Both the position numbers and the translations under genes were made by a program. Shown here piece by piece: positions 1-64,000 of a stretch of 64,000 nucleotides of DNA (positions are counted from its first letter, which is position 1; every line of letters begins with the position of its first letter). The DNA lies in IMG/VR virus record IMGVR_UViG_3300017735_002163, positions 19,377-83,376 of that record, one strand, 5' to 3'. The notes below the pieces were generated by a model. It had not been told where the DNA came from. It searched no databases and was given only the letters and a program-made list of their open reading frames with translations. This stretch comes from a virus.

Positions 1-46
1 AGGACCACATTCAAGTTTAAGCATATCTGTATTTATAATTTAATAG

Positions 47-122
47 TGGCGGTCCGACGGGGAATCGAACCCCGAACACCGCCGTGACAGGGCGGAATTA
101 TAACCGTTTAACTACCGGACCG
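47..122 (-). tRNA. tRNA-Asp (GTC)
   Basis: Read on the minus strand this folds as a full cloverleaf. The 7-bp acceptor CGGTCCG/CGGACCG is perfect, the T-arm contains GGTTCGATTCC, and the anticodon stem CCGCC/GGCGG closes the loop CTGTCAC with anticodon GTC. The 3' CCA is encoded in the DNA. It is the last of three tRNAs in the minus-strand cluster. Confidence 0.95.
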
Positions 123-134
123 GTTATGTACAAA

Positions 135-212
135 TGGTGGGTGATGACAGGTTCGAACTGCCGACCCTCTCGGTGTAAACGAGATGCTCTACCAAACTGA
201 GCTAATCACCCA
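135..212 (-). tRNA. tRNA-Val (TAC)
   Basis: Minus-strand cloverleaf with perfect acceptor TGGGTGA/TCACCCA, D-arm TTAGCTCAG..AGAGC, anticodon stem TCTCG/CGAGA around loop TTTACAC (anticodon TAC), T-loop GTTCGAACC and an encoded CCA. It is separated from the Asp tRNA by only 12 nt, so the two are probably co-transcribed. Confidence 0.95.
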
Positions 213-336
213 CATTGCTTTCTACTCTGGCTCTATTTAGTTTATGTAGGTCCAAGAGCTGTTGACCTGCCATTTGTTTTTGTTGTTTAAAGTCTGTACA
301 AAACGAGCGTCAATACGCAAAAATCAGACTATAGTA

Positions 337-411
337 TGGTACTCCGTAGGAGGATCGAACTCCTATTGCTGAGATGAAAACCCAGTGTCCTAACCATTAG
401 ACGAACGGAGC
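337..411 (-). tRNA. tRNA-Glu (TTC)
   Basis: Minus-strand cloverleaf with acceptor GCTCCGT/ACGGAGT (one G-T pair), anticodon stem CTGGG/CTCAG around loop TTTTCAT (anticodon TTC), T-loop AGTTCGATCCT and an encoded CCA. It is the first tRNA of the cluster when read from the promoter near 662-689. Confidence 0.94.
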
Positions 412-424
412 AAAGATAAATTGG

Positions 425-495
425 AGGGATGGATTACTGTCGTTACTCTGTCGTAAACGAATTGTGGACTGGTAATCACTTGTAATCCTGTCCCT
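425..495 (-). ncRNA. stem-loop element upstream of the tRNA cluster
   Basis: GGATTAC (431-437 as read on the plus strand) is perfectly complementary to GTAATCC (482-488), and GGG/CCC pairs extend the stem outward. Inside it, TCGTT pairs with AACGA. The stem-to-stem length of about 58 nt is too short for a tRNA and there is no T-loop consensus. It may be a processing signal, a decayed tRNA or a small RNA. No function is assigned. Confidence 0.3.
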
Positions 496-517
496 TACCC
501 GAGTCTCTCGACCCCTA

Positions 518-655
518 TTAAACTCCACTGGTCATGTGTTCGTATGCTTCATTACATTCTGTAATTTGCTCGCCACATGCACAGGTTTGCTCTTCTTCAA
601 GAGTTGGCGCACCAACTAATGATCTTATTTGTTCTTCTGTATAATTTTGTTCCAT
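518..655 (-). CDS. 45-aa acidic Cys-containing protein, unknown
   Basis: Small reading frame beginning MEQNYTEEQIRSL and containing a CAC..C cluster. I do not recognise it. The start ATG is at 655. It lies only 6 nt after the TATAAT of a consensus sigma70 promoter (662-689), so the mRNA would start at or next to the ATG and carry no Shine-Dalgarno sequence. That placement is the main support for a real gene, since length alone would not be convincing. It is followed by the stem-loop and three tRNAs on the same strand, so the promoter probably serves the whole group. Confidence 0.5.
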   Translation of the reverse strand: MEQNYTEEQIRSLVGAPTLEEEQTCACGEQITECNEAYEHMTSGV

Positions 656-661
656 GCTACT

Positions 662-689
662 ATTATAGCAAATTAGAAAAGTTTGTCAA
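662..689 (-). promoter_or_regulatory. consensus sigma70 promoter, leaderless geometry
   Basis: On the minus strand TTGACA (689-684), a 16-nt spacer and TATAAT (667-662) match the bacterial consensus at all twelve hexamer positions. Only 6 nt separate TATAAT from the ATG at 655. The promoter should be active early with host sigma70 and drive the 45-aa gene and the tRNAs. Confidence 0.85.
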
Positions 690-694
690 CCTGT

Positions 695-1156
695 TTATTG
701 AATTACAATATCTTCCATTCCAGCAGTTCTAAGTTTTGTGATGTGTCCTATTTGCCATTGCTTGACATCTAAGCCTTTCATAATACCTAAGTACCTGTTT
801 CTCAATAGACTGAATTGGTTACATAGATGCGTTAGGTCAATAACACTATCTTCACCGTCAACATACTTTTCAGCATCTCTGCTGGACAGTTGTCTATTGT
901 ATGTTTCCAAATACTTGCGGAATGTTTTAGAACGTTCTTTGCGAAGTTCTATGTTTAAGTGTTCGAGGATTGCTTCAATCTCTTGTAACTGATTAAAGCG
1001 ATGTTCTGTGATGCCGGGTAAGGCAGAACTGGATTTCTCCAGACTGCCTCTTATCCCAACTTCATACTTGGCTTCCTCAAGTTCGTTTTCAAAGTAATTT
1101 ACTGAATCAACGATCTCACCTAAATTACCAACTACTTTATTATACCAAGTACTCAT
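695..1156 (-). CDS. uvsY: UvsY-like recombination mediator
   Basis: T4 UvsY loads the recombinase UvsX onto gp32-coated single-stranded DNA. This 153-aa protein has the pattern I associate with marine T4-like UvsY: a helical middle, then FRKYLETYNRQLSSRDAEKY (about residues 79-98), then the C-terminal KGLDVKQWQIGHITKLR region. T4 UvsY is 137 aa, so the length fits. It sits directly downstream of uvsX with one 78-aa gene between, as expected for a shared recombination operon read from the gp32 promoter. The identification rests on pattern and context and similarity to T4 itself is low. Confidence 0.75.
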   Translation of the reverse strand: MSTWYNKVVGNLGEIVDSVNYFENELEEAKYEVGIRGSLEKSSSALPGITEHRFNQLQEIEAILEHLNIELRKERSKTFRKYLETYNRQLSSRDAEKYVDGEDSVIDLTHLCNQFSLLRNRYLGIMKGLDVKQWQIGHITKLRTAGMEDIVIQ

Positions 1157-1158
1157 TT

Positions 1159-1395
1159 TTAATACTCGTACTCGTCGTCTTCATCCTCGTCATCAATGCC
1201 TTCGTCAAAATAAGTGACAATGGCAGTTTTCATGACTTTGTCGAATTCGTTCATGTAAACATTAATATCCTGGATATCAATATTTTCTTCAAACAATCTC
1301 AACATGGATTCTGCTACGTGTAAACGATCTTTAGCATTGACATGGGTTTTTACAAGTTCCCATGTCTCACTAAGTAATGCTATCTCAGGACTCAT
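1159..1395 (-). CDS. conserved small acidic protein between uvsX and uvsY
   Basis: 78 aa, predicted mostly helical, with a strongly acidic tail (DEGIDDEDEDDEYEY). I do not know its function. The start ATG at 1395 overlaps the end of uvsX by 11 nt and the stop is 2 nt from uvsY, so it is translationally linked with the recombination genes. An acidic C-terminus recalls T4 gp32, whose acidic tail recruits partner proteins, but that parallel is only suggestive. Confidence 0.7.
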   Translation of the reverse strand: MSPEIALLSETWELVKTHVNAKDRLHVAESMLRLFEENIDIQDINVYMNEFDKVMKTAIVTYFDEGIDDEDEDDEYEY

Positions 1396-2500
1396 CCATC
1401 AACTCCTCTATGTTATCAAGTTCATCTGGGTCAACATCGCCAAGATCAAGATCTTCTTCAAACCCTGTTGCTTTTGGATTTTGACTCCATTCATCTATAA
1501 TTACCTGAAGTTTATCTCCAGACCAACCTTTTCTGAACTCTTTGATTTCTTCACCTGTTACTGGTGAAACATAAGAGAGTTTGTTACCAACTTTATCAAC
1601 GATGCCACGTGTTTCAAGCATTTCTAATAGGCCACTATAAGGATCCATGCCTGTTTCATATGGAATCTTGATTTGCACACCTTCAAACGGTTTGCTGTAA
1701 CGAGACTTAACTACCTTACATGCCGCTCTAATACCTTGCACTGTAGATACTTTGTTACCATCGAGATCTTCTTTTAATTTAAGTTTTCTCATAGCAACAA
1801 CAATACTACTTGCATATATAAAGCCTTGTCCTCCACTTATTTTATCATCTGGATCAAACATGTCCTGTGATGCATAAGTGTGGTTAGTAGCAATTAAGGC
1901 AATCGGAAAAGGTGCAATCTGGTTAACAGTGTTTCTAACCAAGGCTGTTAATGCCTTAGGCTTTCTACCCATGTCACCTTTCATGTCACCTTTTTCAAAT
2001 TGTGCTACGTCAGTAGGCGTTAATAACATACCCAAACTATCAATAACAAATGCTAACTTAGGCATTTCTTCATAGGGGAGATCGCTGTAGTTTGCTTTGT
2101 AGTCTTTAACAAATTCACTAATTGCTTTCGCAACATCGTCAATCATGCTAACACTGATCTTTAATAGTTTCTCTGGTGATGTATCAACGTCAAGTGCTTG
2201 TAGCCAATCTTCGTCGAGTGCGTTCTCTGAATCAAACAACACTACTTGACAGCCCATTTCTTGAGCGTTCTTTACAATGTTGCCTGAACATATAAACGAT
2301 TTACCAGAACCGGATTCACCTGCAAATACACTAACCTTTCCTAACGGAATTCCTTTGTTAAAGTCACTACTGATTAAGTAGTTTAGTGTGTAGTTGCCTG
2401 TGCTAATCCAATCCTGTGGATCGTGGAATCCTGCACTAATACCACTAATACTTTTAGTGATACCAGTACGGAACTTACTTAGGTCAAAAGGTTTTTGCAT
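1385..2500 (-). CDS. uvsX: UvsX, RecA-like recombinase
   Basis: Strand-exchange ATPase of the RecA/UvsX family, 371 aa (T4 UvsX is 393). Walker A is GESGSGKS at residues 61-68. The Walker B strand is LAFVIDSLGMLL, followed by a segment ending ALIATNHTYAS that corresponds to the RecA L2 region. The C-terminus is acidic (DLDLGDVDPDELDNIEELMD), as in T4 UvsX. It lies 12 nt downstream of gp32 and shares its promoter. The start at 2500 is supported by an AGGAGAT Shine-Dalgarno just upstream. It should work with UvsY and gp46/gp47 in recombination-dependent replication. Confidence 0.95.
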   Translation of the reverse strand: MQKPFDLSKFRTGITKSISGISAGFHDPQDWISTGNYTLNYLISSDFNKGIPLGKVSVFAGESGSGKSFICSGNIVKNAQEMGCQVVLFDSENALDEDWLQALDVDTSPEKLLKISVSMIDDVAKAISEFVKDYKANYSDLPYEEMPKLAFVIDSLGMLLTPTDVAQFEKGDMKGDMGRKPKALTALVRNTVNQIAPFPIALIATNHTYASQDMFDPDDKISGGQGFIYASSIVVAMRKLKLKEDLDGNKVSTVQGIRAACKVVKSRYSKPFEGVQIKIPYETGMDPYSGLLEMLETRGIVDKVGNKLSYVSPVTGEEIKEFRKGWSGDKLQVIIDEWSQNPKATGFEEDLDLGDVDPDELDNIEELMDES

Positions 2501-2511
2501 GATGTATCTCC

Positions 2512-3528
2512 TTACCCGTTGCTTCTGTTACGAATCATCTGTAAGATGTCATCTGCTGATTGCTTTCCTTTATCTACTTCAGGTGCAGGAGCAGGTGCTA
2601 CTGGAGCCGCTGTTTCTACTGCTGGTGCAGGTGCTACTGGAGCCGCTTCTGCTACTGCTGGTGCAGGTGCAGGTGCCGCCGTTGGTGCTACTGGAGCCGC
2701 CGCTTGTGCTGGAGCACTTGTGGCTGGTGTCGCTGTGCTTGGAACTTCTACGCCATATGGCTTGTAAAAGTTACCCCAACGCTCTGGATCATACAACTCA
2801 CCATCTACTGATGCCGCAAACATTTCTGTAATTGCTTGGTATCCTTCTGCAGTTGGCTTTGCAGGCAAAAAGTCTGCTAAGTTGTGTAAACCATTTGTGT
2901 CTACTGCCGCAAGTTGTACTTCATCTAATGCACTCTCTTTACGAGCCCATTTTGATGTACTGTAGTCTGCGTATTGACCTTTGGTTGTTTTTGTGACTCT
3001 AAAGTCAGTACCTGCAACATAATCAGTTGGAATGTTTTCCATATCTGGATCCATAAGTGCTGATTTAATAATGTTGAAGATTTGTGGTGAAATCACAAAA
3101 CGTCTAATTGGGTTTTCTGGTGATTCCTCGTTGAGAGGATTCTCAGTTACAAATCCTTGGAAAATGTATGAACGTTTTTTCCAATACTTTCTGCCCATAT
3201 CTTCTAAAGATGCGTCTTTGAACCAAGGACGTACTTCAGTTAGTACTGGACACGAATCGCCGTACATTTCACCGCAAGGTACTTGTACTGTAACTGGTTT
3301 GTTTTCTCCACCTTTCACACCTGGGAAAGTCAAACGAATCATTTGACGTTCTACCCAAAAGAATGTGTTATCTGGATCTGAGTCTGGTAAGAATCTCAAT
3401 ACTGCTGAGGTACCTTCGTCAATATTCCAGTGTGGATAAATTGCGTTGTCGCTTTGTGAGTTATTTTTGGAACCGGGTTTGGTTTCCATTGATGAGAGCT
3501 TCGCTCTGATTTCTGCTAATGAGGCCAT
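2512..3528 (-). CDS. 32: gp32 single-stranded DNA binding protein
   Basis: Coats single-stranded DNA during replication and recombination. 338 aa (T4 gp32 is 301). The N-terminal LAEIRAKLSSM corresponds to the cooperativity region, and the core contains VPCGEMYGDSCPV and the YWKKRSYIFQGFV strand. T4 gp32 binds zinc with three Cys and one His; here only two of the core cysteines are visible (C-x7-C, CPVL where T4 has CPVC), so zinc binding may be lost. Before the C-terminal tip is a 60-70 residue Ala/Pro-rich linker made of repeated PVAPAP-type units, longer than in T4. An AGGAGAAAC ribosome site precedes the ATG. Confidence 0.93.
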   Translation of the reverse strand: MASLAEIRAKLSSMETKPGSKNNSQSDNAIYPHWNIDEGTSAVLRFLPDSDPDNTFFWVERQMIRLTFPGVKGGENKPVTVQVPCGEMYGDSCPVLTEVRPWFKDASLEDMGRKYWKKRSYIFQGFVTENPLNEESPENPIRRFVISPQIFNIIKSALMDPDMENIPTDYVAGTDFRVTKTTKGQYADYSTSKWARKESALDEVQLAAVDTNGLHNLADFLPAKPTAEGYQAITEMFAASVDGELYDPERWGNFYKPYGVEVPSTATPATSAPAQAAAPVAPTAAPAPAPAVAEAAPVAPAPAVETAAPVAPAPAPEVDKGKQSADDILQMIRNRSNG

Positions 3529-3586
3529 GATGTTTCTCCTGTAATTGCCATGTTTGCCATAGTCGTAATCATATGATTACTGGTTT

Positions 3587-3615
3587 ATTATAATTGCCAA
3601 GATAGAATTTGTCAA
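3587..3615 (-). promoter_or_regulatory. consensus sigma70 promoter of gp32-uvsX-uvsY
   Basis: Minus strand: TTGACA (3615-3610), 17-nt spacer, TATAAT (3592-3587), a perfect match in both hexamers. It leaves a leader of about 50 nt before the gp32 ATG, so the recombination operon should be read by unmodified host polymerase. Confidence 0.9.
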
Positions 3616-3677
3616 CCGTTTTTTTACATTGTTTCAAAAAAAACTTTGTTTGTGGAGTTAACTCCTTCTAACAGTTT

Positions 3678-3685
3678 TATTTATC
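3678..3685 (-). promoter_or_regulatory. late promoter box GATAAATA upstream of gp32
   Basis: GATAAATA on the minus strand immediately after the terminator at 3685-3710 and upstream of the sigma70 promoter. It would give gp32 a second, late start. Only the octamer supports it. Confidence 0.5.
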
Positions 3686-3710
3686 AAAAAACCCGCATAT
3701 AGCGGGTTTT
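3685..3710 (-). terminator. rho-independent terminator after the gene at 3739-4995
   Basis: Stem AAAACCCGC/GCGGGTTTT with the 5-nt loop TATAT, followed on the minus strand by TTTTTTG. It separates the late packaging operon from the gp32 operon. A shorter T-run on the other side could let it work weakly in both directions. Confidence 0.85.
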
Positions 3711-3738
3711 ATTTGGTTAGTTCTTTTAAAACAGTAAC

Positions 3739-4995
3739 TTACAGGATATCTAATGATTCCATGAATGCTTCAAACTTAGCACTGTGATCTTCTGCTACTG
3801 CTTTAATTTGTGGTTGATTAGCACTTAGTAAACAACTCTTAATAGTTGCATACTCATGTTGATTAAGTCCTGCTCCACCACCAATCTTTTTACTGATGCC
3901 GTTCAAGTAAGTACCTAACATTGGATTAGTAGATGATTGACTCATTTGTGATACTTGGTGACTAAGTTTTGCCGCTGGTGAAATAAATTCAACACCGTCA
4001 TCTTCTGACAACAAGTTCTTGAGGTTATCAAACTTTTCATTCTGTACTGCTAATGTAATACTTTCTTCAAACTGTGATCTTCTTGACATAGCACTTTTGA
4101 TACTTGACATAGCATTTGCTACTCTGTCATCAAAATGTGTTTCTGTGAATTTTGCTTCTAAGTCAATATCATCTTCAAGTACTTCTATTTGACTTCTACC
4201 AATAACGCTCTCAGATGTATTTGCATAAGTTTTAGCACCTGCAAGTTTCTGTAATGTGTCATTGATACTGTTAATATTTTCAACAGCAATATTTACATAC
4301 TCTTCGTTGGTTTCATTTACCAACCCGCCCTTCTTAACATAACGAACAAACTCTTTTAATGTTCTATGTTCAGCGGCCATTTCAGTAATGCTCTCACCTA
4401 CTGTGTCATGCATTTCTCCGCCTTTCTGTATATGGCGTGCCATTGCTCTTGCGGCTTTCAAATTGTTTTCAGCCATTTTAAATCTTTCGTCACCACGTTG
4501 TATAAAGATGCTGTGGATATTTCTGCTTCTTGCTCCACGTACTTCTTCGTTAACTGCTTTCTTGTGTCTCACAACGATTTTGACATTATCAAGTCCTTGG
4601 TAACTGGTTTTAGTACTGCCAGTCATTGCACCAAATCCTTCTAATACATCTGCCATGTCTTTCTCCTGCTTTTGTGCGATATCAATCATCTCTGATTTAG
4701 GTTCTAATCTTCTATCAAACACTTTAAAGTCAAAGTTTTGTAAATTGTCAGTTGCTAAATCTTTTAACATAGTACGTAATTGCTCTGATTCTTCTGCTGT
4801 ACTTGTAGCAAACTGAATTGTTTGATTAGGCTTGTCATAACGCACAATCATGTTAGGATCCGCTACTACAAATCGTGTTGCGTCCTGTGGATCAATTGTA
4901 ATCTTGCCTTCGGCACTAAAACTTTTAACCTCAAGACCGAAGCCTTTCATAAGGTTAAAGATTTTTTCTCCTACTGCATCTGCGTTAACTGCCAT
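3739..4995 (-). CDS. conserved marine T4-like phage protein, unknown, possibly structural
   Basis: 418 aa, no signal peptide or membrane segment, mixed charge and largely helical in the middle and C-terminal parts. The N-terminus MAVNADAVGEKIFNLMKGFG begins a compact alpha/beta-looking domain of about 90 residues with a short strand-rich stretch (KITIDPQDATRFVVADPNMI). I recognise no catalytic motif. It sits downstream of the terminase gp17 and has its own late box with an AAAGGAG ribosome site, which suggests strong late expression and a role in the virion or its assembly. A functional name would be a guess. Confidence 0.75.
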   Translation of the reverse strand: MAVNADAVGEKIFNLMKGFGLEVKSFSAEGKITIDPQDATRFVVADPNMIVRYDKPNQTIQFATSTAEESEQLRTMLKDLATDNLQNFDFKVFDRRLEPKSEMIDIAQKQEKDMADVLEGFGAMTGSTKTSYQGLDNVKIVVRHKKAVNEEVRGARSRNIHSIFIQRGDERFKMAENNLKAARAMARHIQKGGEMHDTVGESITEMAAEHRTLKEFVRYVKKGGLVNETNEEYVNIAVENINSINDTLQKLAGAKTYANTSESVIGRSQIEVLEDDIDLEAKFTETHFDDRVANAMSSIKSAMSRRSQFEESITLAVQNEKFDNLKNLLSEDDGVEFISPAAKLSHQVSQMSQSSTNPMLGTYLNGISKKIGGGAGLNQHEYATIKSCLLSANQPQIKAVAEDHSAKFEAFMESLDIL

Positions 4996-5019
4996 TGCTG
5001 TTATCTCCTTTAGTACAAC

Positions 5020-5027
5020 TATTTATC
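5020..5027 (-). promoter_or_regulatory. late promoter box GATAAATA with SD-containing leader
   Basis: GATAAATA, then a 24-nt leader region containing AAAGGAG before the ATG at 4995. It lies just after the gp17 stop codon and exemplifies the leadered class of late promoters. Confidence 0.7.
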
Positions 5028-5029
5028 AC

Positions 5030-6622
5030 TTATAGAAGATCTATTGGCATTGGTCCGTCCCATTCATCTTCATCGCTGTACTCTGATAGCACATCATTGG
5101 TGAGATTAGAGTTTACTCGTTCATACACTTCATCTTCAAATGTTGCTATATAATCAATCATACGTACTGCTAATACAAGACTCATTACAAGGTCATCGTG
5201 TTCGCCTACTTTAGCGGCAAAACTGTTACCTTTTGCAACAAAGTTTTTTAACTCTGACATTAGAGGTTTACTTTGAAGTGTAATTTTATCATGTTCAACT
5301 AAACGTTTTAGTGATAAACATGATTCTACTTTAGACTTGTGACTGGTATAAAAACCACGTCTGCCTTTCTTTCCTGATACTTTCTTTGGTTCGTGTAGCA
5401 TTTCACCTGGGAAGTTTTCCTCACCTGTGTCTCTGATAACAACCAGTGCCGCTTCACCAACTGCATTGCTTTCAACACTCCAGTATATTTGTGCTACTTG
5501 TAATTCTTTTAGGTACTGTAGTATATCCATCATAGTACGCATTTGGCCTTCTACAGGTGTTTTATTATGTTGCCATTCTGCTACCTGTGTTAATGTTGGT
5601 AACTCTACAACTTGTATTCCAGCGGCATCGCCGCCTGTGCCTGTGCTTGGATCTAAACTAACTACATAAGTGCAATTAGGATGTGGATGTTTATACCAAC
5701 GTACTTGACCCATTTGTCTTATAGGATCTTGTCCACGCAAATTAACAAGTTTTAACGGAGCAATCAGTGTTTCATCATATATAACAAACTCACATTGGTG
5801 TTCTCGTCTAAAACGTTCTTCACCAATACTTGCCCTTTCTTGTGCCGCCCATGCTTCATCTCTGTCTGGGTGTTGATCCCACACAGCCAAATATGGTTTA
5901 AAACCATTTACACCAAGGTGCGAATCATTACCATATTCATCAAATGTGTTGTTTGCACCAGCCCAAATCATTGCAAACTGATCGTCATCATTGTTTGGTG
6001 TGCTTGTTACAATTGCTTTACCACCTGTTGCAAGTGTAGGAGATAATGAAGTCCAAAACTCTTTAGCAATGGTATTACGCACAAACGCAAACTCATCACA
6101 GTAAACAAGTGTTAAGGACATACCACGTCCAGTTGTTTCAGTGGTTGTACTACTTAAAATACGACTACCATTATCAAAAGTTATACTGCCTTTGTTGTAC
6201 TCGCTTACTCCTGCTCTGATGTGATCTGGTACATTCTCATACGCATATCTGATACGTTGCATAATTTCACTTGCACCTGCCGCCTTGTGAGCCGCAACAA
6301 GTATTGTACTGTCTGGTTGAAACATTGCATACCACAACAAGTAACCTGCGGCTACAGTGGTTTTACCCATCTGTCTGCCCAGCATGTTAATACTATAACG
6401 ATAGTCGTTGTAATTTTTTATTAGTTCTAACTGGTAATCAAATGGTATAAACTTTATACCACCTCTGGTAGGATGCTGTATTTTCATAAACTCTGTCATG
6501 AAAAATAATGCACCAGATGACAAATCGCAACACTTCTGGAATTCTCTTAATTCATCAGGAGTGTAGTCAACTTTAGAATGTGCTGGTTTAACCAGACTGG
6601 AATCTGCTGTACCTCTTGCCAT
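5030..6622 (-). CDS. 17: gp17 large terminase subunit
   Basis: ATP-driven DNA packaging motor and headful nuclease. 530 aa (T4 gp17 is 610). The ATPase domain starts near residue 60 (FIPFDYQLELI). Walker A is GRQMGKTT at residues 82-89, Walker B is LTLVYCDEFAFV, and a coupling motif follows at AIVTSTPNN. The C-terminal RNase H-type nuclease domain begins around YVVSLDPSTGTGGD, whose first Asp is the expected metal ligand, with later acidic residues in WSVESNAVGE and GEHDDLVMSL. The start at 6622 follows a T4-perfect TATAAATA by 6 nt with no Shine-Dalgarno, so the mRNA should be nearly leaderless. Confidence 0.97.
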   Translation of the reverse strand: MARGTADSSLVKPAHSKVDYTPDELREFQKCCDLSSGALFFMTEFMKIQHPTRGGIKFIPFDYQLELIKNYNDYRYSINMLGRQMGKTTVAAGYLLWYAMFQPDSTILVAAHKAAGASEIMQRIRYAYENVPDHIRAGVSEYNKGSITFDNGSRILSSTTTETTGRGMSLTLVYCDEFAFVRNTIAKEFWTSLSPTLATGGKAIVTSTPNNDDDQFAMIWAGANNTFDEYGNDSHLGVNGFKPYLAVWDQHPDRDEAWAAQERASIGEERFRREHQCEFVIYDETLIAPLKLVNLRGQDPIRQMGQVRWYKHPHPNCTYVVSLDPSTGTGGDAAGIQVVELPTLTQVAEWQHNKTPVEGQMRTMMDILQYLKELQVAQIYWSVESNAVGEAALVVIRDTGEENFPGEMLHEPKKVSGKKGRRGFYTSHKSKVESCLSLKRLVEHDKITLQSKPLMSELKNFVAKGNSFAAKVGEHDDLVMSLVLAVRMIDYIATFEDEVYERVNSNLTNDVLSEYSDEDEWDGPMPIDLL

Positions 6623-6628
6623 ATTAGT

Positions 6629-6636
6629 TATTTATA
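6629..6636 (-). promoter_or_regulatory. late promoter TATAAATA for gp17
   Basis: Exact T4 late-promoter octamer, 6 nt before the gp17 ATG. If transcription starts as in T4, the leader would be only about one nucleotide. Confidence 0.75.
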
Positions 6637-6647
6637 GGATTTGAGAC

Positions 6648-7118
6648 TTAGGAAAGAATGTTTTGGAGTTTAGCTCTTAGTGATTTAACAAGTTCTTCTT
6701 TGTCTGTGCTGTAAGAAACATCTTCATATTCCTTTGTACCACCAAAATAGCCGTCATCTTCTTCGCACTCTTCGTCACTGCATTCAGGGTCATCACAACG
6801 TGGACAATCTTCTTCTGCAACTTCGCTGTCTGCAACAACTTCAGGCTCTTCTTCCTTTTCAGGTTGAATTGGGTCTTGATCTGCATTCATACCACTTGGT
6901 AATGTTAATCCTGCAAGTTTTAATACTTTTGCAAGTTCTTGCATATCGTCTGCACTTGCTTCTATGCTTACTGAACCTTTATCAGTGTTCTTGTGCTGTT
7001 TGAATTCTACTGAACCTGTTACTTCTGGTTCTGCTGATACTTGTGGCATGCCAAAACTGTTGAAAGAAACTCCTTCCATAATGTTTAATAATTTTTTGTT
7101 AAGATCTCTTTCGTTCAT
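6648..7118 (-). CDS. acidic protein with Cys cluster, unknown
   Basis: 156 aa between the terminase subunits. The N-terminus NERDLNKKLLNIMEG is amphipathic. The middle holds a CPRCDDPECSDEEC stretch (about residues 99-112) with four cysteines in a CxxC-x4-C-x4-C pattern that could bind a metal, surrounded by Glu/Asp-rich sequence. The C-terminal 20 residues are helical (KEELVKSLRAKLQNILS). The start follows the stop of the preceding gene by one base, with an AAAGGAAC ribosome site, so the two are coupled. Role unknown; the position suggests head assembly or packaging. Confidence 0.7.
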   Translation of the reverse strand: MNERDLNKKLLNIMEGVSFNSFGMPQVSAEPEVTGSVEFKQHKNTDKGSVSIEASADDMQELAKVLKLAGLTLPSGMNADQDPIQPEKEEEPEVVADSEVAEEDCPRCDDPECSDEECEEDDGYFGGTKEYEDVSYSTDKEELVKSLRAKLQNILS

Positions 7119-7119
7119 C

Positions 7120-7809
7120 TTAGTTCCTTTTACTGCTCTGAGATATTACATCAACATGCTTTGACTGTTCTGCACCTTGTCCCATATTAGGAGTGTTCAT
7201 TATAGTATCAAACATAGGTCTTAAATTATCGCCCATGATTTCATCTTTTGAAGGGTAACAACGGAAATAGTCTGCACCTTTCTCACTTTTAATTTTCTGT
7301 AACTCGTCTAAGAATTTTTTGTTAAAGTCTTCACCGAAGCCGTAATCTTTGAGATCGTCTTGCTGTGCTTCGTAATGCTCCATGCTCTCATCATTGAGTA
7401 AAGCATCTTCTTCTGATACTTGTCTATCCTCGTCTGCTTCAAGTCTTTCTGATTGCATATCTGCTTCAAGTCTACGTGGTTCGTTAACACCGTAGCATAA
7501 TACACGTTCATGATCTAAGCCTAAGTTAATTGCTAACCATACTTCTAATATACGTGGATTGACAGGATACTTAAGAACTATGTCTGTTGCACAAACTTCT
7601 GTTACAAGTTTAATACCTTTAGCACGGACAAATTCCATTGGGTTTTCTTCGATTGGAGATCTTTTAAAAGGGGCCGCACTAACAAGATTATACTTTGACA
7701 AACACTGTTCAAGTGTAGTCATGTGCTCACTGCCACAGTCTGCCGCAAGTTTTACCCTGTAAGCATATTCTTTGTTAAAACTTTCTGATATAAATTCTTT
7801 AAATTGCAT
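7120..7809 (-). CDS. unknown protein of the packaging region
   Basis: 229 aa. It starts MQFKEFISESFNKEYAYRVK, the short helical opening common in marine T4-like phage proteins. An alpha/beta N-terminal half (to about residue 110, ending GLDHERVLCYG) is followed by an acidic, coiled-coil-like half rich in Glu/Asp. I recognise no family. It is preceded by a late box and an AGGAG ribosome site and followed at once by the 156-aa Cys-cluster gene. Its location between gp16 and gp17 suggests a head or packaging accessory role. Confidence 0.7.
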   Translation of the reverse strand: MQFKEFISESFNKEYAYRVKLAADCGSEHMTTLEQCLSKYNLVSAAPFKRSPIEENPMEFVRAKGIKLVTEVCATDIVLKYPVNPRILEVWLAINLGLDHERVLCYGVNEPRRLEADMQSERLEADEDRQVSEEDALLNDESMEHYEAQQDDLKDYGFGEDFNKKFLDELQKIKSEKGADYFRCYPSKDEIMGDNLRPMFDTIMNTPNMGQGAEQSKHVDVISQSSKRN

Positions 7810-7830
7810 TGCAAAAATCTCCTGTTACAA

Positions 7831-8331
7831 CTATTTATCTTTTTTATCAGATTTTCCTTCGCCTAAGATTTTTAATAGTTCGTTACGGTCAAAAACATTA
7901 GCCTGCGTAGGTATACCACCGGGTTCTTCACCTTTTGCCGCGGCTCTTTGATCTAAATTTGCCTTCTTAAGCATGAGATCAACTTGTTTTAACTTACGTG
8001 TTACCTTACTATCTTTGGCTTCAAGTGCAATTTTAAGCATGTTAGCGGCATTATTGAACACAGGGCCTGCGGCCATATCCGTCATATTCATGCCTAAACT
8101 CATTAATTGTTCATAACTTTCGATGGCTTGCTTTGCAATAGTGTCCATTTCGCTATCGTGTGCTTCCATACCTCTAACTTGCTGTAATGCACCATTAATC
8201 TTTTCTGATATGCTTAATGCTTCTTCCACAGATTGTATTGGTAACGAATCCTCAGTAGTTGCAGGAATATTATCGTTATCCATTTCATCCATGTGGGGTA
8301 GGTTAAATTCTTCTTCGAGTTTACGTGTCAT
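7831..8331 (-). CDS. 16: probable gp16 small terminase subunit
   Basis: 166 aa, highly helical, with a central coiled-coil-like section (about residues 35-130) flanked by charged, probably flexible ends; the C-terminus ends in Lys/Asp repeats. Small terminases are helical oligomers that recognise DNA and stimulate gp17, and in T4-like genomes they lie just upstream of gp17. Here two small genes intervene. The assignment rests on position, size and helical character, because small terminases are poorly conserved. The ATG lies 5 nt after a CATAAATA late box with no ribosome site. Confidence 0.5.
   Translation of the reverse strand: MTRKLEEEFNLPHMDEMDNDNIPATTEDSLPIQSVEEALSISEKINGALQQVRGMEAHDSEMDTIAKQAIESYEQLMSLGMNMTDMAAGPVFNNAANMLKIALEAKDSKVTRKLKQVDLMLKKANLDQRAAAKGEEPGGIPTQANVFDRNELLKILGEGKSDKKDK
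7832..7839 (-). promoter_or_regulatory. late promoter box GATAAATA with SD-containing leader
   Basis: GATAAATA overlapping the 3' end of the gp16-like gene; the downstream ATG at 7809 has CAGGAG upstream. Confidence 0.65.
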
Positions 8332-8336
8332 AATAC

Positions 8337-8344
8337 TATTTATG
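8337..8344 (-). promoter_or_regulatory. late box CATAAATA, 5 nt before ATG (leaderless type)
   Basis: CATAAATA-GTATT-ATG on the minus strand. With T4 spacing the +1 falls on the A of the ATG at 8331. Confidence 0.65.
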
Positions 8345-8392
8345 CATACTTAACTGCTGGTAAATGAATATATGATCTTAAAAGATCCTAAT

Positions 8393-9247
8393 TTATTTTT
8401 GCCAATGTGGGAATAGTTTTAAGAAATAAAGAGCTAATGCTTGATGCTCGTTTTCATAAAAATGAGAATATTGCTGACCCCTTGCTTCATCCCAATCATT
8501 AATTTTCATATTGTTATCAGATAAGCATTGTAACGTATCAAAATAATCAAATGTACCAAATTGTGAAAGCGATGATACATAATCTGATGAAAAATTATTT
8601 ACAAGACATAATTTTATGTTGTTAGTATTACAATAAGCAATAAGGCTAATAAGATAATTTATCCGGTCACTGAAAAAATTGTGATCCATGCTGGAATGCA
8701 AGGCTTGTTTGACACGTTGGTACTTGTCGTTAGATAAACCATACGTGTGTGGTTCTTTAAATATGTGGCTGATCCAATCACTGCCAATATGCACTAAATG
8801 TCTATTGTCCATATCCTGGTTATCTGTCTCCGATACAACATCAACAAGAATATCTAATTCTTTATGGTAGTGTTCTAAATAATTTGTTGGAACTTTTGGA
8901 CCTTCTGTTGTGTATGCATGACTGTTTAATCTATTATACAATGTAGCAACATCATGGTCAGATTTATCAACACCCCACATCAACACTCTATTCCATTCAG
9001 TAACGTGGAACATGCAATGTGTAATATCTTTATGTTGTTGTAACTTTGCTAATGTGGCAAACACTGTGGTTTTTAAATCGTACCCTGGCATGCCAATACA
9101 ATAACTATTTGCATTATGTTTATCTGCAATTAATCTGCTCCAATGAACAAAATCTGGGTCGGGTTTGTTGTAATCGTCCGGTTGTTGAAGAGAATAAAAT
9201 TCAGTACCAACTTGTGCAAAACTGTCGCCTGCTATAAGGAATGTCAT
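8393..9247 (-). CDS. SGNH/GDSL-like hydrolase
   Basis: 284 aa. The N-terminus FLIAGDSFAQVG matches SGNH block I, with Ser9 as candidate nucleophile in GDS. The C-terminal NEHQALALYF places a His where the catalytic His of block V is expected, although the usual DxxH spacing is not clean. SGNH enzymes remove acyl groups from lipids or sugars. The gene sits in the late structural region under its own leaderless-type late box, so it may act on the cell envelope or on a glycan. The fold call is reasonable and the substrate is unknown. Confidence 0.65.
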   Translation of the reverse strand: MTFLIAGDSFAQVGTEFYSLQQPDDYNKPDPDFVHWSRLIADKHNANSYCIGMPGYDLKTTVFATLAKLQQHKDITHCMFHVTEWNRVLMWGVDKSDHDVATLYNRLNSHAYTTEGPKVPTNYLEHYHKELDILVDVVSETDNQDMDNRHLVHIGSDWISHIFKEPHTYGLSNDKYQRVKQALHSSMDHNFFSDRINYLISLIAYCNTNNIKLCLVNNFSSDYVSSLSQFGTFDYFDTLQCLSDNNMKINDWDEARGQQYSHFYENEHQALALYFLKLFPHWQK

Positions 9248-9252
9248 AGCAG

Positions 9253-9260
9253 TATTTATT
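9253..9260 (-). promoter_or_regulatory. late box AATAAATA, 5 nt before ATG (leaderless type)
   Basis: AATAAATA-CTGCT-ATG on the minus strand, before the SGNH gene at 9247. No Shine-Dalgarno sequence is present between box and start. Confidence 0.65.
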
Positions 9261-9726
9261 ATTTACGTTTTTTAGAAATACGTTTCTTTGAGTTACGTTT
9301 TTTGTTGGTTTGAAATATTTGATCTTCGTTAACTACTTTGAATCTTATACCTTTACGTTGACACCATTCCTGTGCGGCTGTCCATTTAGCGGCATTCTGT
9401 GCTACTGCTAATTGTTGACCTCTGCCTTTGGCGTTTTCCATTGTAGTTTGATTAGAAGGTTTTATTTCTATGAGTTCTACATTAGTACTGCCGTTTCTAT
9501 CGGTGTACTGTATCATAAAATCAGGTACATAATTTGCATACCTGTTTGTTAGTGGGTTCATGTAAGGAATTTTTACGTTTTCGCTGGCCCATTTGTGTAT
9601 GTTAGGATGGCTATCACACATACGCATGAATGCTAACTCCCAACTGCTACGATAATAAGGTTTTTTGTTACCTACGTACTTAGTAGGGTTTTCTACAGTG
9701 TATTCACCTTGTGCGAATCTACTCAT
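9259..9726 (-). CDS. 4: gp4 head completion protein
   Basis: In T4, gp4 finishes the packaged head before tail joining. 155 aa (T4 gp4 is 150). Typical features are the start with NPTKYVG, the segment YYRSSWELAFMRMCD, IPYMNPLTNRYANYVPDFMI and VELIEIKP. The PDFMI and EIKP pieces resemble the PD-(D/E)xK nuclease core (Asp, then E-x-K). The C-terminus is very basic (KKRNSKKRISKKRK), which suits DNA contact. It overlaps the next upstream gene by 4 nt (ATGA type). Confidence 0.85.
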   Translation of the reverse strand: MSRFAQGEYTVENPTKYVGNKKPYYRSSWELAFMRMCDSHPNIHKWASENVKIPYMNPLTNRYANYVPDFMIQYTDRNGSTNVELIEIKPSNQTTMENAKGRGQQLAVAQNAAKWTAAQEWCQRKGIRFKVVNEDQIFQTNKKRNSKKRISKKRK

Positions 9727-10154
9727 TTTTGTATTTGTGACTTAAATCTACTTTTGCTGTTAACAACAGGTGAAACTAATCCTATTTTGTTTCCTGCTGG
9801 TCGAAGTGTATTCATGACTTCATATGTATCAACTGTGAGTTTTAGTGCTTCATCACCAGTAGAAAAATAATCATGAGGACTAACACCTTCTGCTTGTGAA
9901 ACTTGTATTAGTATTGATGCCATAGTTTTTGCTTTTGCATCAGCAAAACCTATCTTTTGTAGTCGTGTTGTGATTGTATCAAGTTCTACAGGATTAATGT
10001 GTCTTGTATCAGCAAGATTTTCTAATATATCAACACTTGCCTCAGGCAAAGGAAACTTAATAGTAGCATTTTCTAAATAAGCAACCAACGTGCCTTGGGT
10101 AACTTGATACTTTACTTCGTTACCAAATGTTGTGTATAAACTTGTGCTTGGCAC
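9723..10154 (-). CDS. unknown protein in the head-tail junction operon
   Basis: 143 aa without recognisable family. The N-terminal 35 residues are strand-rich, then a helical domain (about 40-120) that includes TRLQKIGFADAKAKTMASIL. It overlaps the upstream baseplate-type gene by one base and gp4 by four, so it belongs to a tightly coupled operon of virion assembly genes. A baseplate or head-tail role is likely from context only. Confidence 0.6.
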   Translation of the reverse strand: MPSTSLYTTFGNEVKYQVTQGTLVAYLENATIKFPLPEASVDILENLADTRHINPVELDTITTRLQKIGFADAKAKTMASILIQVSQAEGVSPHDYFSTGDEALKLTVDTYEVMNTLRPAGNKIGLVSPVVNSKSRFKSQIQK

Positions 10155-11416
10155 TATTCACCACCTCCGTCGCTGTCGTTGAATCTTGTACCACGTTCTT
10201 GAACTGTTGCGTTTATAACTCTATTTTGTACTACTCTAAGTGTATTTTCTTTTACGTTACCGCCACTTATCAAAGAAGTTAATGCTGTATCAAGTATTTC
10301 TCCAAATATTCCGCCCGGAGAATCATCTTCTGCTAAATCTGCCGCGGATGGCATAAGTGCGGCACTGCCGTATGTAGCCAACAAATTAGGATCATCTCTG
10401 TTTAATGCAGTACTAACTACTTCGGCTGGAGGTGCTTCAGCGGCCTCTTGGCCTGTGCCATCATCAGACTCTGTCTCTGAGCCTTCTTCTTCTACTACTG
10501 GCGTACCAGCGTTTGCTTGTACAAATGCTGACCTCGGTCTACCTGATAATATAGGATCAAGATCTGTATTGCCTAACTGTGCAAATATTGTGTCTTTGGA
10601 TTCTGCTTGTTTTTCAAACAACTCGCCTTTTAGTTGTATTCCTGTTTTGTCAAATCTTTCTAAATCTTGAGGTGACATGTCTTCATTGAATTTACTATAT
10701 GTTGTAAATCGTTCGTAATCAAATGCTAAATCAAATCCCATTGCTTCACTTGATGCATAATCAATTGAGCTTGGTTTAAAACTTGATAACTTAGGATTAT
10801 GTAAACTGTATTGTACTAATTTTTGTCCGTGATATAAAACAATATCTATTCTTTCAAAAAAGTGAGGATCAATTTGTGCATTTATGCCTGCTCTATTACT
10901 GTCCCATAAACTACCAGCACCAAAACCATCGTCATTTACTTCAAATCCTCCACGTCGATCCACACTGCCTTCTATATCTCTGCTTGTACCATCCTGTTTA
11001 TTTCTCGGATCCATGAAATGATATGCAAAGTATTTCATTAGTACAGTGAGCCATTCGTTGCCTATTGTATCAAACACAGTCATGCTAACAGGATTATAAG
11101 TTACACCTGTTTGTATAATTTTTTTCCTGTTGTATGAATTTTTTATTTCTGTTTGAAAGTCAACACTGGGTAGTTCTGCTGTTCTAACAAGACTACTAAT
11201 GGTAGTACCAAACGCTTTATCTCCGCCTGGTCCTCCAGAGGGATCATCGATTAAGTTATTGAAAAGAGAACGGTTAAGAATAAAGTTTACATAGCCGTTG
11301 AATTGCTGACGAGGGGGGTTTACATCAGGCCTAAATCTGTATGCATTTTTAAAGTCTCTTAAAAAATAAGACCCGCCACCGTTATCAAATCCTAATAAGT
11401 CTAATATGCCTGACAT
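10154..11416 (-). CDS. baseplate/tail-tube adaptor-like protein (gp48/gp54 type, tentative)
   Basis: 420 aa. The N-terminal part (RFRPDVNPPRQQFNGYVNFIL, then LVRTAELPSVDFQTEIKNSY and VTYNPVSMTVFDTIGNEWL) looks like a tail-tube-fold domain as shared by gp19, gp48 and gp54. The region after about residue 280 is acidic and disordered-looking (VEEEGSETESDDGTGQ). It lies directly downstream of gp19 behind a terminator. The T4 proteins gp48 and gp54 cap the baseplate and start tube polymerisation. Which of the two this corresponds to cannot be decided by eye. Confidence 0.55.
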   Translation of the reverse strand: MSGILDLLGFDNGGGSYFLRDFKNAYRFRPDVNPPRQQFNGYVNFILNRSLFNNLIDDPSGGPGGDKAFGTTISSLVRTAELPSVDFQTEIKNSYNRKKIIQTGVTYNPVSMTVFDTIGNEWLTVLMKYFAYHFMDPRNKQDGTSRDIEGSVDRRGGFEVNDDGFGAGSLWDSNRAGINAQIDPHFFERIDIVLYHGQKLVQYSLHNPKLSSFKPSSIDYASSEAMGFDLAFDYERFTTYSKFNEDMSPQDLERFDKTGIQLKGELFEKQAESKDTIFAQLGNTDLDPILSGRPRSAFVQANAGTPVVEEEGSETESDDGTGQEAAEAPPAEVVSTALNRDDPNLLATYGSAALMPSAADLAEDDSPGGIFGEILDTALTSLISGGNVKENTLRVVQNRVINATVQERGTRFNDSDGGGE

Positions 11417-11430
11417 GTATTGTAAACCTT

Positions 11431-11463
11431 AAAAAAATATTGAGGGCATTGACCCTCAATATT
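11431..11463 (-). terminator. rho-independent terminator after gp19
   Basis: Perfect 11-bp stem AATATTGAGGG/CCCTCAATATT with a 6-nt loop, followed on the minus strand by seven T. It would separate abundant tail-tube mRNA from the downstream baseplate genes. Confidence 0.9.
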
Positions 11464-11477
11464 ATTTATGCGTTATA

Positions 11478-12119
11478 TTATGCGCCGGTACCAGTTGTGA
11501 TTTCTGGAGTAGACTGAGGCATTGGGTTGCCGCCTTCTGTTCTACCGTTGATTGAGTTGTCACCATTATAATGTGTTGCATTATCGTAACGAATCTGCAT
11601 AGTAATAGTAACTGGGTCTGTAGCCGCATAGTCACTTTCACTGTAATCAACGTTTGTTAAGAAACAGCCTTCCAAGAACCAAACTTCAGTTGCGCCGACA
11701 TTCACACCATCAAGTATTTCGATATGCATATCGAACTTATAGTCTCCGCCTGCGGCTGGAGTTGTTTGTTGGTAGTGATTTAATTGTCGTTGTATCTGAG
11801 CACCTACTATGTTTGTTGTTTGGTTAGTGATATCATCACGTACCATCAACGTAACCTGTTCCCAACTGTGCTTACCTTGAATGTAAGAACGTGAGTTGTA
11901 ACTATCAAGTATCACTTCTTCATAAGTAATCTTTGGACGTCCAACGCTCATTACATTTTGGGTCAATACAGTGGATTGTGGTTTACCTGCAAATCCGCCT
12001 AACATAGTTACACGGAATCGATATTTTAATTTAGGCATTAAAATACCGGAACCAGATGCACTGTTTCCTATAGGCACACCAAATTTGCTTTTGGTTTCAA
12101 TTGTTTGTATATTTGCCAT
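11478..12119 (-). CDS. 19: gp19 tail tube protein
   Basis: Forms the inner tube of the contractile tail. 213 aa (T4 gp19 is 163). Typical elements are MPKLKYRFRVTMLGGF near residue 28, LTQNVMSVGRPKITYEEV, the SYIQGKHSWEQVTLMVRDD strand pair, and WFLEGCFLTNVDYSESDYA near the end. The last 30 residues form a Gly/Asn/Pro/Thr-rich tail beyond the T4 protein. An AGGAGAAC ribosome site precedes the start, with a late box about 55 nt upstream. Terminators on both sides indicate a separate, strongly expressed transcript, as fits a major virion protein. Confidence 0.95.
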   Translation of the reverse strand: MANIQTIETKSKFGVPIGNSASGSGILMPKLKYRFRVTMLGGFAGKPQSTVLTQNVMSVGRPKITYEEVILDSYNSRSYIQGKHSWEQVTLMVRDDITNQTTNIVGAQIQRQLNHYQQTTPAAGGDYKFDMHIEILDGVNVGATEVWFLEGCFLTNVDYSESDYAATDPVTITMQIRYDNATHYNGDNSINGRTEGGNPMPQSTPEITTGTGA

Positions 12120-12174
12120 TGTTGTTCTCCTACGAACGTTTTAAAATAATAATACTAATTGTATCTTATGCTTT

Positions 12175-12182
12175 TATTTATC
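12175..12182 (-). promoter_or_regulatory. late promoter GATAAATA of gp19
   Basis: GATAAATA about 55 nt before the gp19 ATG, downstream of the gp18 terminator. It belongs to the leadered class with a ribosome site. Confidence 0.7.
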
Positions 12183-12225
12183 TGTTTTTGTGAATTTTAA
12201 TTAACAACTATTATAATACAGCCAT

Positions 12226-12252
12226 AAAAAAGGGCGATAAAAACCGCCCTTT
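12226..12252 (-). terminator. rho-independent terminator after gp18
   Basis: Stem AAAGGGCG/CGCCCTTT with an A/T loop, followed on the minus strand by a T-run. It ends the tail-sheath transcript before the gp19 promoter. Confidence 0.88.
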
Positions 12253-12274
12253 AAAGTTATAACTGACTGTTATA

Positions 12275-15088
12275 TTAACCAGTTTGACCCAATGTGTTTT
12301 GTACACGAATCGGAATGTAGATAAATTCAACTGATTTGACAGGCTGTATAGCAATGTCAACGTGCAATTCGTTTCTATCTATTCTTGCTGGTGTATTGTT
12401 TGATGTATCACAAACTGTTAAGAAGTCAAATAGACCTCGTTGTGTTACAAGGTTTCCAAGGAAACGATCAACTAATACTTTAGCATTCTGACGTGTTACT
12501 TCATCATTTGGTTCAAATAAGAATGGCTTAACGATATCGTCAAGTCTTTCTCTAATGTACACAACTAAACGTGCAACATTAACTCTGTCCAACGCACTTG
12601 CTGTTGGGTTAAGAGTCTTTTGACCAAATACTGCAAGGCCTCTTCCTGGGAAGTTGCCAATTGGGTTAATTTTGTTACTGTAAAGACTGTCTCTTTGACC
12701 TTCACTTAAACTAACTGCTGTCCACTTACCTGTTGTTGCATCAATGTAACCAACGCCGGAAGCATTTGAAACAAGACCTCTTTGGAAGCCTGCTGGTGCA
12801 AACCAAGGGAATGATACCTGGTCGTTATATGCAATAGTTCTTAAAGCAATATGTGAACCTGGTACTGCAACACTTGAACCGTCTAAGTTAGAAGCAAGAC
12901 CATGTGGATAGTAAACACCCATGTAAGGTGAACTTGATAAAAGTCCCTCTTCGCCGTTTTCAAGAGCAACATTACTGTTGTTTGCCCACGCCGCTGTGCT
13001 GGATGAATCTGCCGCTAATCTAAATGGTGCGTCTGCAACAATAAATGCTGTTTCTTTACGATCTACATTTAAAGCAATCATTTCGTCTGCTAATTCAGGA
13101 TAACCTGGAGAAGCAATTAGATTGAAACGATTTGTTTCATTTCTGATTTCTGTGTTAGTGCTGATAGCCGATTGTAAACCTTGTACAACTGCTCTTCTCT
13201 GTGCTTTACGCAACATATATGGAGAACCGTCTGCTTTTTGTCCACTGTAGTCTACCCATCTGTCACCAATAAGTGTTCCGCCTACTGTGTAAGCCACGTT
13301 CCACTGCTTAACGTTACCGCCACTTGCTCTCTTATTCCATGCTAAAATATTAGTTGGATATAAGTCGGCGTTTAGTGCGTCTCCGTCAATTGATGATGAT
13401 GCTGATGCTCTAAAGTCACCAAACACAATACCTGCGTCACTTACTTGATCAGTGTTGTCAATTGCTACCCATAAAGCAGATGCTCTTTTGTACATCTTAG
13501 GATAGTTTTCTAAGTCACTGCTGTCAACCCAAATGTCGCCGTCTACTAATGCACTTGCGCCATCTGATTGTACTGTTGGCTCACTTGCCGCAACGTTAAC
13601 ATCATATGCCCAAGTAGCCCATGTGCCACCGTTGTTATATAAAATGTCAATGCTGTCATCTGATACAACACTGTCATACCATAATGTACCGTCAGTTAGT
13701 GTACCTGTGATTGCTGTTGCACTTGCTTCAAAACTTAAGGCTTCCCAGTTACTGTAAGGAGTATCTGCAACAAGATTTAAATCTGTTGGATCAAATCCAC
13801 CTACATCACCTGCTTTAAGTTCAAGATCGTAACCTGCACTACTTGTGATAGTGATTTTACCTGCAACGTTAGCCACTGCAACTTTATCAGAGAATGTATC
13901 TGCCGCTACTGCTGTGCTTAATGCTGAGTTAAATCCTGCAACCATTTCGTCAACACTTAGGAATCCGTCTGTGTCTACGTCAAAGTTATGGAATGTTACT
14001 GCAATTTCACCTGAAGCACCATTAACGTCATCTCTGTCGTTAACAATTAACTTGACTGCTGTAGTACCGTTAGTATGAGCTGTAGCCGATGTTGCTGTAT
14101 CACTTAATGCCGCTGTTGATTGAGCAGTAAGAGTTTGTGCGCCGTTGTGTCTTTTAATTGACACTGTAGCATCTGCACTTGAATAATCTACCCAAATGTC
14201 ACCAGTTGATAATACTGGATAAGCCGCAAATGCTTGGTAAGAATGTTCTTTACCTTCGACTGTTTCTAACACCCACTGTCCTGTTGAACTGTTGTAAACT
14301 TTAACTACAACGTCTGTTCCACTGTTTGGCTTGTTAGTTTGTAAATATAAATCACCACTTGCTAATGCACCACCACCTGATTTAGTAGTAGGTACTGATG
14401 TATGAGGAGCAACTTGGAAATCTTTTGATCCACTTGCTGTGTCCCATGCTGTGGAACCAATGTGGTACCATGTGCCTGATAATTTATTATATAGTTTGAT
14501 ATCTGCAAGTGAGGCGCCTGCCGCATCTTGATAGACAACACAGTAATCGCCGTCAACACCAAATGCCGCTTTAGGCTCTGAGCCTGCTGTTACATCTGCT
14601 GGTGCAGGTTGCTTAACTGTTTGCTTGACCCATGCACTACCGTTGAACTGCTTTAGTCCCCAAACTGTTGATGCTGTGTCTAACCAATACGCTCCATTGT
14701 TAGGACGTGATGTAGGTGCTGAAGATCTTGCTTCTAATTCACCTAAGTCTACGTCTGCTCTTAAAACGTATGCTCTGTTGGCTAAGCCTAAGAAACTATA
14801 AGCGGCCATTAAACCATATTCGTTTAGTTCATGTCCGTGTAATTGAGTTCCACTGCTTGCCTTGAATGTTGGATTACCATAGTTAGTTAATAGTTCTCTC
14901 TGCGAAGTGATAAGTTTTACGTTACCTGCTTCTGCCGATGCCGTGAATGCCGCTGTACTACCTGCTGGAGCACTTTTATCTTGTGCTGTAGCGATAATAA
15001 TAAGTGGAACTGTACCTGTTCCAGCCGCCGCATAAAAGGATTCGTCAGTGACACTAATGCTAACACCTGGTGATGTTAATTCTGCCAT
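12275..15088 (-). CDS. 18: gp18 tail sheath protein, enlarged
   Basis: Contractile sheath subunit. The start LTSPGVSISVTDESFY and the segment VPLIIIATAQDKSAP are typical, as is the C-terminal domain (RVNVARLVVYIRERLDDIV, RFLGNLVTQRGLFDFLTV, IAIQPVKSVEFIYIPI). At 937 aa it is far longer than T4 gp18 (659). The extra length is a central insert of roughly residues 115-560 with repeated short units of the type GDLYLQT/GDIWVDYSS/YNSSTGQW, which look like small beta modules exposed on the sheath surface. A late box and a GGGAGAAAT ribosome site precede the ATG. Confidence 0.95.
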   Translation of the reverse strand: MAELTSPGVSISVTDESFYAAAGTGTVPLIIIATAQDKSAPAGSTAAFTASAEAGNVKLITSQRELLTNYGNPTFKASSGTQLHGHELNEYGLMAAYSFLGLANRAYVLRADVDLGELEARSSAPTSRPNNGAYWLDTASTVWGLKQFNGSAWVKQTVKQPAPADVTAGSEPKAAFGVDGDYCVVYQDAAGASLADIKLYNKLSGTWYHIGSTAWDTASGSKDFQVAPHTSVPTTKSGGGALASGDLYLQTNKPNSGTDVVVKVYNSSTGQWVLETVEGKEHSYQAFAAYPVLSTGDIWVDYSSADATVSIKRHNGAQTLTAQSTAALSDTATSATAHTNGTTAVKLIVNDRDDVNGASGEIAVTFHNFDVDTDGFLSVDEMVAGFNSALSTAVAADTFSDKVAVANVAGKITITSSAGYDLELKAGDVGGFDPTDLNLVADTPYSNWEALSFEASATAITGTLTDGTLWYDSVVSDDSIDILYNNGGTWATWAYDVNVAASEPTVQSDGASALVDGDIWVDSSDLENYPKMYKRASALWVAIDNTDQVSDAGIVFGDFRASASSSIDGDALNADLYPTNILAWNKRASGGNVKQWNVAYTVGGTLIGDRWVDYSGQKADGSPYMLRKAQRRAVVQGLQSAISTNTEIRNETNRFNLIASPGYPELADEMIALNVDRKETAFIVADAPFRLAADSSSTAAWANNSNVALENGEEGLLSSSPYMGVYYPHGLASNLDGSSVAVPGSHIALRTIAYNDQVSFPWFAPAGFQRGLVSNASGVGYIDATTGKWTAVSLSEGQRDSLYSNKINPIGNFPGRGLAVFGQKTLNPTASALDRVNVARLVVYIRERLDDIVKPFLFEPNDEVTRQNAKVLVDRFLGNLVTQRGLFDFLTVCDTSNNTPARIDRNELHVDIAIQPVKSVEFIYIPIRVQNTLGQTG

Positions 15089-15147
15089 TTTATTTCTCCC
15101 ATTTTAAATTTAAAATATATGGACAAGTATCTCTACTTGGCTACATG

Positions 15148-15155
15148 TATTTATG
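15148..15155 (-). promoter_or_regulatory. late promoter CATAAATA of gp18
   Basis: CATAAATA 59 nt before the gp18 ATG, in the gap between the gp1 and gp18 genes. A GGGAGAAA ribosome site follows near the start codon. Confidence 0.6.
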
Positions 15156-15250
15156 ACATTTAGAAGATTTTATGGCGTTTTGAAAGGTATTGACTGATAT
15201 TAGACGGTATTAGGTAGTATTATTTTTAGCAATATAACTAAATACAACGA

Positions 15251-15910
15251 TTAAATAACTTTAAGTTCTCTGAACTCTCCAGTGTCCCAATTCCTTATAT
15301 TATCCACTTGATGCTGTAAGTCTTGTAATGTACCATTGTTGTTTATGACATAATCACAAGGATAACCAGCCCAATTCCATTCACTTTCGTGAACATCTTT
15401 ATAAGTAGTTTCCATTATACGTCTGCTAACAACGTTAGTTGCTGACGTAGATGCTGTTTCAAACCAGTCTGGTAATTCACCTCGTTGCACCCAAATAATT
15501 TTTCCACCCATATTTTTAATAAGATCTAACTCATTTGTAAAACGTGCATCACTTATCACAACACAAGGTGCATCAGCACGTTGTTTCATTATGCGATATT
15601 CGAGACTGCTTAACCATATGTCTTCATTGAAATGATTACGCATTACTTCTGTGCCCATTAACTGTAATGCAAGACGTGGAGTAAAATTAGATATACCTAA
15701 TTTTTTTGTCCAATACATATCTGGCGTTTCTCTGAAGTCTCTGCTTTCAATAGTATCGCCTGTGAGTAACGATCTTTCCCAACCAAATATTGCTGAACAT
15801 ACATCTTTAAGTGGGGCGGCAAAACTGTCTTGCTGACAGCCTTTTTCTACAAACATTTTTGCTACGGTGTCTTTTCCTGATCCTATAAATCCGACTAAGC
15901 CTATTAGCAT
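15251..15910 (-). CDS. 1: deoxynucleoside monophosphate kinase (gp1-like)
   Basis: Phosphorylates dNMPs to dNDPs for phage DNA synthesis. 219 aa (T4 gp1 is 241). The N-terminus MLIGLVGFIGSGKDTVA carries the P-loop at residues 7-14 (GFIGSGKD). Other markers are DSFAAPLKDVCSAIFG, LALQLMGTEVMRNHF and VVISDARFTNELDLIK with a Walker B-like Asp. It sits between gp13 and gp18 in the late region, 5 nt after gp13, so it is probably expressed late with the neck gene. Confidence 0.88.
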   Translation of the reverse strand: MLIGLVGFIGSGKDTVAKMFVEKGCQQDSFAAPLKDVCSAIFGWERSLLTGDTIESRDFRETPDMYWTKKLGISNFTPRLALQLMGTEVMRNHFNEDIWLSSLEYRIMKQRADAPCVVISDARFTNELDLIKNMGGKIIWVQRGELPDWFETASTSATNVVSRRIMETTYKDVHESEWNWAGYPCDYVINNNGTLQDLQHQVDNIRNWDTGEFRELKVI

Positions 15911-15915
15911 AAATT

Positions 15916-16677
15916 TTATCCTATAATAAATCCAAGCGGTAAATTACCTTCTTCCATATTGTGTACTGATTGAATCAGCGACTCTATTTCAGCCTGTGCT
16001 TCACCTTTGAGTGTTTCACCGTTAAGTTGTATTGCGCCGCCGGCTCCTGGTAGTCCTGAAGCATACTTGCTTCTTGCTTCACCTAACATCTGTTTAGCAG
16101 ATGCTAATGTCCAGTCTGCTAACCACTTGCCTGCATACACATCATTTAACAGCATGTGTTCTGGTATGAAATTATACACACCAACTGCTACTTCCTCATC
16201 GACTGCTACGTTGCGTAGAATCTTTAACACCTTAGTGTTCCTGTTCCAGAGGAAATTATATTCGCTACCAAAGATACGACCAATTGTTTCTTTGTATTGT
16301 GAGAATGCATCAAAAGTTGCTAAGCCTCCAATCTGGCCTGCGTTTAGTAGATACATGTTATTGAATGCTACATCAAATGGATCAAAATTACTACCGGATC
16401 CACTGTTAGTTCCAACACCTCGTCGATATAATCTGCGTACTTCCATTACCTCATTAGGTAAGGTATACTCAGTTGTGTTAGGTTGCGTTTGAATAAAGAT
16501 AACACTCTCTTCTACAGCACCTGAACTTAACTGTCTATATTTTTTTAATGCTTGATCAATCGCAACATCGTAATGTTCACGATCTAATTCCACATCAACA
16601 ACGCCATCAGCAAGACGTAATTGCGTCTCTTTGATAAGCTCTTCTCTGTTGTTATATCCTATTTGGTCTTTTGGCAT
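15916..16677 (-). CDS. 13: gp13 neck protein
   Basis: Neck protein that seals the filled head and receives the tail. The N-terminus (MPKDQIGYNNREELI), LDREHYDVAIDQALKKYRQL, TTEYTLPNEVMEVRRLYRRG and the DVYAGKWLADWTLASAKQML section are typical of gp13 in marine T4-like phages. I place the start at 16677, giving 253 aa. A longer frame begins at 16692, but it would read through the late box GATAAATAGTGTT, which lies directly before this ATG. The same box-plus-spacer precedes the gp14 gene at 23246, so the two neck genes share a promoter sequence. Confidence 0.88.
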   Translation of the reverse strand: MPKDQIGYNNREELIKETQLRLADGVVDVELDREHYDVAIDQALKKYRQLSSGAVEESVIFIQTQPNTTEYTLPNEVMEVRRLYRRGVGTNSGSGSNFDPFDVAFNNMYLLNAGQIGGLATFDAFSQYKETIGRIFGSEYNFLWNRNTKVLKILRNVAVDEEVAVGVYNFIPEHMLLNDVYAGKWLADWTLASAKQMLGEARSKYASGLPGAGGAIQLNGETLKGEAQAEIESLIQSVHNMEEGNLPLGFIIG

Positions 16678-16682
16678 AACAC

Positions 16683-16690
16683 TATTTATC
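16683..16690 (-). promoter_or_regulatory. late box GATAAATA, 5 nt before ATG (leaderless type)
   Basis: GATAAATA-GTGTT-ATG on the minus strand for gp13. The thirteen bases are identical to those before gp14 on the other strand. Confidence 0.72.
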
Positions 16691-16700
16691 ACTTATTTGA

Positions 16701-17834
16701 CTAAAAGGTCTTAAGAATGATTGTGTTTTCGTTAAATCTGCCATTTAATACAGTATCTGTGGTTTTGATGTCGTCGAATGCTTTTTGATACTTTGTTTTA
16801 GCATTACCCTTAAACAACTTTAGTTGCTCTGCTGGTTTACGTAATGTTTTTTGTCTACTTTTAAGAGCATCAAATTCTTGTAAGGTAGTGCCTTTAACAC
16901 TGATGCCTGTTTTTAATGCTTCAACATAGTAAATACCAATCTTTCTTGTTTTAGTATTATAGACCCAAACTTCAGTAGAATCAATTATTTCTGTTGGATT
17001 AACACTTGCAATACCTAAGTCACTGTCGTTAATTTGGTACTTTAATTTGCTGACTATCTTGTCTCTGCTTACTGCTTTTGGCTTACGAGGCTTACGACTT
17101 GCTTTACCTGTAGCAATAAATGTATCACATGCAGTGTTTATTTTTTCATAGAACTCTAAAAATGCTTTACGTAATTTAGGTGAAAAATTGCTGTATGCTT
17201 CTTTGATTTCTTCGTCTTTCCATTCAGCAACTATCATTGCTTCTGCATATTCATTCTCATACATGTCTTTGATAATCTTTGCATGGTTGGGTTTGATTAC
17301 ACCACCTGCGTATGCTCTCATATCATTGTATGGATCAAATTCTTTTAATGTTTTATTACCGTCAATTAAGTCATCTAATAAACCGTCCCATTCCCCACAT
17401 AAATTTGCAACTTGCTCACGCATACGTTCTTGTATGCTGATAACTACTTTTGGTTTCTCTTTTTCCTTTTCTTCTTTTTCTTCGAGAATTGTTAGACCAC
17501 GTTCATACCATTCAACTTTACGTTTTTCAATATATGCTCTCATAACCTCTGGCATGAATCCTAACTTAGATTCTAAGTAGACTGCCGTTGCTGATGTGCT
17601 CCATGCCCAATCAGGATTTCGCAGGATAACATCAACCTCTGCCTTTTCCCAACCTGACGATTCTTTCATCCACTTGCGGAAGATTGTATTTTTTAATTTG
17701 TCAGAAATTTCAGTACGAGCAAAGTAGTCGCAATCACGGAATACCTTCTCATGCTTTTCTGGTGGGGTGTCTTTAAAATTTTTCCAGACAGGTTCTGGTG
17801 TCAAATAAATATTCTTTGCTTTTCTTTTTGCCAT
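16701..17834 (-). CDS. unknown basic protein with sigma70 promoter
   Basis: 377 aa, rich in Lys, no signal peptide. The first 110 residues look helical (WKNFKDTPPEKHEKVFRDCD). A short EKEEKEKEKPK linker separates them from a helical middle, and the C-terminal third (from about 265, KLKYQINDSDLG) appears strand-rich before ending NENTIILKTF. No family is recognised. Unlike the neighbouring late genes it is preceded by a sigma70 promoter and an AAAGGA ribosome site, so it is probably made early. It may be a DNA-related or virion protein conserved in these phages. Confidence 0.7.
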   Translation of the reverse strand: MAKRKAKNIYLTPEPVWKNFKDTPPEKHEKVFRDCDYFARTEISDKLKNTIFRKWMKESSGWEKAEVDVILRNPDWAWSTSATAVYLESKLGFMPEVMRAYIEKRKVEWYERGLTILEEKEEKEKEKPKVVISIQERMREQVANLCGEWDGLLDDLIDGNKTLKEFDPYNDMRAYAGGVIKPNHAKIIKDMYENEYAEAMIVAEWKDEEIKEAYSNFSPKLRKAFLEFYEKINTACDTFIATGKASRKPRKPKAVSRDKIVSKLKYQINDSDLGIASVNPTEIIDSTEVWVYNTKTRKIGIYYVEALKTGISVKGTTLQEFDALKSRQKTLRKPAEQLKLFKGNAKTKYQKAFDDIKTTDTVLNGRFNENTIILKTF

Positions 17835-17865
17835 ATCCTTTACTACTCTTACAATAAACTGCGTT

Positions 17866-17893
17866 AGTATAACACATCATTATGCTTTGTCAA
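17866..17893 (-). promoter_or_regulatory. sigma70 promoter for the 377-aa gene
   Basis: Minus strand TTGACA (17893-17888), 16-nt spacer, TATACT (17871-17866). It overlaps the 3' end of the radical SAM gene and gives a leader of about 25 nt. Confidence 0.8.
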
Positions 17894-19763
17894 TGATGTT
17901 ACTTAAATAACCTCTTCTGCGTCTAAACAAAAGATTGTCCACATGTTCTTTCATGTTTTCCGGGAACATATTTGTTCTGTCACTTACTATATAAGTCGAC
18001 GGGGTCATGTCAAGTTCAATTTTTTGGTCTTGTACGTAATCCCAGAGGTTAGTAAAGGTATTTATAGATTCTGAGTTAAAACGTGTGTTTTTGAATTGTT
18101 TTATACGTTTTATAGTTATATTTCTATAATCTGCAAGGATTTGCTCGGGGGTGTCAGGATATTGTTGTTGTGTGTAATCGCTAACACATTGTATAGCATA
18201 TTCTAATAAGTCTTCGTTTTGCAATGTAGACATCAAACTGATAATAATTTGCCAACTGTCAAATTTGTAGTCTTTGCTTTTGAGTGAAAAGTATCCGGTT
18301 CTGTGCCATTTGTGTATGCCGTCTCTGATTCTATCTTCCAGTTGGATAAACACAGGGTTGCGTTTGAACTCTAAAAACAATCCTTCATAAAATTCTTTGT
18401 AAGTGGTATTACCCTGTTTAACCAATGCTCTCGATATTATATCGGATATACCTTGTGTGTGCAAACCTGTTATGTACCATGCTGTGATAAATGCTTCTAT
18501 GATATCTGATTCAGACATAGTGCTGGTACTTTTTATAATAGGCACGTCTTCGTCAGGCACCTTTGAGTTGAAGTCATTGGTTTCGTAAAACATGTCATGT
18601 GCAATAAATGTTTCCAATTGATACTTTTCAATATCCTGTTGCATTGGTGCATTTTCTAACATGTTTAACAGGAACACGTCGAGCCCACTGTGTAGTCCTG
18701 CATCAAGCACATCATAATAAACATTCTTAATGGTGTCAAGTGTTTCGGTTGGTAATCCAACAATTATTTCTGTGAGAATAGAGATTTGATTTTTTATTCC
18801 TAAGTCTGTGATGTCTCGTATATCATTAATACCCATGTTGGTACGTTTAATTGCTTCTAATACGTTTGGGGTAGTTGTTTGTAAACTTAAAGTAAATCCA
18901 CTTCCTACTCCTGCTTCTTGAAACTTTCTAATGATGCCAAACACATCTGCATTACTGTTTTTAGCATAACTCACACTGAGACCTGTTGGAACTGAATACA
19001 GTTTTTTAGACTCTACTATTTTATCTGCTATGAGATTATCTCTTTCTCTGAACACACCGTAGTTTGCATTTGTGAGATTAATGAAAGGTAGACCGTTTTT
19101 GGCAAACCATTCTATTTCAGCAAACACTCGATCTAATTTAAATTTAATAATTTTACTGTTAGTTGCACTACCCCAATCACAAAATGTACATCTATAAGGA
19201 CAACCTCTGTCTGTCTCTAAAGTAGGCACCCATTCTATATCTGGGTAATCTGTGAGGAAGTGATCGAACACACCATCCAGATAAGGACTGGGTGTTTCTA
19301 ATTTTTTAAGACGTTCAACAGTGTGTGTTCGTGGTAGTTCTTTACCGTCTAAAATCATTAATAGCAATTCTTGTACACATACTTCACCCTCACCAATACA
19401 AATGGTGTCTATGTAAGGGTGTTCTATAAAGTAACTTGGACTTGTATGTGCAACTTCGGGGCCACCAATTAAACTTATAACAGCAGGATTAATTTCTTTG
19501 ACACGTTTTGCTAATTCATAAGTGTAGTTTTTATTCCACACATATAAACTGTACAACACTACATCACACTTGGCTAACTGCTGTGCTGTTTCTTCAACTG
19601 GGTCTCGTCTAAATGCCCAAACGTCTGCTGAAAAATGTTCTCTTATTTCTTCATTTTGTCTTGCATAGGCCCATAGCACACCAGAAGTGTAGGGCAAGTA
19701 GAAAGAATTTAGTATCTTGGGACCAGTTTGAAAATTTATTTGTGCTAACCCAAGAGAGAACAC
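17880..19763 (-). CDS. cobalamin-binding-type radical SAM enzyme
   Basis: 627 aa. The N-terminal 160 residues resemble a B12-binding Rossmann domain (CDVVLYSLYVWNKNYTYELA, then VISLIGGPEVAHTSPSYFIE and DTICIGEGEVCVQELL). The radical SAM cluster motif CPYRCTFCDWG follows at about residues 188-198 (CxxxCxxC), and the core ends near 400; a long helical C-terminal domain follows. Such enzymes do radical methylations or rearrangements on small molecules, lipids or peptides. The start is GTG at 19763, sharing one base with the stop of the epimerase gene, so it is the last gene of a coupled five-gene operon. Substrate unknown. Confidence 0.88.
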   Translation of the reverse strand: MFSLGLAQINFQTGPKILNSFYLPYTSGVLWAYARQNEEIREHFSADVWAFRRDPVEETAQQLAKCDVVLYSLYVWNKNYTYELAKRVKEINPAVISLIGGPEVAHTSPSYFIEHPYIDTICIGEGEVCVQELLLMILDGKELPRTHTVERLKKLETPSPYLDGVFDHFLTDYPDIEWVPTLETDRGCPYRCTFCDWGSATNSKIIKFKLDRVFAEIEWFAKNGLPFINLTNANYGVFRERDNLIADKIVESKKLYSVPTGLSVSYAKNSNADVFGIIRKFQEAGVGSGFTLSLQTTTPNVLEAIKRTNMGINDIRDITDLGIKNQISILTEIIVGLPTETLDTIKNVYYDVLDAGLHSGLDVFLLNMLENAPMQQDIEKYQLETFIAHDMFYETNDFNSKVPDEDVPIIKSTSTMSESDIIEAFITAWYITGLHTQGISDIISRALVKQGNTTYKEFYEGLFLEFKRNPVFIQLEDRIRDGIHKWHRTGYFSLKSKDYKFDSWQIIISLMSTLQNEDLLEYAIQCVSDYTQQQYPDTPEQILADYRNITIKRIKQFKNTRFNSESINTFTNLWDYVQDQKIELDMTPSTYIVSDRTNMFPENMKEHVDNLLFRRRRGYLSNIIDKA

Positions 19764-20719
19764 TACTTTTGCCTGTTATGTCTTGTATCGTCCTTGAATG
19801 GCAAGTTATTTTCTACAATGTTTTTCCAATCAGCAATAGTCTGATCGAGGCCATCACTAAGGGCAACTTTGGGTTTCCACCCTGTCATCTTGGTTAACTT
19901 ATCATTTGAACTGTTTAACAGATATATTTCGCCTGGACGATCTGGCTTTGTGTGCCAAAACACTTCGCCTGTCCAACCAATCTTATCTGCAATTGTTTGT
20001 ACATAATCTCTGATGCGTACTGCATTGTTAGGACCAAGACAGAAGATTTCGTTAATGCATTTTTCTGGGTTTGCAATTACTGTTTCCCATGCATCAAGTA
20101 AATCATCAATGTAAATAAAGTTTCTGTAAGGTTCGCCGTATCCTAAATTAATCTCATTTGGATTTTTCAACATTTGATAAATGATTTGCTCTGTTACAAA
20201 GAAGTTATTGTCCTTTCTACCATATGCATTTGTTTGCCTAATTATAGTATAAGGCATTTCATAACAACGTCCTGCATACTCGAGATATTTTTCACATCCG
20301 TATTTTGCAACGGCATATGGTGCATTTGGATTTGGTTGTGTTTGTTCATCATACGCAGGAATTGTTCCATCGAAGCCCTGCTTGATAACATCACTGATAG
20401 GTTGCCAACCGTATACTTCCATTGTACTTGCAAACACAAAGTTTTTAAAATCTGGTAAGTCTCTGCAACTCTCAATTAAGTTTACTGTGCCAACATAGTT
20501 AATTTCACTAAAAGTAGTTTGTTCGTAAAAACTTTGCTCTACTTCTGTTCTTGCGGCAAGATGGACAACTATTTCAGGATTTGCTTCCTTTACTTGTCTC
20601 TTAACCTCATCGTGATCTCTGAGATCTGCACGAAGAAAAGTTAGTTCATGATTTGGTGATAGTCTTTCGACCATGTGTTGTCCAATGAAGCCATCGGAGC
20701 CTGTAATAAAGATTCTCAT
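19763..20719 (-). CDS. NAD-dependent epimerase/dehydratase (nucleotide-sugar type)
   Basis: 318 aa, extended short-chain dehydrogenase. The N-terminal MRIFITGSDGFIGQHMVERL has the GxxGxxG NAD motif, and the catalytic YAVAK lies in NAPYAVAKYGCEKYLEY. Later segments (RQTNAYGRKDNNFFVTEQI, GEPYRNFIYIDDLLDAW, PDRPGEIYLLNSSNDKL) are those of nucleotide-sugar epimerases and dehydratases of the GDP-mannose 4,6-dehydratase/UDP-glucose 4-epimerase group. ATGA overlap with the upstream oxygenase-like gene shows operon coupling. In this cluster it could supply a keto-sugar for amination. The exact sugar cannot be read from sequence. Confidence 0.88.
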   Translation of the reverse strand: MRIFITGSDGFIGQHMVERLSPNHELTFLRADLRDHDEVKRQVKEANPEIVVHLAARTEVEQSFYEQTTFSEINYVGTVNLIESCRDLPDFKNFVFASTMEVYGWQPISDVIKQGFDGTIPAYDEQTQPNPNAPYAVAKYGCEKYLEYAGRCYEMPYTIIRQTNAYGRKDNNFFVTEQIIYQMLKNPNEINLGYGEPYRNFIYIDDLLDAWETVIANPEKCINEIFCLGPNNAVRIRDYVQTIADKIGWTGEVFWHTKPDRPGEIYLLNSSNDKLTKMTGWKPKVALSDGLDQTIADWKNIVENNLPFKDDTRHNRQK

Positions 20720-21258
20720 ATTTTTAACCTATAATCTATTAGTCCTGTTATTTGCATTGTATACCTTGGTATATAACCTAAGTTTGCAACCGTGTGTATT
20801 ACGCCAGGGAAAATAAAAGTATAATCCCCTTTGTTATAGTTATCAAAAGACTCGTCATCTATATTTAACCAATGTCCGAGTTGATGATCTTGCAAGAATA
20901 TATTTATTCTAACAAGTTCTAAATTTTCTAAAGTATCTTGATTATCTTTCAAGTATTGCTTTAGTCTATACATCGAATCCACATGTGGTGGAATAAATGT
21001 TCCTGTTGTTAATTTGTTTAAAGTAATTTGTTTGTGTTGTACCCAATCAAACTTATTACAAACATCCATAGCCCACTGTGGGCAGTCTTCTCCAAAGCAC
21101 TGATATAAATGTGCAGAACCTATTGGATATGTTGGTTCAGGTACATCTAAAGTTTTCCATAAACCGTTTGCTTCATCGGTGTCTGTGCTTTCAGGGAAAA
21201 CAGTATTGTTAAGCATTTCGTCGGTGACAAAATCAATATTAACATTACCTTTAATCAC
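20716..21258 (-). CDS. 2OG-Fe(II) oxygenase-like (aspartyl hydroxylase/cupin type)
   Basis: 180 aa with a double-stranded beta-helix pattern. IPPHVDSMYRLKQYL gives the first metal motif H-x-D, GDYTFIFPGVIHTVANLGYI the distal His, and the following PRYTMQITG an Arg where 2-oxoglutarate is usually bound. Between them, LVRINIFLQDHQLGHWLNID forms the core strands. It resembles the small 2OG hydroxylases found in marine phage genomes. The start is GTG at 21258, overlapping the amidinotransferase gene by 8 nt. It may hydroxylate the product of this operon or an unrelated protein. Confidence 0.72.
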   Translation of the reverse strand: MIKGNVNIDFVTDEMLNNTVFPESTDTDEANGLWKTLDVPEPTYPIGSAHLYQCFGEDCPQWAMDVCNKFDWVQHKQITLNKLTTGTFIPPHVDSMYRLKQYLKDNQDTLENLELVRINIFLQDHQLGHWLNIDDESFDNYNKGDYTFIFPGVIHTVANLGYIPRYTMQITGLIDYRLKI

Positions 21259-22303
21259 AATAACTCTCTAAGCCTCCTCTTCTTCGAAGGTCGAGTGTAG
21301 CACAATGTATGCCTCCACTTAAAGTCATTGCATGTCTAAATTGAACTGGAACACAATCAATATTATGTTTTTCAAGTTCTCTCATTAATGGCTCTTGCCC
21401 TGAATCACATATAACTGTGTTAGGATCAACACTCAATATGTTCATGCCAATATATGGTGAACAAGGATCTGGATAACCTTTAATTGCATTACCTCTGGTA
21501 ACACAATCATCAAAGTATATCTTATCCCATGACTTAAACATTTCAGGACAGTTGTCAGGTGTTACCCTTGCACTGTTTAATAAAACCAAGCCTGGTCTTA
21601 GTGGTATAATAGTGCTGTCAAAATGTGCAAAACTATATAGTTCACTGTAATGTAATTTATATCCCATTGGTTCAAGAAAACGTTTTAACCACTTATAGCC
21701 TTTCATGTTACCTGAATTACTTACTTGGTATAATAAATCTTTGCCTACTCTAACTATGTTAGGTGCATCAAATATGATTTCGTGATCTAATAATGTAGGT
21801 TTGCCAATTATATCTTCAAATTGATACAAGTCATCATGTAACTTAGGTCTCGGTGCTTGTAACCACATGGCACCATCTTCGAATGCTTCATACATGATGT
21901 CTTCGTATAACCTGTTTTCAAAATATCTTGCTCGAACAGGACTTGGTGTTTCAATCAACATGTCACCTAACGGCAATATGCAATCACGTGGACACCAACT
22001 ATACCAGCCTTTGCTTTTCCAACCTTGGCCTATGTCGTATTCTACGTTTTCCCAGTCGATAATTTTAGGTCTATGCACTTTAACACCCATTTTTGTGAGT
22101 GTGTTTGCAAGACCATCTGCGTCTTCATTGGCTTCGTCTATTACCCATTGTGGGTAAGGACCTGCCGGAGGTAATTCTTCGGGAGTTAATGTTGCATATC
22201 CAAAACTATTAGCACTTCTGTCTGTTGCTATTCTGCTGTGATGGGCATGTCCAACAATAATTTCTTCTAACGGGTCCCAGTCATTGTGTGTGTTAACTAT
22301 CAT
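21251..22303 (-). CDS. glycine amidinotransferase-family enzyme
   Basis: 350 aa. Transfers the amidino group of arginine to an amine, giving a guanidino product and ornithine. The whole active-site set is visible: the early motif WCPRDCILPLGD, DAPNIVRVGKDLLYQ with the catalytic Asp region, FAHFDSTIIPLRPGLVLLN with the catalytic His, and SGGIHCATLDLRRRG with Cys334 as nucleophile. The C-terminal end closely resembles animal and bacterial glycine amidinotransferases, and the family also includes the streptomycin enzymes that make guanidino-inositols. It has a leaderless-type late box. The amine acceptor is unknown; glycine is only one possibility. Confidence 0.9.
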   Translation of the reverse strand: MIVNTHNDWDPLEEIIVGHAHHSRIATDRSANSFGYATLTPEELPPAGPYPQWVIDEANEDADGLANTLTKMGVKVHRPKIIDWENVEYDIGQGWKSKGWYSWCPRDCILPLGDMLIETPSPVRARYFENRLYEDIMYEAFEDGAMWLQAPRPKLHDDLYQFEDIIGKPTLLDHEIIFDAPNIVRVGKDLLYQVSNSGNMKGYKWLKRFLEPMGYKLHYSELYSFAHFDSTIIPLRPGLVLLNSARVTPDNCPEMFKSWDKIYFDDCVTRGNAIKGYPDPCSPYIGMNILSVDPNTVICDSGQEPLMRELEKHNIDCVPVQFRHAMTLSGGIHCATLDLRRRGGLESYCD

Positions 22304-22308
22304 GCTAC

Positions 22309-22316
22309 TATTTATT
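22309..22316 (-). promoter_or_regulatory. late box AATAAATA, 5 nt before ATG (leaderless type)
   Basis: AATAAATA-GTAGC-ATG on the minus strand, partly overlapping the stop codon of the aminotransferase-like gene. It provides a second late start inside the biosynthetic operon. Confidence 0.68.
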
Positions 22317-23191
22317 TAACAATCGCTCATAAAGTCTGAAATACAGACTCTAAAATTACCAGGAACGCCTCTGGAATACATGTAATGTCTTTCTTCGTCA
22401 CCTAAACCAAATAACAGGGTATCGGTGTATACTAAATTTTCTGCTTCACACACTCTTTCATATTCTTTGCCGTGTTTATTCCAATTCCAATCAGGATCAA
22501 AGTGTTTCATAAAGTGTACACCTAAGTTCATGCTTGTTTTATTTTGGTAACCAACATCGTTGATCATTGTAACACCGTCATCAGTTGGTTTTCTTGAGAA
22601 TCGAATACCAACTCTGTGTGTTTCAAGAGGGAAAAAAGGCTTGCTAAGACTGAATACAACTTCTTCTATGCATGGATATTTGTCTAAGTCTATGTGTATG
22701 TTCTTACATATACCCCAATATGCTAAGTCTAAGCACACAGGTATATCTAATGTACAACATATACGCATCATGCGTTCAAATTCAGGGTGCATACAACCAA
22801 AGTCACTAAATGGTGCTGATATAATTAATGCATTCAGTCCTCTACCGACAAATCTGTCAGAGTTTACATCATCTATGTAAGCAAAATCTACATGTTTACC
22901 TTGGCATGCATGATATTGGAAGTCGCCAAGTAATGCATTTATTTGTCTTGTTTTACAATGGCGCAAAATAAAATTATCAAAGGCCTGACTTGTGCCTTGT
23001 GTATAATGTGCTGTGGGAAAGTTATCAAGACCTTCTATAGATTTCATGTCAGTGTAATTAATCCACTCTCTCCATGTGTCTTCATATTCAGACATTGTTA
23101 CTTCTGCAGGGGTAGTGTTCTCATAAAAATCTAAAAGTTCTTTACTGCGTACCGGCCTTGCGCCTTTTTGGTATAACTTGTGTTGCATCAT
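22316..23191 (-). CDS. fold-type I PLP aminotransferase-like protein
   Basis: 291 aa (288 if the second ATG at 23188 is used). It resembles a compact class I/II aminotransferase: YTQGTSQAFDNFILRH near residue 64, NALIISAPFSDFG followed by IPVCLDLAYWGIC with the Asp that pairs with the pyridine nitrogen, and EEVVFSLSKPFFPLETHRVG with the candidate Schiff-base Lys in SLSKPF. Usual enzymes are 350-420 aa, so this is a reduced version. It is the first gene of the five-gene operon and has a late box 5 nt before the ATG. It would supply the amine that the amidinotransferase could modify. Confidence 0.7.
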   Translation of the reverse strand: MMQHKLYQKGARPVRSKELLDFYENTTPAEVTMSEYEDTWREWINYTDMKSIEGLDNFPTAHYTQGTSQAFDNFILRHCKTRQINALLGDFQYHACQGKHVDFAYIDDVNSDRFVGRGLNALIISAPFSDFGCMHPEFERMMRICCTLDIPVCLDLAYWGICKNIHIDLDKYPCIEEVVFSLSKPFFPLETHRVGIRFSRKPTDDGVTMINDVGYQNKTSMNLGVHFMKHFDPDWNWNKHGKEYERVCEAENLVYTDTLLFGLGDEERHYMYSRGVPGNFRVCISDFMSDC

Positions 23192-23196
23192 ACCAA

Positions 23197-23204
23197 TATT
23201 TATC
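23197..23204 (-). promoter_or_regulatory. late box GATAAATA of the biosynthetic operon (leaderless type)
   Basis: GATAAATA-TTGGT-ATG on the minus strand. It is back to back with the plus-strand box at 23233-23240, so one 45-bp gap drives two divergent late operons. Confidence 0.72.
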
Positions 23205-23232
23205 AGTACTATTTTTGCATGGCGAAAGTTCT

Positions 23233-23240
23233 GATAAATA
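23233..23240 (+). promoter_or_regulatory. late box GATAAATA of the gp14 operon (leaderless type)
   Basis: Plus strand GATAAATA-GTGTT-ATG. Box and spacer are identical to those of gp13. It drives the plus-strand operon from gp14 to 27456. Confidence 0.74.
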
Positions 23241-23245
23241 GTGTT

Positions 23246-24304
23246 ATGCCTAAATTAAGTTTATGGAATCCGGTTAAAACACATGACTTCAACTTTATCG
23301 ATAGAATAGTTGGAGAGCATATCTATGCCGGAGGAACAGGTGTCCACATACACAAATATATGGGGATTACCGATAGCGATACAACAAATGACCCGACCAG
23401 ACCAGGTGGAGTAAACACCAATGAATTGTTTATACAAGATTTGTTATTTTTGGAAAACAGAGATAGAAAATACAGTAAAGACATTTTTGAACTGCGTGGG
23501 CAATATAACTTAGGCGATAATGATGCATTTGATCTAACACAGTTTGGTGCCTTTCTTGCAAACGATACACTGTTTATGAATTTTCATACAGAAAGTATGG
23601 TAGATGCAATAGGAAGAAAACTAATGCCGGGTGATGTTTTAGAATTACCACATTTACGTGATGATTTATTACTGGGCAGTGACGAAGCAATAAATAGATT
23701 TTATGTAGTGCAAGAAGGTTCAAGACCTGCAGAAGGATATGATCCACGTTGGTGGTCACACTTGTGGAGAGTAAAACTTGGTCCTATAACAGACAGTCAA
23801 GAATACAGAGATATACTTGGCACTGGCGAAGAAGAAGGCGACTTGCGTAACTTAATGAGTAAGTATGCAGATGAAATTATCATCAATGATGCAATACTTA
23901 CCCAAGCAGAAAGCGATGTGCCAAGCGATCCGCAGGTTAGAGATACTTCTCATTTATATTATGATGAAGCATCAGGTAAACCTCGTATCGATTTACAATT
24001 TGGGGCGGACGGTAATACTCCACCCAATGGAGCCACTCTGGTAGGCAGTGGCGAAACATTCCCAGTTACAAATATTGCTAACGGTTCATACTTTTTACGT
24101 ACAGACTTTACACCTAACAGGTTGTTTAGAAAAGACGGAACAAGATGGATTAAAATTAGTGACGATAATCAACGCTCGTGGGCGGCGGCAAATAGAGCAT
24201 TAACATCATTTATAAATAACGATTCAAGTTTTGTTGAAGATGGCGAAATAAGAAACGAAAAAACAAATTTAAGTAAGGTTATTAAACCACGAACAGACGA
24301 TTAG
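23246..24304 (+). CDS. 14: gp14-like neck protein
   Basis: I start the protein at 23246 (MPKLSLWNPVKTHDFNFIDR), giving 352 aa. Longer in-frame starts from 23180 would run back through the divergent promoter region. The pattern VNTNELFIQDLLFLENRDRK, FDLTQFGAFLANDTLFMNFH, PGDVLELPHLRDDLLL, NRFYVVQEGSRPAEGYDPRW and WSHLWRVKLGPITDSQEY is that of gp14-type neck proteins in marine T4-like phages (T4 gp14 is 256 aa). Gp14 joins gp13 to seal the head. Here it is separated from gp13 by the biosynthetic operon and lies on the opposite strand. Confidence 0.7.
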   Translation: MPKLSLWNPVKTHDFNFIDRIVGEHIYAGGTGVHIHKYMGITDSDTTNDPTRPGGVNTNELFIQDLLFLENRDRKYSKDIFELRGQYNLGDNDAFDLTQFGAFLANDTLFMNFHTESMVDAIGRKLMPGDVLELPHLRDDLLLGSDEAINRFYVVQEGSRPAEGYDPRWWSHLWRVKLGPITDSQEYRDILGTGEEEGDLRNLMSKYADEIIINDAILTQAESDVPSDPQVRDTSHLYYDEASGKPRIDLQFGADGNTPPNGATLVGSGETFPVTNIANGSYFLRTDFTPNRLFRKDGTRWIKISDDNQRSWAAANRALTSFINNDSSFVEDGEIRNEKTNLSKVIKPRTDD

Positions 24305-24312
24305 GAGAAAAA

Positions 24313-24783
24313 ATGTTTTTTGGAAAAGATACAAAATTAGATAGGGAGGCTGTTTTCGAACAGTTAAAAATAGACGAAGGAGTAGTAAATGAAATTTACC
24401 ACGATCATCTCGGATATCCGACTTTTGGTGTGGGTCACTTGGTATTGGAGTCAGATCCTGAGCACGGAGCAGAAATTGGCACTCCGGTTTCAGAAGAAAG
24501 AGTACGAGAGTGCTTTGAAAAAGACCTCGACACCGCAATTAGCGAGTGTGAATTGCTATACGAAGCAGGGGTATTTGGAGATTTACCAGACGAAGTCCAG
24601 CAGATCCTGGTCAATATGATGTTTAATATGGGCAGGACAAGACTAAGTAAGTTTAAGAAAATGCATGCCGGAATACTTGAAGGGGATTGGAAGGAAGCGG
24701 CCAAGGAAGGCAGAGATTCAAGATGGCATAAACAAGTTACTAATCGTGCTGAAAGATTAATGGAAAGATTAGAGAACGTATAA
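24313..24783 (+). CDS. T4-type lysozyme (GH24 muramidase)
   Basis: Cleaves peptidoglycan. 156 aa (T4 lysozyme is 164). The catalytic triad of T4 (Glu11, Asp20, Thr26) is conserved as Glu22 in KIDEGVV, Asp31 in YHDHLGYP and Thr37 in PTFGVGH. The C-terminal domain has the usual VNMMFNMG and RWHKQVTNRAERLMERL helices. No signal peptide is visible, so as a free endolysin it would need a holin; candidates are the two small membrane proteins at 35951-36564. A GGAGAAAA ribosome site precedes the start. It lies between gp14 and gp15, so a virion-associated role is also possible. Confidence 0.93.
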   Translation: MFFGKDTKLDREAVFEQLKIDEGVVNEIYHDHLGYPTFGVGHLVLESDPEHGAEIGTPVSEERVRECFEKDLDTAISECELLYEAGVFGDLPDEVQQILVNMMFNMGRTRLSKFKKMHAGILEGDWKEAAKEGRDSRWHKQVTNRAERLMERLENV

Positions 24784-24966
24784 ATGAGGAGAGGGTCAAA
24801 AGTTCGTGACCCAATCGAATATATCAACGTAAGAATTGATATGCTTGTTAAAGAACGAACTAAAAACGATAACGAAACTGCACACATGGTAATAGATAAA
24901 TGTGTAGGTGAGTTAAGTTATGTGTTAGAACTGTTAGAGAGAAATAAATGTCAGACATCAGAGTAA
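24784..24966 (+). CDS. 60-aa protein, unknown
   Basis: Starts directly after the lysozyme stop (TAAATG) and overlaps the next small gene. Helical and charged (PIEYINVRIDMLVKERTKN, then VIDKCVGELSYVLELLERN), so it probably forms a small helical bundle or coiled coil. No family is recognised. Tight spacing on both sides indicates translation as part of the gp14-lysozyme-gp15 operon. Confidence 0.6.
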   Translation: MRRGSKVRDPIEYINVRIDMLVKERTKNDNETAHMVIDKCVGELSYVLELLERNKCQTSE

Positions 24967-25070
24967 AAGAACCTCAATTTCCAGAAGAGGGCGAGTATAC
25001 TTTAGATACGTCTGGCAATCTTGTACAGTATGTTAACGGACAATGGATAAAAGCAGACAATGGCAGGTAA
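24948..25070 (+). CDS. 40-aa protein, unknown
   Basis: Short frame MSDIRVKEPQFPEEG.. ending WIKADNGR, overlapping the 60-aa gene by 19 nt and the gp15 gene by 11 nt. Overlaps on both sides and a GAGAGAAA ribosome-site-like stretch support translation by coupling. The sequence (EYTLDTSGNLVQYVNGQWI) resembles the short beta motifs found in sheath and fibre proteins of this phage. Function unknown. Confidence 0.5.
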   Translation: MSDIRVKEPQFPEEGEYTLDTSGNLVQYVNGQWIKADNGR

Positions 25071-26403
25071 AAATTTAGATTACTGGTACGATGAACAGAT
25101 AAAACGTTATCTAATTCAACTTGTCAGAGTATTCTCAAACTTTCAAGTAAAAGAAAATACCGAAAATGGTGTTCACTACAATAGAGTTCCTGCACGTTAT
25201 GGTGACATGAGTAGAATGGTTGCACAAATATTGCGTAACAATTCTGAGAATGCAATTAATAATGCACCTCAAATTACTATAGGAATACAAAGCATACAGC
25301 CAGCAAGAGATAGAACTGCTGAACCGTATCATGTAGACACCACGCAAGTTGCTGAACGTGACTGGAACAAAGAAGACAAACGTTATACAAGTGATCAAGG
25401 TAACTTGTACACTACACAACGTTATATGCCAGTACCGTATAACTTAAATATACAAGTTGATATATGGACCACTAACACTGATACAAAATTACAAATTTTA
25501 GAACAAGTATTTGTATTATTTAACCCAAGTATACAACTGCAATCAAATGATAATCCTCTTGACTGGACCAGTGTGTTTGAAGTTGAGATGACTGACATAC
25601 AGTGGAGCAGTAGAGGTATACCTGCAGGCGTAGATGAGCAATTAGACATAGCAACATTAACATTTGCTGTGCCAATTTGGATATCACCACCTGCAAAAGT
25701 ACAAAGACAAAAAATTATACAACGAATAGTAAATGATATTTACAAAACAACAGACATATCAAACTTAGGGTACAGCGAAGACTATCATGACTTCTTTAGT
25801 CAAGTACCAGATGATGCTGTTGTGGTTGTTGCCCCTGGGGATTACCAAATTCAAATAGCATCTGGTAGTGCAACATTGATAAACTCAGCAGGTGTAGGTC
25901 AAAAATGGGCAGACATCATTGAAATGCAAGGTGAGTTATCTAATACCAGTAGGATAGAATTAAATTTAGAAGACAATATACAGGACAGAACCAAATTAGT
26001 TATAGGTAGCATTTCTAAAAATCCAATAGCAGAAGACACATTGATATTTAATTTAGATGCAGACACGTTGCCCACTGACACTATTGCTAATGTAGATAAA
26101 ATTATAGACCCAAGAGCAAGTAGACCCGGTGATGTACTGTTAGGTTCAGCACTTGGGCAAAGATATTTACTGTCAGAAGATGTCAGTATCGATTATGTTG
26201 AATGGGGCATAGAAGCAAAAGCAAACGACATAGTAGAATACGACGGTGCAAAATGGATTGTTGCATTTGACAGTTCAGCAGTTGACAGCGAAGCATTTGT
26301 TACTAATGCATACACAAATGCACAATTCAAATGGACTGGTACACAATGGATTAGCAGTTGGCAAGGAACATATAATCCAGGGTACTGGAGGTTGATACTT
26401 TGA
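25060..26403 (+). CDS. 15: gp15 tail terminator / sheath-stabiliser protein
   Basis: Caps the tail and connects it to the neck. 447 aa; T4 gp15 is 272. The gp15 domain is clear in residues 1-230: LDYWYDEQIKRYLIQLVRVF, NRVPARYGDMSRMVAQILRN, PVPYNLNIQVDIWTTN, LQILEQVFVLFNPSIQLQSN, and the LTFAVPIWISPPAKVQRQKI strand. A C-terminal extension of about 200 residues has strand-rich modules (WGIEAKANDIVEYDGAKWIV, QFKWTGTQWISSWQGTY), as in other marine T4-like gp15 proteins. It overlaps the next gene by 4 nt. Confidence 0.88.
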   Translation: MAGKNLDYWYDEQIKRYLIQLVRVFSNFQVKENTENGVHYNRVPARYGDMSRMVAQILRNNSENAINNAPQITIGIQSIQPARDRTAEPYHVDTTQVAERDWNKEDKRYTSDQGNLYTTQRYMPVPYNLNIQVDIWTTNTDTKLQILEQVFVLFNPSIQLQSNDNPLDWTSVFEVEMTDIQWSSRGIPAGVDEQLDIATLTFAVPIWISPPAKVQRQKIIQRIVNDIYKTTDISNLGYSEDYHDFFSQVPDDAVVVVAPGDYQIQIASGSATLINSAGVGQKWADIIEMQGELSNTSRIELNLEDNIQDRTKLVIGSISKNPIAEDTLIFNLDADTLPTDTIANVDKIIDPRASRPGDVLLGSALGQRYLLSEDVSIDYVEWGIEAKANDIVEYDGAKWIVAFDSSAVDSEAFVTNAYTNAQFKWTGTQWISSWQGTYNPGYWRLIL

Positions 26404-26822
26404 CAGTAGCCGCCGGTGTTGTTTTTCTTGCTAAAGATACGGGAAGATGTATGTTGCAATTACGCGAAGGCAACAAACGTTTCAATCACACATGGGGTTT
26501 TTGGGGAGGCATGATTGAAGATAAAGAATCTCCGTACGAATGCATCCAACGAGAACTAACAGAAGAAATAGGCTTTATTCCAGAACTTAAAAAACTAAAT
26601 CCTATCGATGTTTACCAAAGCAAAGACAAGAACTTTTACTATTACAGTTTTGTTTATGTAGTAGAAGAGGAATTTTCGCCAGTATTAAATGGAGAAAGTG
26701 CCGGGTATGCTTGGGTAGATGTTGGGGTATGGCCGAGACCATTACACCAAGGCGCACATATTACACTGAACAAGAACAGAGGCACGGACAAAATACACAC
26801 TATATTGAACATTAATAGGTAA
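26400..26822 (+). CDS. Nudix hydrolase
   Basis: 140 aa. The Nudix box GGMIEDKESPYECIQRELTE plus EIG fits G-x5-E-x7-REUxEExGU, so it hydrolyses a nucleoside diphosphate linked to another group. I use TTG at 26400 as start, overlapping the gp15 stop (TTGA). The first ATG lies after the first beta strand (TVAAGVVFLAKDTGRCM) and would destroy the fold. Nudix genes occur in many T4-like phages. Possible substrates include mutagenic dNTPs, ADP-ribose and nucleotide sugars. Confidence 0.88.
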   Translation: MTVAAGVVFLAKDTGRCMLQLREGNKRFNHTWGFWGGMIEDKESPYECIQRELTEEIGFIPELKKLNPIDVYQSKDKNFYYYSFVYVVEEEFSPVLNGESAGYAWVDVGVWPRPLHQGAHITLNKNRGTDKIHTILNINR

Positions 26823-26829
26823 GAGTATT

Positions 26830-27456
26830 GTGTCTAAAATAGTTAATTTTACTTGTCTACGTATTCAAGCAGAGTTAGACAAATATAGCAGAACAAAAAC
26901 CATTCCACATGATTTATTAGATGGACTTTGGACCATTGACGATATAGAGTCCTGTTTAGAACATATGCCAAAACGTTATCAGCGTTGGGGTAAAAAATTA
27001 ATAAAAGAATATACAGAATTTTTAGACAGTAATGTTGACGAATTAAAAAAAGCATTACGCAAAGAATACACTGCTGGTATGAAAGCGGCACGAACACGTG
27101 ATAAACATTTTAGTTTCCCAAGAGTTCTTAATAGATATCGCCCAGATATAAATCCTATACGTGCATTATATTACGAAGCACGTAATTTAACAAGAGCATA
27201 CGATTCAGAAGATGAATATCATCAATGGCTTGCAGAATTAGTAACTGATAAATCATTTAATAATGCTATGCTTGATGCAATGTCACATGATATAAAACGT
27301 TTAGAACGTGTGATACAACGTTACTACTGGCCTATGTTAAAATTAGAAGAAGAACAGATACCGCTTGAATTATTTCATGCAAGACAATTGATAAAAGATG
27401 CAAGACATTATTACAACTTCTTTCTTAATTTACAAAACTGGCGACCGGACGAATAA
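26830..27456 (+). CDS. unknown helical protein
   Basis: 208 aa from a GTG at 26830. Almost entirely helical and charged, with SFPRVLNRYRPDINPIRALY and ARNLTRAYDSEDEYHQWLAE in the middle. No signal peptide and no recognised family. It is the last gene of the plus-strand operon and ends exactly where the convergent cyclase gene ends (stop codons at 27454-27456 and 27457-27459), with no terminator visible between them. A weak ribosome site (AAGAG) lies upstream. Confidence 0.65.
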   Translation: MSKIVNFTCLRIQAELDKYSRTKTIPHDLLDGLWTIDDIESCLEHMPKRYQRWGKKLIKEYTEFLDSNVDELKKALRKEYTAGMKAARTRDKHFSFPRVLNRYRPDINPIRALYYEARNLTRAYDSEDEYHQWLAELVTDKSFNNAMLDAMSHDIKRLERVIQRYYWPMLKLEEEQIPLELFHARQLIKDARHYYNFFLNLQNWRPDE

Positions 27457-29514
27457 TTATTTACTTGTAGCAATAAATATTCCATCCCAATCTTTTGGAA
27501 GTGTTTGAGTCTTTTGAAATTCGCAACGCTCAATCCACATATCATAATAACCTTTCATCTTGCCATCAAAATGCGTCTCTAATAATTTACACAATTTAAT
27601 TGCTCTATCAAACTCTTGGTTTCTATAATGTGTATGCATTGCATTATGCATCTCTTTAGACTTAGCATGTTTATCTGCTTTATAATCAAGCACAGTGTAT
27701 ATTTCAATGCCTATTGTTTTACCTTTAACTGCCAAGTCATCAACTTTTAAATAAAAGAATTCGTTTTTAGTTTTGTGATATGTACTACCACCGACTAATA
27801 GTAAGCACCCGTATTCCTTACACTTAGACTCAATTCGTGCGGCAGTTGATACAGCATCTCCAAGTACATCATAACTATGTCTGCTTGTAGAGCCCATCTC
27901 ACCGAGATAACCAACGCCAGTGTTAATGCCAGCCCCCATACCAATTGGAGGTCTTCCTTCTGCTGTGATCTTATCATTAAATTTCTCCACTGCTCTCAGC
28001 ATATCCAAACCTGTTTGCACTGCTGAGTGTTCATGCTTTGCATCATCGTTTGGTGCATTGTGTATATGCATACTTGCATCACCTATGTACTTGATAATCA
28101 TACCGTCTGCATCAAGTACAGGTTGTGTGATAGCATCCATATAACCATTCATTAGTTTTGTGAGTCCTTGTACATCATCTCCAAAACTTTCACCTAATGG
28201 TGTGAAGCCACGCAAGTCTGAGAAGCATATTGATATCTCTCGCTTCATGCCTTCTTTGATCAATGCAGGATTTTCTTGTAACATACGCACAACTGTGGGT
28301 GAACAATATCCTGCAAATTGCTTTTCTATTTCTTGTCTTAATTTAAACTGTATCCAGAAGTTGTTAAAACTTGCCTGTGTAAATATTAAAAATGTTGCTA
28401 TTGCAGGATATGTAGCATCAAATAAAACTAAGTTTGCTGTATAAGAATGTATAGTATAATAAGCAATAGACCCTATAATGCTTATTATACTAAACAATCC
28501 TGCCCATACAGGCAACTTGTATATTGCTAAAGCAACTAATACCATGCTCAACAACGCACACACAAGCTCTGTAAGCGACGATAATTCTGATCTGGTAATG
28601 TTACTCCCATCTATAAAATTCTGTAGCATGTGTGCTTGTATATGCTGTGGATATATGTTGCCTATCGGAGTGGGCACCGGATTGGCAACACCTTCTGCAC
28701 TCACACCCACTATGACGAACTTGCCGCCCATATTCGGTAAACTGTCTGCACCAGTGTATTCTATTTCTTCGAATGTATTATTAAAACGTATGTATGCTGT
28801 TCCATCGCCTTGTGTTACTACAGGAACAAATGGTGGTATAGCAAATTCTTGTATTCCTATCTCACTTGTTTTAATCATGTAACTGGGTTGACCAGTTTGC
28901 ACTCTTAACATTTCAATTGCAAACGAAGGATATATTTTATCCGCTACTGTGATTGCAAGTGGGTATGTTCTTGTTTGATTATCTGGTTGTGGTGCTGATG
29001 CATTAATACCAATACCAGATGCTACTGTTTCCAACTCTGCTATATTTGTTACCAGATTTTTCCAAGTCAATAAGTGTTGCTGAGCCGGGCTCGGGCCTAT
29101 TGTACCAGTCCCTATATGCGGGCCGGAACTCCTCACCCCTTTGGAACTTGGGGTCTGGGATAAAACTATTCCGTTTCCTTTTATCCATGATGCAAAGACT
29201 TCGTCTCCTCCAAAACGATCTACTTCAGGGAACATTAATGTAAAACCTACTATCCCTTGATTTTTTTGTCTTATGTCGTATATCATTTGTGCATAAGACT
29301 GCCTGGGAAATGGATACTGGCCTAAAGCATCTAAACTTTTTTCACCGAGATTAATTATAACTACTTCGTTACTTTGTTTTGTTTCGTCAAGTTGTTGGTA
29401 ATAATCAAATGTCTGCGAACGCAAACTTTGTAGTGGTGTAGGATCTGATATTCTCAAACCAAGTAATAAGCATATTGTTACTGCTACTGCCCAGCCGCTG
29501 TATAACCATTTCAT
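27457..29514 (-). CDS. CHASE2-domain class III adenylate cyclase
   Basis: 685 aa: N-terminal membrane anchor (WLYSGWAVAVTICLLLGLRI), an extracytoplasmic CHASE2 sensor domain to about residue 300 (SLRSQTFDYYQQLDETKQ, PFPRQSYAQMIYDIR, GKFVIVGVSAEGVANPVPTP), two or three membrane helices at about 310-390, then the cyclase domain at about 425-610. ICFSDLRGFTPL and IIKYIGDASM give the two metal Asp residues. Lys in IIKYIGD and Asp in SYDVLGD predict ATP as substrate. The usual Asn of GDxVNxAxR is Ser here (GDAVSTAARIE), though the Arg is kept, so activity may be reduced. It probably senses the periplasm and makes cAMP; partner candidate is the FecR protein. Confidence 0.9.
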   Translation of the reverse strand: MKWLYSGWAVAVTICLLLGLRISDPTPLQSLRSQTFDYYQQLDETKQSNEVVIINLGEKSLDALGQYPFPRQSYAQMIYDIRQKNQGIVGFTLMFPEVDRFGGDEVFASWIKGNGIVLSQTPSSKGVRSSGPHIGTGTIGPSPAQQHLLTWKNLVTNIAELETVASGIGINASAPQPDNQTRTYPLAITVADKIYPSFAIEMLRVQTGQPSYMIKTSEIGIQEFAIPPFVPVVTQGDGTAYIRFNNTFEEIEYTGADSLPNMGGKFVIVGVSAEGVANPVPTPIGNIYPQHIQAHMLQNFIDGSNITRSELSSLTELVCALLSMVLVALAIYKLPVWAGLFSIISIIGSIAYYTIHSYTANLVLFDATYPAIATFLIFTQASFNNFWIQFKLRQEIEKQFAGYCSPTVVRMLQENPALIKEGMKREISICFSDLRGFTPLGESFGDDVQGLTKLMNGYMDAITQPVLDADGMIIKYIGDASMHIHNAPNDDAKHEHSAVQTGLDMLRAVEKFNDKITAEGRPPIGMGAGINTGVGYLGEMGSTSRHSYDVLGDAVSTAARIESKCKEYGCLLLVGGSTYHKTKNEFFYLKVDDLAVKGKTIGIEIYTVLDYKADKHAKSKEMHNAMHTHYRNQEFDRAIKLCKLLETHFDGKMKGYYDMWIERCEFQKTQTLPKDWDGIFIATSK

Positions 29515-29519
29515 AGTTA

Positions 29520-29527
29520 TATTTATC
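29520..29527 (-). promoter_or_regulatory. late box GATAAATA, 5 nt before ATG (leaderless type)
   Basis: GATAAATA-TAACT-ATG on the minus strand before the cyclase gene at 29514. The cyclase is therefore predicted to be made late in infection. Confidence 0.7.
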
Positions 29528-29534
29528 GTAAATA

Positions 29535-30251
29535 TCAGTCAGCAAATGCTCGTTCGAGCATGAAGTCGCCCATTTCGCCAGTGTTTCCTTCTTCCCAATT
29601 TAAATATGAAAAACGCTCTCTGCATTCTTTATTAAGTGAGGGAGAACCGCAAACCATAACAGCATCAGTTTCTTTGGTTAAAGGTGAACCGAGAACTGGT
29701 TCAATGTGATTCCAAAACCTGCCTTGCCTAAAATAGTTTTCTCTGGTTACAGAAGGAATGTATAAAAATGGCATCATACCTGATATATCTTCCATGCTGT
29801 CCTTGTATGTAAGTTCTGCTACTTCTCTTACAGTGTGGAACAAATAGACGTTGTCGAACCTATCGTATGTTGCAGGGTCTTTAGCAATGCTTACAAACGG
29901 TGCTATGCCTGTTCCTGTTGCTAACATTACTAAATTCTTTTTGGGTAATAAGTAATCACAAACTAAACTACCTGTAGTTTTTGGACCTACTAATATATCG
30001 TCACCTATTTTAATATTTTGCAATTTACTTGTGAGAGGGCCATCTTGAACTTTAATACTGAGGAACTCTAAGTGGTCATCATAATTAGTGCTTACAATAC
30101 TGTATGCTCTCATTATTTTTTTAGGTTCGAGCTCTAATCCTATCATAGCAAACTCTCCGTTTTTAAAACGGAAGGTTTTATCTCTTGTAGTTTTAAAAGA
30201 AAATAAGCGATCGCTGTAGTGTGTGATTTCAGTAACTTGCTCTTTATTCAT
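29535..30251 (-). CDS. ferredoxin/flavodoxin-NADP reductase
   Basis: 238 aa from the ATG at 30251; a longer frame from 30284 would read through the late box. It has the FAD motif RAYSIVS near residue 50, the NADP-binding GTGIAPF near 110, the CGSP motif (VMVCGSPSLNKECRERF) and the short C-terminal tail MLERAFAD of bacterial Fpr-type enzymes. It exchanges electrons between NADPH and ferredoxin or flavodoxin. No ferredoxin gene is visible in the window, so it would use a host partner. Possible uses are radical SAM and oxygenase chemistry or host redox control. Confidence 0.9.
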   Translation of the reverse strand: MNKEQVTEITHYSDRLFSFKTTRDKTFRFKNGEFAMIGLELEPKKIMRAYSIVSTNYDDHLEFLSIKVQDGPLTSKLQNIKIGDDILVGPKTTGSLVCDYLLPKKNLVMLATGTGIAPFVSIAKDPATYDRFDNVYLFHTVREVAELTYKDSMEDISGMMPFLYIPSVTRENYFRQGRFWNHIEPVLGSPLTKETDAVMVCGSPSLNKECRERFSYLNWEEGNTGEMGDFMLERAFAD

Positions 30252-30256
30252 GTAGA

Positions 30257-30264
30257 TATTTATT
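30257..30264 (-). promoter_or_regulatory. late box AATAAATA, 5 nt before ATG (leaderless type)
   Basis: AATAAATA-TCTAC-ATG on the minus strand. It fixes the FNR start at 30251. Confidence 0.7.
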
Positions 30265-30265
30265 A

Positions 30266-30784
30266 CTATCTGTTCTTGGAGCATTCTTTTCTGGCACGAC
30301 TCCAGACATGAAAATTGTTTGCCACAATAGCGGCCATAAAATAATTTGCACCAGCGAAATCCTCGTCTGTTAAAACAGTTCGTTTGGTACCGATAAACAT
30401 AGCCGGTATTATAACTACTGATTTTAAAAATACTATTTCATGTAACTCAGGCTTTTTATCCAGTAGCGGATTTGCTTCCTCAATACAATCATACTTTACT
30501 GCTTCAACTGTGTTGTATATATCTAACAACTGAAATGCTGTAAACATTGCCCAGGATAATGGCGAAGCAGGTTCTTTCAGTGGTGGTAGATCTAAAGTGA
30601 TGGCTGGCGGGTATTCGTATTCGAATGTTGCTTGTCGAACTTCCGCTAAAACTTCTTTGCTATAGCAACACCCATGGCCATTGTTTATAAAAAATATTTG
30701 CTCAGGAGAAAGATTTGCTGGGAGATCTGTTGCGTAACAGTTAAGAGAAAGTAGCGACAACATAATCATTGCCGCTAATTTCAT
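30266..30784 (-). CDS. secreted/membrane protein resembling DUF5658-type proteins, unknown
   Basis: 172 aa from the ATG at 30784, which has AAGGAG 8 nt upstream; a GTG further upstream is less likely. A signal peptide (KLAAMIMLSLLSLNCYA) is followed by a periplasmic part with a Cys pair (GHGCCYSKE) and a hydrophobic part with AFQLLDIYNTVEAVKYDC, EEANPLLDKKPELHEIVFLK and VVIIPAMFIG. The D..NT....EANPLL pattern recalls DUF5658-like membrane proteins, but the match is by eye. Its start codon overlaps the end of the -1 frame extension described at 30784-30903 (TAATG). Confidence 0.65.
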   Translation of the reverse strand: MKLAAMIMLSLLSLNCYATDLPANLSPEQIFFINNGHGCCYSKEVLAEVRQATFEYEYPPAITLDLPPLKEPASPLSWAMFTAFQLLDIYNTVEAVKYDCIEEANPLLDKKPELHEIVFLKSVVIIPAMFIGTKRTVLTDEDFAGANYFMAAIVANNFHVWSRARKECSKNR

Positions 30785-30903
30785 TATTCGCACTCCTTAG
30801 GATTACTCGAACAATAGTCTTTAATTTGTTTTATTAACATTTTAATATCATCCTCATTGTCCTGCTTATCTTTGCGATTAGATAACAGGCTTAATCCTTT
30901 TTT
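30784..30903 (-). CDS. candidate -1 frameshift extension of the lipoprotein gene
   Basis: Near its end the lipoprotein frame reads CCA AAA AAG, that is A AAA AAG, the classic -1 slippery heptamer (30903-30897). Slipping there opens 37 further codons ending at TAA 30786-30784: GLSLLSNRKDKQDNEDDIK.. to CSSNPKECE. The frame has no ATG, GTG or TTG before its middle and a TGA closes it just upstream of the slippery site. Its stop overlaps the next gene's ATG as TAATG and contains that gene's ribosome site, which is the normal geometry of translated neighbours. Alternatively only the last 18 codons (from an internal ATG) are translated, or the site is chance. Confidence 0.4.
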   Translation of the reverse strand, partial: KKGLSLLSNRKDKQDNEDDIKMLIKQIKDYCSSNPKECE

Positions 30904-31175
30904 GGTGCTTCTGGTTCTTTTTGTAGTTCGTCAGTTTGTTTGTCAACTTCGGTTGCGACAGTTTCTACAACACCTTGTGCAGTGTTAATAGTTACGTCTG
31001 CAATTGCTTTTGCATCGTTAGTTACTGCAACTGCCATTGTGGCGGCTCCGCCAACAACGCTGTCCACAGTACCTGTGACAATCTCTGTTCCTGCATTCCA
31101 GGCCCCTCCAACTGAGGCGCACCCTACAGTGCCTAAACAAAGTACCGCTACGAAGAACTTAATATGTGTATTCAT
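30891..31175 (-). CDS. small lipoprotein of the curli-linked block
   Basis: 94 aa from the ATG at 31175, which has GGAG 6 nt upstream; an upstream start at 31199 lacks a ribosome site. The signal FFVAVLCLGTVGC ends in a lipobox with Cys19 as lipidated residue. The mature part has alternating small residues (GTEIVTGTVDSVVGGAATMA, VTNDAKAIADVTINTAQGV) typical of short amphipathic outer-membrane lipoproteins, then a charged Glu/Lys tail. The end carries a slippery A-run. No family name is assigned. Confidence 0.7.
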   Translation of the reverse strand: MNTHIKFFVAVLCLGTVGCASVGGAWNAGTEIVTGTVDSVVGGAATMAVAVTNDAKAIADVTINTAQGVVETVATEVDKQTDELQKEPEAPKKD

Positions 31176-31221
31176 ATTATCTCCATGGTTAAATAGCATG
31201 CCAACTGCAATGCTACACTAT

Positions 31222-31229
31222 TATTTATC
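31222..31229 (-). promoter_or_regulatory. late box GATAAATA before the lipoprotein gene
   Basis: GATAAATA on the minus strand 47 nt before the ATG at 31175, in the gap after the 102-aa membrane gene; the leader contains a GGAG ribosome site. Confidence 0.6.
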
Positions 31230-31235
31230 TGAAAG

Positions 31236-31544
31236 TTAGATGCCGTGGCTGTTAAAAGGACGATCTCCTGCTAAACTGTGTTGATCGTGTAGGTGTAATT
31301 CGTAGGCCAAGATATCTTTGGTATTTTGGCAGTCGGTAGTGTGCAGTAGTTTTAATATTTCCATTCTGTTTGCTTCTTCTATTTGATGTACTACGTCACA
31401 CCACATATAAAATACTGCAAATATACTTGGCACAATGATAATATAAAATACTAACCATGGGAAAAAGAAAGTGATAATTAAAACGTGTACGCCTATGACT
31501 GATAGTGAATATATCTTGAGACTATTGAGCCATTTACTTAGCAT
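31236..31544 (-). CDS. small inner-membrane protein, unknown
   Basis: 102 aa. The N-terminal half is one or two membrane helices (SLSVIGVHVLIITFFFPWLV, FYIIIVPSIFAVFYMW); the C-terminal half is soluble and His-rich (ILAYELHLHDQHSLAGDRP). The start overlaps the preceding small gene by 11 nt, indicating coupling. No family is recognised. Neighbouring genes suggest an envelope role connected with the curli-like module or the cyclase. Confidence 0.6.
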   Translation of the reverse strand: MLSKWLNSLKIYSLSVIGVHVLIITFFFPWLVFYIIIVPSIFAVFYMWCDVVHQIEEANRMEILKLLHTTDCQNTKDILAYELHLHDQHSLAGDRPFNSHGI

Positions 31545-31701
31545 CGACCTTCAGGTTTAGTTGTTCTATGTATGCATTGCTGTGCCAATAAGTATCTAAC
31601 ACAATGTCAGCCACAAGAGCAATTAACACCAATGTTAGTATTACAGAAAGGTATAGGTTTATACCCGCAGATATTTTTAACCACTTAATCATATGCTTCA
31701 T
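31534..31701 (-). CDS. small single-span membrane protein, unknown
   Basis: 55 aa from the ATG at 31701 (MKHMIKWLKISAGINLY), with one hydrophobic helix (LSVILTLVLIALVADIVLD) and a short polar tail ending LNLKVDAK. A longer frame from 31737 would pass through the sigma70 promoter and is rejected. The ATG follows TATAAT by 7 nt, so translation would be leaderless, or would use the second ATG at 31692. Function unknown. Confidence 0.55.
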   Translation of the reverse strand: MKHMIKWLKISAGINLYLSVILTLVLIALVADIVLDTYWHSNAYIEQLNLKVDAK

Positions 31702-31708
31702 AGGATAT

Positions 31709-31737
31709 ATTATAGTTGATATTGTAGGACTTGTCAA
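31709..31737 (-). promoter_or_regulatory. consensus sigma70 promoter inside the curli block
   Basis: Minus strand TTGACA (31737-31732), 17-nt spacer, TATAAT (31714-31709), perfect in both hexamers. It lies right after the second curlin gene and drives the small membrane protein genes, and perhaps the lipoprotein, from host sigma70. Confidence 0.88.
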
Positions 31738-31743
31738 CCGGTT

Positions 31744-32631
31744 TTAATTGCTACCGTTTACTGTTACTGAACATCCTGCTGTGTTATAACATACACCTGT
31801 TATACTGTAACTGCCGGCCGATGATGTCATGTTTTGATCTAAGTCAAGTGTGTAAGCACCAGTACCGTATGTTAAATCAATTGCCGCTGTTGCGTTATTG
31901 CCACCACGTTGATTAACATCAACACTATGCCCGTCACCATCTAACACAATGTCTGCCCATTTAACACCACCGTTGCCTCGTTGATATAACACCACATCAT
32001 TGTAATCACCTGTTATCTCTATAAAGCCATCGTGTCCTGATTTGCCTAACTGCCTGTGGTCTACATCATTGTAGTCACCTGTTATAATGTTTGCCAAATG
32101 ATGAGGACCTGCGTTAGTACCGCCTGACGATCTGTTAGTATCTGTTTGGCTACTTGCTAAAGTATTGTTGGAGCCATCTATGGTCCAATATGCTTCGTGG
32201 CCGCCTTCTTCGTCTATGTCAAGATTGCCTGTTAAATGTTTACCTTGCCACACTTTGAGATCATTATTACTACCAGTTGCATCTACTTTTGCAAAGTTAT
32301 CGTTGCCGCCATTGCCTTGAAATAAATCAAACGTGTTGTTACTGCCATTTAAGTTACCTTCAAATAAATGACTGTAGCCTTGCTGATAAAATGTTAAGTT
32401 ATTAGACGCACCAAGTAATTGACTATTGATGTCTATGCCTTGGATTACATTGTCGTATCCATCTTGTGTTACCGTTAGAGTAAGATTGTCACCTGCTTGG
32501 TCAATGAGAATAATGTTGTCTGCATTTGCTGTCATAGGCATTAATAAAAACATGCCCAGTATAATATATCCCAATACTAAAAGAGGGGTATCTTTTGGTT
32601 TCATTTCGTTTAGTTTTTTATCTATGTTCAT
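31744..32631 (-). CDS. curlin-repeat (CsgA/CsgB-like) secreted protein
   Basis: 295 aa. After an N-terminal hydrophobic signal (LLVLGYIILGMFLLMPMTANA) come seven or more imperfect repeats of the curlin type, with the Q-x-G(-x)-N signature: LTVTQDGYDN, NLTFYQQGYSH, FDLFQGNGGND, LKVWQGKH, VVLYQRGNGG, VDVNQRGGNN. Spacing is about 22-45 residues, somewhat irregular compared with E. coli CsgA. Such repeats form amyloid fibre strands. The C-terminus has two cysteines (GVCYNTAGCSV), unusual for curlins. It belongs to the same transcript as the CsgG and CsgF genes and is the likely secreted substrate. Confidence 0.8.
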   Translation of the reverse strand: MNIDKKLNEMKPKDTPLLVLGYIILGMFLLMPMTANADNIILIDQAGDNLTLTVTQDGYDNVIQGIDINSQLLGASNNLTFYQQGYSHLFEGNLNGSNNTFDLFQGNGGNDNFAKVDATGSNNDLKVWQGKHLTGNLDIDEEGGHEAYWTIDGSNNTLASSQTDTNRSSGGTNAGPHHLANIITGDYNDVDHRQLGKSGHDGFIEITGDYNDVVLYQRGNGGVKWADIVLDGDGHSVDVNQRGGNNATAAIDLTYGTGAYTLDLDQNMTSSAGSYSITGVCYNTAGCSVTVNGSN

Positions 32632-32632
32632 A

Positions 32633-33820
32633 TTAACCTTGTGTTTGTCTTATGTATATATTTATACCTGAACAATCATTTACACATATAACGTTAGTTC
32701 TATTCTCTATGTCTGTTTCAAGTCTTGCATTACTGCCAACTGGCACTTTAACACTGATAGTACCATTAACTTCTCTGTAGAACCATATAAATCCAGAACG
32801 ATCTATTATGGTATTAAATTGTGTTTTTGGATCAAACCCTGATGCTAATGTACCTGTTATTATATCAACGCCTTGTTGTCCTTCTGTTTTTTCTGACAAC
32901 ACTGCAAGTTTATCTGCTTCGTCTAATATTTCTAATAAATCCTGTAAAAAATCAACACCTAATATGTCAACATCTAATTCACTGAATTCTAAGTCTATGC
33001 TATCTTCATTTTGATCGTCGAGCAAATTTTCTTCTAAGAAATCTATATCGAGATCACTGAATGCTAAGTAGTCAATGCCCTTTCTTGCTTCTATTTGTTG
33101 TTCTTCTGCTTCTGTGATTTCTGCTGGTTCACTTACAATAAACATGTTGTCTATCATATTTAAATTTAAATCTTGTATAACCACTGGCTGAGTTGGCGGT
33201 GTTTCAAACGTGCTTACCATTACTGCTTGATAGGCTTCTTCTAATACAACTGTTCCGCCATCATTAGTAACTGTGATAGCACCGGACGGTCTACACCCTT
33301 CTTCTAATTTTACCTTGTCTGTGCAATTTGCATCTGGCAATAGTATAACTAAACTCCTGCCTAATTCATCTACTGTGGTTGTAAAATCTGTTCCACGCAC
33401 ACCAATTGTTGCTGTGGGAGTTTGTATGGCTATGTTTTCTTTTGGTACAAGTCCTAATCCGCCTGTGGCAAATCTTGCTGTGCCTGACACAAAATTCATT
33501 GCCATTTTACTTTTGCTTGGATCGGGGTCGTAGACATACTCATTGATTACTATCAACGTATTTTCTGTCAGACTGACCTGTGTTTTATCTACGAATTCAA
33601 TTTTAAGTCTACCTGCTGTAGTTTCTACATTGTCCATACTAACAATTGTAGAATCTAAAACTGCAGACAGTTTTTCACCAGATGTTCGTTCTATACTACC
33701 CGGATTTCCAGTCTGCTCAAATACGCCGCCTATCCTTTCAGCGGCGCTTGAGTTAGACAAAAACGAAAACAGTACAACAAAACTAATCTTTCTGAGTAAT
33801 GCTAACTGTTGCGTTTTCAC
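32633..33820 (-). CDS. FecR-domain secreted protein
   Basis: 395 aa from a GTG at 33820 that overlaps the upstream curlin gene by 38 nt. A signal peptide (ISFVVLFSFLSNSSAAE) is followed by a FecR domain at about residues 35-200: GSIERTSGEKL, AGRLKIEFVDKTQVSLTENT, SGTARFATGGLG and IQTPTATIGVRGTDFTTTVD. The region after 210 is acidic (EENLLDDQNEDSIDLEFSE). FecR-type periplasmic proteins often occur beside CHASE2 cyclases or surface-fibre genes in bacteria. It could be a periplasmic sensor or scaffold linking curlin secretion with the cyclase, but there is no direct proof. Confidence 0.82.
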   Translation of the reverse strand: MKTQQLALLRKISFVVLFSFLSNSSAAERIGGVFEQTGNPGSIERTSGEKLSAVLDSTIVSMDNVETTAGRLKIEFVDKTQVSLTENTLIVINEYVYDPDPSKSKMAMNFVSGTARFATGGLGLVPKENIAIQTPTATIGVRGTDFTTTVDELGRSLVILLPDANCTDKVKLEEGCRPSGAITVTNDGGTVVLEEAYQAVMVSTFETPPTQPVVIQDLNLNMIDNMFIVSEPAEITEAEEQQIEARKGIDYLAFSDLDIDFLEENLLDDQNEDSIDLEFSELDVDILGVDFLQDLLEILDEADKLAVLSEKTEGQQGVDIITGTLASGFDPKTQFNTIIDRSGFIWFYREVNGTISVKVPVGSNARLETDIENRTNVICVNDCSGINIYIRQTQG

Positions 33821-34505
33821 TGTCTATATCTAAATCCATATGACCGTAGCATGAAGTTGCACCAGTGGCACATGTACCGGAACTTTGAATTAAATCAATG
33901 TCTCCGCCTGAACCGTCGTATACTACTTTCATGTACTGATCTGCACCATCAGTTTGGCTGGTTACAATATCGTTATTATCACCAGTTAGGTCAAAATTCC
34001 AAGTTGCATCATCGACTTCAATGTCAATGTCCCATACGTTGCTGTCACCTAAGATTGCTAAGTCGAAATCTAATCTTTCTGCACTTGCGGCTGATCCTAA
34101 GTCAAAGTCAAACGTATTTGAATCACCTTGAATTGTAGCGAGTATATTGCCTGTATCGGCTGAACCTGTGTCACCAACTTTGATGTCCCAGATATTACTG
34201 CTACCAGTAAAAGTCCAATCGTATGTACTGCTGTCTGCAGTTATACTACCAAAAAACTCATTACTGTTACCTATTTGGTCTAAATCGATATTCAATGATG
34301 AACCAACTATAGTTAGATCACTACTTTGATCTGTATCGCCGGCTATCTTGTTACCAAAACCTTGTTGTAAAATAGTTAAATTCAGTGTGTCACCAACTTG
34401 ATCAATTAAGATTTCATTATCAGTTGCACCTGCTGAATAAACTGCTCCACTAAAGGTCATTAACCCTACTACCAAACTTAATGCTGATAAAGTTTTATTC
34501 AACAT
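33783..34505 (-). CDS. curlin-repeat (CsgA/CsgB-like) secreted protein
   Basis: 240 aa with a standard signal peptide (LSALSLVVGLMTFSGAVYSA). The mature part begins with a motif nearly shared with the second curlin protein (NEILIDQVGDTLNLTILQQG versus DNIILIDQAGDNLTLTVTQD). It then carries repeats such as LNIDLDQIGNSN, GDSNTFDFDLG, GDSNVWDIDIE and GDNNDIVTSQTDG. The protein is very acidic. Two cysteines (GTCATGATSC) lie near the end. The start overlaps csgG by 11 nt, so secretion pore and substrate are co-translated. It could be the nucleator or a second fibre subunit. Confidence 0.8.
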   Translation of the reverse strand: MLNKTLSALSLVVGLMTFSGAVYSAGATDNEILIDQVGDTLNLTILQQGFGNKIAGDTDQSSDLTIVGSSLNIDLDQIGNSNEFFGSITADSSTYDWTFTGSSNIWDIKVGDTGSADTGNILATIQGDSNTFDFDLGSAASAERLDFDLAILGDSNVWDIDIEVDDATWNFDLTGDNNDIVTSQTDGADQYMKVVYDGSGGDIDLIQSSGTCATGATSCYGHMDLDIDSENATVSITQKD

Positions 34506-35412
34506 TTGTTTCTCCTATGTTTAAATTTTCTACAGGTGGGAGACTTTCAGCATCATTGCTGGTAATCGTCCAGTAACCTCTATCGTCACCTTGTTCGATG
34601 AGTGCAAGTACTGCCGCTTCCGTGGCGCTCCTTACTGCCCATGTCACACTTTCGTTAGAAGTAATTCCTGTTTCTAATTCTAATAATTTTGTATCCATGT
34701 CAAGAAAACGAAATACATCTCCTCCCATGCCTACACTAAGTATTGTCTTGTATGTCTGTACGTTAAGTATAACTTCGCCTGTTAAAGTACTAACAGCACG
34801 TAGACTAACAATAATGCTGTCTCGTCTGTATTGAGCACTTCCGCCGATACCTAAATATCTGGCTCCGTTACCTCCTGTTTCTATGTTACTATCGTACCCA
34901 ACTATACCGCCTTCAAGTAAAATACCCGCAAACAACATTGGTTGTAGTTTTTGGCTCTCTTTACCTGCTTTGGCATAATCGTCTCTGGTACTGCGGATAA
35001 TTTGTCTTTCTCTGACCAGGTTATCCAGACCTACTCCTCTTTCAACAACACGGAACCAAGTACCGTTTGCAGTCTCACCTGCGCCTGCCGCCTTAAGAGC
35101 ATCAATTAACAATGCTTTTGCACCCTGCGTTACTGCTGTGCTGAACAATGCTATATTGTCTTTTTGTTTTCTTTGACCTGTTAAGTCAGAGAACTGATAT
35201 ACTGCAACCACAGGCATTACTTCTGCAGGTGGTAACTGTCTTAATCTTTCATATGTTGGTAATTCGACTTGTTTTGGTTCTTCGACACACTCCATTACAT
35301 TGTCGTAACACCACTCGCCTGTTAATGCATTATTAGGCAATGACATTGATGCACACCCCGACATTATCGTGCTAAAAAGTAGTGTAGCAATTAGCGAACT
35401 ATAACTTTTCAT
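34495..35412 (-). CDS. csgG: CsgG, curli secretion channel lipoprotein
   Basis: 305 aa. A lipoprotein signal ends in MSGC with Cys20. The CsgG fold is unmistakable: VVAVYQFSDLTGQRK, ALFSTAVTQGAKALLIDALK, RVVERGVGLDNLVRERQIIR, GILLEGGIVGYDSN, GGNGARYLGIGGSAQYRRDS, VSTLTGEVILNVQTYKTIL, VFRFLDMDTKLLELETGI and ALIEQGDDRGYW. It forms the nonameric outer-membrane pore of type VIII secretion. Compared with E. coli, the constriction segment differs: Phe56 is kept in ALFSTAV, but Tyr51 and Asn55 are replaced and there is one extra residue. Confidence 0.95.
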   Translation of the reverse strand: MKSYSSLIATLLFSTIMSGCASMSLPNNALTGEWCYDNVMECVEEPKQVELPTYERLRQLPPAEVMPVVAVYQFSDLTGQRKQKDNIALFSTAVTQGAKALLIDALKAAGAGETANGTWFRVVERGVGLDNLVRERQIIRSTRDDYAKAGKESQKLQPMLFAGILLEGGIVGYDSNIETGGNGARYLGIGGSAQYRRDSIIVSLRAVSTLTGEVILNVQTYKTILSVGMGGDVFRFLDMDTKLLELETGITSNESVTWAVRSATEAAVLALIEQGDDRGYWTITSNDAESLPPVENLNIGETNVE

Positions 35413-35418
35413 ATTGTC

Positions 35419-35961
35419 TTATCCGCCGCCGATGGCAACTCCTACAGGTATATCTATTGTAGTCATTGTTCCGTCTGAGCTTACAATGGTTAGCCTAATT
35501 ATTTCTATGCCGTCATCTCCAACCATTCTTTCGTATGTGACTGTATTTCCTTCGATAGTGAACACACCATAGTCTGCTCCGTCTTCGTTACCGAACATAC
35601 TGTCTACTAACTGTCTACTAATTTGACTGTAAATTCTACTTTCTAAATTTCTCAAAAATTTATTAAGTGTTGAATTTTCTTCTTCACGCTGAATTCTTAA
35701 TAGCTCAGCGTCTATTTGATCTTTAATTTTGTCTTTACGACTTTTTTGTTGATTCTCAATGGTTAGGTAATGGGCGCCTGTTCCTACACCACTGAAACTT
35801 GGATTTTTAAATTTATGTACTAATTCGTCTGCTAATGCTAACGGACTCATGAATAATAGTCCTAACATTATACCGAATGCAAATGCTTTGAATAAATCAC
35901 TACCAGACCATATACGTGGTCCTACTTGCGATTTAAGTAACTCCCAATCTTTATCTCTCAT
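35419..35961 (-). CDS. csgF: CsgF-like curli assembly factor
   Basis: 180 aa from the ATG at 35961, which has AGAGGT upstream. A long N-region leads to the signal FAFGIMLGLLFMSPLALA. The mature start ELVHKFKNPSFSGVGTGAH matches E. coli CsgF (F-x-N-P-x-F), the segment that inserts into the CsgG constriction. LESRIYSQISRQLVDSMFG and FTIEGNTVTYERMVGDDGIE correspond to the C-terminal helix and strands. CsgF in E. coli exposes the nucleator at the cell surface. An extra charged insert (KSRKDKIKDQIDAELLRIQR) has no counterpart in E. coli. It is 6 nt upstream of csgG. Confidence 0.85.
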   Translation of the reverse strand: MRDKDWELLKSQVGPRIWSGSDLFKAFAFGIMLGLLFMSPLALADELVHKFKNPSFSGVGTGAHYLTIENQQKSRKDKIKDQIDAELLRIQREEENSTLNKFLRNLESRIYSQISRQLVDSMFGNEDGADYGVFTIEGNTVTYERMVGDDGIEIIRLTIVSSDGTMTTIDIPVGVAIGGG

Positions 35962-36268
35962 CTGTCTGTACCTCTGACTGTAGTGTGGCAAGAGCCTCTT
36001 TTTGCTTGGCTTCTTTTATTACCTTCTGTCTTTCTTTGTATTCTAAAACTACATTTACTTTTTGCTGTAGTCGTATCATATCCTGATCAAGCATTCGTGT
36101 TTGATCAATTACACGTATTAATGCCATATGCATTGTTTCTAATTCGGGGTCTATTTTCTCACCTATAAACCACCAAACATAATATATAAAATATCCTAAT
36201 CCTACACAAAGTACTATTGGAAAGCCAAATGTGTTAATTGCTTCAGCAATTCCATTCACATCTTCCAT
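35951..36268 (-). CDS. small membrane protein with coiled coil, holin-like
   Basis: 105 aa: one N-terminal membrane helix (FPIVLCVGLGYFIYYVWWFIG), then a coiled coil (MALIRVIDQTRMLDQDMIRL) and a charged Lys/Glu tail. The start is coupled to the preceding gene by TAATG with GGAGAG upstream; the end overlaps the CsgF start by 11 nt. Size and topology suit a class III-type holin or spanin-related protein, but also a membrane partner of the curli module. The phage lysozyme needs a holin and no other candidate is seen in this window. Confidence 0.6.
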   Translation of the reverse strand: MEDVNGIAEAINTFGFPIVLCVGLGYFIYYVWWFIGEKIDPELETMHMALIRVIDQTRMLDQDMIRLQQKVNVVLEYKERQKVIKEAKQKEALATLQSEVQTDER

Positions 36269-36564
36269 TAGTCTCTCCTTGCATCAATTTTGTTATCTTC
36301 TACAAAATTTTCTGCTCGTGCTACTCTGTCGATGTCAGGGCTTAGTTCAAGAGCACTACTTACAAGCAAGTCAATTTTCATCATCTCATTGCTCATTGTT
36401 CTGGCTCGATTTTCTAAACTATTACAAAATATAGTTAGAGTTTTTATTTGCCCTACTATGCCTTCAAGTATTTGTTTGATAACAAGGAATATGAAAAAAC
36501 CCATTACCATACTGCCGGCAATTGGTGCTCCAACTTCTGCTATTAATCCAAAAATTTCATTCAT
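36268..36564 (-). CDS. small membrane protein, holin-like
   Basis: 98 aa: an N-terminal membrane helix (APIAGSMVMGFFIFLVIKQIL), then an amphipathic coiled coil (LENRARTMSNEMMKIDLLVS) and a charged end. It has the same architecture as the next gene, with which it is translationally coupled, so the two may be paralogues working as a pair. It is the first gene after the late box at 36672-36679. Function is inferred from topology only. Confidence 0.6.
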   Translation of the reverse strand: MNEIFGLIAEVGAPIAGSMVMGFFIFLVIKQILEGIVGQIKTLTIFCNSLENRARTMSNEMMKIDLLVSSALELSPDIDRVARAENFVEDNKIDARRD

Positions 36565-36671
36565 ACAATGTGTACCTGTCTTTGTTGTACTCTTTTTTTA
36601 GGTGTTTTGTATGTATGTGTGTTCTATTATACTATCTGTGTTTTAAACTTACCTATCTCTCCTGTACCTAT

Positions 36672-36679
36672 TATTTATC
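36672..36679 (-). promoter_or_regulatory. late promoter GATAAATA of the curli-like operon
   Basis: GATAAATA on the minus strand, just downstream of the fibre terminator, 108 nt before the first ATG of the block at 36564. The transcript would run through the two membrane proteins, csgF, csgG, both curlin genes and the FecR gene. Confidence 0.65.
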
Positions 36680-36703
36680 ACATTTGTAACCAAAAATTGT
36701 ACC

Positions 36704-36730
36704 AAAAAAAAGCACTCCGAAGAGTGCTTT
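36704..36730 (-). terminator. rho-independent terminator with UUCG loop
   Basis: Minus strand AAAGCACTC-TTCG-GAGTGCTTT followed by a T-run of eight. It ends the 1427-aa fibre gene. The hairpin is identical to the one after gp23 at 48442-48468. Confidence 0.95.
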
Positions 36731-36757
36731 TAAAGTTTCTATAATTGTTGTTATAGT

Positions 36758-39700
36758 TTATTGTAAGTTGATTAATGCTTCAACAACACCGTTACCATCT
36801 TCGTTTTCGCTAATTGCTTTACCGATGATTGTACCTGACTTAACGTTTTCTGGGTCAGCGCCTTTGGCTCTACCTGGAATACCTGATGTTACAAGTAAGT
36901 CACCTTTGCCAATTGGACCAACAACTTTAACTGGTACCCTTCCGCATAATGCTACTGGAGTTCCACCTGCTAATTCACTGTTCATCAAGTATGCTGGGTC
37001 TGTGGAAACAACACCTGCTACACGGTAATCTTCATCACCTGCACATTCTGTTATTTCTGCATCGCCACCAAACACAACAACTGTACCTGCATCATACACT
37101 GCATCTGCTGAATAGTTCTCAGCCAAATCCGCATATCTTGCCGTTGTTGCTGTTGCACTAACTACGCCAGCACTAAAGTTACCGGAACCGTCTCTGGCAA
37201 CCACTGTACTTGCTGTATTGGCTGATGTTGCGTTAACATTTAATGTAGCACTACCACTTGATGCGCCACCTGTTAAGTATGAACCTGCCACAACTGCTGT
37301 AATATCACCTACGTTGCCTGTTAGTCCACTTATGCGTCCTGTTACGTGATCGTATACGTCATTACCTGTTGGTATTGATGTGCCGCCGTTTGCAACTGCA
37401 CCAGTAGAAACACTTAATGTAACACTACCACTTGAACCGCCGCCACTTAAATGTGTACCTGCTGTAACACCAGTGATGTCACCAACGTTACTTGTCCAAC
37501 CGGAGTCATTGTTAAACTGACTTAGTTTAAATTCACCAATTGCTTTCTTTCTCTCAGCGCCTGAATCAAGTAAAATAAGTTCGTCATTAGCACCGCTAAC
37601 ATCTGCTGTCATATCAGTAAGTTCTGATAAGTCTAAAGTGATGCTTGGTGTACCTGAAGTACCTCCGCCGTCTAAACCTGTACCTACTGTAATACCTGTT
37701 AAGTAACCAGTGTCTGTTAAACTAATAACACCTGTTGAGCTGTTATATGTAACACCAGTTCCACCACTAACTAATCCTCTAACATGTGAATCGCTTAGTG
37801 CTAAACTAACACTACCACTTGATCCACCGCCAGTTAAACCGTTACCAGCACTTACGTTTGTTATATCACCAACTGTTGTTGAGTAACCGTATGCTTCAAT
37901 CTTATCAGCAACTGCTTTTGCTGTCATTAACACTGTGTCTGAATCACTAAATGCTTCTGAACTTAATTGTATTGCCGCTCCAGCAAAGTCACCAACTGTT
38001 AAATCTGGTAGTCTTGCACTTGCAATAGTACCTGATGCTATTTGACTTGCACCAATTGATATTGAAACTTCGCCACTTGCAGTTAAACGTCCTTTTGCAT
38101 CAACTGTAAATGTTGATACTGTGCCAGCGTCACCAAATGATCCAACTGATGCGGCTGTATCTGCTAATGCTAAACTAACACTACCACTTGAACCACCACC
38201 TGTTAAACCTGAGCCTGCACTTACGTTTGTTATATCACCAACTGTTGTTGAGTAACCATAACTTAGAATTTTATCTTGTACTGCCGCCGATGTCATTAAT
38301 GTTGTATCGTTATCTGCAAAACTTTCTGTGCTTAACTGAATTGTTGCTCCTGCAAATTCACTAATTGTTAAACCACTTACGTTTAATGTTGCTGTACCAC
38401 TTGTAGCACCGCCACTTAAACCAGTTCCTGCTACTACACCAGTAATAAAGTTTGGATCTGTTAGACTGATTACACCACTTGATAAAGTAATACCAGCACC
38501 ACCACTAAAGTGATTTCTAACTTGTGCCGCACTTGGACCTGTGTAACTAATAACACCTGTTGTGCTGTTGTATGCTAATGCACCATCACCACCGTTATCT
38601 GTTACAGAGATAGCACCTCTGGCGTCTGCGTCTGCATACATTGTAGGCTCACTATAACTTATAACACCTGTTGTGCTGTTATATGCTAAGTCACCACTTG
38701 CACTAATTGCCGCTCTTGCTCTTGCAGTTGTATGGTATTGATTAGTACCTTCTGATAAATTACTTGTGCTGTGATTAGCAATACTGCTAACTGTACCAGT
38801 TACATCACCAGTTACATCACCAGTTACATCACCAGTTACATTACCAACTACTGCGCCTCTAAATGTTGTAGCAACAAAATCTGTTGATACTGCCCATCTG
38901 TCGTTTGACTCGTCCCATAGTAACTGTACATTTGTAGCATCACCACGTTCAATTTCAATACCTGCATTGGCTGTAGGGGAACCTGATGCATTGTTGTTTA
39001 GAACGATGATGTTGTCATCAACTGTTAAAGTTTCTGTATTAACAGTAGTTTGTGTACCGTTAATTGTTAAGTTACCATTAACTATAATGTTGTCACTAAA
39101 TGTTTTAGCACCTGCTACTGTTTGAGTACCACTTGTTCTAACTACAGTATTATCTACTGAGAATGAACCGGAACTAACATCTAAGCCGTCACCTGCTGAT
39201 ACATGTGCTCTAACTTGCGCCGCACTTGGACCTGTGTAAGTAATTACACCAGTTGAGCTGTTATAAGCAAGACTTCCGTCTCCGCCTGCGTCAGTAACAC
39301 TAATTGCACTTCTGGCATCTGCATCTGCATACATAGTTGGGGTTGTATAAGACATAACACCTGTTGTGCTGTTATATGCTAAGTTGCCACCTGCACTAAT
39401 TGAAGCTCTTGCTAATGCATCAGTATACTGAGTGATAGTTGTTGCAATAGCACCGTCTGTTACAGTAATACCTGTACCAGCACTAATATGAGCTCTTACT
39501 TCTGAAGCACTTGGGCCTGTGTAAGTAATAACACCTGATGTGCTGTTGTATGCCAATGATCCGTCACCACCTGCATCTGTTACACTAATTAATCCTTTTG
39601 CATAGCTCTCATCAAGTGATATTTCGTCTGCATCAACAGTAATACCGTTGCCTTCACCAATGTTTAATGTAACTGCACCTGCTGTGCCGCCACCTGTTAA

Positions 39701-41041
39701 ACCTGATCCTGCGCCTACGCTTTCAATGTCACCTGCGTCATTAGTAAAACTAAATACACCAGTTGAGCTATCGTATGCTAAATCGCCACTTGCACTAAAG
39801 TGTGCTCTTGTCTCTGCCGCACTTGGTCCTGTGTAAGTAATTACACCAGTTGAACTATTGTATGCCGCACTACCATCACCACCTGCATCTGTTACACTAA
39901 TAAGTGCTCTTGCAGTTGAATCTGTAAGCATGTTTTGATAAGTTGTACCATCGTTTGTAAATGCCCATGAACCTTCTGACTCGTCCCATTTTAGGAATAC
40001 GTCTGCACTTGAGGCTCTGTCTACTTGGAAACCTGTGTCTAATGCACTACCAGTTCCAGCATTTAATAAAATAATTTCATCTGCAATTTCTAATGCACTA
40101 CCTGAACTTGTTAGTGTACCAGTAATTTCCATATTACCTGAGAATGTTTTGTTACCTGCTAACGTTTGGTTACCAGTTGTTCTCATTACAGTACTGTCAA
40201 CAGCAATTGTACCAGTACTAATATCAATACCTGATCCACCGTTAAAGTGAGCTCTTACCTCTGCGGCACTTGGACCTGTGTAAGTAATTACACCATTGTC
40301 TAATGCTAATGAGCCATCGCCGCCTGCATCAGTAACACTTAAGAAAGTTAATGCATCTACATAACCTTTGCTTGCCGCATCACCATCTGCTACTGGAGTA
40401 GAGATATTGTTAATATGGTTGCTGTCTAAATTAACATTTGAACCAAACTTAACACCACCTGCTGAAGTAATTGATTTGTTTGCTGTTAAAACAACATCTG
40501 TTTTCAGTTGGATGTCACCACCTGATGTTAATTCAATATCACCTGTTCCTGTTGAAACAATGCTAATATTTTGGTTGGCGTCTGCACTAAACTGAATAGT
40601 ACCTGAGTTATCAGATAATACTTGTTGTCCGTTAACGTATAAAGATCCCGGACCAACGTATATGTCTCGCCATTGTTTTGTTTCAGAACCTAAGTCGTAT
40701 GTAACGTCTGCATTAGGTATAATGTGTCCTGAGAACGCACCTCCACCTAAGAAACTTTGTACACCGCTTGTAAAAGTTGCTGAAGAAGTATCAAGTGCAA
40801 TAGTGGCCGATCCTGCGTCTGCTCCACCACTTAAACCTGAGCCTGCTACAACGGCAGTAATATCACCTGTTGCCGCCGCTACTACTTCTGAATTTTTTGC
40901 AAGTCTGTGACCACCTGCTGTTGTACCATCATGTACTATGACGGTATTGTTAGTTGTATCGATCGTAATCTCACCCGCTAATCCGGTAAAACTACCGTGT
41001 TGCGTCGAGGTACCTCGTCTTCTTTGAATTGCTGTTGCCAT
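36758..41041 (-). CDS. long tail fibre-type protein
   Basis: 1427 aa. The N-terminus AIQRRRGTSTQHGSFTGLAG, then GEITIDTTNNTVIVHDGTTA, is the head domain common in marine phage fibres. The middle is a long array of about 50-70 residue beta repeats of the type DAGGDGSLAYNSTTGVITY, TGPSAAEVRAH and GDITNVSAGSGLTGGGSSGS. The C-terminal 110 residues (from about 1310) form a conserved domain, ATTARYADLAENYSAD, STDPAYLMN, GRVPVKVVGPIGKGDLLVTS, shared with the 1605-aa protein and probably a trimerisation or chaperone domain. It has a late box and a GGGGAAAG ribosome site. It probably recognises the host. Confidence 0.85.
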   Translation of the reverse strand: MATAIQRRRGTSTQHGSFTGLAGEITIDTTNNTVIVHDGTTAGGHRLAKNSEVVAAATGDITAVVAGSGLSGGADAGSATIALDTSSATFTSGVQSFLGGGAFSGHIIPNADVTYDLGSETKQWRDIYVGPGSLYVNGQQVLSDNSGTIQFSADANQNISIVSTGTGDIELTSGGDIQLKTDVVLTANKSITSAGGVKFGSNVNLDSNHINNISTPVADGDAASKGYVDALTFLSVTDAGGDGSLALDNGVITYTGPSAAEVRAHFNGGSGIDISTGTIAVDSTVMRTTGNQTLAGNKTFSGNMEITGTLTSSGSALEIADEIILLNAGTGSALDTGFQVDRASSADVFLKWDESEGSWAFTNDGTTYQNMLTDSTARALISVTDAGGDGSAAYNSSTGVITYTGPSAAETRAHFSASGDLAYDSSTGVFSFTNDAGDIESVGAGSGLTGGGTAGAVTLNIGEGNGITVDADEISLDESYAKGLISVTDAGGDGSLAYNSTSGVITYTGPSASEVRAHISAGTGITVTDGAIATTITQYTDALARASISAGGNLAYNSTTGVMSYTTPTMYADADARSAISVTDAGGDGSLAYNSSTGVITYTGPSAAQVRAHVSAGDGLDVSSGSFSVDNTVVRTSGTQTVAGAKTFSDNIIVNGNLTINGTQTTVNTETLTVDDNIIVLNNNASGSPTANAGIEIERGDATNVQLLWDESNDRWAVSTDFVATTFRGAVVGNVTGDVTGDVTGDVTGTVSSIANHSTSNLSEGTNQYHTTARARAAISASGDLAYNSTTGVISYSEPTMYADADARGAISVTDNGGDGALAYNSTTGVISYTGPSAAQVRNHFSGGAGITLSSGVISLTDPNFITGVVAGTGLSGGATSGTATLNVSGLTISEFAGATIQLSTESFADNDTTLMTSAAVQDKILSYGYSTTVGDITNVSAGSGLTGGGSSGSVSLALADTAASVGSFGDAGTVSTFTVDAKGRLTASGEVSISIGASQIASGTIASARLPDLTVGDFAGAAIQLSSEAFSDSDTVLMTAKAVADKIEAYGYSTTVGDITNVSAGNGLTGGGSSGSVSLALSDSHVRGLVSGGTGVTYNSSTGVISLTDTGYLTGITVGTGLDGGGTSGTPSITLDLSELTDMTADVSGANDELILLDSGAERKKAIGEFKLSQFNNDSGWTSNVGDITGVTAGTHLSGGGSSGSVTLSVSTGAVANGGTSIPTGNDVYDHVTGRISGLTGNVGDITAVVAGSYLTGGASSGSATLNVNATSANTASTVVARDGSGNFSAGVVSATATTARYADLAENYSADAVYDAGTVVVFGGDAEITECAGDEDYRVAGVVSTDPAYLMNSELAGGTPVALCGRVPVKVVGPIGKGDLLVTSGIPGRAKGADPENVKSGTIIGKAISENEDGNGVVEALINLQ

Positions 41042-41076
41042 TACTTTCCCCTAAAAGTATTAGTTTACTATAGATA

Positions 41077-41084
41077 TATTTATC
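41077..41084 (-). promoter_or_regulatory. late promoter GATAAATA with SD-containing leader
   Basis: GATAAATA 35 nt before the ATG at 41041; GGGGAAAG follows close to the start. Confidence 0.7.
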
Positions 41085-41099
41085 TAAATCTAAAATTTT

Positions 41100-42473
41100 T
41101 CACCTTATTAAAACCAGTTCCATCTCATCTGATAAATCTTTGATCTTTATCCAGTTTTTGTTTAAAACTTGTCCTTTAAAAATAGGTATGGTTCCTAAAA
41201 CACAAACCATTGCCCATCCCTGTCTGTCTTGTCTGCCTTCGTATTCTTGTGCATATTCATATGCAGAATTCACTAAAGGTCTTTTCATCTCGTTACCATC
41301 TTCGTCTGTTTCTATAATACATGCATTCTCTGGTAATGCAAATTTAGGATCAAGTCCGTCTTTATAAAAACTTTTCATTGTAGAAGTTTCTGCTTCCATC
41401 CATTCTACAATTTCATATGCCTGCTCAGCTCGTTTGCCATGCAAGTCTTGAAAATATTTATTTCGCCAATGATTCCATTTTGCATTACTGGCTAATGCTG
41501 ATCTCTCAACTATCACACCAAGTATTGCATCACTGTCATCGTCCGCTACTCTAATTTTTCCTTCCTTTGTAACAGTTACCGTAAATCCGTTCCTGTCTTC
41601 GCCTCTGGCATTTCCATCTTCCCATTCAAAAAATTCTGAATATCCTGATGCATTATTAAATAATGTGCCTCCTGCAAAAACATCACCTTGTCCGTTGACT
41701 TTAAATGTTTCTGTCTTAAGATCGTTTTCACCAACGTTACTATTAACACTGATTGCTTTCCAACCTTTGTTTTCTCCTGGATTAGCATCAATTTTTAATA
41801 CTGATCCTGTGAAATCTTTTGACGGTACTTCTATGTTCATCACATCGCCGTCTGCTTGTTTGTGGTACACACTTAATGTTTCGTTGTTGTTCTTTTTAAA
41901 CTTGTTAATACCAAGAGAACCATCACTAAACACATTAAACCCTTGACGATTCATTCTACTAACTGCTCTTAGAGAAAAACTTTTATCGTCATCACCATCA
42001 CTTTCAATTAATACACCCCTGGTAACGCCATCGCCTACACTGGGCAGTATTGCTTCACTGCTGTAGTTTGCACACTTAAAGTGGGCACTACCTCTACCAA
42101 AACTTCTTGGAGCTCTGGTACCGGAACCTAATTGTCCGTTTTTACCAATCATTAAGATCGGATCTCCTTCTTTAGCAAACATTAATCCATCTAAGTTTGC
42201 TTCTATTGAAAACTGGTGTTCACTGGTAAGTGTAATTTTCTCTCTACGTTGCTCACTTGCAGAATTAATCTTGCCTAATGCAACTTGAAGTTTACCTTCT
42301 ATCTCACCTGAGAACTTATTCATTTCAGTTACCATATCGGCAACTTGTTCTGTTAATTGTGCTTCTACCTGCTTTGTAATTTTTTCTGTTACTTCGGCAG
42401 TGATTTTTTCTATGTCTATTTTATCTACTTTTTGTGCTAACGATAATTCTATATTTTGTTTTGCCTTTGGCAT
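41100..42473 (-). CDS. fibre/appendage protein with Peptidase_G2-type self-cleavage domain
   Basis: 457 aa. The N-terminal 75 residues form a coiled coil (VDKIDIEKITAEVTEKITKQ) and the middle is a beta-rich pyocin/fibre-like part. The C-terminal 190 residues start with SGYSEFFEWEDGNARGEDRN and continue with DDSDAILGVIVERSAL and WNHWRNKYFQDLHG, as in the Peptidase_G2 intramolecular chaperone domain that trims itself from trimeric phage appendages. The family normally uses a catalytic Ser/Asp set, which I could not place with certainty. A GGACAC ribosome site lies upstream. Probably a trimeric fibre or spike. Confidence 0.78.
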   Translation of the reverse strand: MPKAKQNIELSLAQKVDKIDIEKITAEVTEKITKQVEAQLTEQVADMVTEMNKFSGEIEGKLQVALGKINSASEQRREKITLTSEHQFSIEANLDGLMFAKEGDPILMIGKNGQLGSGTRAPRSFGRGSAHFKCANYSSEAILPSVGDGVTRGVLIESDGDDDKSFSLRAVSRMNRQGFNVFSDGSLGINKFKKNNNETLSVYHKQADGDVMNIEVPSKDFTGSVLKIDANPGENKGWKAISVNSNVGENDLKTETFKVNGQGDVFAGGTLFNNASGYSEFFEWEDGNARGEDRNGFTVTVTKEGKIRVADDDSDAILGVIVERSALASNAKWNHWRNKYFQDLHGKRAEQAYEIVEWMEAETSTMKSFYKDGLDPKFALPENACIIETDEDGNEMKRPLVNSAYEYAQEYEGRQDRQGWAMVCVLGTIPIFKGQVLNKNWIKIKDLSDEMELVLIR

Positions 42474-42493
42474 GTGTGTGTCCTATTAAAATA

Positions 42494-43444
42494 TTATGAG
42501 CTAATAACTGCTCTGTCTGTGATTCTTCTCCAATCAGTGCCATCGTAAAAAGCCATTGTAGCACCCCCTGTCTCGTTACTTACAAATATCATATCACCTG
42601 GATTGATATATGTTAATGCATTTGCTTCAGCAACTGTGTAACTATCATGAGATGTTGGTTGTCTATCATCGACTGTGACTACACCATAATCAACTACAAT
42701 GTTTGCCGCTTGTGTAATGCTACCATAGTCTTCTACGTGACTAAATGAGCCCATAACATCTAAGTTTGTAACTTGCAAAGTATTTGTACTGTCATCAAAT
42801 GTAAAATCAGCATCGCCTGATAATACGCCACTCTTATTATATTGTACTTGAGTTGTTGAACCGCCTACGCCGCCTGCATCTGTAAAGGAAAGTGTTCCGC
42901 TACCATCTGTTTTAATAACTTGCCCTGCTGTTCCATCTGCTGTAGGCAAATTGTAAGTATTATTAATAGTGATTGAAGAACCATCTACTTTAAATACCTC
43001 AGAGCTATTACTTGCATTGTATACTTTAAATATTGGATTGTTGCCGGAGTTGTTATCTACTACTCTGATAACACTGGCTGAGCCGTTGCTGTGTTTTAAA
43101 TCTAAATAGGCTCCGCTGTATTGTAAACTTGGGTTGGTACCTAATCTTAAATTACCATTTACAAATAATCTTTCATTTGAACTCGTTGAACCGATGGACA
43201 CGGTGTCATTGGCTGAGTCAACACTTAACGTACCGTTGTCAACTAATAGGGTACTTAAACTTTCTCCTACTGGTTTCCAGCCGCTGTTATATATTTTTAA
43301 AGTGCTGTTATCAGAGTCTATCCAAAGGTCGCCAGCAGATAAATCACTGGATGGTTGTGTGCCTGTAGATATTTTGCTACCACTTGACTTTCCGATCTTA
43401 AATTCAGAAGTAGTGGTACCTTTAAAATTACCAAAAATCGCCAT
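42494..43444 (-). CDS. fibre-associated structural protein
   Basis: 316 aa. The N-terminus (AIFGNFKGTTTSEFKIGKSS) is followed by ASDLSAGDLWIDSDNSTLKI-type beta elements, fibre-like modules (RLFVNGNLRLGTNPSLQYSG) and a C-terminal domain ending GATMAFYDGTDWRRITDRAV. That last module is the one often found in tail fibres of marine T4-like phages. It sits between a long fibre and the self-cleaving appendage protein in one operon. Probably part of the distal fibre or its connector. A GAGGAC ribosome site precedes the start. Confidence 0.65.
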   Translation of the reverse strand: MAIFGNFKGTTTSEFKIGKSSGSKISTGTQPSSDLSAGDLWIDSDNSTLKIYNSGWKPVGESLSTLLVDNGTLSVDSANDTVSIGSTSSNERLFVNGNLRLGTNPSLQYSGAYLDLKHSNGSASVIRVVDNNSGNNPIFKVYNASNSSEVFKVDGSSITINNTYNLPTADGTAGQVIKTDGSGTLSFTDAGGVGGSTTQVQYNKSGVLSGDADFTFDDSTNTLQVTNLDVMGSFSHVEDYGSITQAANIVVDYGVVTVDDRQPTSHDSYTVAEANALTYINPGDMIFVSNETGGATMAFYDGTDWRRITDRAVISS

Positions 43445-43513
43445 ATTGTCCTCGGTTAGTTCAATGTCTTAAACATTGTCAGTATCACGCGATACTGTCT
43501 TCGCCGTTACAAG

Positions 43514-43521
43514 TATTTATC
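43514..43521 (-). promoter_or_regulatory. late promoter GATAAATA with SD-containing leader
   Basis: GATAAATA about 70 nt before the ATG at 43444, in the gap after the 1605-aa fibre gene. The leader contains a hairpin (GTATCGCGTGATAC) before the GAGGAC ribosome site. Confidence 0.65.
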
Positions 43522-43556
43522 ACTATTAAATGATTGCTGTGGGATAGGGTAGAATT

Positions 43557-46500
43557 TTAAACTAAAACTTCAATAATGCCTGGAGCGGCTTCTGTTTTTG
43601 TTTCTAAAGCAATTCCAATGATTTGTAGAGAACTTAAAGAATGTGCCATTGCGCCTACCATTGCATGTCCTGGTAGATCACTTGTAATTAATACATCACC
43701 TTTGTTTACGTTGCCAACAACTTTACATGGCACTCTACCACGTAATGCTACTGCTACACCTTGTGATTCGGCATTCATTAAATATGCTGGGTCTGTGGAA
43801 ACAACACCGGCAACTCTATAACTGCCTGGATTGTCTGTTACTGTTACTTCTGCTTCGCCACCTACTATAACAACTGTGCCTGGATCATAACTGGCATCTG
43901 CTGTGTACATTTCTGCCAAATCCGCATAACGTGCCGCTGTTGCTGTTGCTGTAATAACACCTGCACTAAAGTTACCGCTTCCATCTCTGGCTACAATTTT
44001 ATTTGCTGTATTGGCTGATGTGGCTTGAACGTCTATATCGTCTGCATTAACAGTTATATAATCACCTGCGCCAACTGTTAAAGTAACTGCACCTGATGTG
44101 CCTCCGCCTGATAAACCGGCACCGGCAGTTACACTTGTGATATCACCAACGTTACTTGTCCAACCACCATAGTTACCAAGGTCGTTATTAAAGTCACTTA
44201 GTGTAATTTCACCAATTAGTTTTCTTCTTTCTGCGCCATTGTCAAGTAGGATAAGTTCATCTTGTGTACCAACAACTGCCGCTGTCATATCAGTAAGTTC
44301 TGATAAATCTAAAGTAATACTTGGAGTTGTAGTTGCATTACTTACATCTAAACCTGTGCCAACACTTACACTTGTTACTGTGCCTACTGTGTCGGAGTCT
44401 GTGAAACTGAATACACCAGTTGAGCTGTTATATGAAATGTCGCCACTTGCACTAAACAATCCTTTAATATAAGTATCGTCTGTTGTTATCTCGTCTGCCG
44501 CTACAGATATACCATTTCCGCCTGCAACATTAAGTGTTCTTGTTGTGGTTATATCACCACCGCCTGTTAAACCGGCGCCTGCTGTAATGCTTACCGAACT
44601 GTGATCAACGTGTTCATTTGCTACAAAGCCACTTAAACTATCATGTACAATTTGACTGTCGTTTGTGCTGATAGCACCTGATAATTGATTAAACGAAATA
44701 CCAGTTCCTGAACTTAGGTCGCCTCTGGTGTCACTTGCACTTGGACCTGTGTAAGTAATTACACCAGTTGAGCTGTTATAAGCAAGGCTTCCATGGCCGC
44801 CTGTATCACTAACACTGATTAAACCTCGCACTTCTGCATCTGTTCTTTCAGTTGGAGTAGTGTAACTTATAACACCTGTTGTGCTGTTATATGCTAAGTC
44901 ACCACTTGCACTAATTGCCGCTCTGGCTCTTGTGTTTGTAAACCATAAATTAATAGGTGAACCGTCTTCGTCTATATCGTCTGTGCTTAAAGTTATTGCA
45001 CCAGTCTCACCATTAACACTGGTTACTGGAGCAGTTGCGGCTGAGAAACTGATAACACCTGTTGAGCTGTTATAAGAGATATCGCCACTTGCACTAAGTA
45101 AGGCACGTACTTCAGCATCTGTTCTTTCTGTTGGGGTAGTGTAACTTATAACACCAGTAGTATTGTTGTATGCTAAGTCGCCACCTGCACTTATTAATGT
45201 TCTAATATGAGCATCATCTGTGCCAATGCTATCAGCCGCTACACTTATACCTGTGCCAGCGCCTATATTTAATGTTACCTGTCCTGAGTTGCCGCCACCT
45301 GTTAAACCTGAGCCTGCCGCAACACCTGTGATGTCAGCAGGGTTATCGTTTGAAATAGTAACTGTGTCGCCGGAGTTAGTAACAGTTATATTTGTGCCAC
45401 CTGTTAATATTAACGAATCTCCGCTTGTGATAGGAGCCGATGCTCCTGGACCTGATTCTGTTTGCACTGACCAACTTGAATAGTTATCTGCTGTGGTTGT
45501 TATTACACCAGTTGAGCTGTTATAACTTACTAATCCACTTGCACTGATTGAACCTCTGATGTAGGACTGGTCTGCATTTAATGTTACTGCACCTGATGTA
45601 CCACCTCCAGTTAAACCTGTTCCTGCTGTGACACTTTCTATGTCACCTGCGTCATTGGTAAAACTGAATGTACCTGTTGTGCTGTTATAACTTAAATCTC
45701 CACTTGCACTAAAGGCGCCTCTGATTGCACTGATGTCTGCATCAATTGAAACTGTGTTAGTGTCAGATGTAATAGTTGTATATGTTCCGTCGTTAATGCC
45801 TTTGATACCGTGGTATAAATTACCACCACTTGATCTTTGACCTGAATACAGTTCGTGTGTGCTTGAACCTGTTATACCAGGATTAGCATAAGTTTGACCT
45901 GAACTGGATTCTTCTACATATCCAACACTGCCTGCTGGAGTAATTTGTTTCTTAGTACCATTGACATATACCCATGCCTCATTGGAGTCTGTGAATATTG
46001 CTCCTGCATCTGTTACGTCAGTGGTTGGTAAAATTAATTTACCTGTGAATGTTTTAGTACCTGCTAAACTTTGATCACCTGTTGTTCTTATAACTGTGCT
46101 GTCAACTTCGATGTCATTTGCATTTGCTGTAATACCATCTCCGCCAATAACATTTAATGTTCTACTTGTGGTTATATCACCGCCACCAGTTAAACCAGTA
46201 CCTGCTGTGATATCTACTGCTGAATGGTCCACGTGTTCATTTGCTACAAAACCATCTAAACTGTCATGTTGTATTTCACTTTCTACAGCCTGGAATGCTC
46301 CTGTTGAACTATTGTAGTCAACGCCATTACTTGCACTAAAATGTGCTCTAACATTACTTGCTGAATCGTCTATCCTTGCTTGTACTTCTGCAAGGCTTGG
46401 TCCTGTATAAGTAAATACACCTGATGTACTGTTGTAAGCAAGACTTCCGTCGCCACCACTATCTGTAACACTAAAGTGTGTTCTTGTTTCTGCGGCACTT

Positions 46501-48374
46501 GGACCGGTGTAACTAATAATACCCGAAGTGCTGTTATAACTAATAGAGCCATCGCCACTTACATTGTTAGAACTGATGTGAGCTCTTACTTCTGCTGGGC
46601 TTGGACCTGTGTAAGTAATTACACCTGTGGGTGCATCATAACTTAAACTGCCGTCTCCGCCTCCATCACTAACACTAACAAGCGATCTTATTTCGCTGTT
46701 GTCTGCTGTGAAGGCACCTGTACTACTATTATAATTAATACCACTACTTGCACTAAAATCTGTTAGCAATAATATATCTTTATCAGATGCACCGTCGTTG
46801 CTAAACTGCCATCTGCTTGAACCTGTGTCCCATTTTAAATATGGATCGCTACCGGTTGCTACAACATAAATGTGTGCATCGCCATTACCTGCGGCGCCTG
46901 ATCGCATTGTGATACTTGTATCTTCTACAAGTAAATCTACTTGGGTTAAACTGTTAAATTCACCAGTAACATTTAAGTCGCCTGTGACTGTGAAGCCTGG
47001 TACTGTTGCACTGCTTAAATCTACACTGCCTGTAAATGTTTTGATGCCAGCAATACTTTGATTGCCTGTTGTTCTTACTACTGAAGTGTCAACATCTATG
47101 ACACCACTTGCTAAGTCAATGCCGTCACCACCGCTAAAGTGGGCTCTAACATTACTTGCTGAATTATCTATTCTTGCTTGTACTTGTGCTAAACTTGGAC
47201 CTGTGTAAGTAATAACACCTGTTCCTGAGTTATATGCTAAACTTCCGTCTCCACCAGCATCAGTAACACTGATATGAGCTCTTGTTTCTGCGGCACTTGT
47301 TCCTACAAATGTTATAACACCTGTTGTACTATTGTATGACAATGAGCCATCGTTTCCTGCTGTATCGTCAACACTGATGTGAGCTCTTACTTCACTTGCA
47401 CTTGGACCGGTATATGTGAATGCACCTGTTGAGCTGTTATATGCTAAACTTCCATCACCGCCTGTGTCATTAACAGCCAATAATGCTCTACTGGCACTGT
47501 CAAAGTCTGTGATATGGTTATGAGGTATATTGATTTCTACTTCTGAAATTGCAGTAACTTGACCACGTGAATTGACTTGCGTTCTGGAAACGTGTGTAGC
47601 ATCTCCGTATGTGCCTGGCGTATCGCCGAGTACATTATCAGTGATACTGATATCACCTGTACTTGAACTATATGTTATTCCTGTGCCACCTGTGAAGTGA
47701 GCTCTTGTTTCACTTGCACTTGGGCCTGTATAAGTAATTACACCCGATGCATATGAAAGAGAACCATCGCCACCTGTGTCATTTGCACTAAAAAATCCTT
47801 CGACTACAGATTCTAAATCATTAACTTGTGATGATGCAATATCTATTGTTGTATTAGATGCTGATGTTAACTGTCCACCTGCATTAACTGTAAAAGTAGG
47901 CACTGCTGATGCAGTACCATAATTGCCTGCTGTTACTCCTGTAGCACTGAATACAGTTGCTATGTTTATTGAGTCGCCGGCATTTTGTAAATCGTATGAT
48001 GTAGAACTAACTGCACCTGATACTTGAACTGAAAAAGGAGAAGATAAGGAATCTGCCGCTGTTGCTGTTCCTGTTAAGTTGGCTTCTACTGTAGGTGCTA
48101 CTATTGTTTTATCTATGACAAGTTTGTTGGTTGCACTTTGGTATGTTAATACACCGTATCCGGCGCCTGATCTTAACTTTAATGTTGCGTCTGTGGCTAC
48201 GTCATCTTTGTCGAAGCCATCACTGTTGATAATGAAGGTTTCACCTTCAAACTTTGTTTCGCTGTATGTTACAGTATTGGTATATTGTCTTTGCTCAATA
48301 TTACCTTCAATGATCAGTCGACCCTGAACTATTAGTTCTTCGTCTGCATTTATATATGTTCTTTTATTTGCCAT
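43557..48374 (-). CDS. very long tail fibre-type protein
   Basis: 1605 aa, the largest gene here. The N-terminus RTYINADEELIVQGRLIIEG is the usual marine fibre head (ADEELIVQGxLxIxG). There follow more than a dozen beta repeats with NDTGGDGSLSYASGVITYTG, SASETRAHF and GLTGGGDITTSRTLNVIGGD units. The C-terminal 110 residues match those of the 1427-aa protein (ATAARYADLAEMYTAD, VAGVVSTDPAYLMN, GRVPCKVVG, KGDVLITSDLPGHAM). Repeat sequence is shared between the two genes even at the DNA level, so recombination between them is likely. Late box and AGGAT ribosome site upstream. Confidence 0.85.
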   Translation of the reverse strand: MANKRTYINADEELIVQGRLIIEGNIEQRQYTNTVTYSETKFEGETFIINSDGFDKDDVATDATLKLRSGAGYGVLTYQSATNKLVIDKTIVAPTVEANLTGTATAADSLSSPFSVQVSGAVSSTSYDLQNAGDSINIATVFSATGVTAGNYGTASAVPTFTVNAGGQLTSASNTTIDIASSQVNDLESVVEGFFSANDTGGDGSLSYASGVITYTGPSASETRAHFTGGTGITYSSSTGDISITDNVLGDTPGTYGDATHVSRTQVNSRGQVTAISEVEINIPHNHITDFDSASRALLAVNDTGGDGSLAYNSSTGAFTYTGPSASEVRAHISVDDTAGNDGSLSYNSTTGVITFVGTSAAETRAHISVTDAGGDGSLAYNSGTGVITYTGPSLAQVQARIDNSASNVRAHFSGGDGIDLASGVIDVDTSVVRTTGNQSIAGIKTFTGSVDLSSATVPGFTVTGDLNVTGEFNSLTQVDLLVEDTSITMRSGAAGNGDAHIYVVATGSDPYLKWDTGSSRWQFSNDGASDKDILLLTDFSASSGINYNSSTGAFTADNSEIRSLVSVSDGGGDGSLSYDAPTGVITYTGPSPAEVRAHISSNNVSGDGSISYNSTSGIISYTGPSAAETRTHFSVTDSGGDGSLAYNSTSGVFTYTGPSLAEVQARIDDSASNVRAHFSASNGVDYNSSTGAFQAVESEIQHDSLDGFVANEHVDHSAVDITAGTGLTGGGDITTSRTLNVIGGDGITANANDIEVDSTVIRTTGDQSLAGTKTFTGKLILPTTDVTDAGAIFTDSNEAWVYVNGTKKQITPAGSVGYVEESSSGQTYANPGITGSSTHELYSGQRSSGGNLYHGIKGINDGTYTTITSDTNTVSIDADISAIRGAFSASGDLSYNSTTGTFSFTNDAGDIESVTAGTGLTGGGTSGAVTLNADQSYIRGSISASGLVSYNSSTGVITTTADNYSSWSVQTESGPGASAPITSGDSLILTGGTNITVTNSGDTVTISNDNPADITGVAAGSGLTGGGNSGQVTLNIGAGTGISVAADSIGTDDAHIRTLISAGGDLAYNNTTGVISYTTPTERTDAEVRALLSASGDISYNSSTGVISFSAATAPVTSVNGETGAITLSTDDIDEDGSPINLWFTNTRARAAISASGDLAYNSTTGVISYTTPTERTDAEVRGLISVSDTGGHGSLAYNSSTGVITYTGPSASDTRGDLSSGTGISFNQLSGAISTNDSQIVHDSLSGFVANEHVDHSSVSITAGAGLTGGGDITTTRTLNVAGGNGISVAADEITTDDTYIKGLFSASGDISYNSSTGVFSFTDSDTVGTVTSVSVGTGLDVSNATTTPSITLDLSELTDMTAAVVGTQDELILLDNGAERRKLIGEITLSDFNNDLGNYGGWTSNVGDITSVTAGAGLSGGGTSGAVTLTVGAGDYITVNADDIDVQATSANTANKIVARDGSGNFSAGVITATATAARYADLAEMYTADASYDPGTVVIVGGEAEVTVTDNPGSYRVAGVVSTDPAYLMNAESQGVAVALRGRVPCKVVGNVNKGDVLITSDLPGHAMVGAMAHSLSSLQIIGIALETKTEAAPGIIEVLV

Positions 48375-48407
48375 TTAGTAATCCTACGCCAACAGTTGTC
48401 TTACAAC

Positions 48408-48415
48408 TATTTATC
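48408..48415 (-). promoter_or_regulatory. late promoter GATAAATA of the 1605-aa fibre gene
   Basis: GATAAATA 33 nt before the ATG at 48374, immediately downstream of the gp23 terminator; an AGGAT ribosome site follows. Confidence 0.7.
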
Positions 48416-48441
48416 ATAATGAAACAAAAGATTTTTCAATC

Positions 48442-48468
48442 AAAAAAAAGCACTCCGAAGAGTGCTTT
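48442..48468 (-). terminator. rho-independent terminator with UUCG loop after gp23
   Basis: Same stem, loop and T-run as the terminator at 36704-36730, ending the capsid operon. A strong terminator is expected after the most abundant virion protein. Confidence 0.95.
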
Positions 48469-48492
48469 TAATTTTCTGGTAAGTTTTAAGGC

Positions 48493-49638
48493 TTACTGGA
48501 ATGCTACGTTAGACATGCTAATTGCATCAACGTAATCTGCCGCGTTACCCAATGAACTTGCTGTGTTAGTAAGTTCTTTGTAACCATAACGTGTCATGAA
48601 TGACACTACTGGTTCAAATGTAGCAGGATCCATAACTGGACCTGTGCTCATTAATGGTACGTATGGGCAGTAGAATGCTGGCGCATCAGTTTCGCTTGAA
48701 CCTTTGTAGCCGACAAGTACTTTAGTACCGTCTGCCGCGTAGTTGTCTACGAATACTTTGATTGTTCCATTTAAAGTACCTACAAACTTAGTGTTTGTTG
48801 GAGACTCAAAAGAACCTTCAGTTGTTCTTGCGAACGTTGAAGTTGATGCTGACTGAAGAACAGTTAATGCTTCTGGAGATACTACGATGTAGTTACCAGC
48901 GCCACGTCTTGTTCTTGCCGCTATTCTGTTTGCCGCACGGTTGATTTCGATTGCCAATAATGCATGACGATCACCGACGTATGTAGGAGTATATGCTGAA
49001 CCTAAACCATTAAAGTCTAAAGCCGTACCTGCTCCAGCCAAGTTACGTAAAGAACCGATAATTTCTTGGTCGATTTCTACTACGATTTCTTGTGCTAATG
49101 CCTGCATGATTTCTGCTTCAACGTCTACGCCGTGCATTGCTTCTGCATCTTGAGCCGCCTCAAAAGTCCATCTTGCTGAAAGACGTCTTGTCTTCGCTTC
49201 AACAGTTTCTTTTAAGATTTGAATGCTCATTTTCTTACCTGGTGTTCCCTCAGCCGCCGCTGTGGCGTCTGGGCTACCAGCGTATGAATTAGCAAGTTTG
49301 AAAGGACTTAATGCCTCGTCACCTGCTGTTGCTCCACCACCAGTTTCCGCATAACGGACTCTTAGTGTGTGGATTTGTCCTACTGGACCACTCATTGGTT
49401 GTACACCAACAAGTTCGTTTGCGATCACTGAAGGCATAACCCTTCTGATCAAAGGTAACATTACCTTGTTTAATGTTGCTACTGAACCTGCACCTGTTGC
49501 ACCTGTGGTTGCGGCCTCTGACAATTGACGCTTTGCGTTTTCGAGGACCACGTCCATAGTTTTTTGACGTTGACCACTAAGGCCTTCCATCAATGCATCT
49601 TTGGTTGCGGACCAGTTGCTTTCAAATAAATTTGCCAT
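48493..49638 (-). CDS. 23: gp23 major capsid protein
   Basis: 381 aa (T4 gp23 is 521; marine relatives are often shorter). Typical segments are TLNKVMLPLIRRVMPSVIAN with ELVGVQPMSGPVGQIHTLRV, RRLSARWTFEAAQDAEAMHG with LAQEIVVEIDQEIIGSLRNL, RTRRGAGNYIVVSPEALTVL and KVLVGYKGSSETDAPAFYCP. The first 50 or so residues would be removed by the gp21 protease during maturation. AGGAGC lies upstream of the ATG. It lies 14 nt after the gp22 gene and is followed by a strong terminator. Confidence 0.97.
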   Translation of the reverse strand: MANLFESNWSATKDALMEGLSGQRQKTMDVVLENAKRQLSEAATTGATGAGSVATLNKVMLPLIRRVMPSVIANELVGVQPMSGPVGQIHTLRVRYAETGGGATAGDEALSPFKLANSYAGSPDATAAAEGTPGKKMSIQILKETVEAKTRRLSARWTFEAAQDAEAMHGVDVEAEIMQALAQEIVVEIDQEIIGSLRNLAGAGTALDFNGLGSAYTPTYVGDRHALLAIEINRAANRIAARTRRGAGNYIVVSPEALTVLQSASTSTFARTTEGSFESPTNTKFVGTLNGTIKVFVDNYAADGTKVLVGYKGSSETDAPAFYCPYVPLMSTGPVMDPATFEPVVSFMTRYGYKELTNTASSLGNAADYVDAISMSNVAFQ

Positions 49639-49652
49639 TTTTTTGCTCCTGA

Positions 49653-50762
49653 TTATTTTGAAAGTCCGGCTAATTTACGGATCGTTTGTATTTCTACAAC
49701 ATCCGTGCTGTCATTGGCTTCTACTTTCGCAGATGCCTTCTTGTTGCCTGTTTCTTCTGTTCTTACAGACTCTGTTATTGTCTTTTTCACTCTTGGTGTT
49801 TCGCCATCTAAAACTGATGGAAGATACTTATCGAATTGCTTCTGTAAGTTCTCTGTCTTTACACTTTCAAGTAAATCTGACATAATCTCTCTCTTCTCTT
49901 TACCTAACGGTGACATAAGATTTGTTAAAGTCTCTTTACGAGCATAACGATCTTCTGCTATTCTTAGTTTTGATTCAACAAGTTTATTACCTTCTGATTG
50001 CTCTTCAAGTTTTTCACCTGCTTCTCTTAACTTAGTTTCCATTTCGGCTAATGCTTTTTGGACACCTTTAATTTCTTTTGCTTCATTCAAATAACTTACG
50101 TTATATTCTGTTGCAAATGCTTCAAAGATTCTACGTCCAAAGTCATTTTCACGTGCTGAAGTGATGTCATCACGGAAAGATTTTACTTCATTAACAAGAA
50201 CGTTATTAATAACGCCTTCGACTTTATCAGCCGCTTTCTTAATGAAGTCTTTTTTGGCTTCTGCTAATTGCATTTTGCCTTCTCTAACCATTTTAACTTT
50301 TTGTTCAACTAATGCTTTCTTGTCTTCGTGGAATTCTTTCAATTCCTCTGCTAACTGATCAGTAACAAAGTTATCTAACTTTCCTACATGTTCAGCAACA
50401 CGACTACGGTCGGCACGTAATTCTTTAACTTCGTTTGCTACTGCTGTAGTAACAAATTTGTCAAGTAGTTTTGCATGTTCACTAACAGCCTTGCGATATC
50501 TGACCTGTTGTTCGGCCAACGCCTTTCTGTCTTCTGCCAATTCTGCAACTTCGGCTTCAACTTTCGTTGTTATGAAGTTGTCCATTGCTTCAACGATTAA
50601 ACCCTTATCGTGGGCATATCTTTGAGCGAACTCTTCACGTAGTTCTGCCGTTAATGCTTCTTTGGCTTCAGTTAGGCGTGACTCCCAAGTCTCTTGAATA
50701 GAAACACGCACTTCTTCCGAAAGCTCTGTTCCCTCAAGTATTTCATTAAATGTCACTGCCAT
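49653..50762 (-). CDS. 22: gp22 prohead scaffold protein
   Basis: 369 aa (T4 gp22 is 269), nearly all helical coiled coil. Repeated segments of about 45 residues, each with a (D)NFITTKVEAEVAELAEDRKA or (D)KFVTTAVANEVKELRADRS type unit, show internal duplication. The C-terminus (VEIQTIRKLAGLSK) is typical of the scaffold proteins of this phage group. The scaffold is built inside the prohead and destroyed by gp21. It is in the order gp20-core-gp21-gp22-gp23, as in T4. Confidence 0.92.
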   Translation of the reverse strand: MAVTFNEILEGTELSEEVRVSIQETWESRLTEAKEALTAELREEFAQRYAHDKGLIVEAMDNFITTKVEAEVAELAEDRKALAEQQVRYRKAVSEHAKLLDKFVTTAVANEVKELRADRSRVAEHVGKLDNFVTDQLAEELKEFHEDKKALVEQKVKMVREGKMQLAEAKKDFIKKAADKVEGVINNVLVNEVKSFRDDITSARENDFGRRIFEAFATEYNVSYLNEAKEIKGVQKALAEMETKLREAGEKLEEQSEGNKLVESKLRIAEDRYARKETLTNLMSPLGKEKREIMSDLLESVKTENLQKQFDKYLPSVLDGETPRVKKTITESVRTEETGNKKASAKVEANDSTDVVEIQTIRKLAGLSK

Positions 50763-50776
50763 AGTAGTTCTCCTAC

Positions 50777-51403
50777 TTATTTTAAGTTTAATTCTCTAAT
50801 AAAACCAGTGATTTGATTCATTAGATGTTTTTCTGCACTTATATCGTGTGTTACGGCGGCCGCAGTATTAAATATTACTTCGCCCCCTCTCATGTTAAAC
50901 AAACTCTCATAAATTGTCTTTGGGTAGGCATCCGGAGCACTTGGTTGTGCCACTATGTCGACAGTAACAATGTCAAAATCAGATACTTTACCTGACTCAT
51001 TTACATTACCACTACCCCTACTACTTACACCCAGTTTTGCTCCTGCCTTTAAAAGGCTTCTTGCAATGTTACCCATTGGTGTATCTATGATTTTAAGTTT
51101 ACCTAAGCCATCGCTACCATCTACAGACATGTCTGTGATGATATGGCTTACTCTATCTAAATTGATTTGTAGTTCTTCTGGATGGTCTAATTCGCCCAAC
51201 ACAGTTTCGCCAGTTCCCAATCTTGATCTAACACTTTCTACGGCACGTTCAATTTCACTTTTTGGATATACTCTTCCGTTTTGATTTTTAGTATCGCCCT
51301 GAATGAAAAGTCCTGCCATAAACAAGTCTTTTCCGTCTTCGGATTCTAATAACTTCAGTCCTGCCTGAGCAGGAGCCATATATTCATAAAGTTTTCGTGC
51401 CAT
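50777..51403 (-). CDS. 21: gp21 prohead protease
   Basis: 208 aa, close to T4 gp21 (212). Herpesvirus-type serine protease fold: AGLFIQGDTKNQNGRVYPKS, GELDHPEELQINLDRVSHII with the catalytic His, and GAKLGVSSRGSGNVNESG with the candidate Ser in VSSRG; VDIVAQPSAPDAYPKTIYES closes the domain. It cleaves capsid and scaffold proteins during head maturation. It lies between the acidic core protein and gp22. Confidence 0.95.
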   Translation of the reverse strand: MARKLYEYMAPAQAGLKLLESEDGKDLFMAGLFIQGDTKNQNGRVYPKSEIERAVESVRSRLGTGETVLGELDHPEELQINLDRVSHIITDMSVDGSDGLGKLKIIDTPMGNIARSLLKAGAKLGVSSRGSGNVNESGKVSDFDIVTVDIVAQPSAPDAYPKTIYESLFNMRGGEVIFNTAAAVTHDISAEKHLMNQITGFIRELNLK

Positions 51404-51433
51404 AATTCCTAATTCCTATCAGTTTAAAAAGAC

Positions 51434-52225
51434 TTATGCCTTTTTAGGTTCAACTTTGATGTTGTCTGTAGGTGTGTGATCCTTTGCTGATTCACCTTTA
51501 TTACCTTCGCCGCCATCTTTGGCTTTGACTGGTGCGCCTGCGCCTGCTACTTTAGTAGACTTAGGTGCTTTTGTAAATGGTGATTCGTTGCTGTCTGCTT
51601 CGCCGCCTTTTGGCTCTGCTACAGTATCACTAAATTTTGTTGCTTCTTCAACAACTTCGTCGTCAACTGACTCTTCGATATCATATTCTACAGATTCGAA
51701 TTCTTCTTCTTCGCCGTCCATATCCATTTCCGGTGCTTCTAAATCATCTATTTCTGCGTCGTCTTCTTTATCGTCGTCTGCTAATAACTTTTCGAATTCA
51801 GCTCTTAGATCTTCAAGTTCTGCTTCTAAATCATCGACTTTGTCTTCAAGGTCTTCTTCACCTTCAACACTGTCCATTTCTTCTTCGTCATCTTCTTCAA
51901 GTCCTGACTCGTCTGCTTCGATTTCGTCGTTGTCTCGCATGATGTCGTCTTCGAAGTCGTTAGTTTGGTCGATTGTTTCTTCAACTTCTAACTCTTCTGC
52001 TGACTCTTCAACAGCCTCTTCTTCAGATTCCTCTGACTCTTCAACTGCTTCTTCTTCTGTTTCTTCAGACTCGTCTACTTCAACTTCCTCTGCTTCGTCA
52101 AGTACTTTTTCATACTGTGAACGAGCTTTGTCTACTACGTACTCATGTAAAAGCTCTTCTGCTTTTTCATTTTCTTCAGCAAGGAGAAGTTCAAGAATCT
52201 GCTCTAATTTATTTGATTCTGACAT
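51434..52225 (-). CDS. acidic prohead core protein (gp67/gp68 position)
   Basis: 263 aa. The first 45 residues are a helical domain (LEQILELLLAEENEKAEELL, HEYVVDKARSQYEKVLDEAE) that I associate with prohead core proteins of marine T4-like phages. The rest is extremely acidic, with long Glu/Asp/Ser runs, then a Lys/Gly-rich end (KVEPKKA). In T4, gp67 and gp68 sit at this place between gp20 and gp21 and form the internal core. Acidic peptides from the core remain in the head after cleavage. An unusually strong GGAGGCC ribosome site precedes it. Confidence 0.75.
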   Translation of the reverse strand: MSESNKLEQILELLLAEENEKAEELLHEYVVDKARSQYEKVLDEAEEVEVDESEETEEEAVEESEESEEEAVEESAEELEVEETIDQTNDFEDDIMRDNDEIEADESGLEEDDEEEMDSVEGEEDLEDKVDDLEAELEDLRAEFEKLLADDDKEDDAEIDDLEAPEMDMDGEEEEFESVEYDIEESVDDEVVEEATKFSDTVAEPKGGEADSNESPFTKAPKSTKVAGAGAPVKAKDGGEGNKGESAKDHTPTDNIKVEPKKA

Positions 52226-52362
52226 TAGTGGCCTCCAATTTAATTAAATTAGTACGAAAGGCACATGAGCGTACCTATCTACATATAATACTTATATAAT
52301 CGTGTGAAATGTGGGGGATTATGGTGTGATTTTGGTCTATTTCTGTCTAAACTATAGAATTA

Positions 52363-52388
52363 TTTAGTATTTGGGTACAAATACTAAA
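52363..52388. other. perfect 11-bp hairpin in the gp67-like/core gap
   Basis: TTTAGTATTTG and CAAATACTAAA are perfectly complementary around a 4-nt loop (GGTA). No T-run follows on the minus strand, so it is not a standard terminator for the gene upstream. It lies within the 175-nt gap 52226-52400, where I see no other feature except AT-rich sequence before the core gene. It may protect or process mRNA between gp20 and core transcripts. Confidence 0.4.
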
Positions 52389-52400
52389 AACTACAGTTTA

Positions 52401-52601
52401 TTATAGTGTATCTGATTGTGTAGGCTGGGCATACATAACACGCACAAATTTATCGTGTTCTACGTCTTCGCCTTTTTTCATATCTCTAACTTTTCTTAAC
52501 TTTTGCAATTCTTCCAGAGTCAACTTTGCCTTTCTTGTATCATCAGGCTTACGTTTTGTAAAGTTATCATCTTCTGGATTGTAAAATTCGTTTAATCTCA
52601 T
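52401..52601 (-). CDS. conserved small basic protein beside gp20 (gp67 position)
   Basis: 66 aa from the ATG at 52601 (MRLNEFYNPEDDNFTKRK); a frame starting 15 nt further upstream would include the late box. The pattern MRLNEFYNPED, DDTRKAKLTLEELQKLRKVR, HDKFVRVMYAQP is one I associate with a small protein next to gp20 in marine T4-like phages. Position corresponds to T4 gp67, a prohead core component, but T4 gp67 is acidic in its tail while this is basic. The box GATAAATA lies 5 nt before the ATG, so it is leaderless type. Confidence 0.7.
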   Translation of the reverse strand: MRLNEFYNPEDDNFTKRKPDDTRKAKLTLEELQKLRKVRDMKKGEDVEHDKFVRVMYAQPTQSDTL

Positions 52602-52606
52602 ATCTA

Positions 52607-52614
52607 TATTTATC
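52607..52614 (-). promoter_or_regulatory. late box GATAAATA, 5 nt before ATG (leaderless type)
   Basis: GATAAATA-TAGAT-ATG on the minus strand, overlapping the last codons of gp20 by two bases. Confidence 0.68.
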
Positions 52615-54334
52615 AAATTGTGTCAGTTGGTGCGCCGCCTGTTGCACCTGGATCTGCTACATCGCCTAAATCTGCTGTAGGATCCATTTCAGTATCTAAC
52701 TCGCCTAAGTCTGGTTCAGCATCTATATCGACATCAATATTTGGTTCTGGTCTAACACCGATGTTACTTAATCCTGCCTGTGTTTGATCTTGTGCTTTTT
52801 CATACTTAGCAAATGCATTTTCTTGACGCCACATTTCTTCATTTTCTTTGATTTCGTCTTCAGTAAGACCAAGATACTTCTTAAGTTTAAATTGGTTGCT
52901 CATGTACGGTATTGCTTGTACCTGTGCAAACAGTTGAGCCTTTTGTGCTTCTAACTCAATTTCTCTATAACTGCTGAAGTTCATAGGCTTGTTAAATTGA
53001 ATATAGAAAGATGATGAATCAATTTCTATTCCTCTGTGTTTGAGGAACATTTTAAATTCTCTGTCTAAATCTTCTTGTATTTGTTTTTGTAAACGTTCAA
53101 CATACTTGGCAAATCTGTACTCTTGAATGTATGCTACACCTACTTTTCCATCATTATATGTCGCGGAACCGTCTTCTGGTCCTGTCGGTAAGTAAGAACT
53201 TGGTATACGTAAACCACGTAGAAGTTTATTGTTAAAGTACCTTAAATCATCTATCTGTCCAAGGTTTTCTCCGCCCGGTAATGTGTCAACTTTTGAACCT
53301 CTGCCGTCTGCCGTTTGTGCAAAGAAGTAATCTTCTAACATGCTCATTGGGTTATAAGCACTATCGGCTACACTGCCGCCTTCTTTGTTTTTACCTGGTA
53401 CACGTTTTTGTTGTACTTCGTATTTAACTTGTTCAATATACTGTCTTGCTTTATGAGGAGGCATGTTACCCACGTCAATAAAGAACACACGTCTTTCAGG
53501 TGCTCTATGCACTCTGTATATGATAATACTATCTTCGAGTAATTCTTTTTGCTTGAATATTTTAAAGATTGGTTCTAATATGCTGATACCAAAAGGCCAG
53601 TTATTGTCCATGCCTTCTGTTAAACTGATGTGTACCACGTGTTCTGCTGGTACAGGTATGCCTTGATCAACACCATCCATTGCACCTGTTAAGTAACTAC
53701 CGCCACTGTCAGAATTAGTAGGACTCATAATGCCTGTTATGCCTTGCCCACTACCAAATGGTCTGGCATGCATTGCCGCTACATCTGTTGCAATTTTTTC
53801 TTGGAAAATTGGGTTTAAGTTTTTGATAAAGTAAGTTTCAATTTTCTTACCTTCTGTTTCATTTACAATAACTTTTTCAATGTTTGCTGGGTCAACCCAA
53901 AACAGTTCATATGTTTCCGGGTCTCTTAAAAATACTTGATCTCCGTACTTGATACTGTTACGGAAAATTCTAAATGCTCTTTTATATAAATTATTATGGT
54001 TACACCATTGTGTTAATGTTTTTTGTACAATTTTGTTTTCAGTGTCACTTGGATCTTCTGTCCAATCTACTGCAAATGGTAATCCTGTTGATTCATCTTC
54101 TTGTGTGCCAAACTCTGCAATCGTGTCTAAGGCCGCATTAATCTCTGTGTCGCCATCCATGTTATCGTATTGCATATAACGTATTAAGCGATTAGGTGAT
54201 CCTGCGTACACTTCTGGTAACCAACTGGATAGTTGATTAGCACCGAACCCATGACCATCACCGCCTGGTGTTGATTGGACATTTAATGGCAAGCCACTAT
54301 TGTCAACGGGTGTAAAATGTTTTCTCCAACTCAT
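52613..54334 (-). CDS. 20: gp20 portal protein
   Basis: 573 aa (T4 gp20 is 524). The dodecameric portal starts prohead assembly and passes DNA. Typical segments are RLIRYMQYDNMDGDTEINAA with LDTIAEFGTQED, VDPANIEKVIVNET, EHVVHISLTEGM, ILEPIFKIFKQKELLEDSII, YRVHRAPERRVFFIDVGNMP, and GENLGQIDDLRYFNNKLLRG with LRIPSSYLP. The C-terminal end (about 510-573) is Asp/Pro/Gly-rich and disordered-looking. It heads the capsid operon, with combined sigma70-like and late promoter elements upstream and a weak GGAAC ribosome site. Confidence 0.97.
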   Translation of the reverse strand: MSWRKHFTPVDNSGLPLNVQSTPGGDGHGFGANQLSSWLPEVYAGSPNRLIRYMQYDNMDGDTEINAALDTIAEFGTQEDESTGLPFAVDWTEDPSDTENKIVQKTLTQWCNHNNLYKRAFRIFRNSIKYGDQVFLRDPETYELFWVDPANIEKVIVNETEGKKIETYFIKNLNPIFQEKIATDVAAMHARPFGSGQGITGIMSPTNSDSGGSYLTGAMDGVDQGIPVPAEHVVHISLTEGMDNNWPFGISILEPIFKIFKQKELLEDSIIIYRVHRAPERRVFFIDVGNMPPHKARQYIEQVKYEVQQKRVPGKNKEGGSVADSAYNPMSMLEDYFFAQTADGRGSKVDTLPGGENLGQIDDLRYFNNKLLRGLRIPSSYLPTGPEDGSATYNDGKVGVAYIQEYRFAKYVERLQKQIQEDLDREFKMFLKHRGIEIDSSSFYIQFNKPMNFSSYREIELEAQKAQLFAQVQAIPYMSNQFKLKKYLGLTEDEIKENEEMWRQENAFAKYEKAQDQTQAGLSNIGVRPEPNIDVDIDAEPDLGELDTEMDPTADLGDVADPGATGGAPTDTI

Positions 54335-54355
54335 ACAAGTTCCATAATTTTATAT

Positions 54356-54384
54356 ATTGTAGCAGTATTTATCAGAAAAGTCAA
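54356..54384 (-). promoter_or_regulatory. gp20 promoter: sigma70-like with embedded late box
   Basis: Minus strand TTGACT (54384-54379), 17-nt spacer, TACAAT (54361-54356). The spacer contains GATAAATA (54373-54366), so early/middle and late start signals overlap at the head of the capsid operon. Confidence 0.65.
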
Positions 54385-54390
54385 GTATTT

Positions 54391-57300
54391 TTAGATGTTC
54401 TTGATTTGGTCTATTAGTTCACCGCTTTGTCTTGCTGATTGCATTTCTGTTCTTTGCCCTTGATTTACAAGTTGTGTTAGCAATTCTTCAACTTTGCTTT
54501 CTTTACCTGGAGCACCGTCAGTTGCACTTGCCATAGCAGGCTTTTTAGCACTGAGGTCTTGAGATGCTGGTGATGGTTGTACAGTATCAGTACTGCCAAA
54601 GCCCATTTTTTCTGCTGTGGTGTTATCAACTAAAGTAGACTCTTGCGGTGATACTGGTATTAGTTTTGTTAATTTATCTGTGTCAACTTTTGCTAAACGC
54701 TCGTATGCTTCGCTTAGTGAATTTACTTGTGCTATAGTGGTTTTAATTGCTGTATCTGAAATGCCTTCATTCATTGTGCCATTAAAACTGGTCATTGCAT
54801 CACTGAATAACAATAATGCTGATGCATTTTTACTAACACCTTCTGCATTAATATCTTCTTCACCAAACTTTTTAACTTTTTCTAAAGGACTGTCACCGCC
54901 AAATGCCCAATTAACAAAACTGCCAATGCCTTCCATTAATCCACCTGCACCTGCTACAGCCTGGCCTCCGCCATATGCCGCCATTGCCGCACCAAAGGCT
55001 ACCATTGCCTCTGCGTTTGATGTGATTTTTGCAACATCGCCTATGTCTGCGTCAGCAAATTCTTTTAATTTTTCTAAAGGACTCTTGCCTGGTAATAGAT
55101 CTAATAATCCAGCAATGGTTCCGCCCACAGCACCTACTGCCGCTCCTGCGCCAAATGCCGCTAAGCCGCCGCCAAGTGCCGCCATGCCCCCGGCAACTTT
55201 TGCTAAGTTCATGCCGTCGATGCCTTCAAACGATTTTAATCCTTCTGCTAAAACAGGAAGTGATTTTCCTAATATGACTGATGCCGCTCCAATACCAAGT
55301 GATGCCGCCGCAACTGCCGCCGCAAAAAATGCCGCACCTGCAACTGCCGCCGGAGTAAATGCTGTAAAGAAACCAGCAATTATGCCGCCTAATCCTTTGC
55401 CTATGCCTTTGCCAACATTGGCAATACTTTTACCAAGTCCTTTACCGTTGTCACTGCCTATACCTGAAGGACCTTTTGCTGTGGCGCCGCCAAATAGTTT
55501 ATCTTTTAAAACACCTATGCCTTTTTTAACTGCCATACCACCAACAATTAATCCGCCAATCTTTAACCAGTTAATACGTTCAAAGGCTGTTTTTGCGCCA
55601 TCGTTGTGTGCATCTTTAATGGCTGTCTCTAATTGTTCAGTTTTAACCTCGTCTATGCTGATGCCTTTTTCTTTGGCAACGTCTTGTTTAATTTCGTTTT
55701 TGCGTTCTGCAGAATTTCGAAGTAACCTTGAAAGTTCTTCTTGTTCCGGCCCTGCAGGCAGAGTCATAAGTTCTTTCTCAACACTTGCTTGTTGTGTATC
55801 AGTAAGTGCAACTGCTTCTCCATTACGTTCCATCACAATACCCGACTTGCTGGTTTTTTCATCGTTACCAGTGAAGTCATATATAAATGTTGCTAATGAT
55901 TTTAATGCACTGCCTACTGAACTTAAAAAACCGCCTAATACTTTCATTTTTTCTATAAAGGTATTGAATCCATCTTTTACATTGTTAAATGTTGATTTAG
56001 TATCTTCCCAAAATTGTTTAAAATCAAAAGTCCTAATAAAGTTAGCAACTGTTTCACCTGCACTTTTTATCATCGGAGATAACTTATCTCTTAGTACCTG
56101 AGCAAAATCTTTTACTTCACCGTCTGCTTCTGTAACAGGCATTAATAAATCAATGAATGCTTTTCTAATCTCATCCATTGCATCATTGAACACACTCATT
56201 ATCCCTGGAGTTTTAACCATTTGTTTTTGTTGTTCTTTTGTTAAATGTGTTACATCTGTGACTGCTTCGCCTTGTTTTTTTATTACCTTGCCGTTTGCGT
56301 CGACTATATCTTTAGCAAGTAATAATGCTTTCCCATTTTTATCAAGGATGGCATTATTTTTGCCACGTTTTATACCTTCATTAGTAAATGCATCTGCCAA
56401 GTAAGACAATGGTTTTCCAAGTGCGGCATTAATAGAAGTTTCTATGCCTTCGAATGCGCCTGATAGCATGGCTTTGGCGTTGTCAAATGTTGCCGCGGCT
56501 ATTGCCATTTGATTAACTTCGTCTGCCACACCGTCTGCTAATTTTTTTGCGGCCCTCAATAGGTCTGGTTGCATTGATGCAATCATTTCCACCATTGGAT
56601 TTGTTTGCCCTAATGTTGCCAACATGCTCTGGAATCTCTGAGCACCTTTGCCGCCGTCTGCGGCCATTTCTTCACCTAATTTAATAAATTGTTTTGATAA
56701 TTTTGCTTGTTCTTTTGCGGCACCTTCAGTGTCGCCTGCTTTTATCATTTTGTTAATGTTAAGCAAGGAACCTTCGATCTCTCTACCAGCACTTGTGCCT
56801 GTGGCCATTAAGGCTTCCCTCATTGCCTGAGCACCTTCACTCTGGAATGCATTCACATCAAACATTGCCATACCCATTTGGTCTATGACTTCTTGACTAA
56901 CACCAACTGCTTTTAAATTAGACATAGAACTTGCAGTTGCTACCCTGAATGCTTCTGCGGCTTCAGGTCCTAATGTTTGTGTTGCTCTTATAAATGCTAA
57001 TTTTACTGTGGCTTGATCGGCTAAAGTTTTTTCACTTGCGCCACGTATATCATCTATACTTTTACCTAACAGTTGAGTTTGTAAAAATTGTTCTTTGTAC
57101 AGTTTTTTTGTACGTTTAGCAGTTTCGATAGCATCAATCTTTCCTAAAATACCCAATTGCTGTCTGGTCTCTAATTCTTCTGCTAACACTGTAGACGCTT
57201 CATGCATTGTCATACCAAATTCACTACCAAATCCAGTTGCTTTAGCAAATTCACGTTGAGCCTGTACAAATGCAGGCTTACCCACTGTTTGTACAATACC

Positions 57301-57864
57301 GCTGTATTCAGCCATAAGGCCCGCGGCCTGCTTAGTGGTCATGCCTAATTGATTTAACCCTGCTATAGCATTTGCTGATTCATTGAGAGTGGTATCAAAG
57401 CCTACACCAGTTAATGATAAGTCGCTTAATACCTTACCTAACCCATAAGAACCTGATACTACTGACGCAAAACCACCAACTAAGGTGCCTATAACTGTGC
57501 CTGATACGTATGTTAGAGCTTTTGCAAACATGCCTAACGAGTCTGAGGCCTCATCAGCAATGCCGCCTTTACCGCCTTTATTGTTCTTTTTATCCGTATT
57601 TTTCGCTATGTCGTTTAAAGCCTTGCCTGCTTTATCTCTATCTTTATTGGCTTCTTTTGAGTCTTTTTTATCGTTTTTGTTACCATCAACAATGTGTCCA
57701 ACTAATTTTTCTAATGCTTTTTTACTGTCTTCGTTGTAATTTTTATTAGAATCTGCGGCGGCTAATAACTTTAATTGCGTTTCTTCTAACGCCCATGCTG
57801 GCATATCAACGGGAATAGATACACCGTCTGGTCCAGGTAAATTAATTGTTATTTTTTCTGCCAT
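54391..57864 (-). CDS. tape-measure-like tail protein
   Basis: 1157 aa. Long helical stretches with several hydrophobic Ala/Gly-rich segments (VSGTVIGTLVGGFASVVSGS, FFAAAVAAASLGIGAASVIL, AAFGAGAAVGAVGGTIAGLL) and phage-tail-protein repeats, as in tape measure proteins. T4 gp29 has 590 aa and no such hydrophobic segments, so this is a different or enlarged type. N-terminus ITINLPGPDGVSIPVDMPAW, C-terminus KVEELLTQLVNQGQRTEMQS. It lies back to back with gp26 and its apparent frameshift product, the classical neighbourhood of tail chaperone and tape measure. No clear ribosome site precedes the ATG. Confidence 0.7.
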   Translation of the reverse strand: MAEKITINLPGPDGVSIPVDMPAWALEETQLKLLAAADSNKNYNEDSKKALEKLVGHIVDGNKNDKKDSKEANKDRDKAGKALNDIAKNTDKKNNKGGKGGIADEASDSLGMFAKALTYVSGTVIGTLVGGFASVVSGSYGLGKVLSDLSLTGVGFDTTLNESANAIAGLNQLGMTTKQAAGLMAEYSGIVQTVGKPAFVQAQREFAKATGFGSEFGMTMHEASTVLAEELETRQQLGILGKIDAIETAKRTKKLYKEQFLQTQLLGKSIDDIRGASEKTLADQATVKLAFIRATQTLGPEAAEAFRVATASSMSNLKAVGVSQEVIDQMGMAMFDVNAFQSEGAQAMREALMATGTSAGREIEGSLLNINKMIKAGDTEGAAKEQAKLSKQFIKLGEEMAADGGKGAQRFQSMLATLGQTNPMVEMIASMQPDLLRAAKKLADGVADEVNQMAIAAATFDNAKAMLSGAFEGIETSINAALGKPLSYLADAFTNEGIKRGKNNAILDKNGKALLLAKDIVDANGKVIKKQGEAVTDVTHLTKEQQKQMVKTPGIMSVFNDAMDEIRKAFIDLLMPVTEADGEVKDFAQVLRDKLSPMIKSAGETVANFIRTFDFKQFWEDTKSTFNNVKDGFNTFIEKMKVLGGFLSSVGSALKSLATFIYDFTGNDEKTSKSGIVMERNGEAVALTDTQQASVEKELMTLPAGPEQEELSRLLRNSAERKNEIKQDVAKEKGISIDEVKTEQLETAIKDAHNDGAKTAFERINWLKIGGLIVGGMAVKKGIGVLKDKLFGGATAKGPSGIGSDNGKGLGKSIANVGKGIGKGLGGIIAGFFTAFTPAAVAGAAFFAAAVAAASLGIGAASVILGKSLPVLAEGLKSFEGIDGMNLAKVAGGMAALGGGLAAFGAGAAVGAVGGTIAGLLDLLPGKSPLEKLKEFADADIGDVAKITSNAEAMVAFGAAMAAYGGGQAVAGAGGLMEGIGSFVNWAFGGDSPLEKVKKFGEEDINAEGVSKNASALLLFSDAMTSFNGTMNEGISDTAIKTTIAQVNSLSEAYERLAKVDTDKLTKLIPVSPQESTLVDNTTAEKMGFGSTDTVQPSPASQDLSAKKPAMASATDGAPGKESKVEELLTQLVNQGQRTEMQSARQSGELIDQIKNI

Positions 57865-57898
57865 AGTTCAAAAACTCATTAAGTACCATTTTTATGGT

Positions 57899-57906
57899 GA
57901 TAAATA
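57899..57906 (+). promoter_or_regulatory. late promoter GATAAATA of gp26
   Basis: Plus strand GATAAATA 70 nt before the gp26 ATG at 57977, which has AGGAG upstream. It lies inside the leader region of the divergent tape-measure transcript, so the two late transcripts overlap at their 5' ends. Confidence 0.6.
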
Positions 57907-57943
57907 GATATCATAAGCACTGATACATTTATACTTATTGTAG

Positions 57944-57951
57944 TATTTATC
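57944..57951 (-). promoter_or_regulatory. late promoter GATAAATA of the tape-measure gene
   Basis: Minus strand GATAAATA 80 nt before the ATG at 57864. Its transcript would cover the plus-strand late box at 57899-57906, giving about 45 bp of overlapping divergent transcription. Confidence 0.6.
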
Positions 57952-57976
57952 AATGTCTTAAACAGGAGTTTTAATT

Positions 57977-58834
57977 ATGTCAAAAAACCAAAATCCACTT
58001 CAGGGCTATTTTAGAAGTCCTAAGTTATACACCAAGATACCATCGCAAGGTTTATTTTATATTGATGATGACGTCGTTGACATGCCAGAAAATGGAGAGT
58101 TAGCAATATTTCCAATGACTGCCAAAGACGAAATGATCATGAAAAATCCAGATGCGTTGCTTAACGGTGAATCAGTGGCCCAGGTAATACAAAGTTGTGT
58201 ACCAGCAGTCAATAAGCCAAGGAGTCTCATCAGCAACGATGTAGATGCACTGCTTATTGCTATACAAGGTGCTACTTACGGTGACGAAGTTAACATATCC
58301 GGTACATGTCCAGAATGTGAGGAACCAATTGAAAGTGTTGCCAGTATTGAAATGGCATTAGACACAATGAGCATTGTGGAAGAATCATATGTACACAAAA
58401 CAGCAGACGGTTTAGAACTTGAAATAAGACCATTCACATATGAAAGTTCAGTAAAAGCCGGAATTGCAAATTTCCAAACATCAAGAAGTTTACAAAGCAT
58501 TCAAGAAATTGATGACGAAGTAGAACAACTTAGACAGTTTAACACAAACTTTATGCAAGTTGCCGCACTTAACTTTGAACTCATTGTTGACAGTGTAGCA
58601 AGTGTCAGAGGCAAAGATGCTGAAGGTGAAGAGTTCCTTGTAACTGATAGAAACAATATCAGAGAGTTCCTTGAAAATTCTGAAAGCAGTATTGGTAAGG
58701 CAGTTGAGGCCAAAATTGCAGACGTAAACAAAGTTGGTGTTAACAAAGAAGTTCAATTAGAATGCGAAAAATGTGAGGTCCAATTTACAAAAGAAATTGG
58801 CTTTGACCCTGTAAATTTTTTCACGGCTTCCTAA
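57977..58834 (+). CDS. 26: gp26-like baseplate hub / tail assembly protein
   Basis: 285 aa (T4 gp26 is 208). The N-terminus SPKLYTKIPSQGLFYIDDDV followed by EMIMKNPDALLNGESVAQVI is typical of the T4 gp26 baseplate family in marine phages. Two CxxC pairs (GTCPECEEPI at about 113-122 and LECEKCEVQF near the end) probably bind zinc. In T4, gp26 is needed to assemble the baseplate hub. The stop is preceded by a -1 slippery run, so a longer product is predicted. AGGAG lies 9 nt before the ATG. Confidence 0.82.
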   Translation: MSKNQNPLQGYFRSPKLYTKIPSQGLFYIDDDVVDMPENGELAIFPMTAKDEMIMKNPDALLNGESVAQVIQSCVPAVNKPRSLISNDVDALLIAIQGATYGDEVNISGTCPECEEPIESVASIEMALDTMSIVEESYVHKTADGLELEIRPFTYESSVKAGIANFQTSRSLQSIQEIDDEVEQLRQFNTNFMQVAALNFELIVDSVASVRGKDAEGEEFLVTDRNNIREFLENSESSIGKAVEAKIADVNKVGVNKEVQLECEKCEVQFTKEIGFDPVNFFTAS

Positions 58835-59055
58835 GTCGATCTGAACCCCAAGAGATTCTCAACCTCATAAACAAACTTAGAAAAGAAGCCGATCAATTAG
58901 AAAAGAGTATAATTGAGATAGCCGTGTATTCCAATGGAAGTATATCATGGCAAGATGCTTATATGATGAGTGCAAATGAAAGAGTTGTGGCTACAAAAAT
59001 AATAAACAAGTACAACAAAGCAAAAGCAGGAAAACCAGAATCAGAAGAATTATAA
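58813..59055 (+). CDS. 51: gp51-like tail assembly chaperone, reached by -1 frameshift
   Basis: Before the gp26 stop the message reads GTA AAT TTT TTC. A AAT TTT (58813-58819) and the overlapping T TTT TTC (58816-58822) are canonical -1 slippery heptamers. The -1 frame is open from just after a TGA at 58804-58806 to TAA at 59053-59055 and encodes SRSEPQEILNLINKLRKEAD, EIAVYSNGSISWQDAYMM and VVATKIINKYNKAKAGKP, which resembles gp51-type hub-assembly proteins. The frame has no ATG until near its middle (58966). A fusion of about 359 aa would parallel the lambda G/GT tail chaperones. Confidence 0.72.
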   Translation, partial: KFFHGFLSRSEPQEILNLINKLRKEADQLEKSIIEIAVYSNGSISWQDAYMMSANERVVATKIINKYNKAKAGKPESEEL

Positions 59056-59279
59056 TTTCTGTTAGAAGATCAAAAAAATTTATTCCCTTCAAGTCAAAAT
59101 ATCCTATAAAGTTTAACCTCAAGTAAATAGGCCTGTTAGGCCTTTCCAAACCTCATTCTCTCGTTTCGTTTCACTCAACTCGATCATTCGTTTGAAACAC
59201 TTTAGAAGAAAGAACATATAAACACAATGACATGATTTTGTTTTGAAGAAACAAAATTGGTATCTCATGTAGATTGTAG

Positions 59280-59387
59280 AGGTCAGACGGAACCTATTAC
59301 GGTTCCTTAAAAAAATACCTCATGTGAGTTGTACATCAGCCGAGATCGGAAGTAGGTGTTTTACTGCTACACAATGGGCTCTGACCT
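59280..59387 (+). ncRNA. candidate structured RNA
   Basis: Closed by the 8-bp pairing AGGTCAGA/TCTGACCT. Inside lie the hairpin GGAACC-TATTAC-GGTTCC and the unpaired string GGAAGTAGG; GTAGGT can also pair with ACCTAC just outside. The orientation is not certain. No Rfam family is assigned. Confidence 0.35.
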
Positions 59388-59408
59388 TTCCCAACCTACG
59401 TCGACATC

Positions 59409-59473
59409 TAATGTGCAATATATGTAACATTAAGGACGCATACAGCGGTTAATGTGCAATATATGTAACATTA
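59409..59473 (+). repeat. two 24-bp direct repeats, each with inverted ends
   Basis: TAATGTGCAATATATGTAAC plus ATTA occurs at 59409-59432 and again at 59450-59473, 17 bp apart. Each copy has TAATGT/ACATTA at its ends, so it could bind a dimeric protein. Both copies contain an ATG that opens a frame starting MCNICNI: one of 13 codons, and one of 59 codons (59452-59631) with seven further cysteines. Confidence 0.6.
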
Positions 59474-59677
59474 TACCTGTACTCTCGTTCCTAAGTGTAC
59501 AGTTTTTATGTGTAATATGCAGTTGTTTGATTGACAGCATTCAATCGGCACCAATACTTAACACCAGTGGGTGTGTCTCAGTGTGTACGTGTCTGATTAC
59601 ATTTTCGTCAGTTTTTCCACAGCAGAATTAATAACCGGCCTGCTAACCTTGTGTGCTGTTTATGTTTGTGAAAGACT

Positions 59678-59730
59678 TTGTGTCTGGTGAGTTTGACTTG
59701 GTGTCTGTTAGTTTGACTTTGTGTCTGTTT
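59678..59730. repeat. 20-bp tandem repeat, about 2.6 copies
   Basis: Units TTGTGTCTGGTGAGTTTGAC and TTGGTGTCTGTTAGTTTGAC, then a partial TTTGTGTCTGTTT. It lies between the non-coding region and the stop of the GIY-YIG-like gene. Confidence 0.6.
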
Positions 59731-59750
59731 ATGCCTTGTTCGTTATATAA

Positions 59751-60176
59751 TTATATCTTATCAAGTGCTTCACGCAAGATTTTTGAACCGCCTACTCTAA
59801 CATTAATAATTCCGTTATAGTAATCGTCTGTGAGCAATACATTTCTGTCAAACTGCTCTTTTGCTTCGAGGTAACTTGCAACACCTCTGCTTGGACAAAT
59901 GTGTAAAATTTGTCTGGTAAATTTATCTTCGCCTAATTCTAACACATCTGCTTGTAGATTATCTGAACTACCCCAATAATCACGCCAGTCACTTTCTTTA
60001 GTGCCACGACGTTTGTTCTTTTTACCTTTCAAGGGTGGTTTGGTTGTTTTGAATTTGGCAAGTTTTTTACCTACATACATCCTGCCATTGGTTGTATTAG
60101 TGATCAGATATACAAATGCTTCACAGCCTTCTGGCAATACGTTTAGTACTTTGTTGTTATATGTCCAATCACTCAT
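59751..60176 (-). CDS. GIY-YIG-type endonuclease-like protein
   Basis: 141 aa. The N-terminal half contains AFVYLITNTTNGRMYVGKKL, a variant GIY-YIG pair (VYLI / YVGKK), followed by a basic loop (TTKPPLKGKKNKRRGTKESD) and WRDYWGSSDNLQADVLELGE. A Glu in SYLEAKEQFDRN is where the metal-binding Glu of the family is expected. Proteins like this occur near gp46 in marine T4-like phages. It may be a homing-type or repair nuclease. No strong ribosome site is seen; ACTAAATA lies 6 nt before the ATG and may be a weak late box. It is 9 nt downstream of gp46. Confidence 0.65.
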   Translation of the reverse strand: MSDWTYNNKVLNVLPEGCEAFVYLITNTTNGRMYVGKKLAKFKTTKPPLKGKKNKRRGTKESDWRDYWGSSDNLQADVLELGEDKFTRQILHICPSRGVASYLEAKEQFDRNVLLTDDYYNGIINVRVGGSKILREALDKI

Positions 60177-60185
60177 GTGTGATAT

Positions 60186-61952
60186 TTAGTTAACGTATTC
60201 AGTATCAGTATTATAACTGGTAAATCCGCCCTCTTTAATAACTGTTAGTACATTGTTCACACGACCTACAAGTTCTTCTTTGTGTGAAATTAGGAAAATA
60301 TTTTTGCCTTGTTCTCTGTGCATTTTCTTTAACACCGCAAGTGCATTTTCTACACCTGTTGTGTCCATACCTGAATCAATAAGTTCGTCAATGCACAATA
60401 AGTTCATTGGGTGATTGAGACTTTCGTATATGTCTCTGAAACTCCAACTAAGTCCAAGTATAAGTCTATTACGCTCACCTCTACTTAAATTATCAAAGTC
60501 AAGATCTCTGCCGTACTCTGTGATTTCAACACTTAGGTCACTGCTAAATTTAACTTCATGCGGTAAGCCTAACTTATCCAAATAGTATGCAAGTCTATGA
60601 TTGAGATATGCAATGTTTTGATCAATAATTCTTTTGCGAATAAAACTGTCTTTGCTGGTTAGCAATTTGTACAAGAACTCTTGGTGCTCTTTGAGATATG
60701 TTAATTCATTCATTTCTTCAAAGTTAATTTCTTCGAGTCCTGTTTCCTTTAAAGATTCAATCTGATCATCGTAAGGATTTATGTCGTTTATTTTCTCATC
60801 GAGATTTGTTTTTAATGTGTCGAGATTGTGTTTGTGAGATAACGCATCTTCTAATGTGTTATAAAATGTATCAGCCTCATCCGGTAATTCACCAACTGAT
60901 GTAACAGCCTCGCCTACTTCAGATTGTCTTGTTAATAACTCTTGGTTATAAACTGTTTCTTCATCGATGTCTTTGACTAAGCCATTAGTGTATTCTTCGT
61001 GTGTATCCAAGTGTGCTGTGCTTTGCTCACATGCTGGGCATACACCGTCTTTGGCTTTTTGTAAATTGCTTTTTAATGTTTCTAATTTTTTGTTACTGCG
61101 AATCAACGATGTAGAAATACGTTCAAGCTCTGTGTTTAGAGTTGCTTTCATGTCTGTAGATTCTTTGAGGACAGCATTTGCTTTGTGATTGTTTATTTCT
61201 CTTTCAATATCAATCTCTTCGAGAGTGTCAATTGATGTTTGCATGTCTGCAACTTTATCTTCTTTAGTTTTAGTCCATGCTTTGCCACGACTTTCTATTT
61301 CTTTAATGTTGCGTTCAACACGTTCGTTACTGTTCTTAACAGCAGTAATACGTATTTCTTCTTCCTTAATTCTATCCTTTGTAACTTTTAATAGTTCTTT
61401 GAGAACATCTGCTTTTAATGACAGTTCTGTAATACCCAACAACTGCTCAATCATTGCACGTTGATCATTTGCTTTAAGACTGAGGAACGGTTCTGTGTAT
61501 GTGTTTAGTGCAATAAGTTGCTTGAACATTTCATGAGGGAAGCCAATTATTTTTTCAATTTCTTTTTGTGTTTCTCTGCTATCCCCTTGCTGTTCACCGT
61601 CACCTGGCTCAGTGCCGTTTACAAAAAACTTTAGTGTGTTAGGACGTCTACCACGTTCAATACGATAGTCAACACCATCCTTCTCAAACTCAACAGAAAC
61701 AATCATTGCTTTGCCGTTAGTTTTATTGATGAGATTATCTTTACGTATATTGGTTAATGCATCACCGTATAATCCATAACTAAGTGCATTTACAATAGTT
61801 GTCTTACCAGTGCCGTTTCTACTACCATCGCCACCTAAGTCGAGATTGTGTCCGAGTACTAACGTTAATTGGCATTGATCAAAATTAACAGCCTGTGTTT
61901 GTGCTCCGATACTCATAAAGTTCTTAGCACTTACATTCTTAATTTTTAACAT
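60186..61952 (-). CDS. 46: gp46 recombination endonuclease subunit (Rad50-like)
   Basis: 588 aa (T4 gp46 is 560). SMC-type ATPase: Walker A in SRNGTGKTTIVNALSYG (about residues 43-59), two coiled-coil arms, a zinc hook CPAC in KDGVCPACEQSTAH at the apex, the signature LSRGERNRLILGLSW and Walker B MNLLCIDELIDSG near the C-terminus. With gp47 it resects DNA ends for recombination-dependent replication and takes part in host DNA degradation. It lies 1 nt from gp47 in the operon headed by gp55. Confidence 0.97.
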   Translation of the reverse strand: MLKIKNVSAKNFMSIGAQTQAVNFDQCQLTLVLGHNLDLGGDGSRNGTGKTTIVNALSYGLYGDALTNIRKDNLINKTNGKAMIVSVEFEKDGVDYRIERGRRPNTLKFFVNGTEPGDGEQQGDSRETQKEIEKIIGFPHEMFKQLIALNTYTEPFLSLKANDQRAMIEQLLGITELSLKADVLKELLKVTKDRIKEEEIRITAVKNSNERVERNIKEIESRGKAWTKTKEDKVADMQTSIDTLEEIDIEREINNHKANAVLKESTDMKATLNTELERISTSLIRSNKKLETLKSNLQKAKDGVCPACEQSTAHLDTHEEYTNGLVKDIDEETVYNQELLTRQSEVGEAVTSVGELPDEADTFYNTLEDALSHKHNLDTLKTNLDEKINDINPYDDQIESLKETGLEEINFEEMNELTYLKEHQEFLYKLLTSKDSFIRKRIIDQNIAYLNHRLAYYLDKLGLPHEVKFSSDLSVEITEYGRDLDFDNLSRGERNRLILGLSWSFRDIYESLNHPMNLLCIDELIDSGMDTTGVENALAVLKKMHREQGKNIFLISHKEELVGRVNNVLTVIKEGGFTSYNTDTEYVN

Positions 61953-61953
61953 A

Positions 61954-62970
61954 CTAAATTTCTAATCCGTTATATATTCCGATGAGTTGTTGTTTGTCTA
62001 CTGTGTTGCTTTCTATGGTTTCTAATTGTGTAATAACAATTTGATCCACACTTTCAAATTTAATCTCGCCGCCTTCGAATTCATCCTGTTCTTCTTTGAC
62101 AGCAATTAGTTGTAACTCTCTAACATTATATTGTTCAGCCATCTTCTCTCTGATAAAGTTTGCCTCTTCGTATGAGATGCTGATGTCTAATTTTACCCTT
62201 GAATATGTATACTCGTCGAGTAAGTCTTCGTGGTTGTCTAACAATTGTTTTAGTGTTATAACTGAATACTTAGGACACTGGTCCCAATTAACATACACTG
62301 GCTCTTCGCCCCATGTCAAGAACATTGCACCACGTTCGTTGTCGCTTACGTCTGCATAGTTGTGGGGGAACGCATTGCCAATATAATGAATGTTGTTTTT
62401 GTACTGACGTTTGTGAAAGTGTCCACTAAACACATACTCAGGACCACTTAGCATTTTATCATTGATGCCACCATGGTCTGGCATTTCTACCATTGCATTC
62501 ATTTTAAAGTAAGGTAATTCAAAATGCCCAAACATGTATTTGCATTTCATTTTAGACACTGTTTTATAATCGTCGCCTACAAGCCATGGTATAATAGCAA
62601 CATCATCTTGTTCAAACATGTCATCTACCATAACAAAGTTGGACAAGTCACGAGCATATTCAATGCTGTTCATCTCACGTTTGTCACGATAGTATAAGTC
62701 ATGATTACCTGTAATGAAATATACTTTTTCAAAGTTGTCGTTTAACTTTTTAAGGTCCTTGATTGAAGCATTTAGAGTAGCAACATTTACACTTGCTCTA
62801 TGATGGCTCCAATCGCCCAGAAAAATACATGTCTCAGCATTCCTGGCTTTTGCTTCTGCAATAAACCAGTCTATGTACCTGTGACAATCTTGTAAATGTA
62901 CGCGGCTATTTTGCTTTAGTCCGTAGTGTATATCTGTAAAGCAAGCCGCTGTCTTGAACAGCGAACTCAT
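61954..62970 (-). CDS. 47: gp47 recombination endonuclease subunit (Mre11-like)
   Basis: 338 aa (T4 gp47 is 339). Calcineurin-type nuclease with metal motifs in order: FTDIHYG (Asp13, His15), IFLGDWSHHR, YFITGNHDLYY, MFGHFELPYF and VFSGHFHKRQY. Partner of gp46. The start ATG overlaps the gp55 stop as TAATG, showing translational coupling of the late sigma factor with the recombination nuclease. Confidence 0.97.
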   Translation of the reverse strand: MSSLFKTAACFTDIHYGLKQNSRVHLQDCHRYIDWFIAEAKARNAETCIFLGDWSHHRASVNVATLNASIKDLKKLNDNFEKVYFITGNHDLYYRDKREMNSIEYARDLSNFVMVDDMFEQDDVAIIPWLVGDDYKTVSKMKCKYMFGHFELPYFKMNAMVEMPDHGGINDKMLSGPEYVFSGHFHKRQYKNNIHYIGNAFPHNYADVSDNERGAMFLTWGEEPVYVNWDQCPKYSVITLKQLLDNHEDLLDEYTYSRVKLDISISYEEANFIREKMAEQYNVRELQLIAVKEEQDEFEGGEIKFESVDQIVITQLETIESNTVDKQQLIGIYNGLEI

Positions 62971-63845
62971 TATTGGTCAAATGCCTCGATATCGTTAGTT
63001 TCTGATTCAGTAGATTCTCTTAGTCTACGCATTTCATCTTCGTGTTGTATCTGTCTACTATAACTTGGAAGATGTCCGCTGTCAATCAAAATATCATCTC
63101 TAATGTTTTGATTACGTTTCTCAAGATTAAGAACTCTTGTGAAACTGTTATTAACTGCGGCTGTGTAGTACGCAAATGGGTTGTCTGATTTTGCTTCGTT
63201 GAACTGTAGGCCTACTTGGCTAAGTTGAACAAGTGCTTGTCCTCTCATTTCATCTACGTATGTGTACCCTCTCCAGTTTGCCCTGTGAGAATATCTTTCT
63301 ACTAATTTCAAAAACATTGTACCGAGTGTATTTGTAATACGTCCTTTGTTAGGCTCGAAGTGGCCATTACTTAAACTTCCTTCCCAGTGGCTTCTTACAA
63401 CCTCTTTGATCTCACCATTAACATAAGCATAATGCTTGAATGGTGGGAAGTTTACTTTGGCTTTTGTTTCGGCTTCGTTTTTTGGGTTTCTTTTTCTACC
63501 TGGCTCTAAGGGAATATGCTCGTATGTCATAACTCTAAAAGTCACATCTTCGTCACTGATTGTAGCAGTGTCCACCGCAAAGTCTTTTTGCTTAGGTTTG
63601 TTTCTGTAATCTTTCTTGTCATGACCAAGCATTGCCTGTGCGTAGCCTTCTGATTGAATTCTCGATGCTTGATTGTCTTTTGCAATCTGTAATGCAGTAG
63701 CATCAATTTTGCTGACGTCATCGAGGATAATATCGTTTTGTATATATTTGTCATCCATAACCCAACAAAATGTAATTTTGCTTTTGTGAATTTCTTTTAA
63801 TATATCTTTGTTGTTGAGGTAGTTTGTTTTTTTAGCAACTGCCAT
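62970..63845 (-). CDS. 55: gp55 late-transcription sigma factor
   Basis: 291 aa, longer than T4 gp55 (185). The C-terminal half is the sigma-like part: YVDEMRGQALVQLSQVGLQF, SDNPFAYYTAAVNNSFTRVL and NLEKRNQNIRDDILIDSG. Preceding residues (FLKLVERYSHRANWRGY) belong to the same domain. In T4, gp55 directs polymerase to TATAAATA promoters; the many GATAAATA/AATAAATA boxes in this window are its probable targets. The N-terminal 180 residues are not recognised. A sigma70 promoter and AGGAGTC ribosome site allow synthesis before late genes. Confidence 0.85.
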   Translation of the reverse strand: MAVAKKTNYLNNKDILKEIHKSKITFCWVMDDKYIQNDIILDDVSKIDATALQIAKDNQASRIQSEGYAQAMLGHDKKDYRNKPKQKDFAVDTATISDEDVTFRVMTYEHIPLEPGRKRNPKNEAETKAKVNFPPFKHYAYVNGEIKEVVRSHWEGSLSNGHFEPNKGRITNTLGTMFLKLVERYSHRANWRGYTYVDEMRGQALVQLSQVGLQFNEAKSDNPFAYYTAAVNNSFTRVLNLEKRNQNIRDDILIDSGHLPSYSRQIQHEDEMRRLRESTESETNDIEAFDQ

Positions 63846-63869
63846 ATTGACTCCTGTAATAAGTTATAC

Positions 63870-63898
63870 AGTATACAATATAGTTATAGGAAAGTCAA
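63870..63898 (-). promoter_or_regulatory. sigma70 promoter of gp55-gp47-gp46
   Basis: Minus strand TTGACT (63898-63893), 17-nt spacer, TATACT (63875-63870). It has about 20 nt of leader with AGGAGTC before the gp55 ATG. Host-polymerase control of the late sigma factor fits the T4 cascade. Confidence 0.82.
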
Positions 63899-63945
63899 CC
63901 TAAACCTGCCATTTTCTGGTATTTAACACATGCTTTAATAAAGGT

Positions 63946-63953
63946 GATAAATA
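63946..63953 (+). promoter_or_regulatory. late promoter GATAAATA at the window end
   Basis: Plus strand GATAAATA, then a 28-nt stretch with AAGGAGA before the ATG at 63982. It drives the gene that leaves the window. Confidence 0.7.
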
Positions 63954-63981
63954 TTACACATATAAACAAGGAGATGCTGTA

Positions 63982-64000
63982 ATGGCAGATACAGACGGTA
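63982..64000 (+). CDS. 5' end of a plus-strand late gene (partial)
   Basis: Only six codons are inside the window (MADTDG). A late box and a strong AAGGAGA ribosome site 10 nt before the ATG indicate a highly expressed late gene. The product cannot be identified. Confidence 0.6.

What the first reader, a model, noticed from the sequence alone, without database searches (positions are those of the whole stretch)
31744..36564. Curli-like secretion module with its own amyloid-repeat substrates in a phage genome
Seen: CsgG (lipobox Cys20, GGNGARYLGIGG, VRERQIIR motifs), CsgF (FKNPSFSG, matching the segment that enters CsgG) and two secreted proteins with curlin-type Q-x-G-x-N repeats, overlapping in one operon with a late box upstream. 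Known: in bacteria CsgG is the outer-membrane pore, CsgF the surface factor and curlin repeats build amyloid. I recall reports of csgG/csgF homologues in marine myoviruses, so the pore pair alone may not be new. The pore plus two substrate-like proteins plus FecR and cyclase genes is the striking part. Ideas: coat the infected cell to hold virions or exclude competitors, build fibres that help adhesion of progeny to hosts, or use CsgG as a controlled outer-membrane pore in lysis.
Basis: partly seen in the sequence, partly recalled or inferred. Interest (0 to 1): 0.92.

Follow-up and report, generated by a model that had tools for sequence, protein, structure and literature searches.

The report
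Phage-carried curli fibre secretion operon
A marine jumbo-type phage carries a complete, late-expressed operon that looks able to make an infected bacterium export curli-like sticky fibres; the operon was already known from other ocean phages, but it has not been reported in this phage lineage, and its second fibre protein is repeatedly swapped between phages and sometimes carries a PA14 (probable sugar-binding) domain.

Summary
31744-36564 (-) encodes CsgG (Pfam 3e-47), CsgF (8e-16), two secreted curlin-repeat proteins (C2 3e-7; C1 weak alone, but its family matches) and a FecR-domain protein. Two small membrane proteins lie upstream and a CHASE2 cyclase downstream, and late-promoter boxes precede the parts.

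The module is not new. The same gene order was published for pelagiphages (Wittmers 2022, PMC9599517) and lies annotated in phage Melnitz.

Added here:
(1) This phage is not a pelagimyophage. Its capsid and terminase are 68/57% identical to jumbo phage PA5oct and 35/31% to HTVC008M, so a third phage lineage carries the module.
(2) Gene order is nearly invariant in about 150 phage loci. None of 68 bacterial curli loci has the small pair, FecR or cyclase by phage-derived profiles.
(3) The small pair, in the position of the published 'histidine kinases', has no kinase domain.
(4) The second curlin is replaced as a cassette while its neighbours stay up to 95% identical. Some alleles, including that of cultured HTVC008M, carry a PA14 domain.

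Most likely: late in infection CsgG:CsgF exports C1 fibre and exchangeable C2 adhesin, altering adhesion or exclusion at the infected cell surface. Amyloid formation and benefit are untested.

The parts
36268..36564 (-). sm1: 98-aa protein, one N-terminal hydrophobic segment then a helical, coil-like tail; phage-specific module partner, called here 'small pair' gene 1
   Evidence: PHROG 18771 8e-23; no kinase domain; linked to CsgG
35951..36268 (-). sm2: 105-aa paralogue of sm1
   Evidence: PHROG 18771 1.5e-23; alignment A4
35419..35991 (-). CsgF; likely true start near 35961 (homologue L002 begins at the residue equivalent to MRDKDWELLK); N-terminal tail before the signal peptide
   Evidence: PF10614 8.1e-16; homologue N-termini
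34495..35412 (-). CsgG, outer-membrane pore lipoprotein (lipobox Cys20)
   Evidence: PF03783 3.4e-47; E. coli CsgG 4uv3 9.9e-47; Cys20 invariant
33783..34505 (-). C1: first curlin-repeat protein, 240 aa, putative main fibre subunit
   Evidence: Curlin_rpt 0.032 alone; 21 of 53 homologues match; invariant Q-x-G-(x-x-N) positions; AlphaFold2 pLDDT 85.6 all-beta
32633..33820 (-). FecR-domain protein with N-terminal signal-like segment, inferred periplasmic
   Evidence: PF04773 6.2e-12; PHROG 37870
31744..32631 (-). C2: second curlin-repeat protein, 295 aa; conserved extended signal region and C-terminal C-x(5)-C cap, exchangeable body
   Evidence: Curlin_rpt 3.3e-7, four stretches; alignment A3; cassette exchange
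27457..29514 (-). CHASE2-domain class III nucleotide cyclase, last gene of the module in relatives, here separated by inserted small genes
   Evidence: PF05226 2.1e-32, PF00211 1.4e-16; adjacent to C2 in relatives
36672..36679 (-). late-promoter-like box GATAAATA at the head of the operon
   Evidence: enrichment test
36704..36729 (-). terminator-like hairpin with T run that ends the upstream tail-fibre gene and separates it from the module
   Evidence: read directly from the sequence
32659..32666 (-). late-promoter-like box TATAAATA 35 nt before C2
29520..29527 (-). late-promoter-like box GATAAATA 13 nt before the cyclase

Best explanation
This is a complete phage-borne type VIII (curli) secretion module in a T4-like, probably jumbo, marine phage. 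Late in infection the operon is transcribed from phage late promoters. CsgG forms the outer-membrane pore and CsgF docks into it. Two curlin-repeat proteins are exported through Sec and then CsgG: C1, conserved and inferred to be the fibre body, and C2, inferred to be a displayed adhesive or recognition subunit whose body is exchanged between phages while its export signal and C-terminal cap stay constant. FecR (periplasmic) and the CHASE2 cyclase are inferred to form an envelope-sensing pair that turns substrate or pore status into a cyclic-nucleotide signal. The small membrane pair is inferred to be a phage-specific inner-membrane partner, not a histidine kinase. The most likely benefit is a changed surface of the infected cell: holding neighbouring hosts and progeny together, or shutting out competing phages. 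Shown here: gene content, homology, synteny, selection, exchange of C2, PA14 fusion in relatives. Inferred: secretion, amyloid, timing, signalling, benefit.
For: Profile matches of pore, CsgF, substrates, FecR and cyclase. CsgF keeps the F-(K/R)-N-P-x-F-x-G segment that aligns with E. coli CsgF. CsgG constriction residues fall within bacterial variation, and Phe56 is kept in the window lineage. Gene order is nearly invariant over about 150 phage loci: CsgF>CsgG 153/153, CsgG>curlin 141/141, CsgG>FecR 99/99, FecR>second curlin 47/48, small pair in 150/152 (some contigs appear twice). dN/dS is 0.03-0.23 wherever dS is measurable, with several comparisons saturated. Late boxes stand before the operon head, C2 and the cyclase. 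C2 exchange: L006 and L007 share 91% DNA identity over 9.35 kb up to the C2 signal region and 86% from the C2 C-terminal cap on, while the C2 body gives no DNA match and 36% protein identity overall. The pattern recurs in L043/L055 and other clades, 31 of 58 close but non-independent pairs. PA14 domain fused to curlin repeats in C2 of L031, L049, L078 and cultured HTVC008M, all above the Pfam cut-off.
Against: No amyloid or fibre has been observed from any phage module; PMC9004378 saw no clumping of Melnitz-infected cells in culture. C1 alone is below the Pfam cut-off. Foldseek of both models found no significant solved structure, only weak beta-solenoid-type hits at E > 0.1. No CsgE was found in the 83-kb record, which may be a fragment. 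The host is unknown, so host CsgE-like factors cannot be excluded. FecR-cyclase signalling rests on co-occurrence and domain knowledge only.
Confidence: 0.68

Rival explanations
1. CsgG(F) is used as a controlled outer-membrane pore for lysis timing or depolarisation (the pinholin/secretin idea of PMC9004378); the curlin-repeat proteins are secondary or plug the pore.
For: No CsgE found; late-type promoter; small one-TM proteins upstream, sm2 with a weak holin-family hit at E 0.054; a lysozyme gene directly upstream of the small pair in L177.
Against: A curlin gene follows CsgG in every testable locus (141/141) and both curlins are under purifying selection. A pure pore would not explain exchange of the C2 body or its PA14 fusion. 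The phage has its own lysozyme elsewhere (24313-24783).
Confidence: 0.15
2. CsgG serves nutrient or cofactor uptake during infection (siderophores, vitamins), with FecR as an iron-linked regulator (suggested in PMC9599517).
For: FecR-domain gene always present; a ferredoxin/ferric-reductase-type oxidoreductase gene nearby (29535-30284).
Against: The FecR protein here has a signal-like N-terminus and matches only the FecR domain; no sigma factor or TonB receptor was seen in the module; substrates are conserved; the oxidoreductase is absent from most relatives.
Confidence: 0.07
3. The curlin proteins end up in or on virions (adhesion fibres of the particle) rather than on the infected cell.
For: Module directly follows a tail-fibre gene in this lineage; late-type box.
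Against: Both curlins have export signals and are coupled to an outer-membrane exporter. In L006/L007 C2 is exchanged while the fibre 3' end stays within the 91%-identical stretch. HTVC008M has the module next to other genes.
Confidence: 0.1

Closest known systems
Pelagiphage T8SS module, Wittmers et al. 2022 (PMC9599517); Zaragoza-Solas et al. 2020 (PMC7029224)
   Same: Same genes and order: one or two small genes, CsgF, CsgG, curlin, FecR, second curlin, cyclase; no CsgE
   Different: Carrier here is a phage related to jumbo Arenbergviridae, not pelagimyo- or podophages; CsgG lies in a separate branch of the phage CsgG clade; extra genes inserted before the cyclase; small pair has no histidine-kinase domain
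Methylophilales phage Melnitz module (PMC9004378; MZ577097)
   Same: Identical order with curlins, FecR and cyclase annotated in the record; cyclase 51% identical to the window's
   Different: CsgG only 41.5% identical; that paper treats it as a substrate-less pore, whereas the record itself annotates two curlin-repeat proteins
Bacterial curli / type VIII secretion system (E. coli csgBAC-csgDEFG; alphaproteobacterial variants)
   Same: CsgG pore, CsgF, curlin-repeat substrates
   Different: No CsgE found in the record; FecR, CHASE2 cyclase and small pair added and absent from 68 bacterial loci by phage profiles; C2 exchanged as a cassette

Membership tests
Type VIII (curli) secretion system | CsgG outer-membrane lipoprotein pore | tested here: met
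   PF03783 3.4e-47; invariant lipobox Cys; E. coli CsgG structure sequence 9.9e-47
Type VIII (curli) secretion system | CsgF with N-terminal segment that enters CsgG | tested here: met
   PF10614 8.1e-16; FKNPSFSG aligned to E. coli FRNPNFGG, though the single-sequence PDB match is weak, E 0.046
Type VIII (curli) secretion system | Secreted curlin-repeat substrate(s) | tested here: met
   C2 3.3e-7; C1 by family: 21 of 53 members and invariant repeat residues
Type VIII (curli) secretion system | CsgE periplasmic adaptor (not universal outside Gammaproteobacteria) | tested here: not met
   No PF10627 match in the 83-kb record at E <= 10; the record may be a fragment
Type VIII (curli) secretion system | Substrates form extracellular amyloid | not testable with these tools
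   Only all-beta models; Foldseek gave no significant match
Viral (pelagiphage-type) T8SS module | Order small gene(s)-CsgF-CsgG-curlin-FecR-curlin-cyclase | tested here: met
   Window; HTVC008M and Melnitz; about 150 loci
Viral (pelagiphage-type) T8SS module | Upstream 'histidine kinase' gene(s) as named in PMC9599517 | tested here: not met
   Genes in that position are about 85-110 aa with one hydrophobic segment; no kinase domain in 34 members. Identity with the paper's 'HK' rests on position only
Viral (pelagiphage-type) T8SS module | CsgG in the single phage clade | tested here: met
   All phage CsgG on one side of a branch with SH-aLRT 99 (quick tree)
Pelagimyophages (Kyanoviridae) as carrier | Capsid/terminase closest to HTVC008M | tested here: not met
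   MCP 68% and TerL 57% to PA5oct versus 35% and 31% to HTVC008M

The most novel reading that the evidence does not exclude
The second curlin (C2) of marine phage curli modules is an allelically exchanged, surface-displayed adhesin, in some phages tipped with a PA14 lectin-like domain. It would be carried on an amyloid anchor and exported by a phage-specific version of the curli machine, giving each phage its own binding or exclusion specificity for the infected cell surface, independently of its tail fibres.
Probability: 0.35. Interest if true: 0.82.

Novelty: new member of a known kind. Interest (0 to 1): 0.55.

Why it matters
The module is reported to be widespread in ocean viromes (PMC9599517), yet no one knows what it does. 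Finding it in a third, distantly related phage lineage shows that it is kept across very different phages. Exchange of C2 and its PA14 fusions turn a vague 'curli AMG' into a testable adhesin hypothesis, directly checkable in two cultured phages (HTVC008M and Melnitz). Correcting the 'histidine kinase' label removes a misleading regulatory model.

Tried and rejected
Host contamination: rejected, the module is flanked by phage genes and repeated in many viral contigs. Direct capture of a whole bacterial operon including FecR and cyclase: not supported by the nearest 68 bacterial loci, though profiles from phage FecR may miss distant FecR. Pelagimyophage identity: rejected. 'Histidine kinase' for the small pair: no domain match. 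Foldseek of the two curlin models against the PDB: no significant hit. CsgE search: none. I did not establish the host.
Full report
OBSERVATION. The seven - strand genes from 36564 down to 31744 are real and most overlap their neighbours. Pfam finds CsgG (3.4e-47), CsgF (8.1e-16), FecR (6.2e-12) and curlin repeats in C2 (3.3e-7); C1 alone is weak (0.032). C1 was tested further: across 53 homologues (22-77% identical to it) the curlin positions N30, Q36, G38, Q47, G49, N52, G79, N82, G101, N104, Q207 and Q238 are invariant, and 21 members match Curlin_rpt at 0.01 or better. For C2, 16 of 26 members match, best 7.1e-16, and its family profile finds the solved curlin-repeat protein 8c50 at 2.8e-6. 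AlphaFold2 models are all-beta (C1 mean pLDDT 85.6; C2 75.4). Foldseek gives no significant match; the weak top hits are largely beta-helix proteins, which is compatible with a solenoid but no proof. The cyclase at 27457-29514 is CHASE2 + class III catalytic domain.

EXPRESSION. A terminator hairpin follows the tail-fibre gene and is itself followed by GATAAATA at 36679. Of 34 NATAAATA boxes in the window, 21 lie 8-120 nt before a start codon, against 3.2 on average (maximum 8) for 20 permuted motifs. They stand before T4-like structural genes and also before the operon head, C2, a small lipoprotein gene and the cyclase. Late expression is inferred, not measured.

WHAT IS KNOWN. csgG and csgF in HTVC008M and uncultured pelagimyophages, with 'sibling capture' proposed: PMC7029224. 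Melnitz, with a lysis-pore idea: PMC9004378. The full module with CsgA/B, FecR, cyclase and 'HK' in Podo- and Myoviridae pelagiphages: PMC9599517. GenBank records of HTVC008M and Melnitz show the same order. The finding is therefore a member of a published kind.

WHAT IS NEW HERE: CARRIER. The window is part of an 83,376-base viral record. Its capsid protein is 68%, terminase 57%, portal 51%, gp46/47 50-55% identical to PA5oct (Arenbergviridae, 287 kb) but only 35/31/31% (capsid/terminase/portal) to HTVC008M. Viral contigs of up to 250 kb with the same module carry 86-91% identical capsid proteins. In a quick maximum-likelihood tree all phage CsgG lie on one side of a 99%-supported branch, with the window's branch apart from the pelagiphage/Melnitz branch. 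Some long branches make details unsure.

WHAT IS NEW HERE: MODULE INTEGRITY. In phage loci with enough sequence, CsgG follows CsgF in 153/153, a curlin follows CsgG in 141/141, FecR is downstream of CsgG in 99/99, a second curlin follows FecR in 47/48, and the small pair is present in 150/152 (two scans were pooled and a few contigs occur twice). A separate scan with the small pair as query found CsgG in 59 of the 60 loci with at least 3 kb downstream. None of the 68 nearest bacterial curli loci carries the small pair, FecR or cyclase by phage-derived profiles. dN/dS is 0.03-0.23 where synonymous change is not saturated.

SMALL PAIR. sm1 and sm2 are paralogous 98- and 105-aa proteins with one hydrophobic segment and a coil-like tail (alignment). 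No kinase domain appears in any of 34 members. A histidine kinase needs dimerisation and ATPase domains that do not fit in about 100 residues (general knowledge). I infer that these are the genes called 'HK' in PMC9599517, from position only.

C2 EXCHANGE. Window versus L015: C2 is 83% identical while the other genes compared are 49-67%. L006 versus L007: CsgF, CsgG, C1, FecR are 91-95% identical, C2 36%. At DNA level 91% identity runs over 9.35 kb into the C2 signal region, stops for about 870 bp, and resumes in the C-terminal cap. L043 versus L055 shows the same, and in all 31 of 58 close pairs have C2 below 55% (pairs are not independent, roughly five clades). The alleles keep a C-terminal C-x(4-5)-C cap. 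In several pelagiphage-type modules C2 has an N-terminal PA14 domain before the curlin repeats (L031 8e-9, L049 3e-8, L078 4e-7, HTVC008M 3e-6). None of the three phage papers mentions PA14, and no held paper combines PA14 domain, curlin and phage.

MECHANISM. Shown: gene content, order, selection, exchange, promoter-box enrichment. Inferred: C1 is the fibre body; C2 is the displayed, exchangeable adhesive or recognition part; CsgG:CsgF export both; FecR and the CHASE2 cyclase sense the envelope. Cyclase catalytic Asp and Lys residues are kept; the window-, Melnitz-, L064-, L078-, L080- and L090-type cyclases have Ser where the transition-state Asn is usual, so activity should be assayed. Rivals are a lysis pore, an uptake pore, or a virion component; the invariant presence and exchange of substrates argue against the first two.

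LIMITS. Host unknown. No complex prediction was possible. The absence of FecR and cyclase from bacterial loci rests on phage-derived profiles and on the 80 best CsgG hits only. Identity with the paper's 'HK' is positional.

Noticed in passing
35419-35991 and 31744-32631; L026, L028, L180, L192, L207: Conserved cytoplasmic tails precede the signal peptides: CsgF 'DW(E/K)LLKxQxGPxIWxGxDLFKAF', also found on a curlin in L026/L192/L195, and C2 'MNIDKKLNxMxPKDTPLL' in 15 curlins. They look like exchangeable extended export signals; function unknown.
   Followed up: partly
27457-29514: The cyclase belongs to a subtype shared with Melnitz, L064, L078, L080 and L090 (Ser for the usual transition-state Asn) and differs from the cyclases of its CsgG sisters, suggesting that the cyclase is also exchanged.
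   Followed up: partly
29535-31737: Inserted genes between C2 and the cyclase: FAD/NAD oxidoreductase, DUF5658-like membrane protein, a small lipoprotein and small membrane proteins; they recur in sister phages.
   Followed up: no
17880-23191: Cluster of B12-binding radical SAM protein, sugar-nucleotide-epimerase-like protein, amidinotransferase/ADI-like protein and others, possibly for a surface or small-molecule modification.
   Followed up: no
36758-41041: 1427-aa tail-fibre-like protein with an Mtd_N domain (PF18454) and repeated BppL_N (PF18338) matches.
   Followed up: no
L082-L088, L090, L097, L100, L111: Contigs binned as Saprospirales, Sphingobacteriales, Synechococcus, Rhodobacteraceae, Planctomycetaceae and Pelagibacter genomes carry the phage-type module and are probably phage contigs.
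   Followed up: partly
L222:4001-8294: The only locus with the small pair and ample downstream sequence but no CsgG; a methyltransferase-like gene takes its place, with a cyclase further on in reverse.
   Followed up: no
OR851715.1 (phages collection): A 1,499-base 'Salmonella phage S.Kent 1-2-1' record holds a CsgG 43.7% identical to the window's; possibly a stray bacterial fragment.
   Followed up: no

What the first reader, a model, noticed from the sequence alone, without database searches (positions are those of the whole stretch)
58804..59055. Programmed -1 frameshift joining gp26 to a gp51-like chaperone next to the tape measure gene
Overlapping heptamers A AAT TTT and T TTT TTC lie 13-22 nt before the gp26 stop. 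The -1 frame is open for 80 codons, starts only after a TGA at 58804-58806, and has no normal start codon before its middle. The product would resemble the G/GT tail chaperones of other phages. The divergent neighbour is the likely tape measure. This ties a T4 hub protein pair to the general tail-chaperone frameshift scheme.
Basis: partly seen in the sequence, partly recalled or inferred. Interest (0 to 1): 0.78.

Follow-up and report, generated by a model that had tools for sequence, protein, structure and literature searches.

The report
Frameshifted tail chaperone of T4-like phage
An uncultured T4-like phage appears to make two versions of a tail-building helper protein from one gene, by letting some ribosomes slip back one base at a conserved slippery spot; the signal is real and very strongly conserved, but this trick was already reported for T4-like phages.

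Summary
The gp26-like gene (57977-58834, +) ends GTA AAT TTT TTC ACG GCT TCC TAA; a -1 frame (58807-59052) opens right after TGA 58804-58806 and has no usable start. In 32 distinct related loci AAATTTTT is invariant, and the -1 frame is always open and under purifying selection (pN/pS 0.27, like gp26 itself). The same design, T TTT TT[C/T] before the gp26 stop plus a conserved -1 ORF, occurs in 14 of 15 sampled jumbo phages, cyanophages and KVP40- or PhiW-14-like phages (degenerate in Ackermannvirus 3M) and in 80/80 distinct IMG/VR loci. These genomes carry one PF12322 gene; T4 and RB43 carry two: gp26 (short) and gp51 (gp26-like plus a C-terminal tail), and ten T4-type gp26 genes lack the slip site. 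So the shift does not join gp26 to a second chaperone: it adds a ~78-residue tail, making a gp51-like long form, as in lambda G/GT. That T4-like phages make tail chaperones by poly-T frameshift, with T4 using separate short and long genes, was reported in 2022 (Vladimirov et al., known here through citing papers and memory). A well-supported new member of a known kind; the T4 link is not new.

The parts
57964..57968 (+). AGGAG Shine-Dalgarno sequence of the gp26-like gene, 8 nt before its ATG
   Evidence: read from sequence
57977..58834 (+). gp26-like ORF, 285 aa, short form of the chaperone (TAC-N, G-like)
   Evidence: PF12322 T4_baseplate E 9.4e-16 over residues 36-282; phrog_150 baseplate hub E 4.7e-18; only PF12322 match in the 83-kb record
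58804..58806 (+). TGA that closes the -1 frame immediately upstream, so that any shift must occur between here and the gp26 stop
   Evidence: -1 frame opens at the same offset in nearly all relatives
58813..58819 (+). slippery heptamer A AAT TTT, invariant in the window's clade
   Evidence: 32 of 32 distinct loci
58816..58822 (+). overlapping slippery heptamer T TTT TTC, the form shared with jumbo phages and cyanophages; 7 of 32 loci in the window's clade carry TTT TCC instead
58832..58834 (+). frame-0 stop TAA that ends the short form
58819..59055 (+). -1 frame extension, 78 aa read after the shift, C-terminal domain of the long form (TAC-NC, GT-like, gp51-like), including stop TAA 59053-59055
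   Evidence: purifying selection in the -1 frame; homologous to the jumbo-phage extensions, hhalign 99.1%
54391..57864 (-). divergent 1157-aa ORF, probable tape measure protein
   Evidence: homologues (23-31% identity, 829-1287 aa) at the same place in 8 of 10 sampled clade members, weak match to the neighbour in Paride (E 1.6e-6), three hydrophobic segments; portal-like gene follows at 52613-54334. No family hit
57899..57906 (+). GATAAATA, probable late promoter for the gp26-like gene
   Evidence: 18 copies in the window against 3.95 expected
57944..57951 (-). GATAAATA on the opposite strand, probable late promoter for the divergent tape measure gene

Best explanation
One gene makes two nested forms of a tail assembly chaperone. 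Most ribosomes read 57977-58834 and make the 285-aa gp26-like short form. A minority slip back one base at A AAT TTT TTC (58813-58822), bypass the TAA at 58832 and continue in the -1 frame to 59055, giving a long form of about 359 aa with a ~78-aa C-terminal domain. By analogy with lambda G/GT and T4 gp26/gp51, the short form would coat the tape measure protein and the long form's tail would recruit tail or hub subunits. Shown here: slip site, open and constrained -1 frame, absence of a usable start, conservation, relation to PF12322 and, in sister groups, to T4 gp51. Inferred: that slippage happens, its efficiency, and the chaperone function.
For: Invariant GTA AAT TTT T at synonymous sites; -1 frame coding under purifying selection; no conserved start or Shine-Dalgarno site for the extension; T TTT TTC (12) or T TTT TTT (2) plus -1 ORF in 14 named phages outside Ackermannviridae, and T TTT TTC in 80/80 distinct IMG/VR loci; one PF12322 gene in 15 records of this type (none scored in SCTP-2) against two in T4 and RB43; slip site absent from gp26 of ten T4-type genomes; in-silico fusions of the cyanophage/KVP40 group align over 244 columns with T4-type gp51 including its tail. 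Independent literature.
Against: No experiment. No conserved stimulatory RNA structure was found (RNAalifold -2.16 kcal/mol), although the window's own downstream sequence folds better than shuffles (z -2.45), and no upstream Shine-Dalgarno-like stimulator is evident. Some relatives have possible starts for the downstream ORF (ATG overlapping the stop in Atu_ph07 and Phosso; ATG or GTG near the stop in many cyanophages), so reinitiation could contribute there.
Confidence: 0.92

Rival explanations
1. The -1 ORF is a separate short gene (gp51) translated from its own internal start or by termination-reinitiation at the gp26 stop.
For: Databases annotate it so: S-RIM8 and Melnitz 45-47-aa hub assembly ORFs, GAP32_242, Phosso gene 319 with ATG overlapping the gp26 stop. 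Atu_ph07 also has an ATG overlapping the stop.
Against: In the window the first start lies about 39 codons into the ORF with no Shine-Dalgarno site; constraint extends upstream of every start; Paride has no start codon at all; the slip site is kept even where a start exists.
Confidence: 0.04
2. The shift is made by RNA polymerase slippage on the T run (transcriptional slippage), yielding mRNAs with an altered T count.
For: A run of six T in the window and many relatives.
Against: Seven of 32 loci have only five T (TTTTTCC) with the design intact, and the A AAT in front of the run is invariant, which suits tRNA re-pairing better than polymerase slippage.
Confidence: 0.03
3. Chance overlap: an accidental T run and a non-coding open frame.
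For: The 10-nt run alone is expected 0.68 times in this AT-rich window.
Against: Conservation across dozens of divergent loci and codon-level selection in the -1 frame.
Confidence: 0.01

Closest known systems
Tail assembly chaperones of T4-like phages, TAC-N/TAC-NC (Vladimirov, Gautam and Davidson 2022, Virology 566:9-15)
   Same: gp26-family short form and frameshift-extended long form with a poly-T slip site; T4 itself uses a short and a separate long gene, as described in PMC10885494 and PMC12846349. The paper itself is not held; further detail is from memory.
   Different: The window's clade is uncultured and has A AAT TTT T[T/C]C, with A AAT TTT invariant rather than T TTT TTC.
T4 gp26 and gp51
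   Same: Both T4 proteins are PF12322; gp26 resembles the short form, gp51 the long form with a C-terminal tail.
   Different: T4 uses two divergent genes and no slip site; RB43 has the two genes in tandem.
Lambda gpG/gpGT
   Same: Short chaperone and -1 frameshift-extended form, encoded beside the tape measure gene (review PMC5009743).
   Different: No sequence similarity tested; different slippery sequence; here the tape measure gene is divergent, not downstream.
Vandenendeviridae/Andersonviridae TAC (phage Adele, PMC12846349)
   Same: -1 frameshift at a conserved GTTTTT motif near the end of TAC-N.
   Different: Different phage families; homology to PF12322 not tested here.

Membership tests
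Frameshifted tail assembly chaperones (G/GT type) | Two overlapping ORFs in -1 phase, the second without its own start | tested here: met
[quoted passage not shown]
   invariant in 32 distinct loci; 80 of 80 loci in sister groups
Frameshifted tail assembly chaperones (G/GT type) | Second ORF under protein-coding selection | tested here: met
   pN/pS 0.27, third-position excess in the -1 frame
Frameshifted tail assembly chaperones (G/GT type) | Gene lies beside the tape measure gene | tested here: inconclusive
   1157-aa divergent neighbour is tape-measure-like by length, position and hydrophobic segments but has no family hit; in two sampled clade members (L022, L034) the nearest divergent ORF found is only about 200 aa
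Frameshifted tail assembly chaperones (G/GT type) | Helical chaperone fold like HK97 gp14 or lambda gpG | tested here: inconclusive
   HK97 tail assembly chaperone 2ob9 appears at Z 5.2, rmsd 3.6 over 81 residues, level with unrelated rows
Frameshifted tail assembly chaperones (G/GT type) | Both products made at a set ratio, bind the tape measure protein, absent from the virion | not testable with these tools
   needs experiment
PF12322 (T4 gp26/gp51 family) | Profile match above the curated cut-off | tested here: met
   58.6 bits against cut-off 24.5
T4 gp51 (long form) | C-terminal tail homologous to gp51 residues about 202-249 | tested here: inconclusive
   window clade 27%, jumbo group 4%, cyanophage/KVP40 group 96.4%; window clade to jumbo group 99.1% (hhalign)

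The most novel reading that the evidence does not exclude
The -1 frameshift at gp26 is the ancestral state of the whole T4-like supergroup, from giant phages through cyanophages to KVP40-like phages. The classical T4 group lost it by gene duplication: one copy kept the stop (gp26), the other fused the tail in frame (gp51). The short cyanophage gp51 listed as a nearly core T4 gene is then an annotation artefact. The window's clade has moved its dependence to an A AAT TTT slip site, tolerating loss of T TTT TTC.
Probability: 0.7. Interest if true: 0.45.

Novelty: new member of a known kind. Interest (0 to 1): 0.36.

Why it matters
It supports one scheme for how long-tailed phages balance two forms of their tape-measure chaperone, points to a C-terminal domain missing from many genome annotations (including the truncated gp51 of cyanophages), and offers a case where frameshifting and gene duplication are alternative ways to the same pair of proteins. 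The main idea is already in print, so the gain is breadth and detail.

Tried and rejected
A conserved downstream stem-loop was sought and not found. tblastn of the bare extension reached only Phosso, Atu_ph07 and SCTP-2 meaningfully; the Rhodococcus phage Dorin hit (E 3) lies among unrelated small genes and was rejected. Rfam gave only three tRNAs. No solved relative of gp51 was found by sequence, and comparison of the gp26 and gp51 models with the PDB gave no convincing match; the models match other T4-like hub proteins in BFVD. The 2022 Virology paper could not be opened. A scan of viral contigs for the bare slip motif was not analysed further.

Full report
What is there. The window lies in an 83,376-base virus record. 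The gp26-like ORF 57977-58834 (+) has a good Shine-Dalgarno sequence (AGGAG 57964-57968) and matches PF12322 (E 9.4e-16) and phrog_150, baseplate hub. Its last codons are GTA AAT TTT TTC ACG GCT TCC TAA. The -1 frame is closed by TGA at 58804-58806 and then open to TAA at 59053-59055 (82 codons). The first possible start in it is GTG 58924, then ATG 58963, without Shine-Dalgarno matches.

More than chance. A run AAATTTTTTC is expected 0.68 times in this window, so the run by itself proves nothing. Forty-one relatives were fetched from IMG/VR, and 32 sequences (window included) are distinct at the junction. In all 32 the stretch GTAAATTTTT is invariant, and the flanking FDPV and TAS codons are nearly so. 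Outside the junction AAT is 41% of Asn codons, TTT 65% of Phe codons and GTA 36% of Val codons; 24 lineages differ by more than 20% in the adjoining gp26 DNA. Lineages are not fully independent, so I give no formal p-value, but codon usage alone cannot explain it. Past the gp26 stop, 28 sequences have no stop in the -1 frame over 60 codons, against 176 and 153 in the other two frames. Pairwise differences fall on -1-frame codon positions 1, 2, 3 as 1206, 708, 2490, and pN/pS is 0.27, like gp26 itself (0.29).

Which heptamer. Both A AAT TTT and T TTT TTC are present in the window. In its clade 7 of 32 loci read TTT TCC, which breaks T TTT TTC but leaves A AAT TTT and a P-site T TTT slip. In the other groups it is T TTT TT[C/T] that is kept: Paride, GAP32, RaK2, Atu_ph07, Phosso, SCTP-2, 2.275.O, XaC1, cyanophage S-RIM8, PhiW-14, KVP40-like VH1_2019 and ZPAH1 carry TTTTTTC, Melnitz and XacN1 carry TTTTTTT, and the Ackermannvirus 3M has a degenerate GTT TTC. 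In 80 of 80 distinct IMG/VR loci, nearly all cyanophage-like, TTTTTTC sits at exactly the same distance from the stop; the search patterns used to fetch these loci did not include this site. No conserved RNA structure follows the site; the window itself folds better than shuffles (z -2.45), but relatives do not share the stem.

What it is. T4 gp26 (208 aa) is PF12322 over its whole length; T4 gp51 (249 aa) is PF12322 over residues 1-201 plus a C-terminal tail. Records with the frameshift design carry one PF12322 gene, and T4 and RB43 carry two (SCTP-2 scored none with this profile although tblastn finds its gp26). Ten T4-type genomes have no slip site at the end of gp26. When the frameshift is read through in silico, the cyanophage/KVP40-group fusions align with T4-type gp51 over 244 columns, tail included (hhalign 99.4%, E 4e-21), and the tails alone match at 96.4%. 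The window clade's tail matches the jumbo-phage tails (99.1%) but gp51's tail only weakly (27%). So the long form is the counterpart of gp51 by position, by the shared PF12322 body and by a chain of relatives, not by direct similarity of the tail.

Surroundings. The divergent 1157-aa ORF 54391-57864 (-) has homologues at the same place in 8 of 10 sampled clade members, diverges fast (23-31% identity), has three hydrophobic segments and is followed by a portal-like gene, the layout of RaK2, GAP32 and Paride. It is probably the tape measure protein, though no family profile says so. GATAAATA motifs on both strands between the two genes look like late promoters (18 in the window, 3.95 expected).

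Prior knowledge. A review lists T4 as the exception to G/GT frameshifting (PMC5009743). Sullivan et al. noted that cyanophage and marine vibriophage gp51 lack the first ~200 residues and resemble T4 gp51 only at the C-terminus (PMC3037559), which the frameshift explains. Vladimirov, Gautam and Davidson (2022) identified the tail assembly chaperones of T4-like phages; PMC10885494 summarises that some T4-like phages carry one short and one longer fused gene instead of frameshifting, and PMC12846349 cites the same paper for poly-T frameshift signals in TAC-N genes of T4-like phages. From memory, its abstract names genes 26 and 51 of T4 as this pair; I could not open it. The finding is therefore a strong new member, in an uncultured clade with a shifted slip motif, of a published kind.

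Confidence. That the -1 ORF is expressed as a frameshift fusion: 0.92. That it acts as a tail assembly chaperone pair like G/GT: about 0.85, by family inference. Efficiency and stimulators are unknown.

Noticed in passing
L049:3732-3869, L050:3723-3866, L044:6867-7043: Annotated short genes (cyanophage 'gp51 baseplate hub assembly catalyst', GAP32_242) are start-trimmed pieces of the -1 extension, so public annotations appear to miss the fusion and the first residues of the extension.
   Followed up: partly
L059:3001-4294: In RB43 the long (gp51-like) and short (gp26-like) PF12322 genes lie in tandem on one strand, unlike the divergent T4 arrangement; this fits an origin by tandem duplication.
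   Followed up: no
window, 18 sites, e.g. 41077-41084, 43514-43521, 48408-48415, 54366-54373, 57944-57951 (-) and 57899-57906 (+): GATAAATA occurs 18 times against 3.95 expected, several of them 30-80 nt upstream of structural genes: likely a variant of the T4 late promoter TATAAATA; a gp55-like late sigma factor is encoded at 62970-63845.
   Followed up: partly
window 59409-59432 and 59450-59473: A perfectly repeated 24-nt near-palindrome TAATGTGCAATATATGTAACATTA in a ~700-nt stretch without clear genes downstream of the extension.
   Followed up: no
L022 and L034, upstream of the gp26 homologue: In these clade members the nearest divergent ORF found is only about 190-213 aa, so the large tape-measure-like gene is not always the immediate neighbour.
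   Followed up: no
window 36758-48374: Very large structural ORFs (1427 and 1605 aa) with many repeats of a motif like SVTDAGGDGSLAYNSTTGVITYTGPSAAE, probably fibre or surface proteins.
   Followed up: no
window 59751-60176: A 141-aa protein best matching phrog_447, labelled NAD synthetase, but also several homing endonuclease families (GIY-YIG-like); the PHROG label looks doubtful.
   Followed up: no
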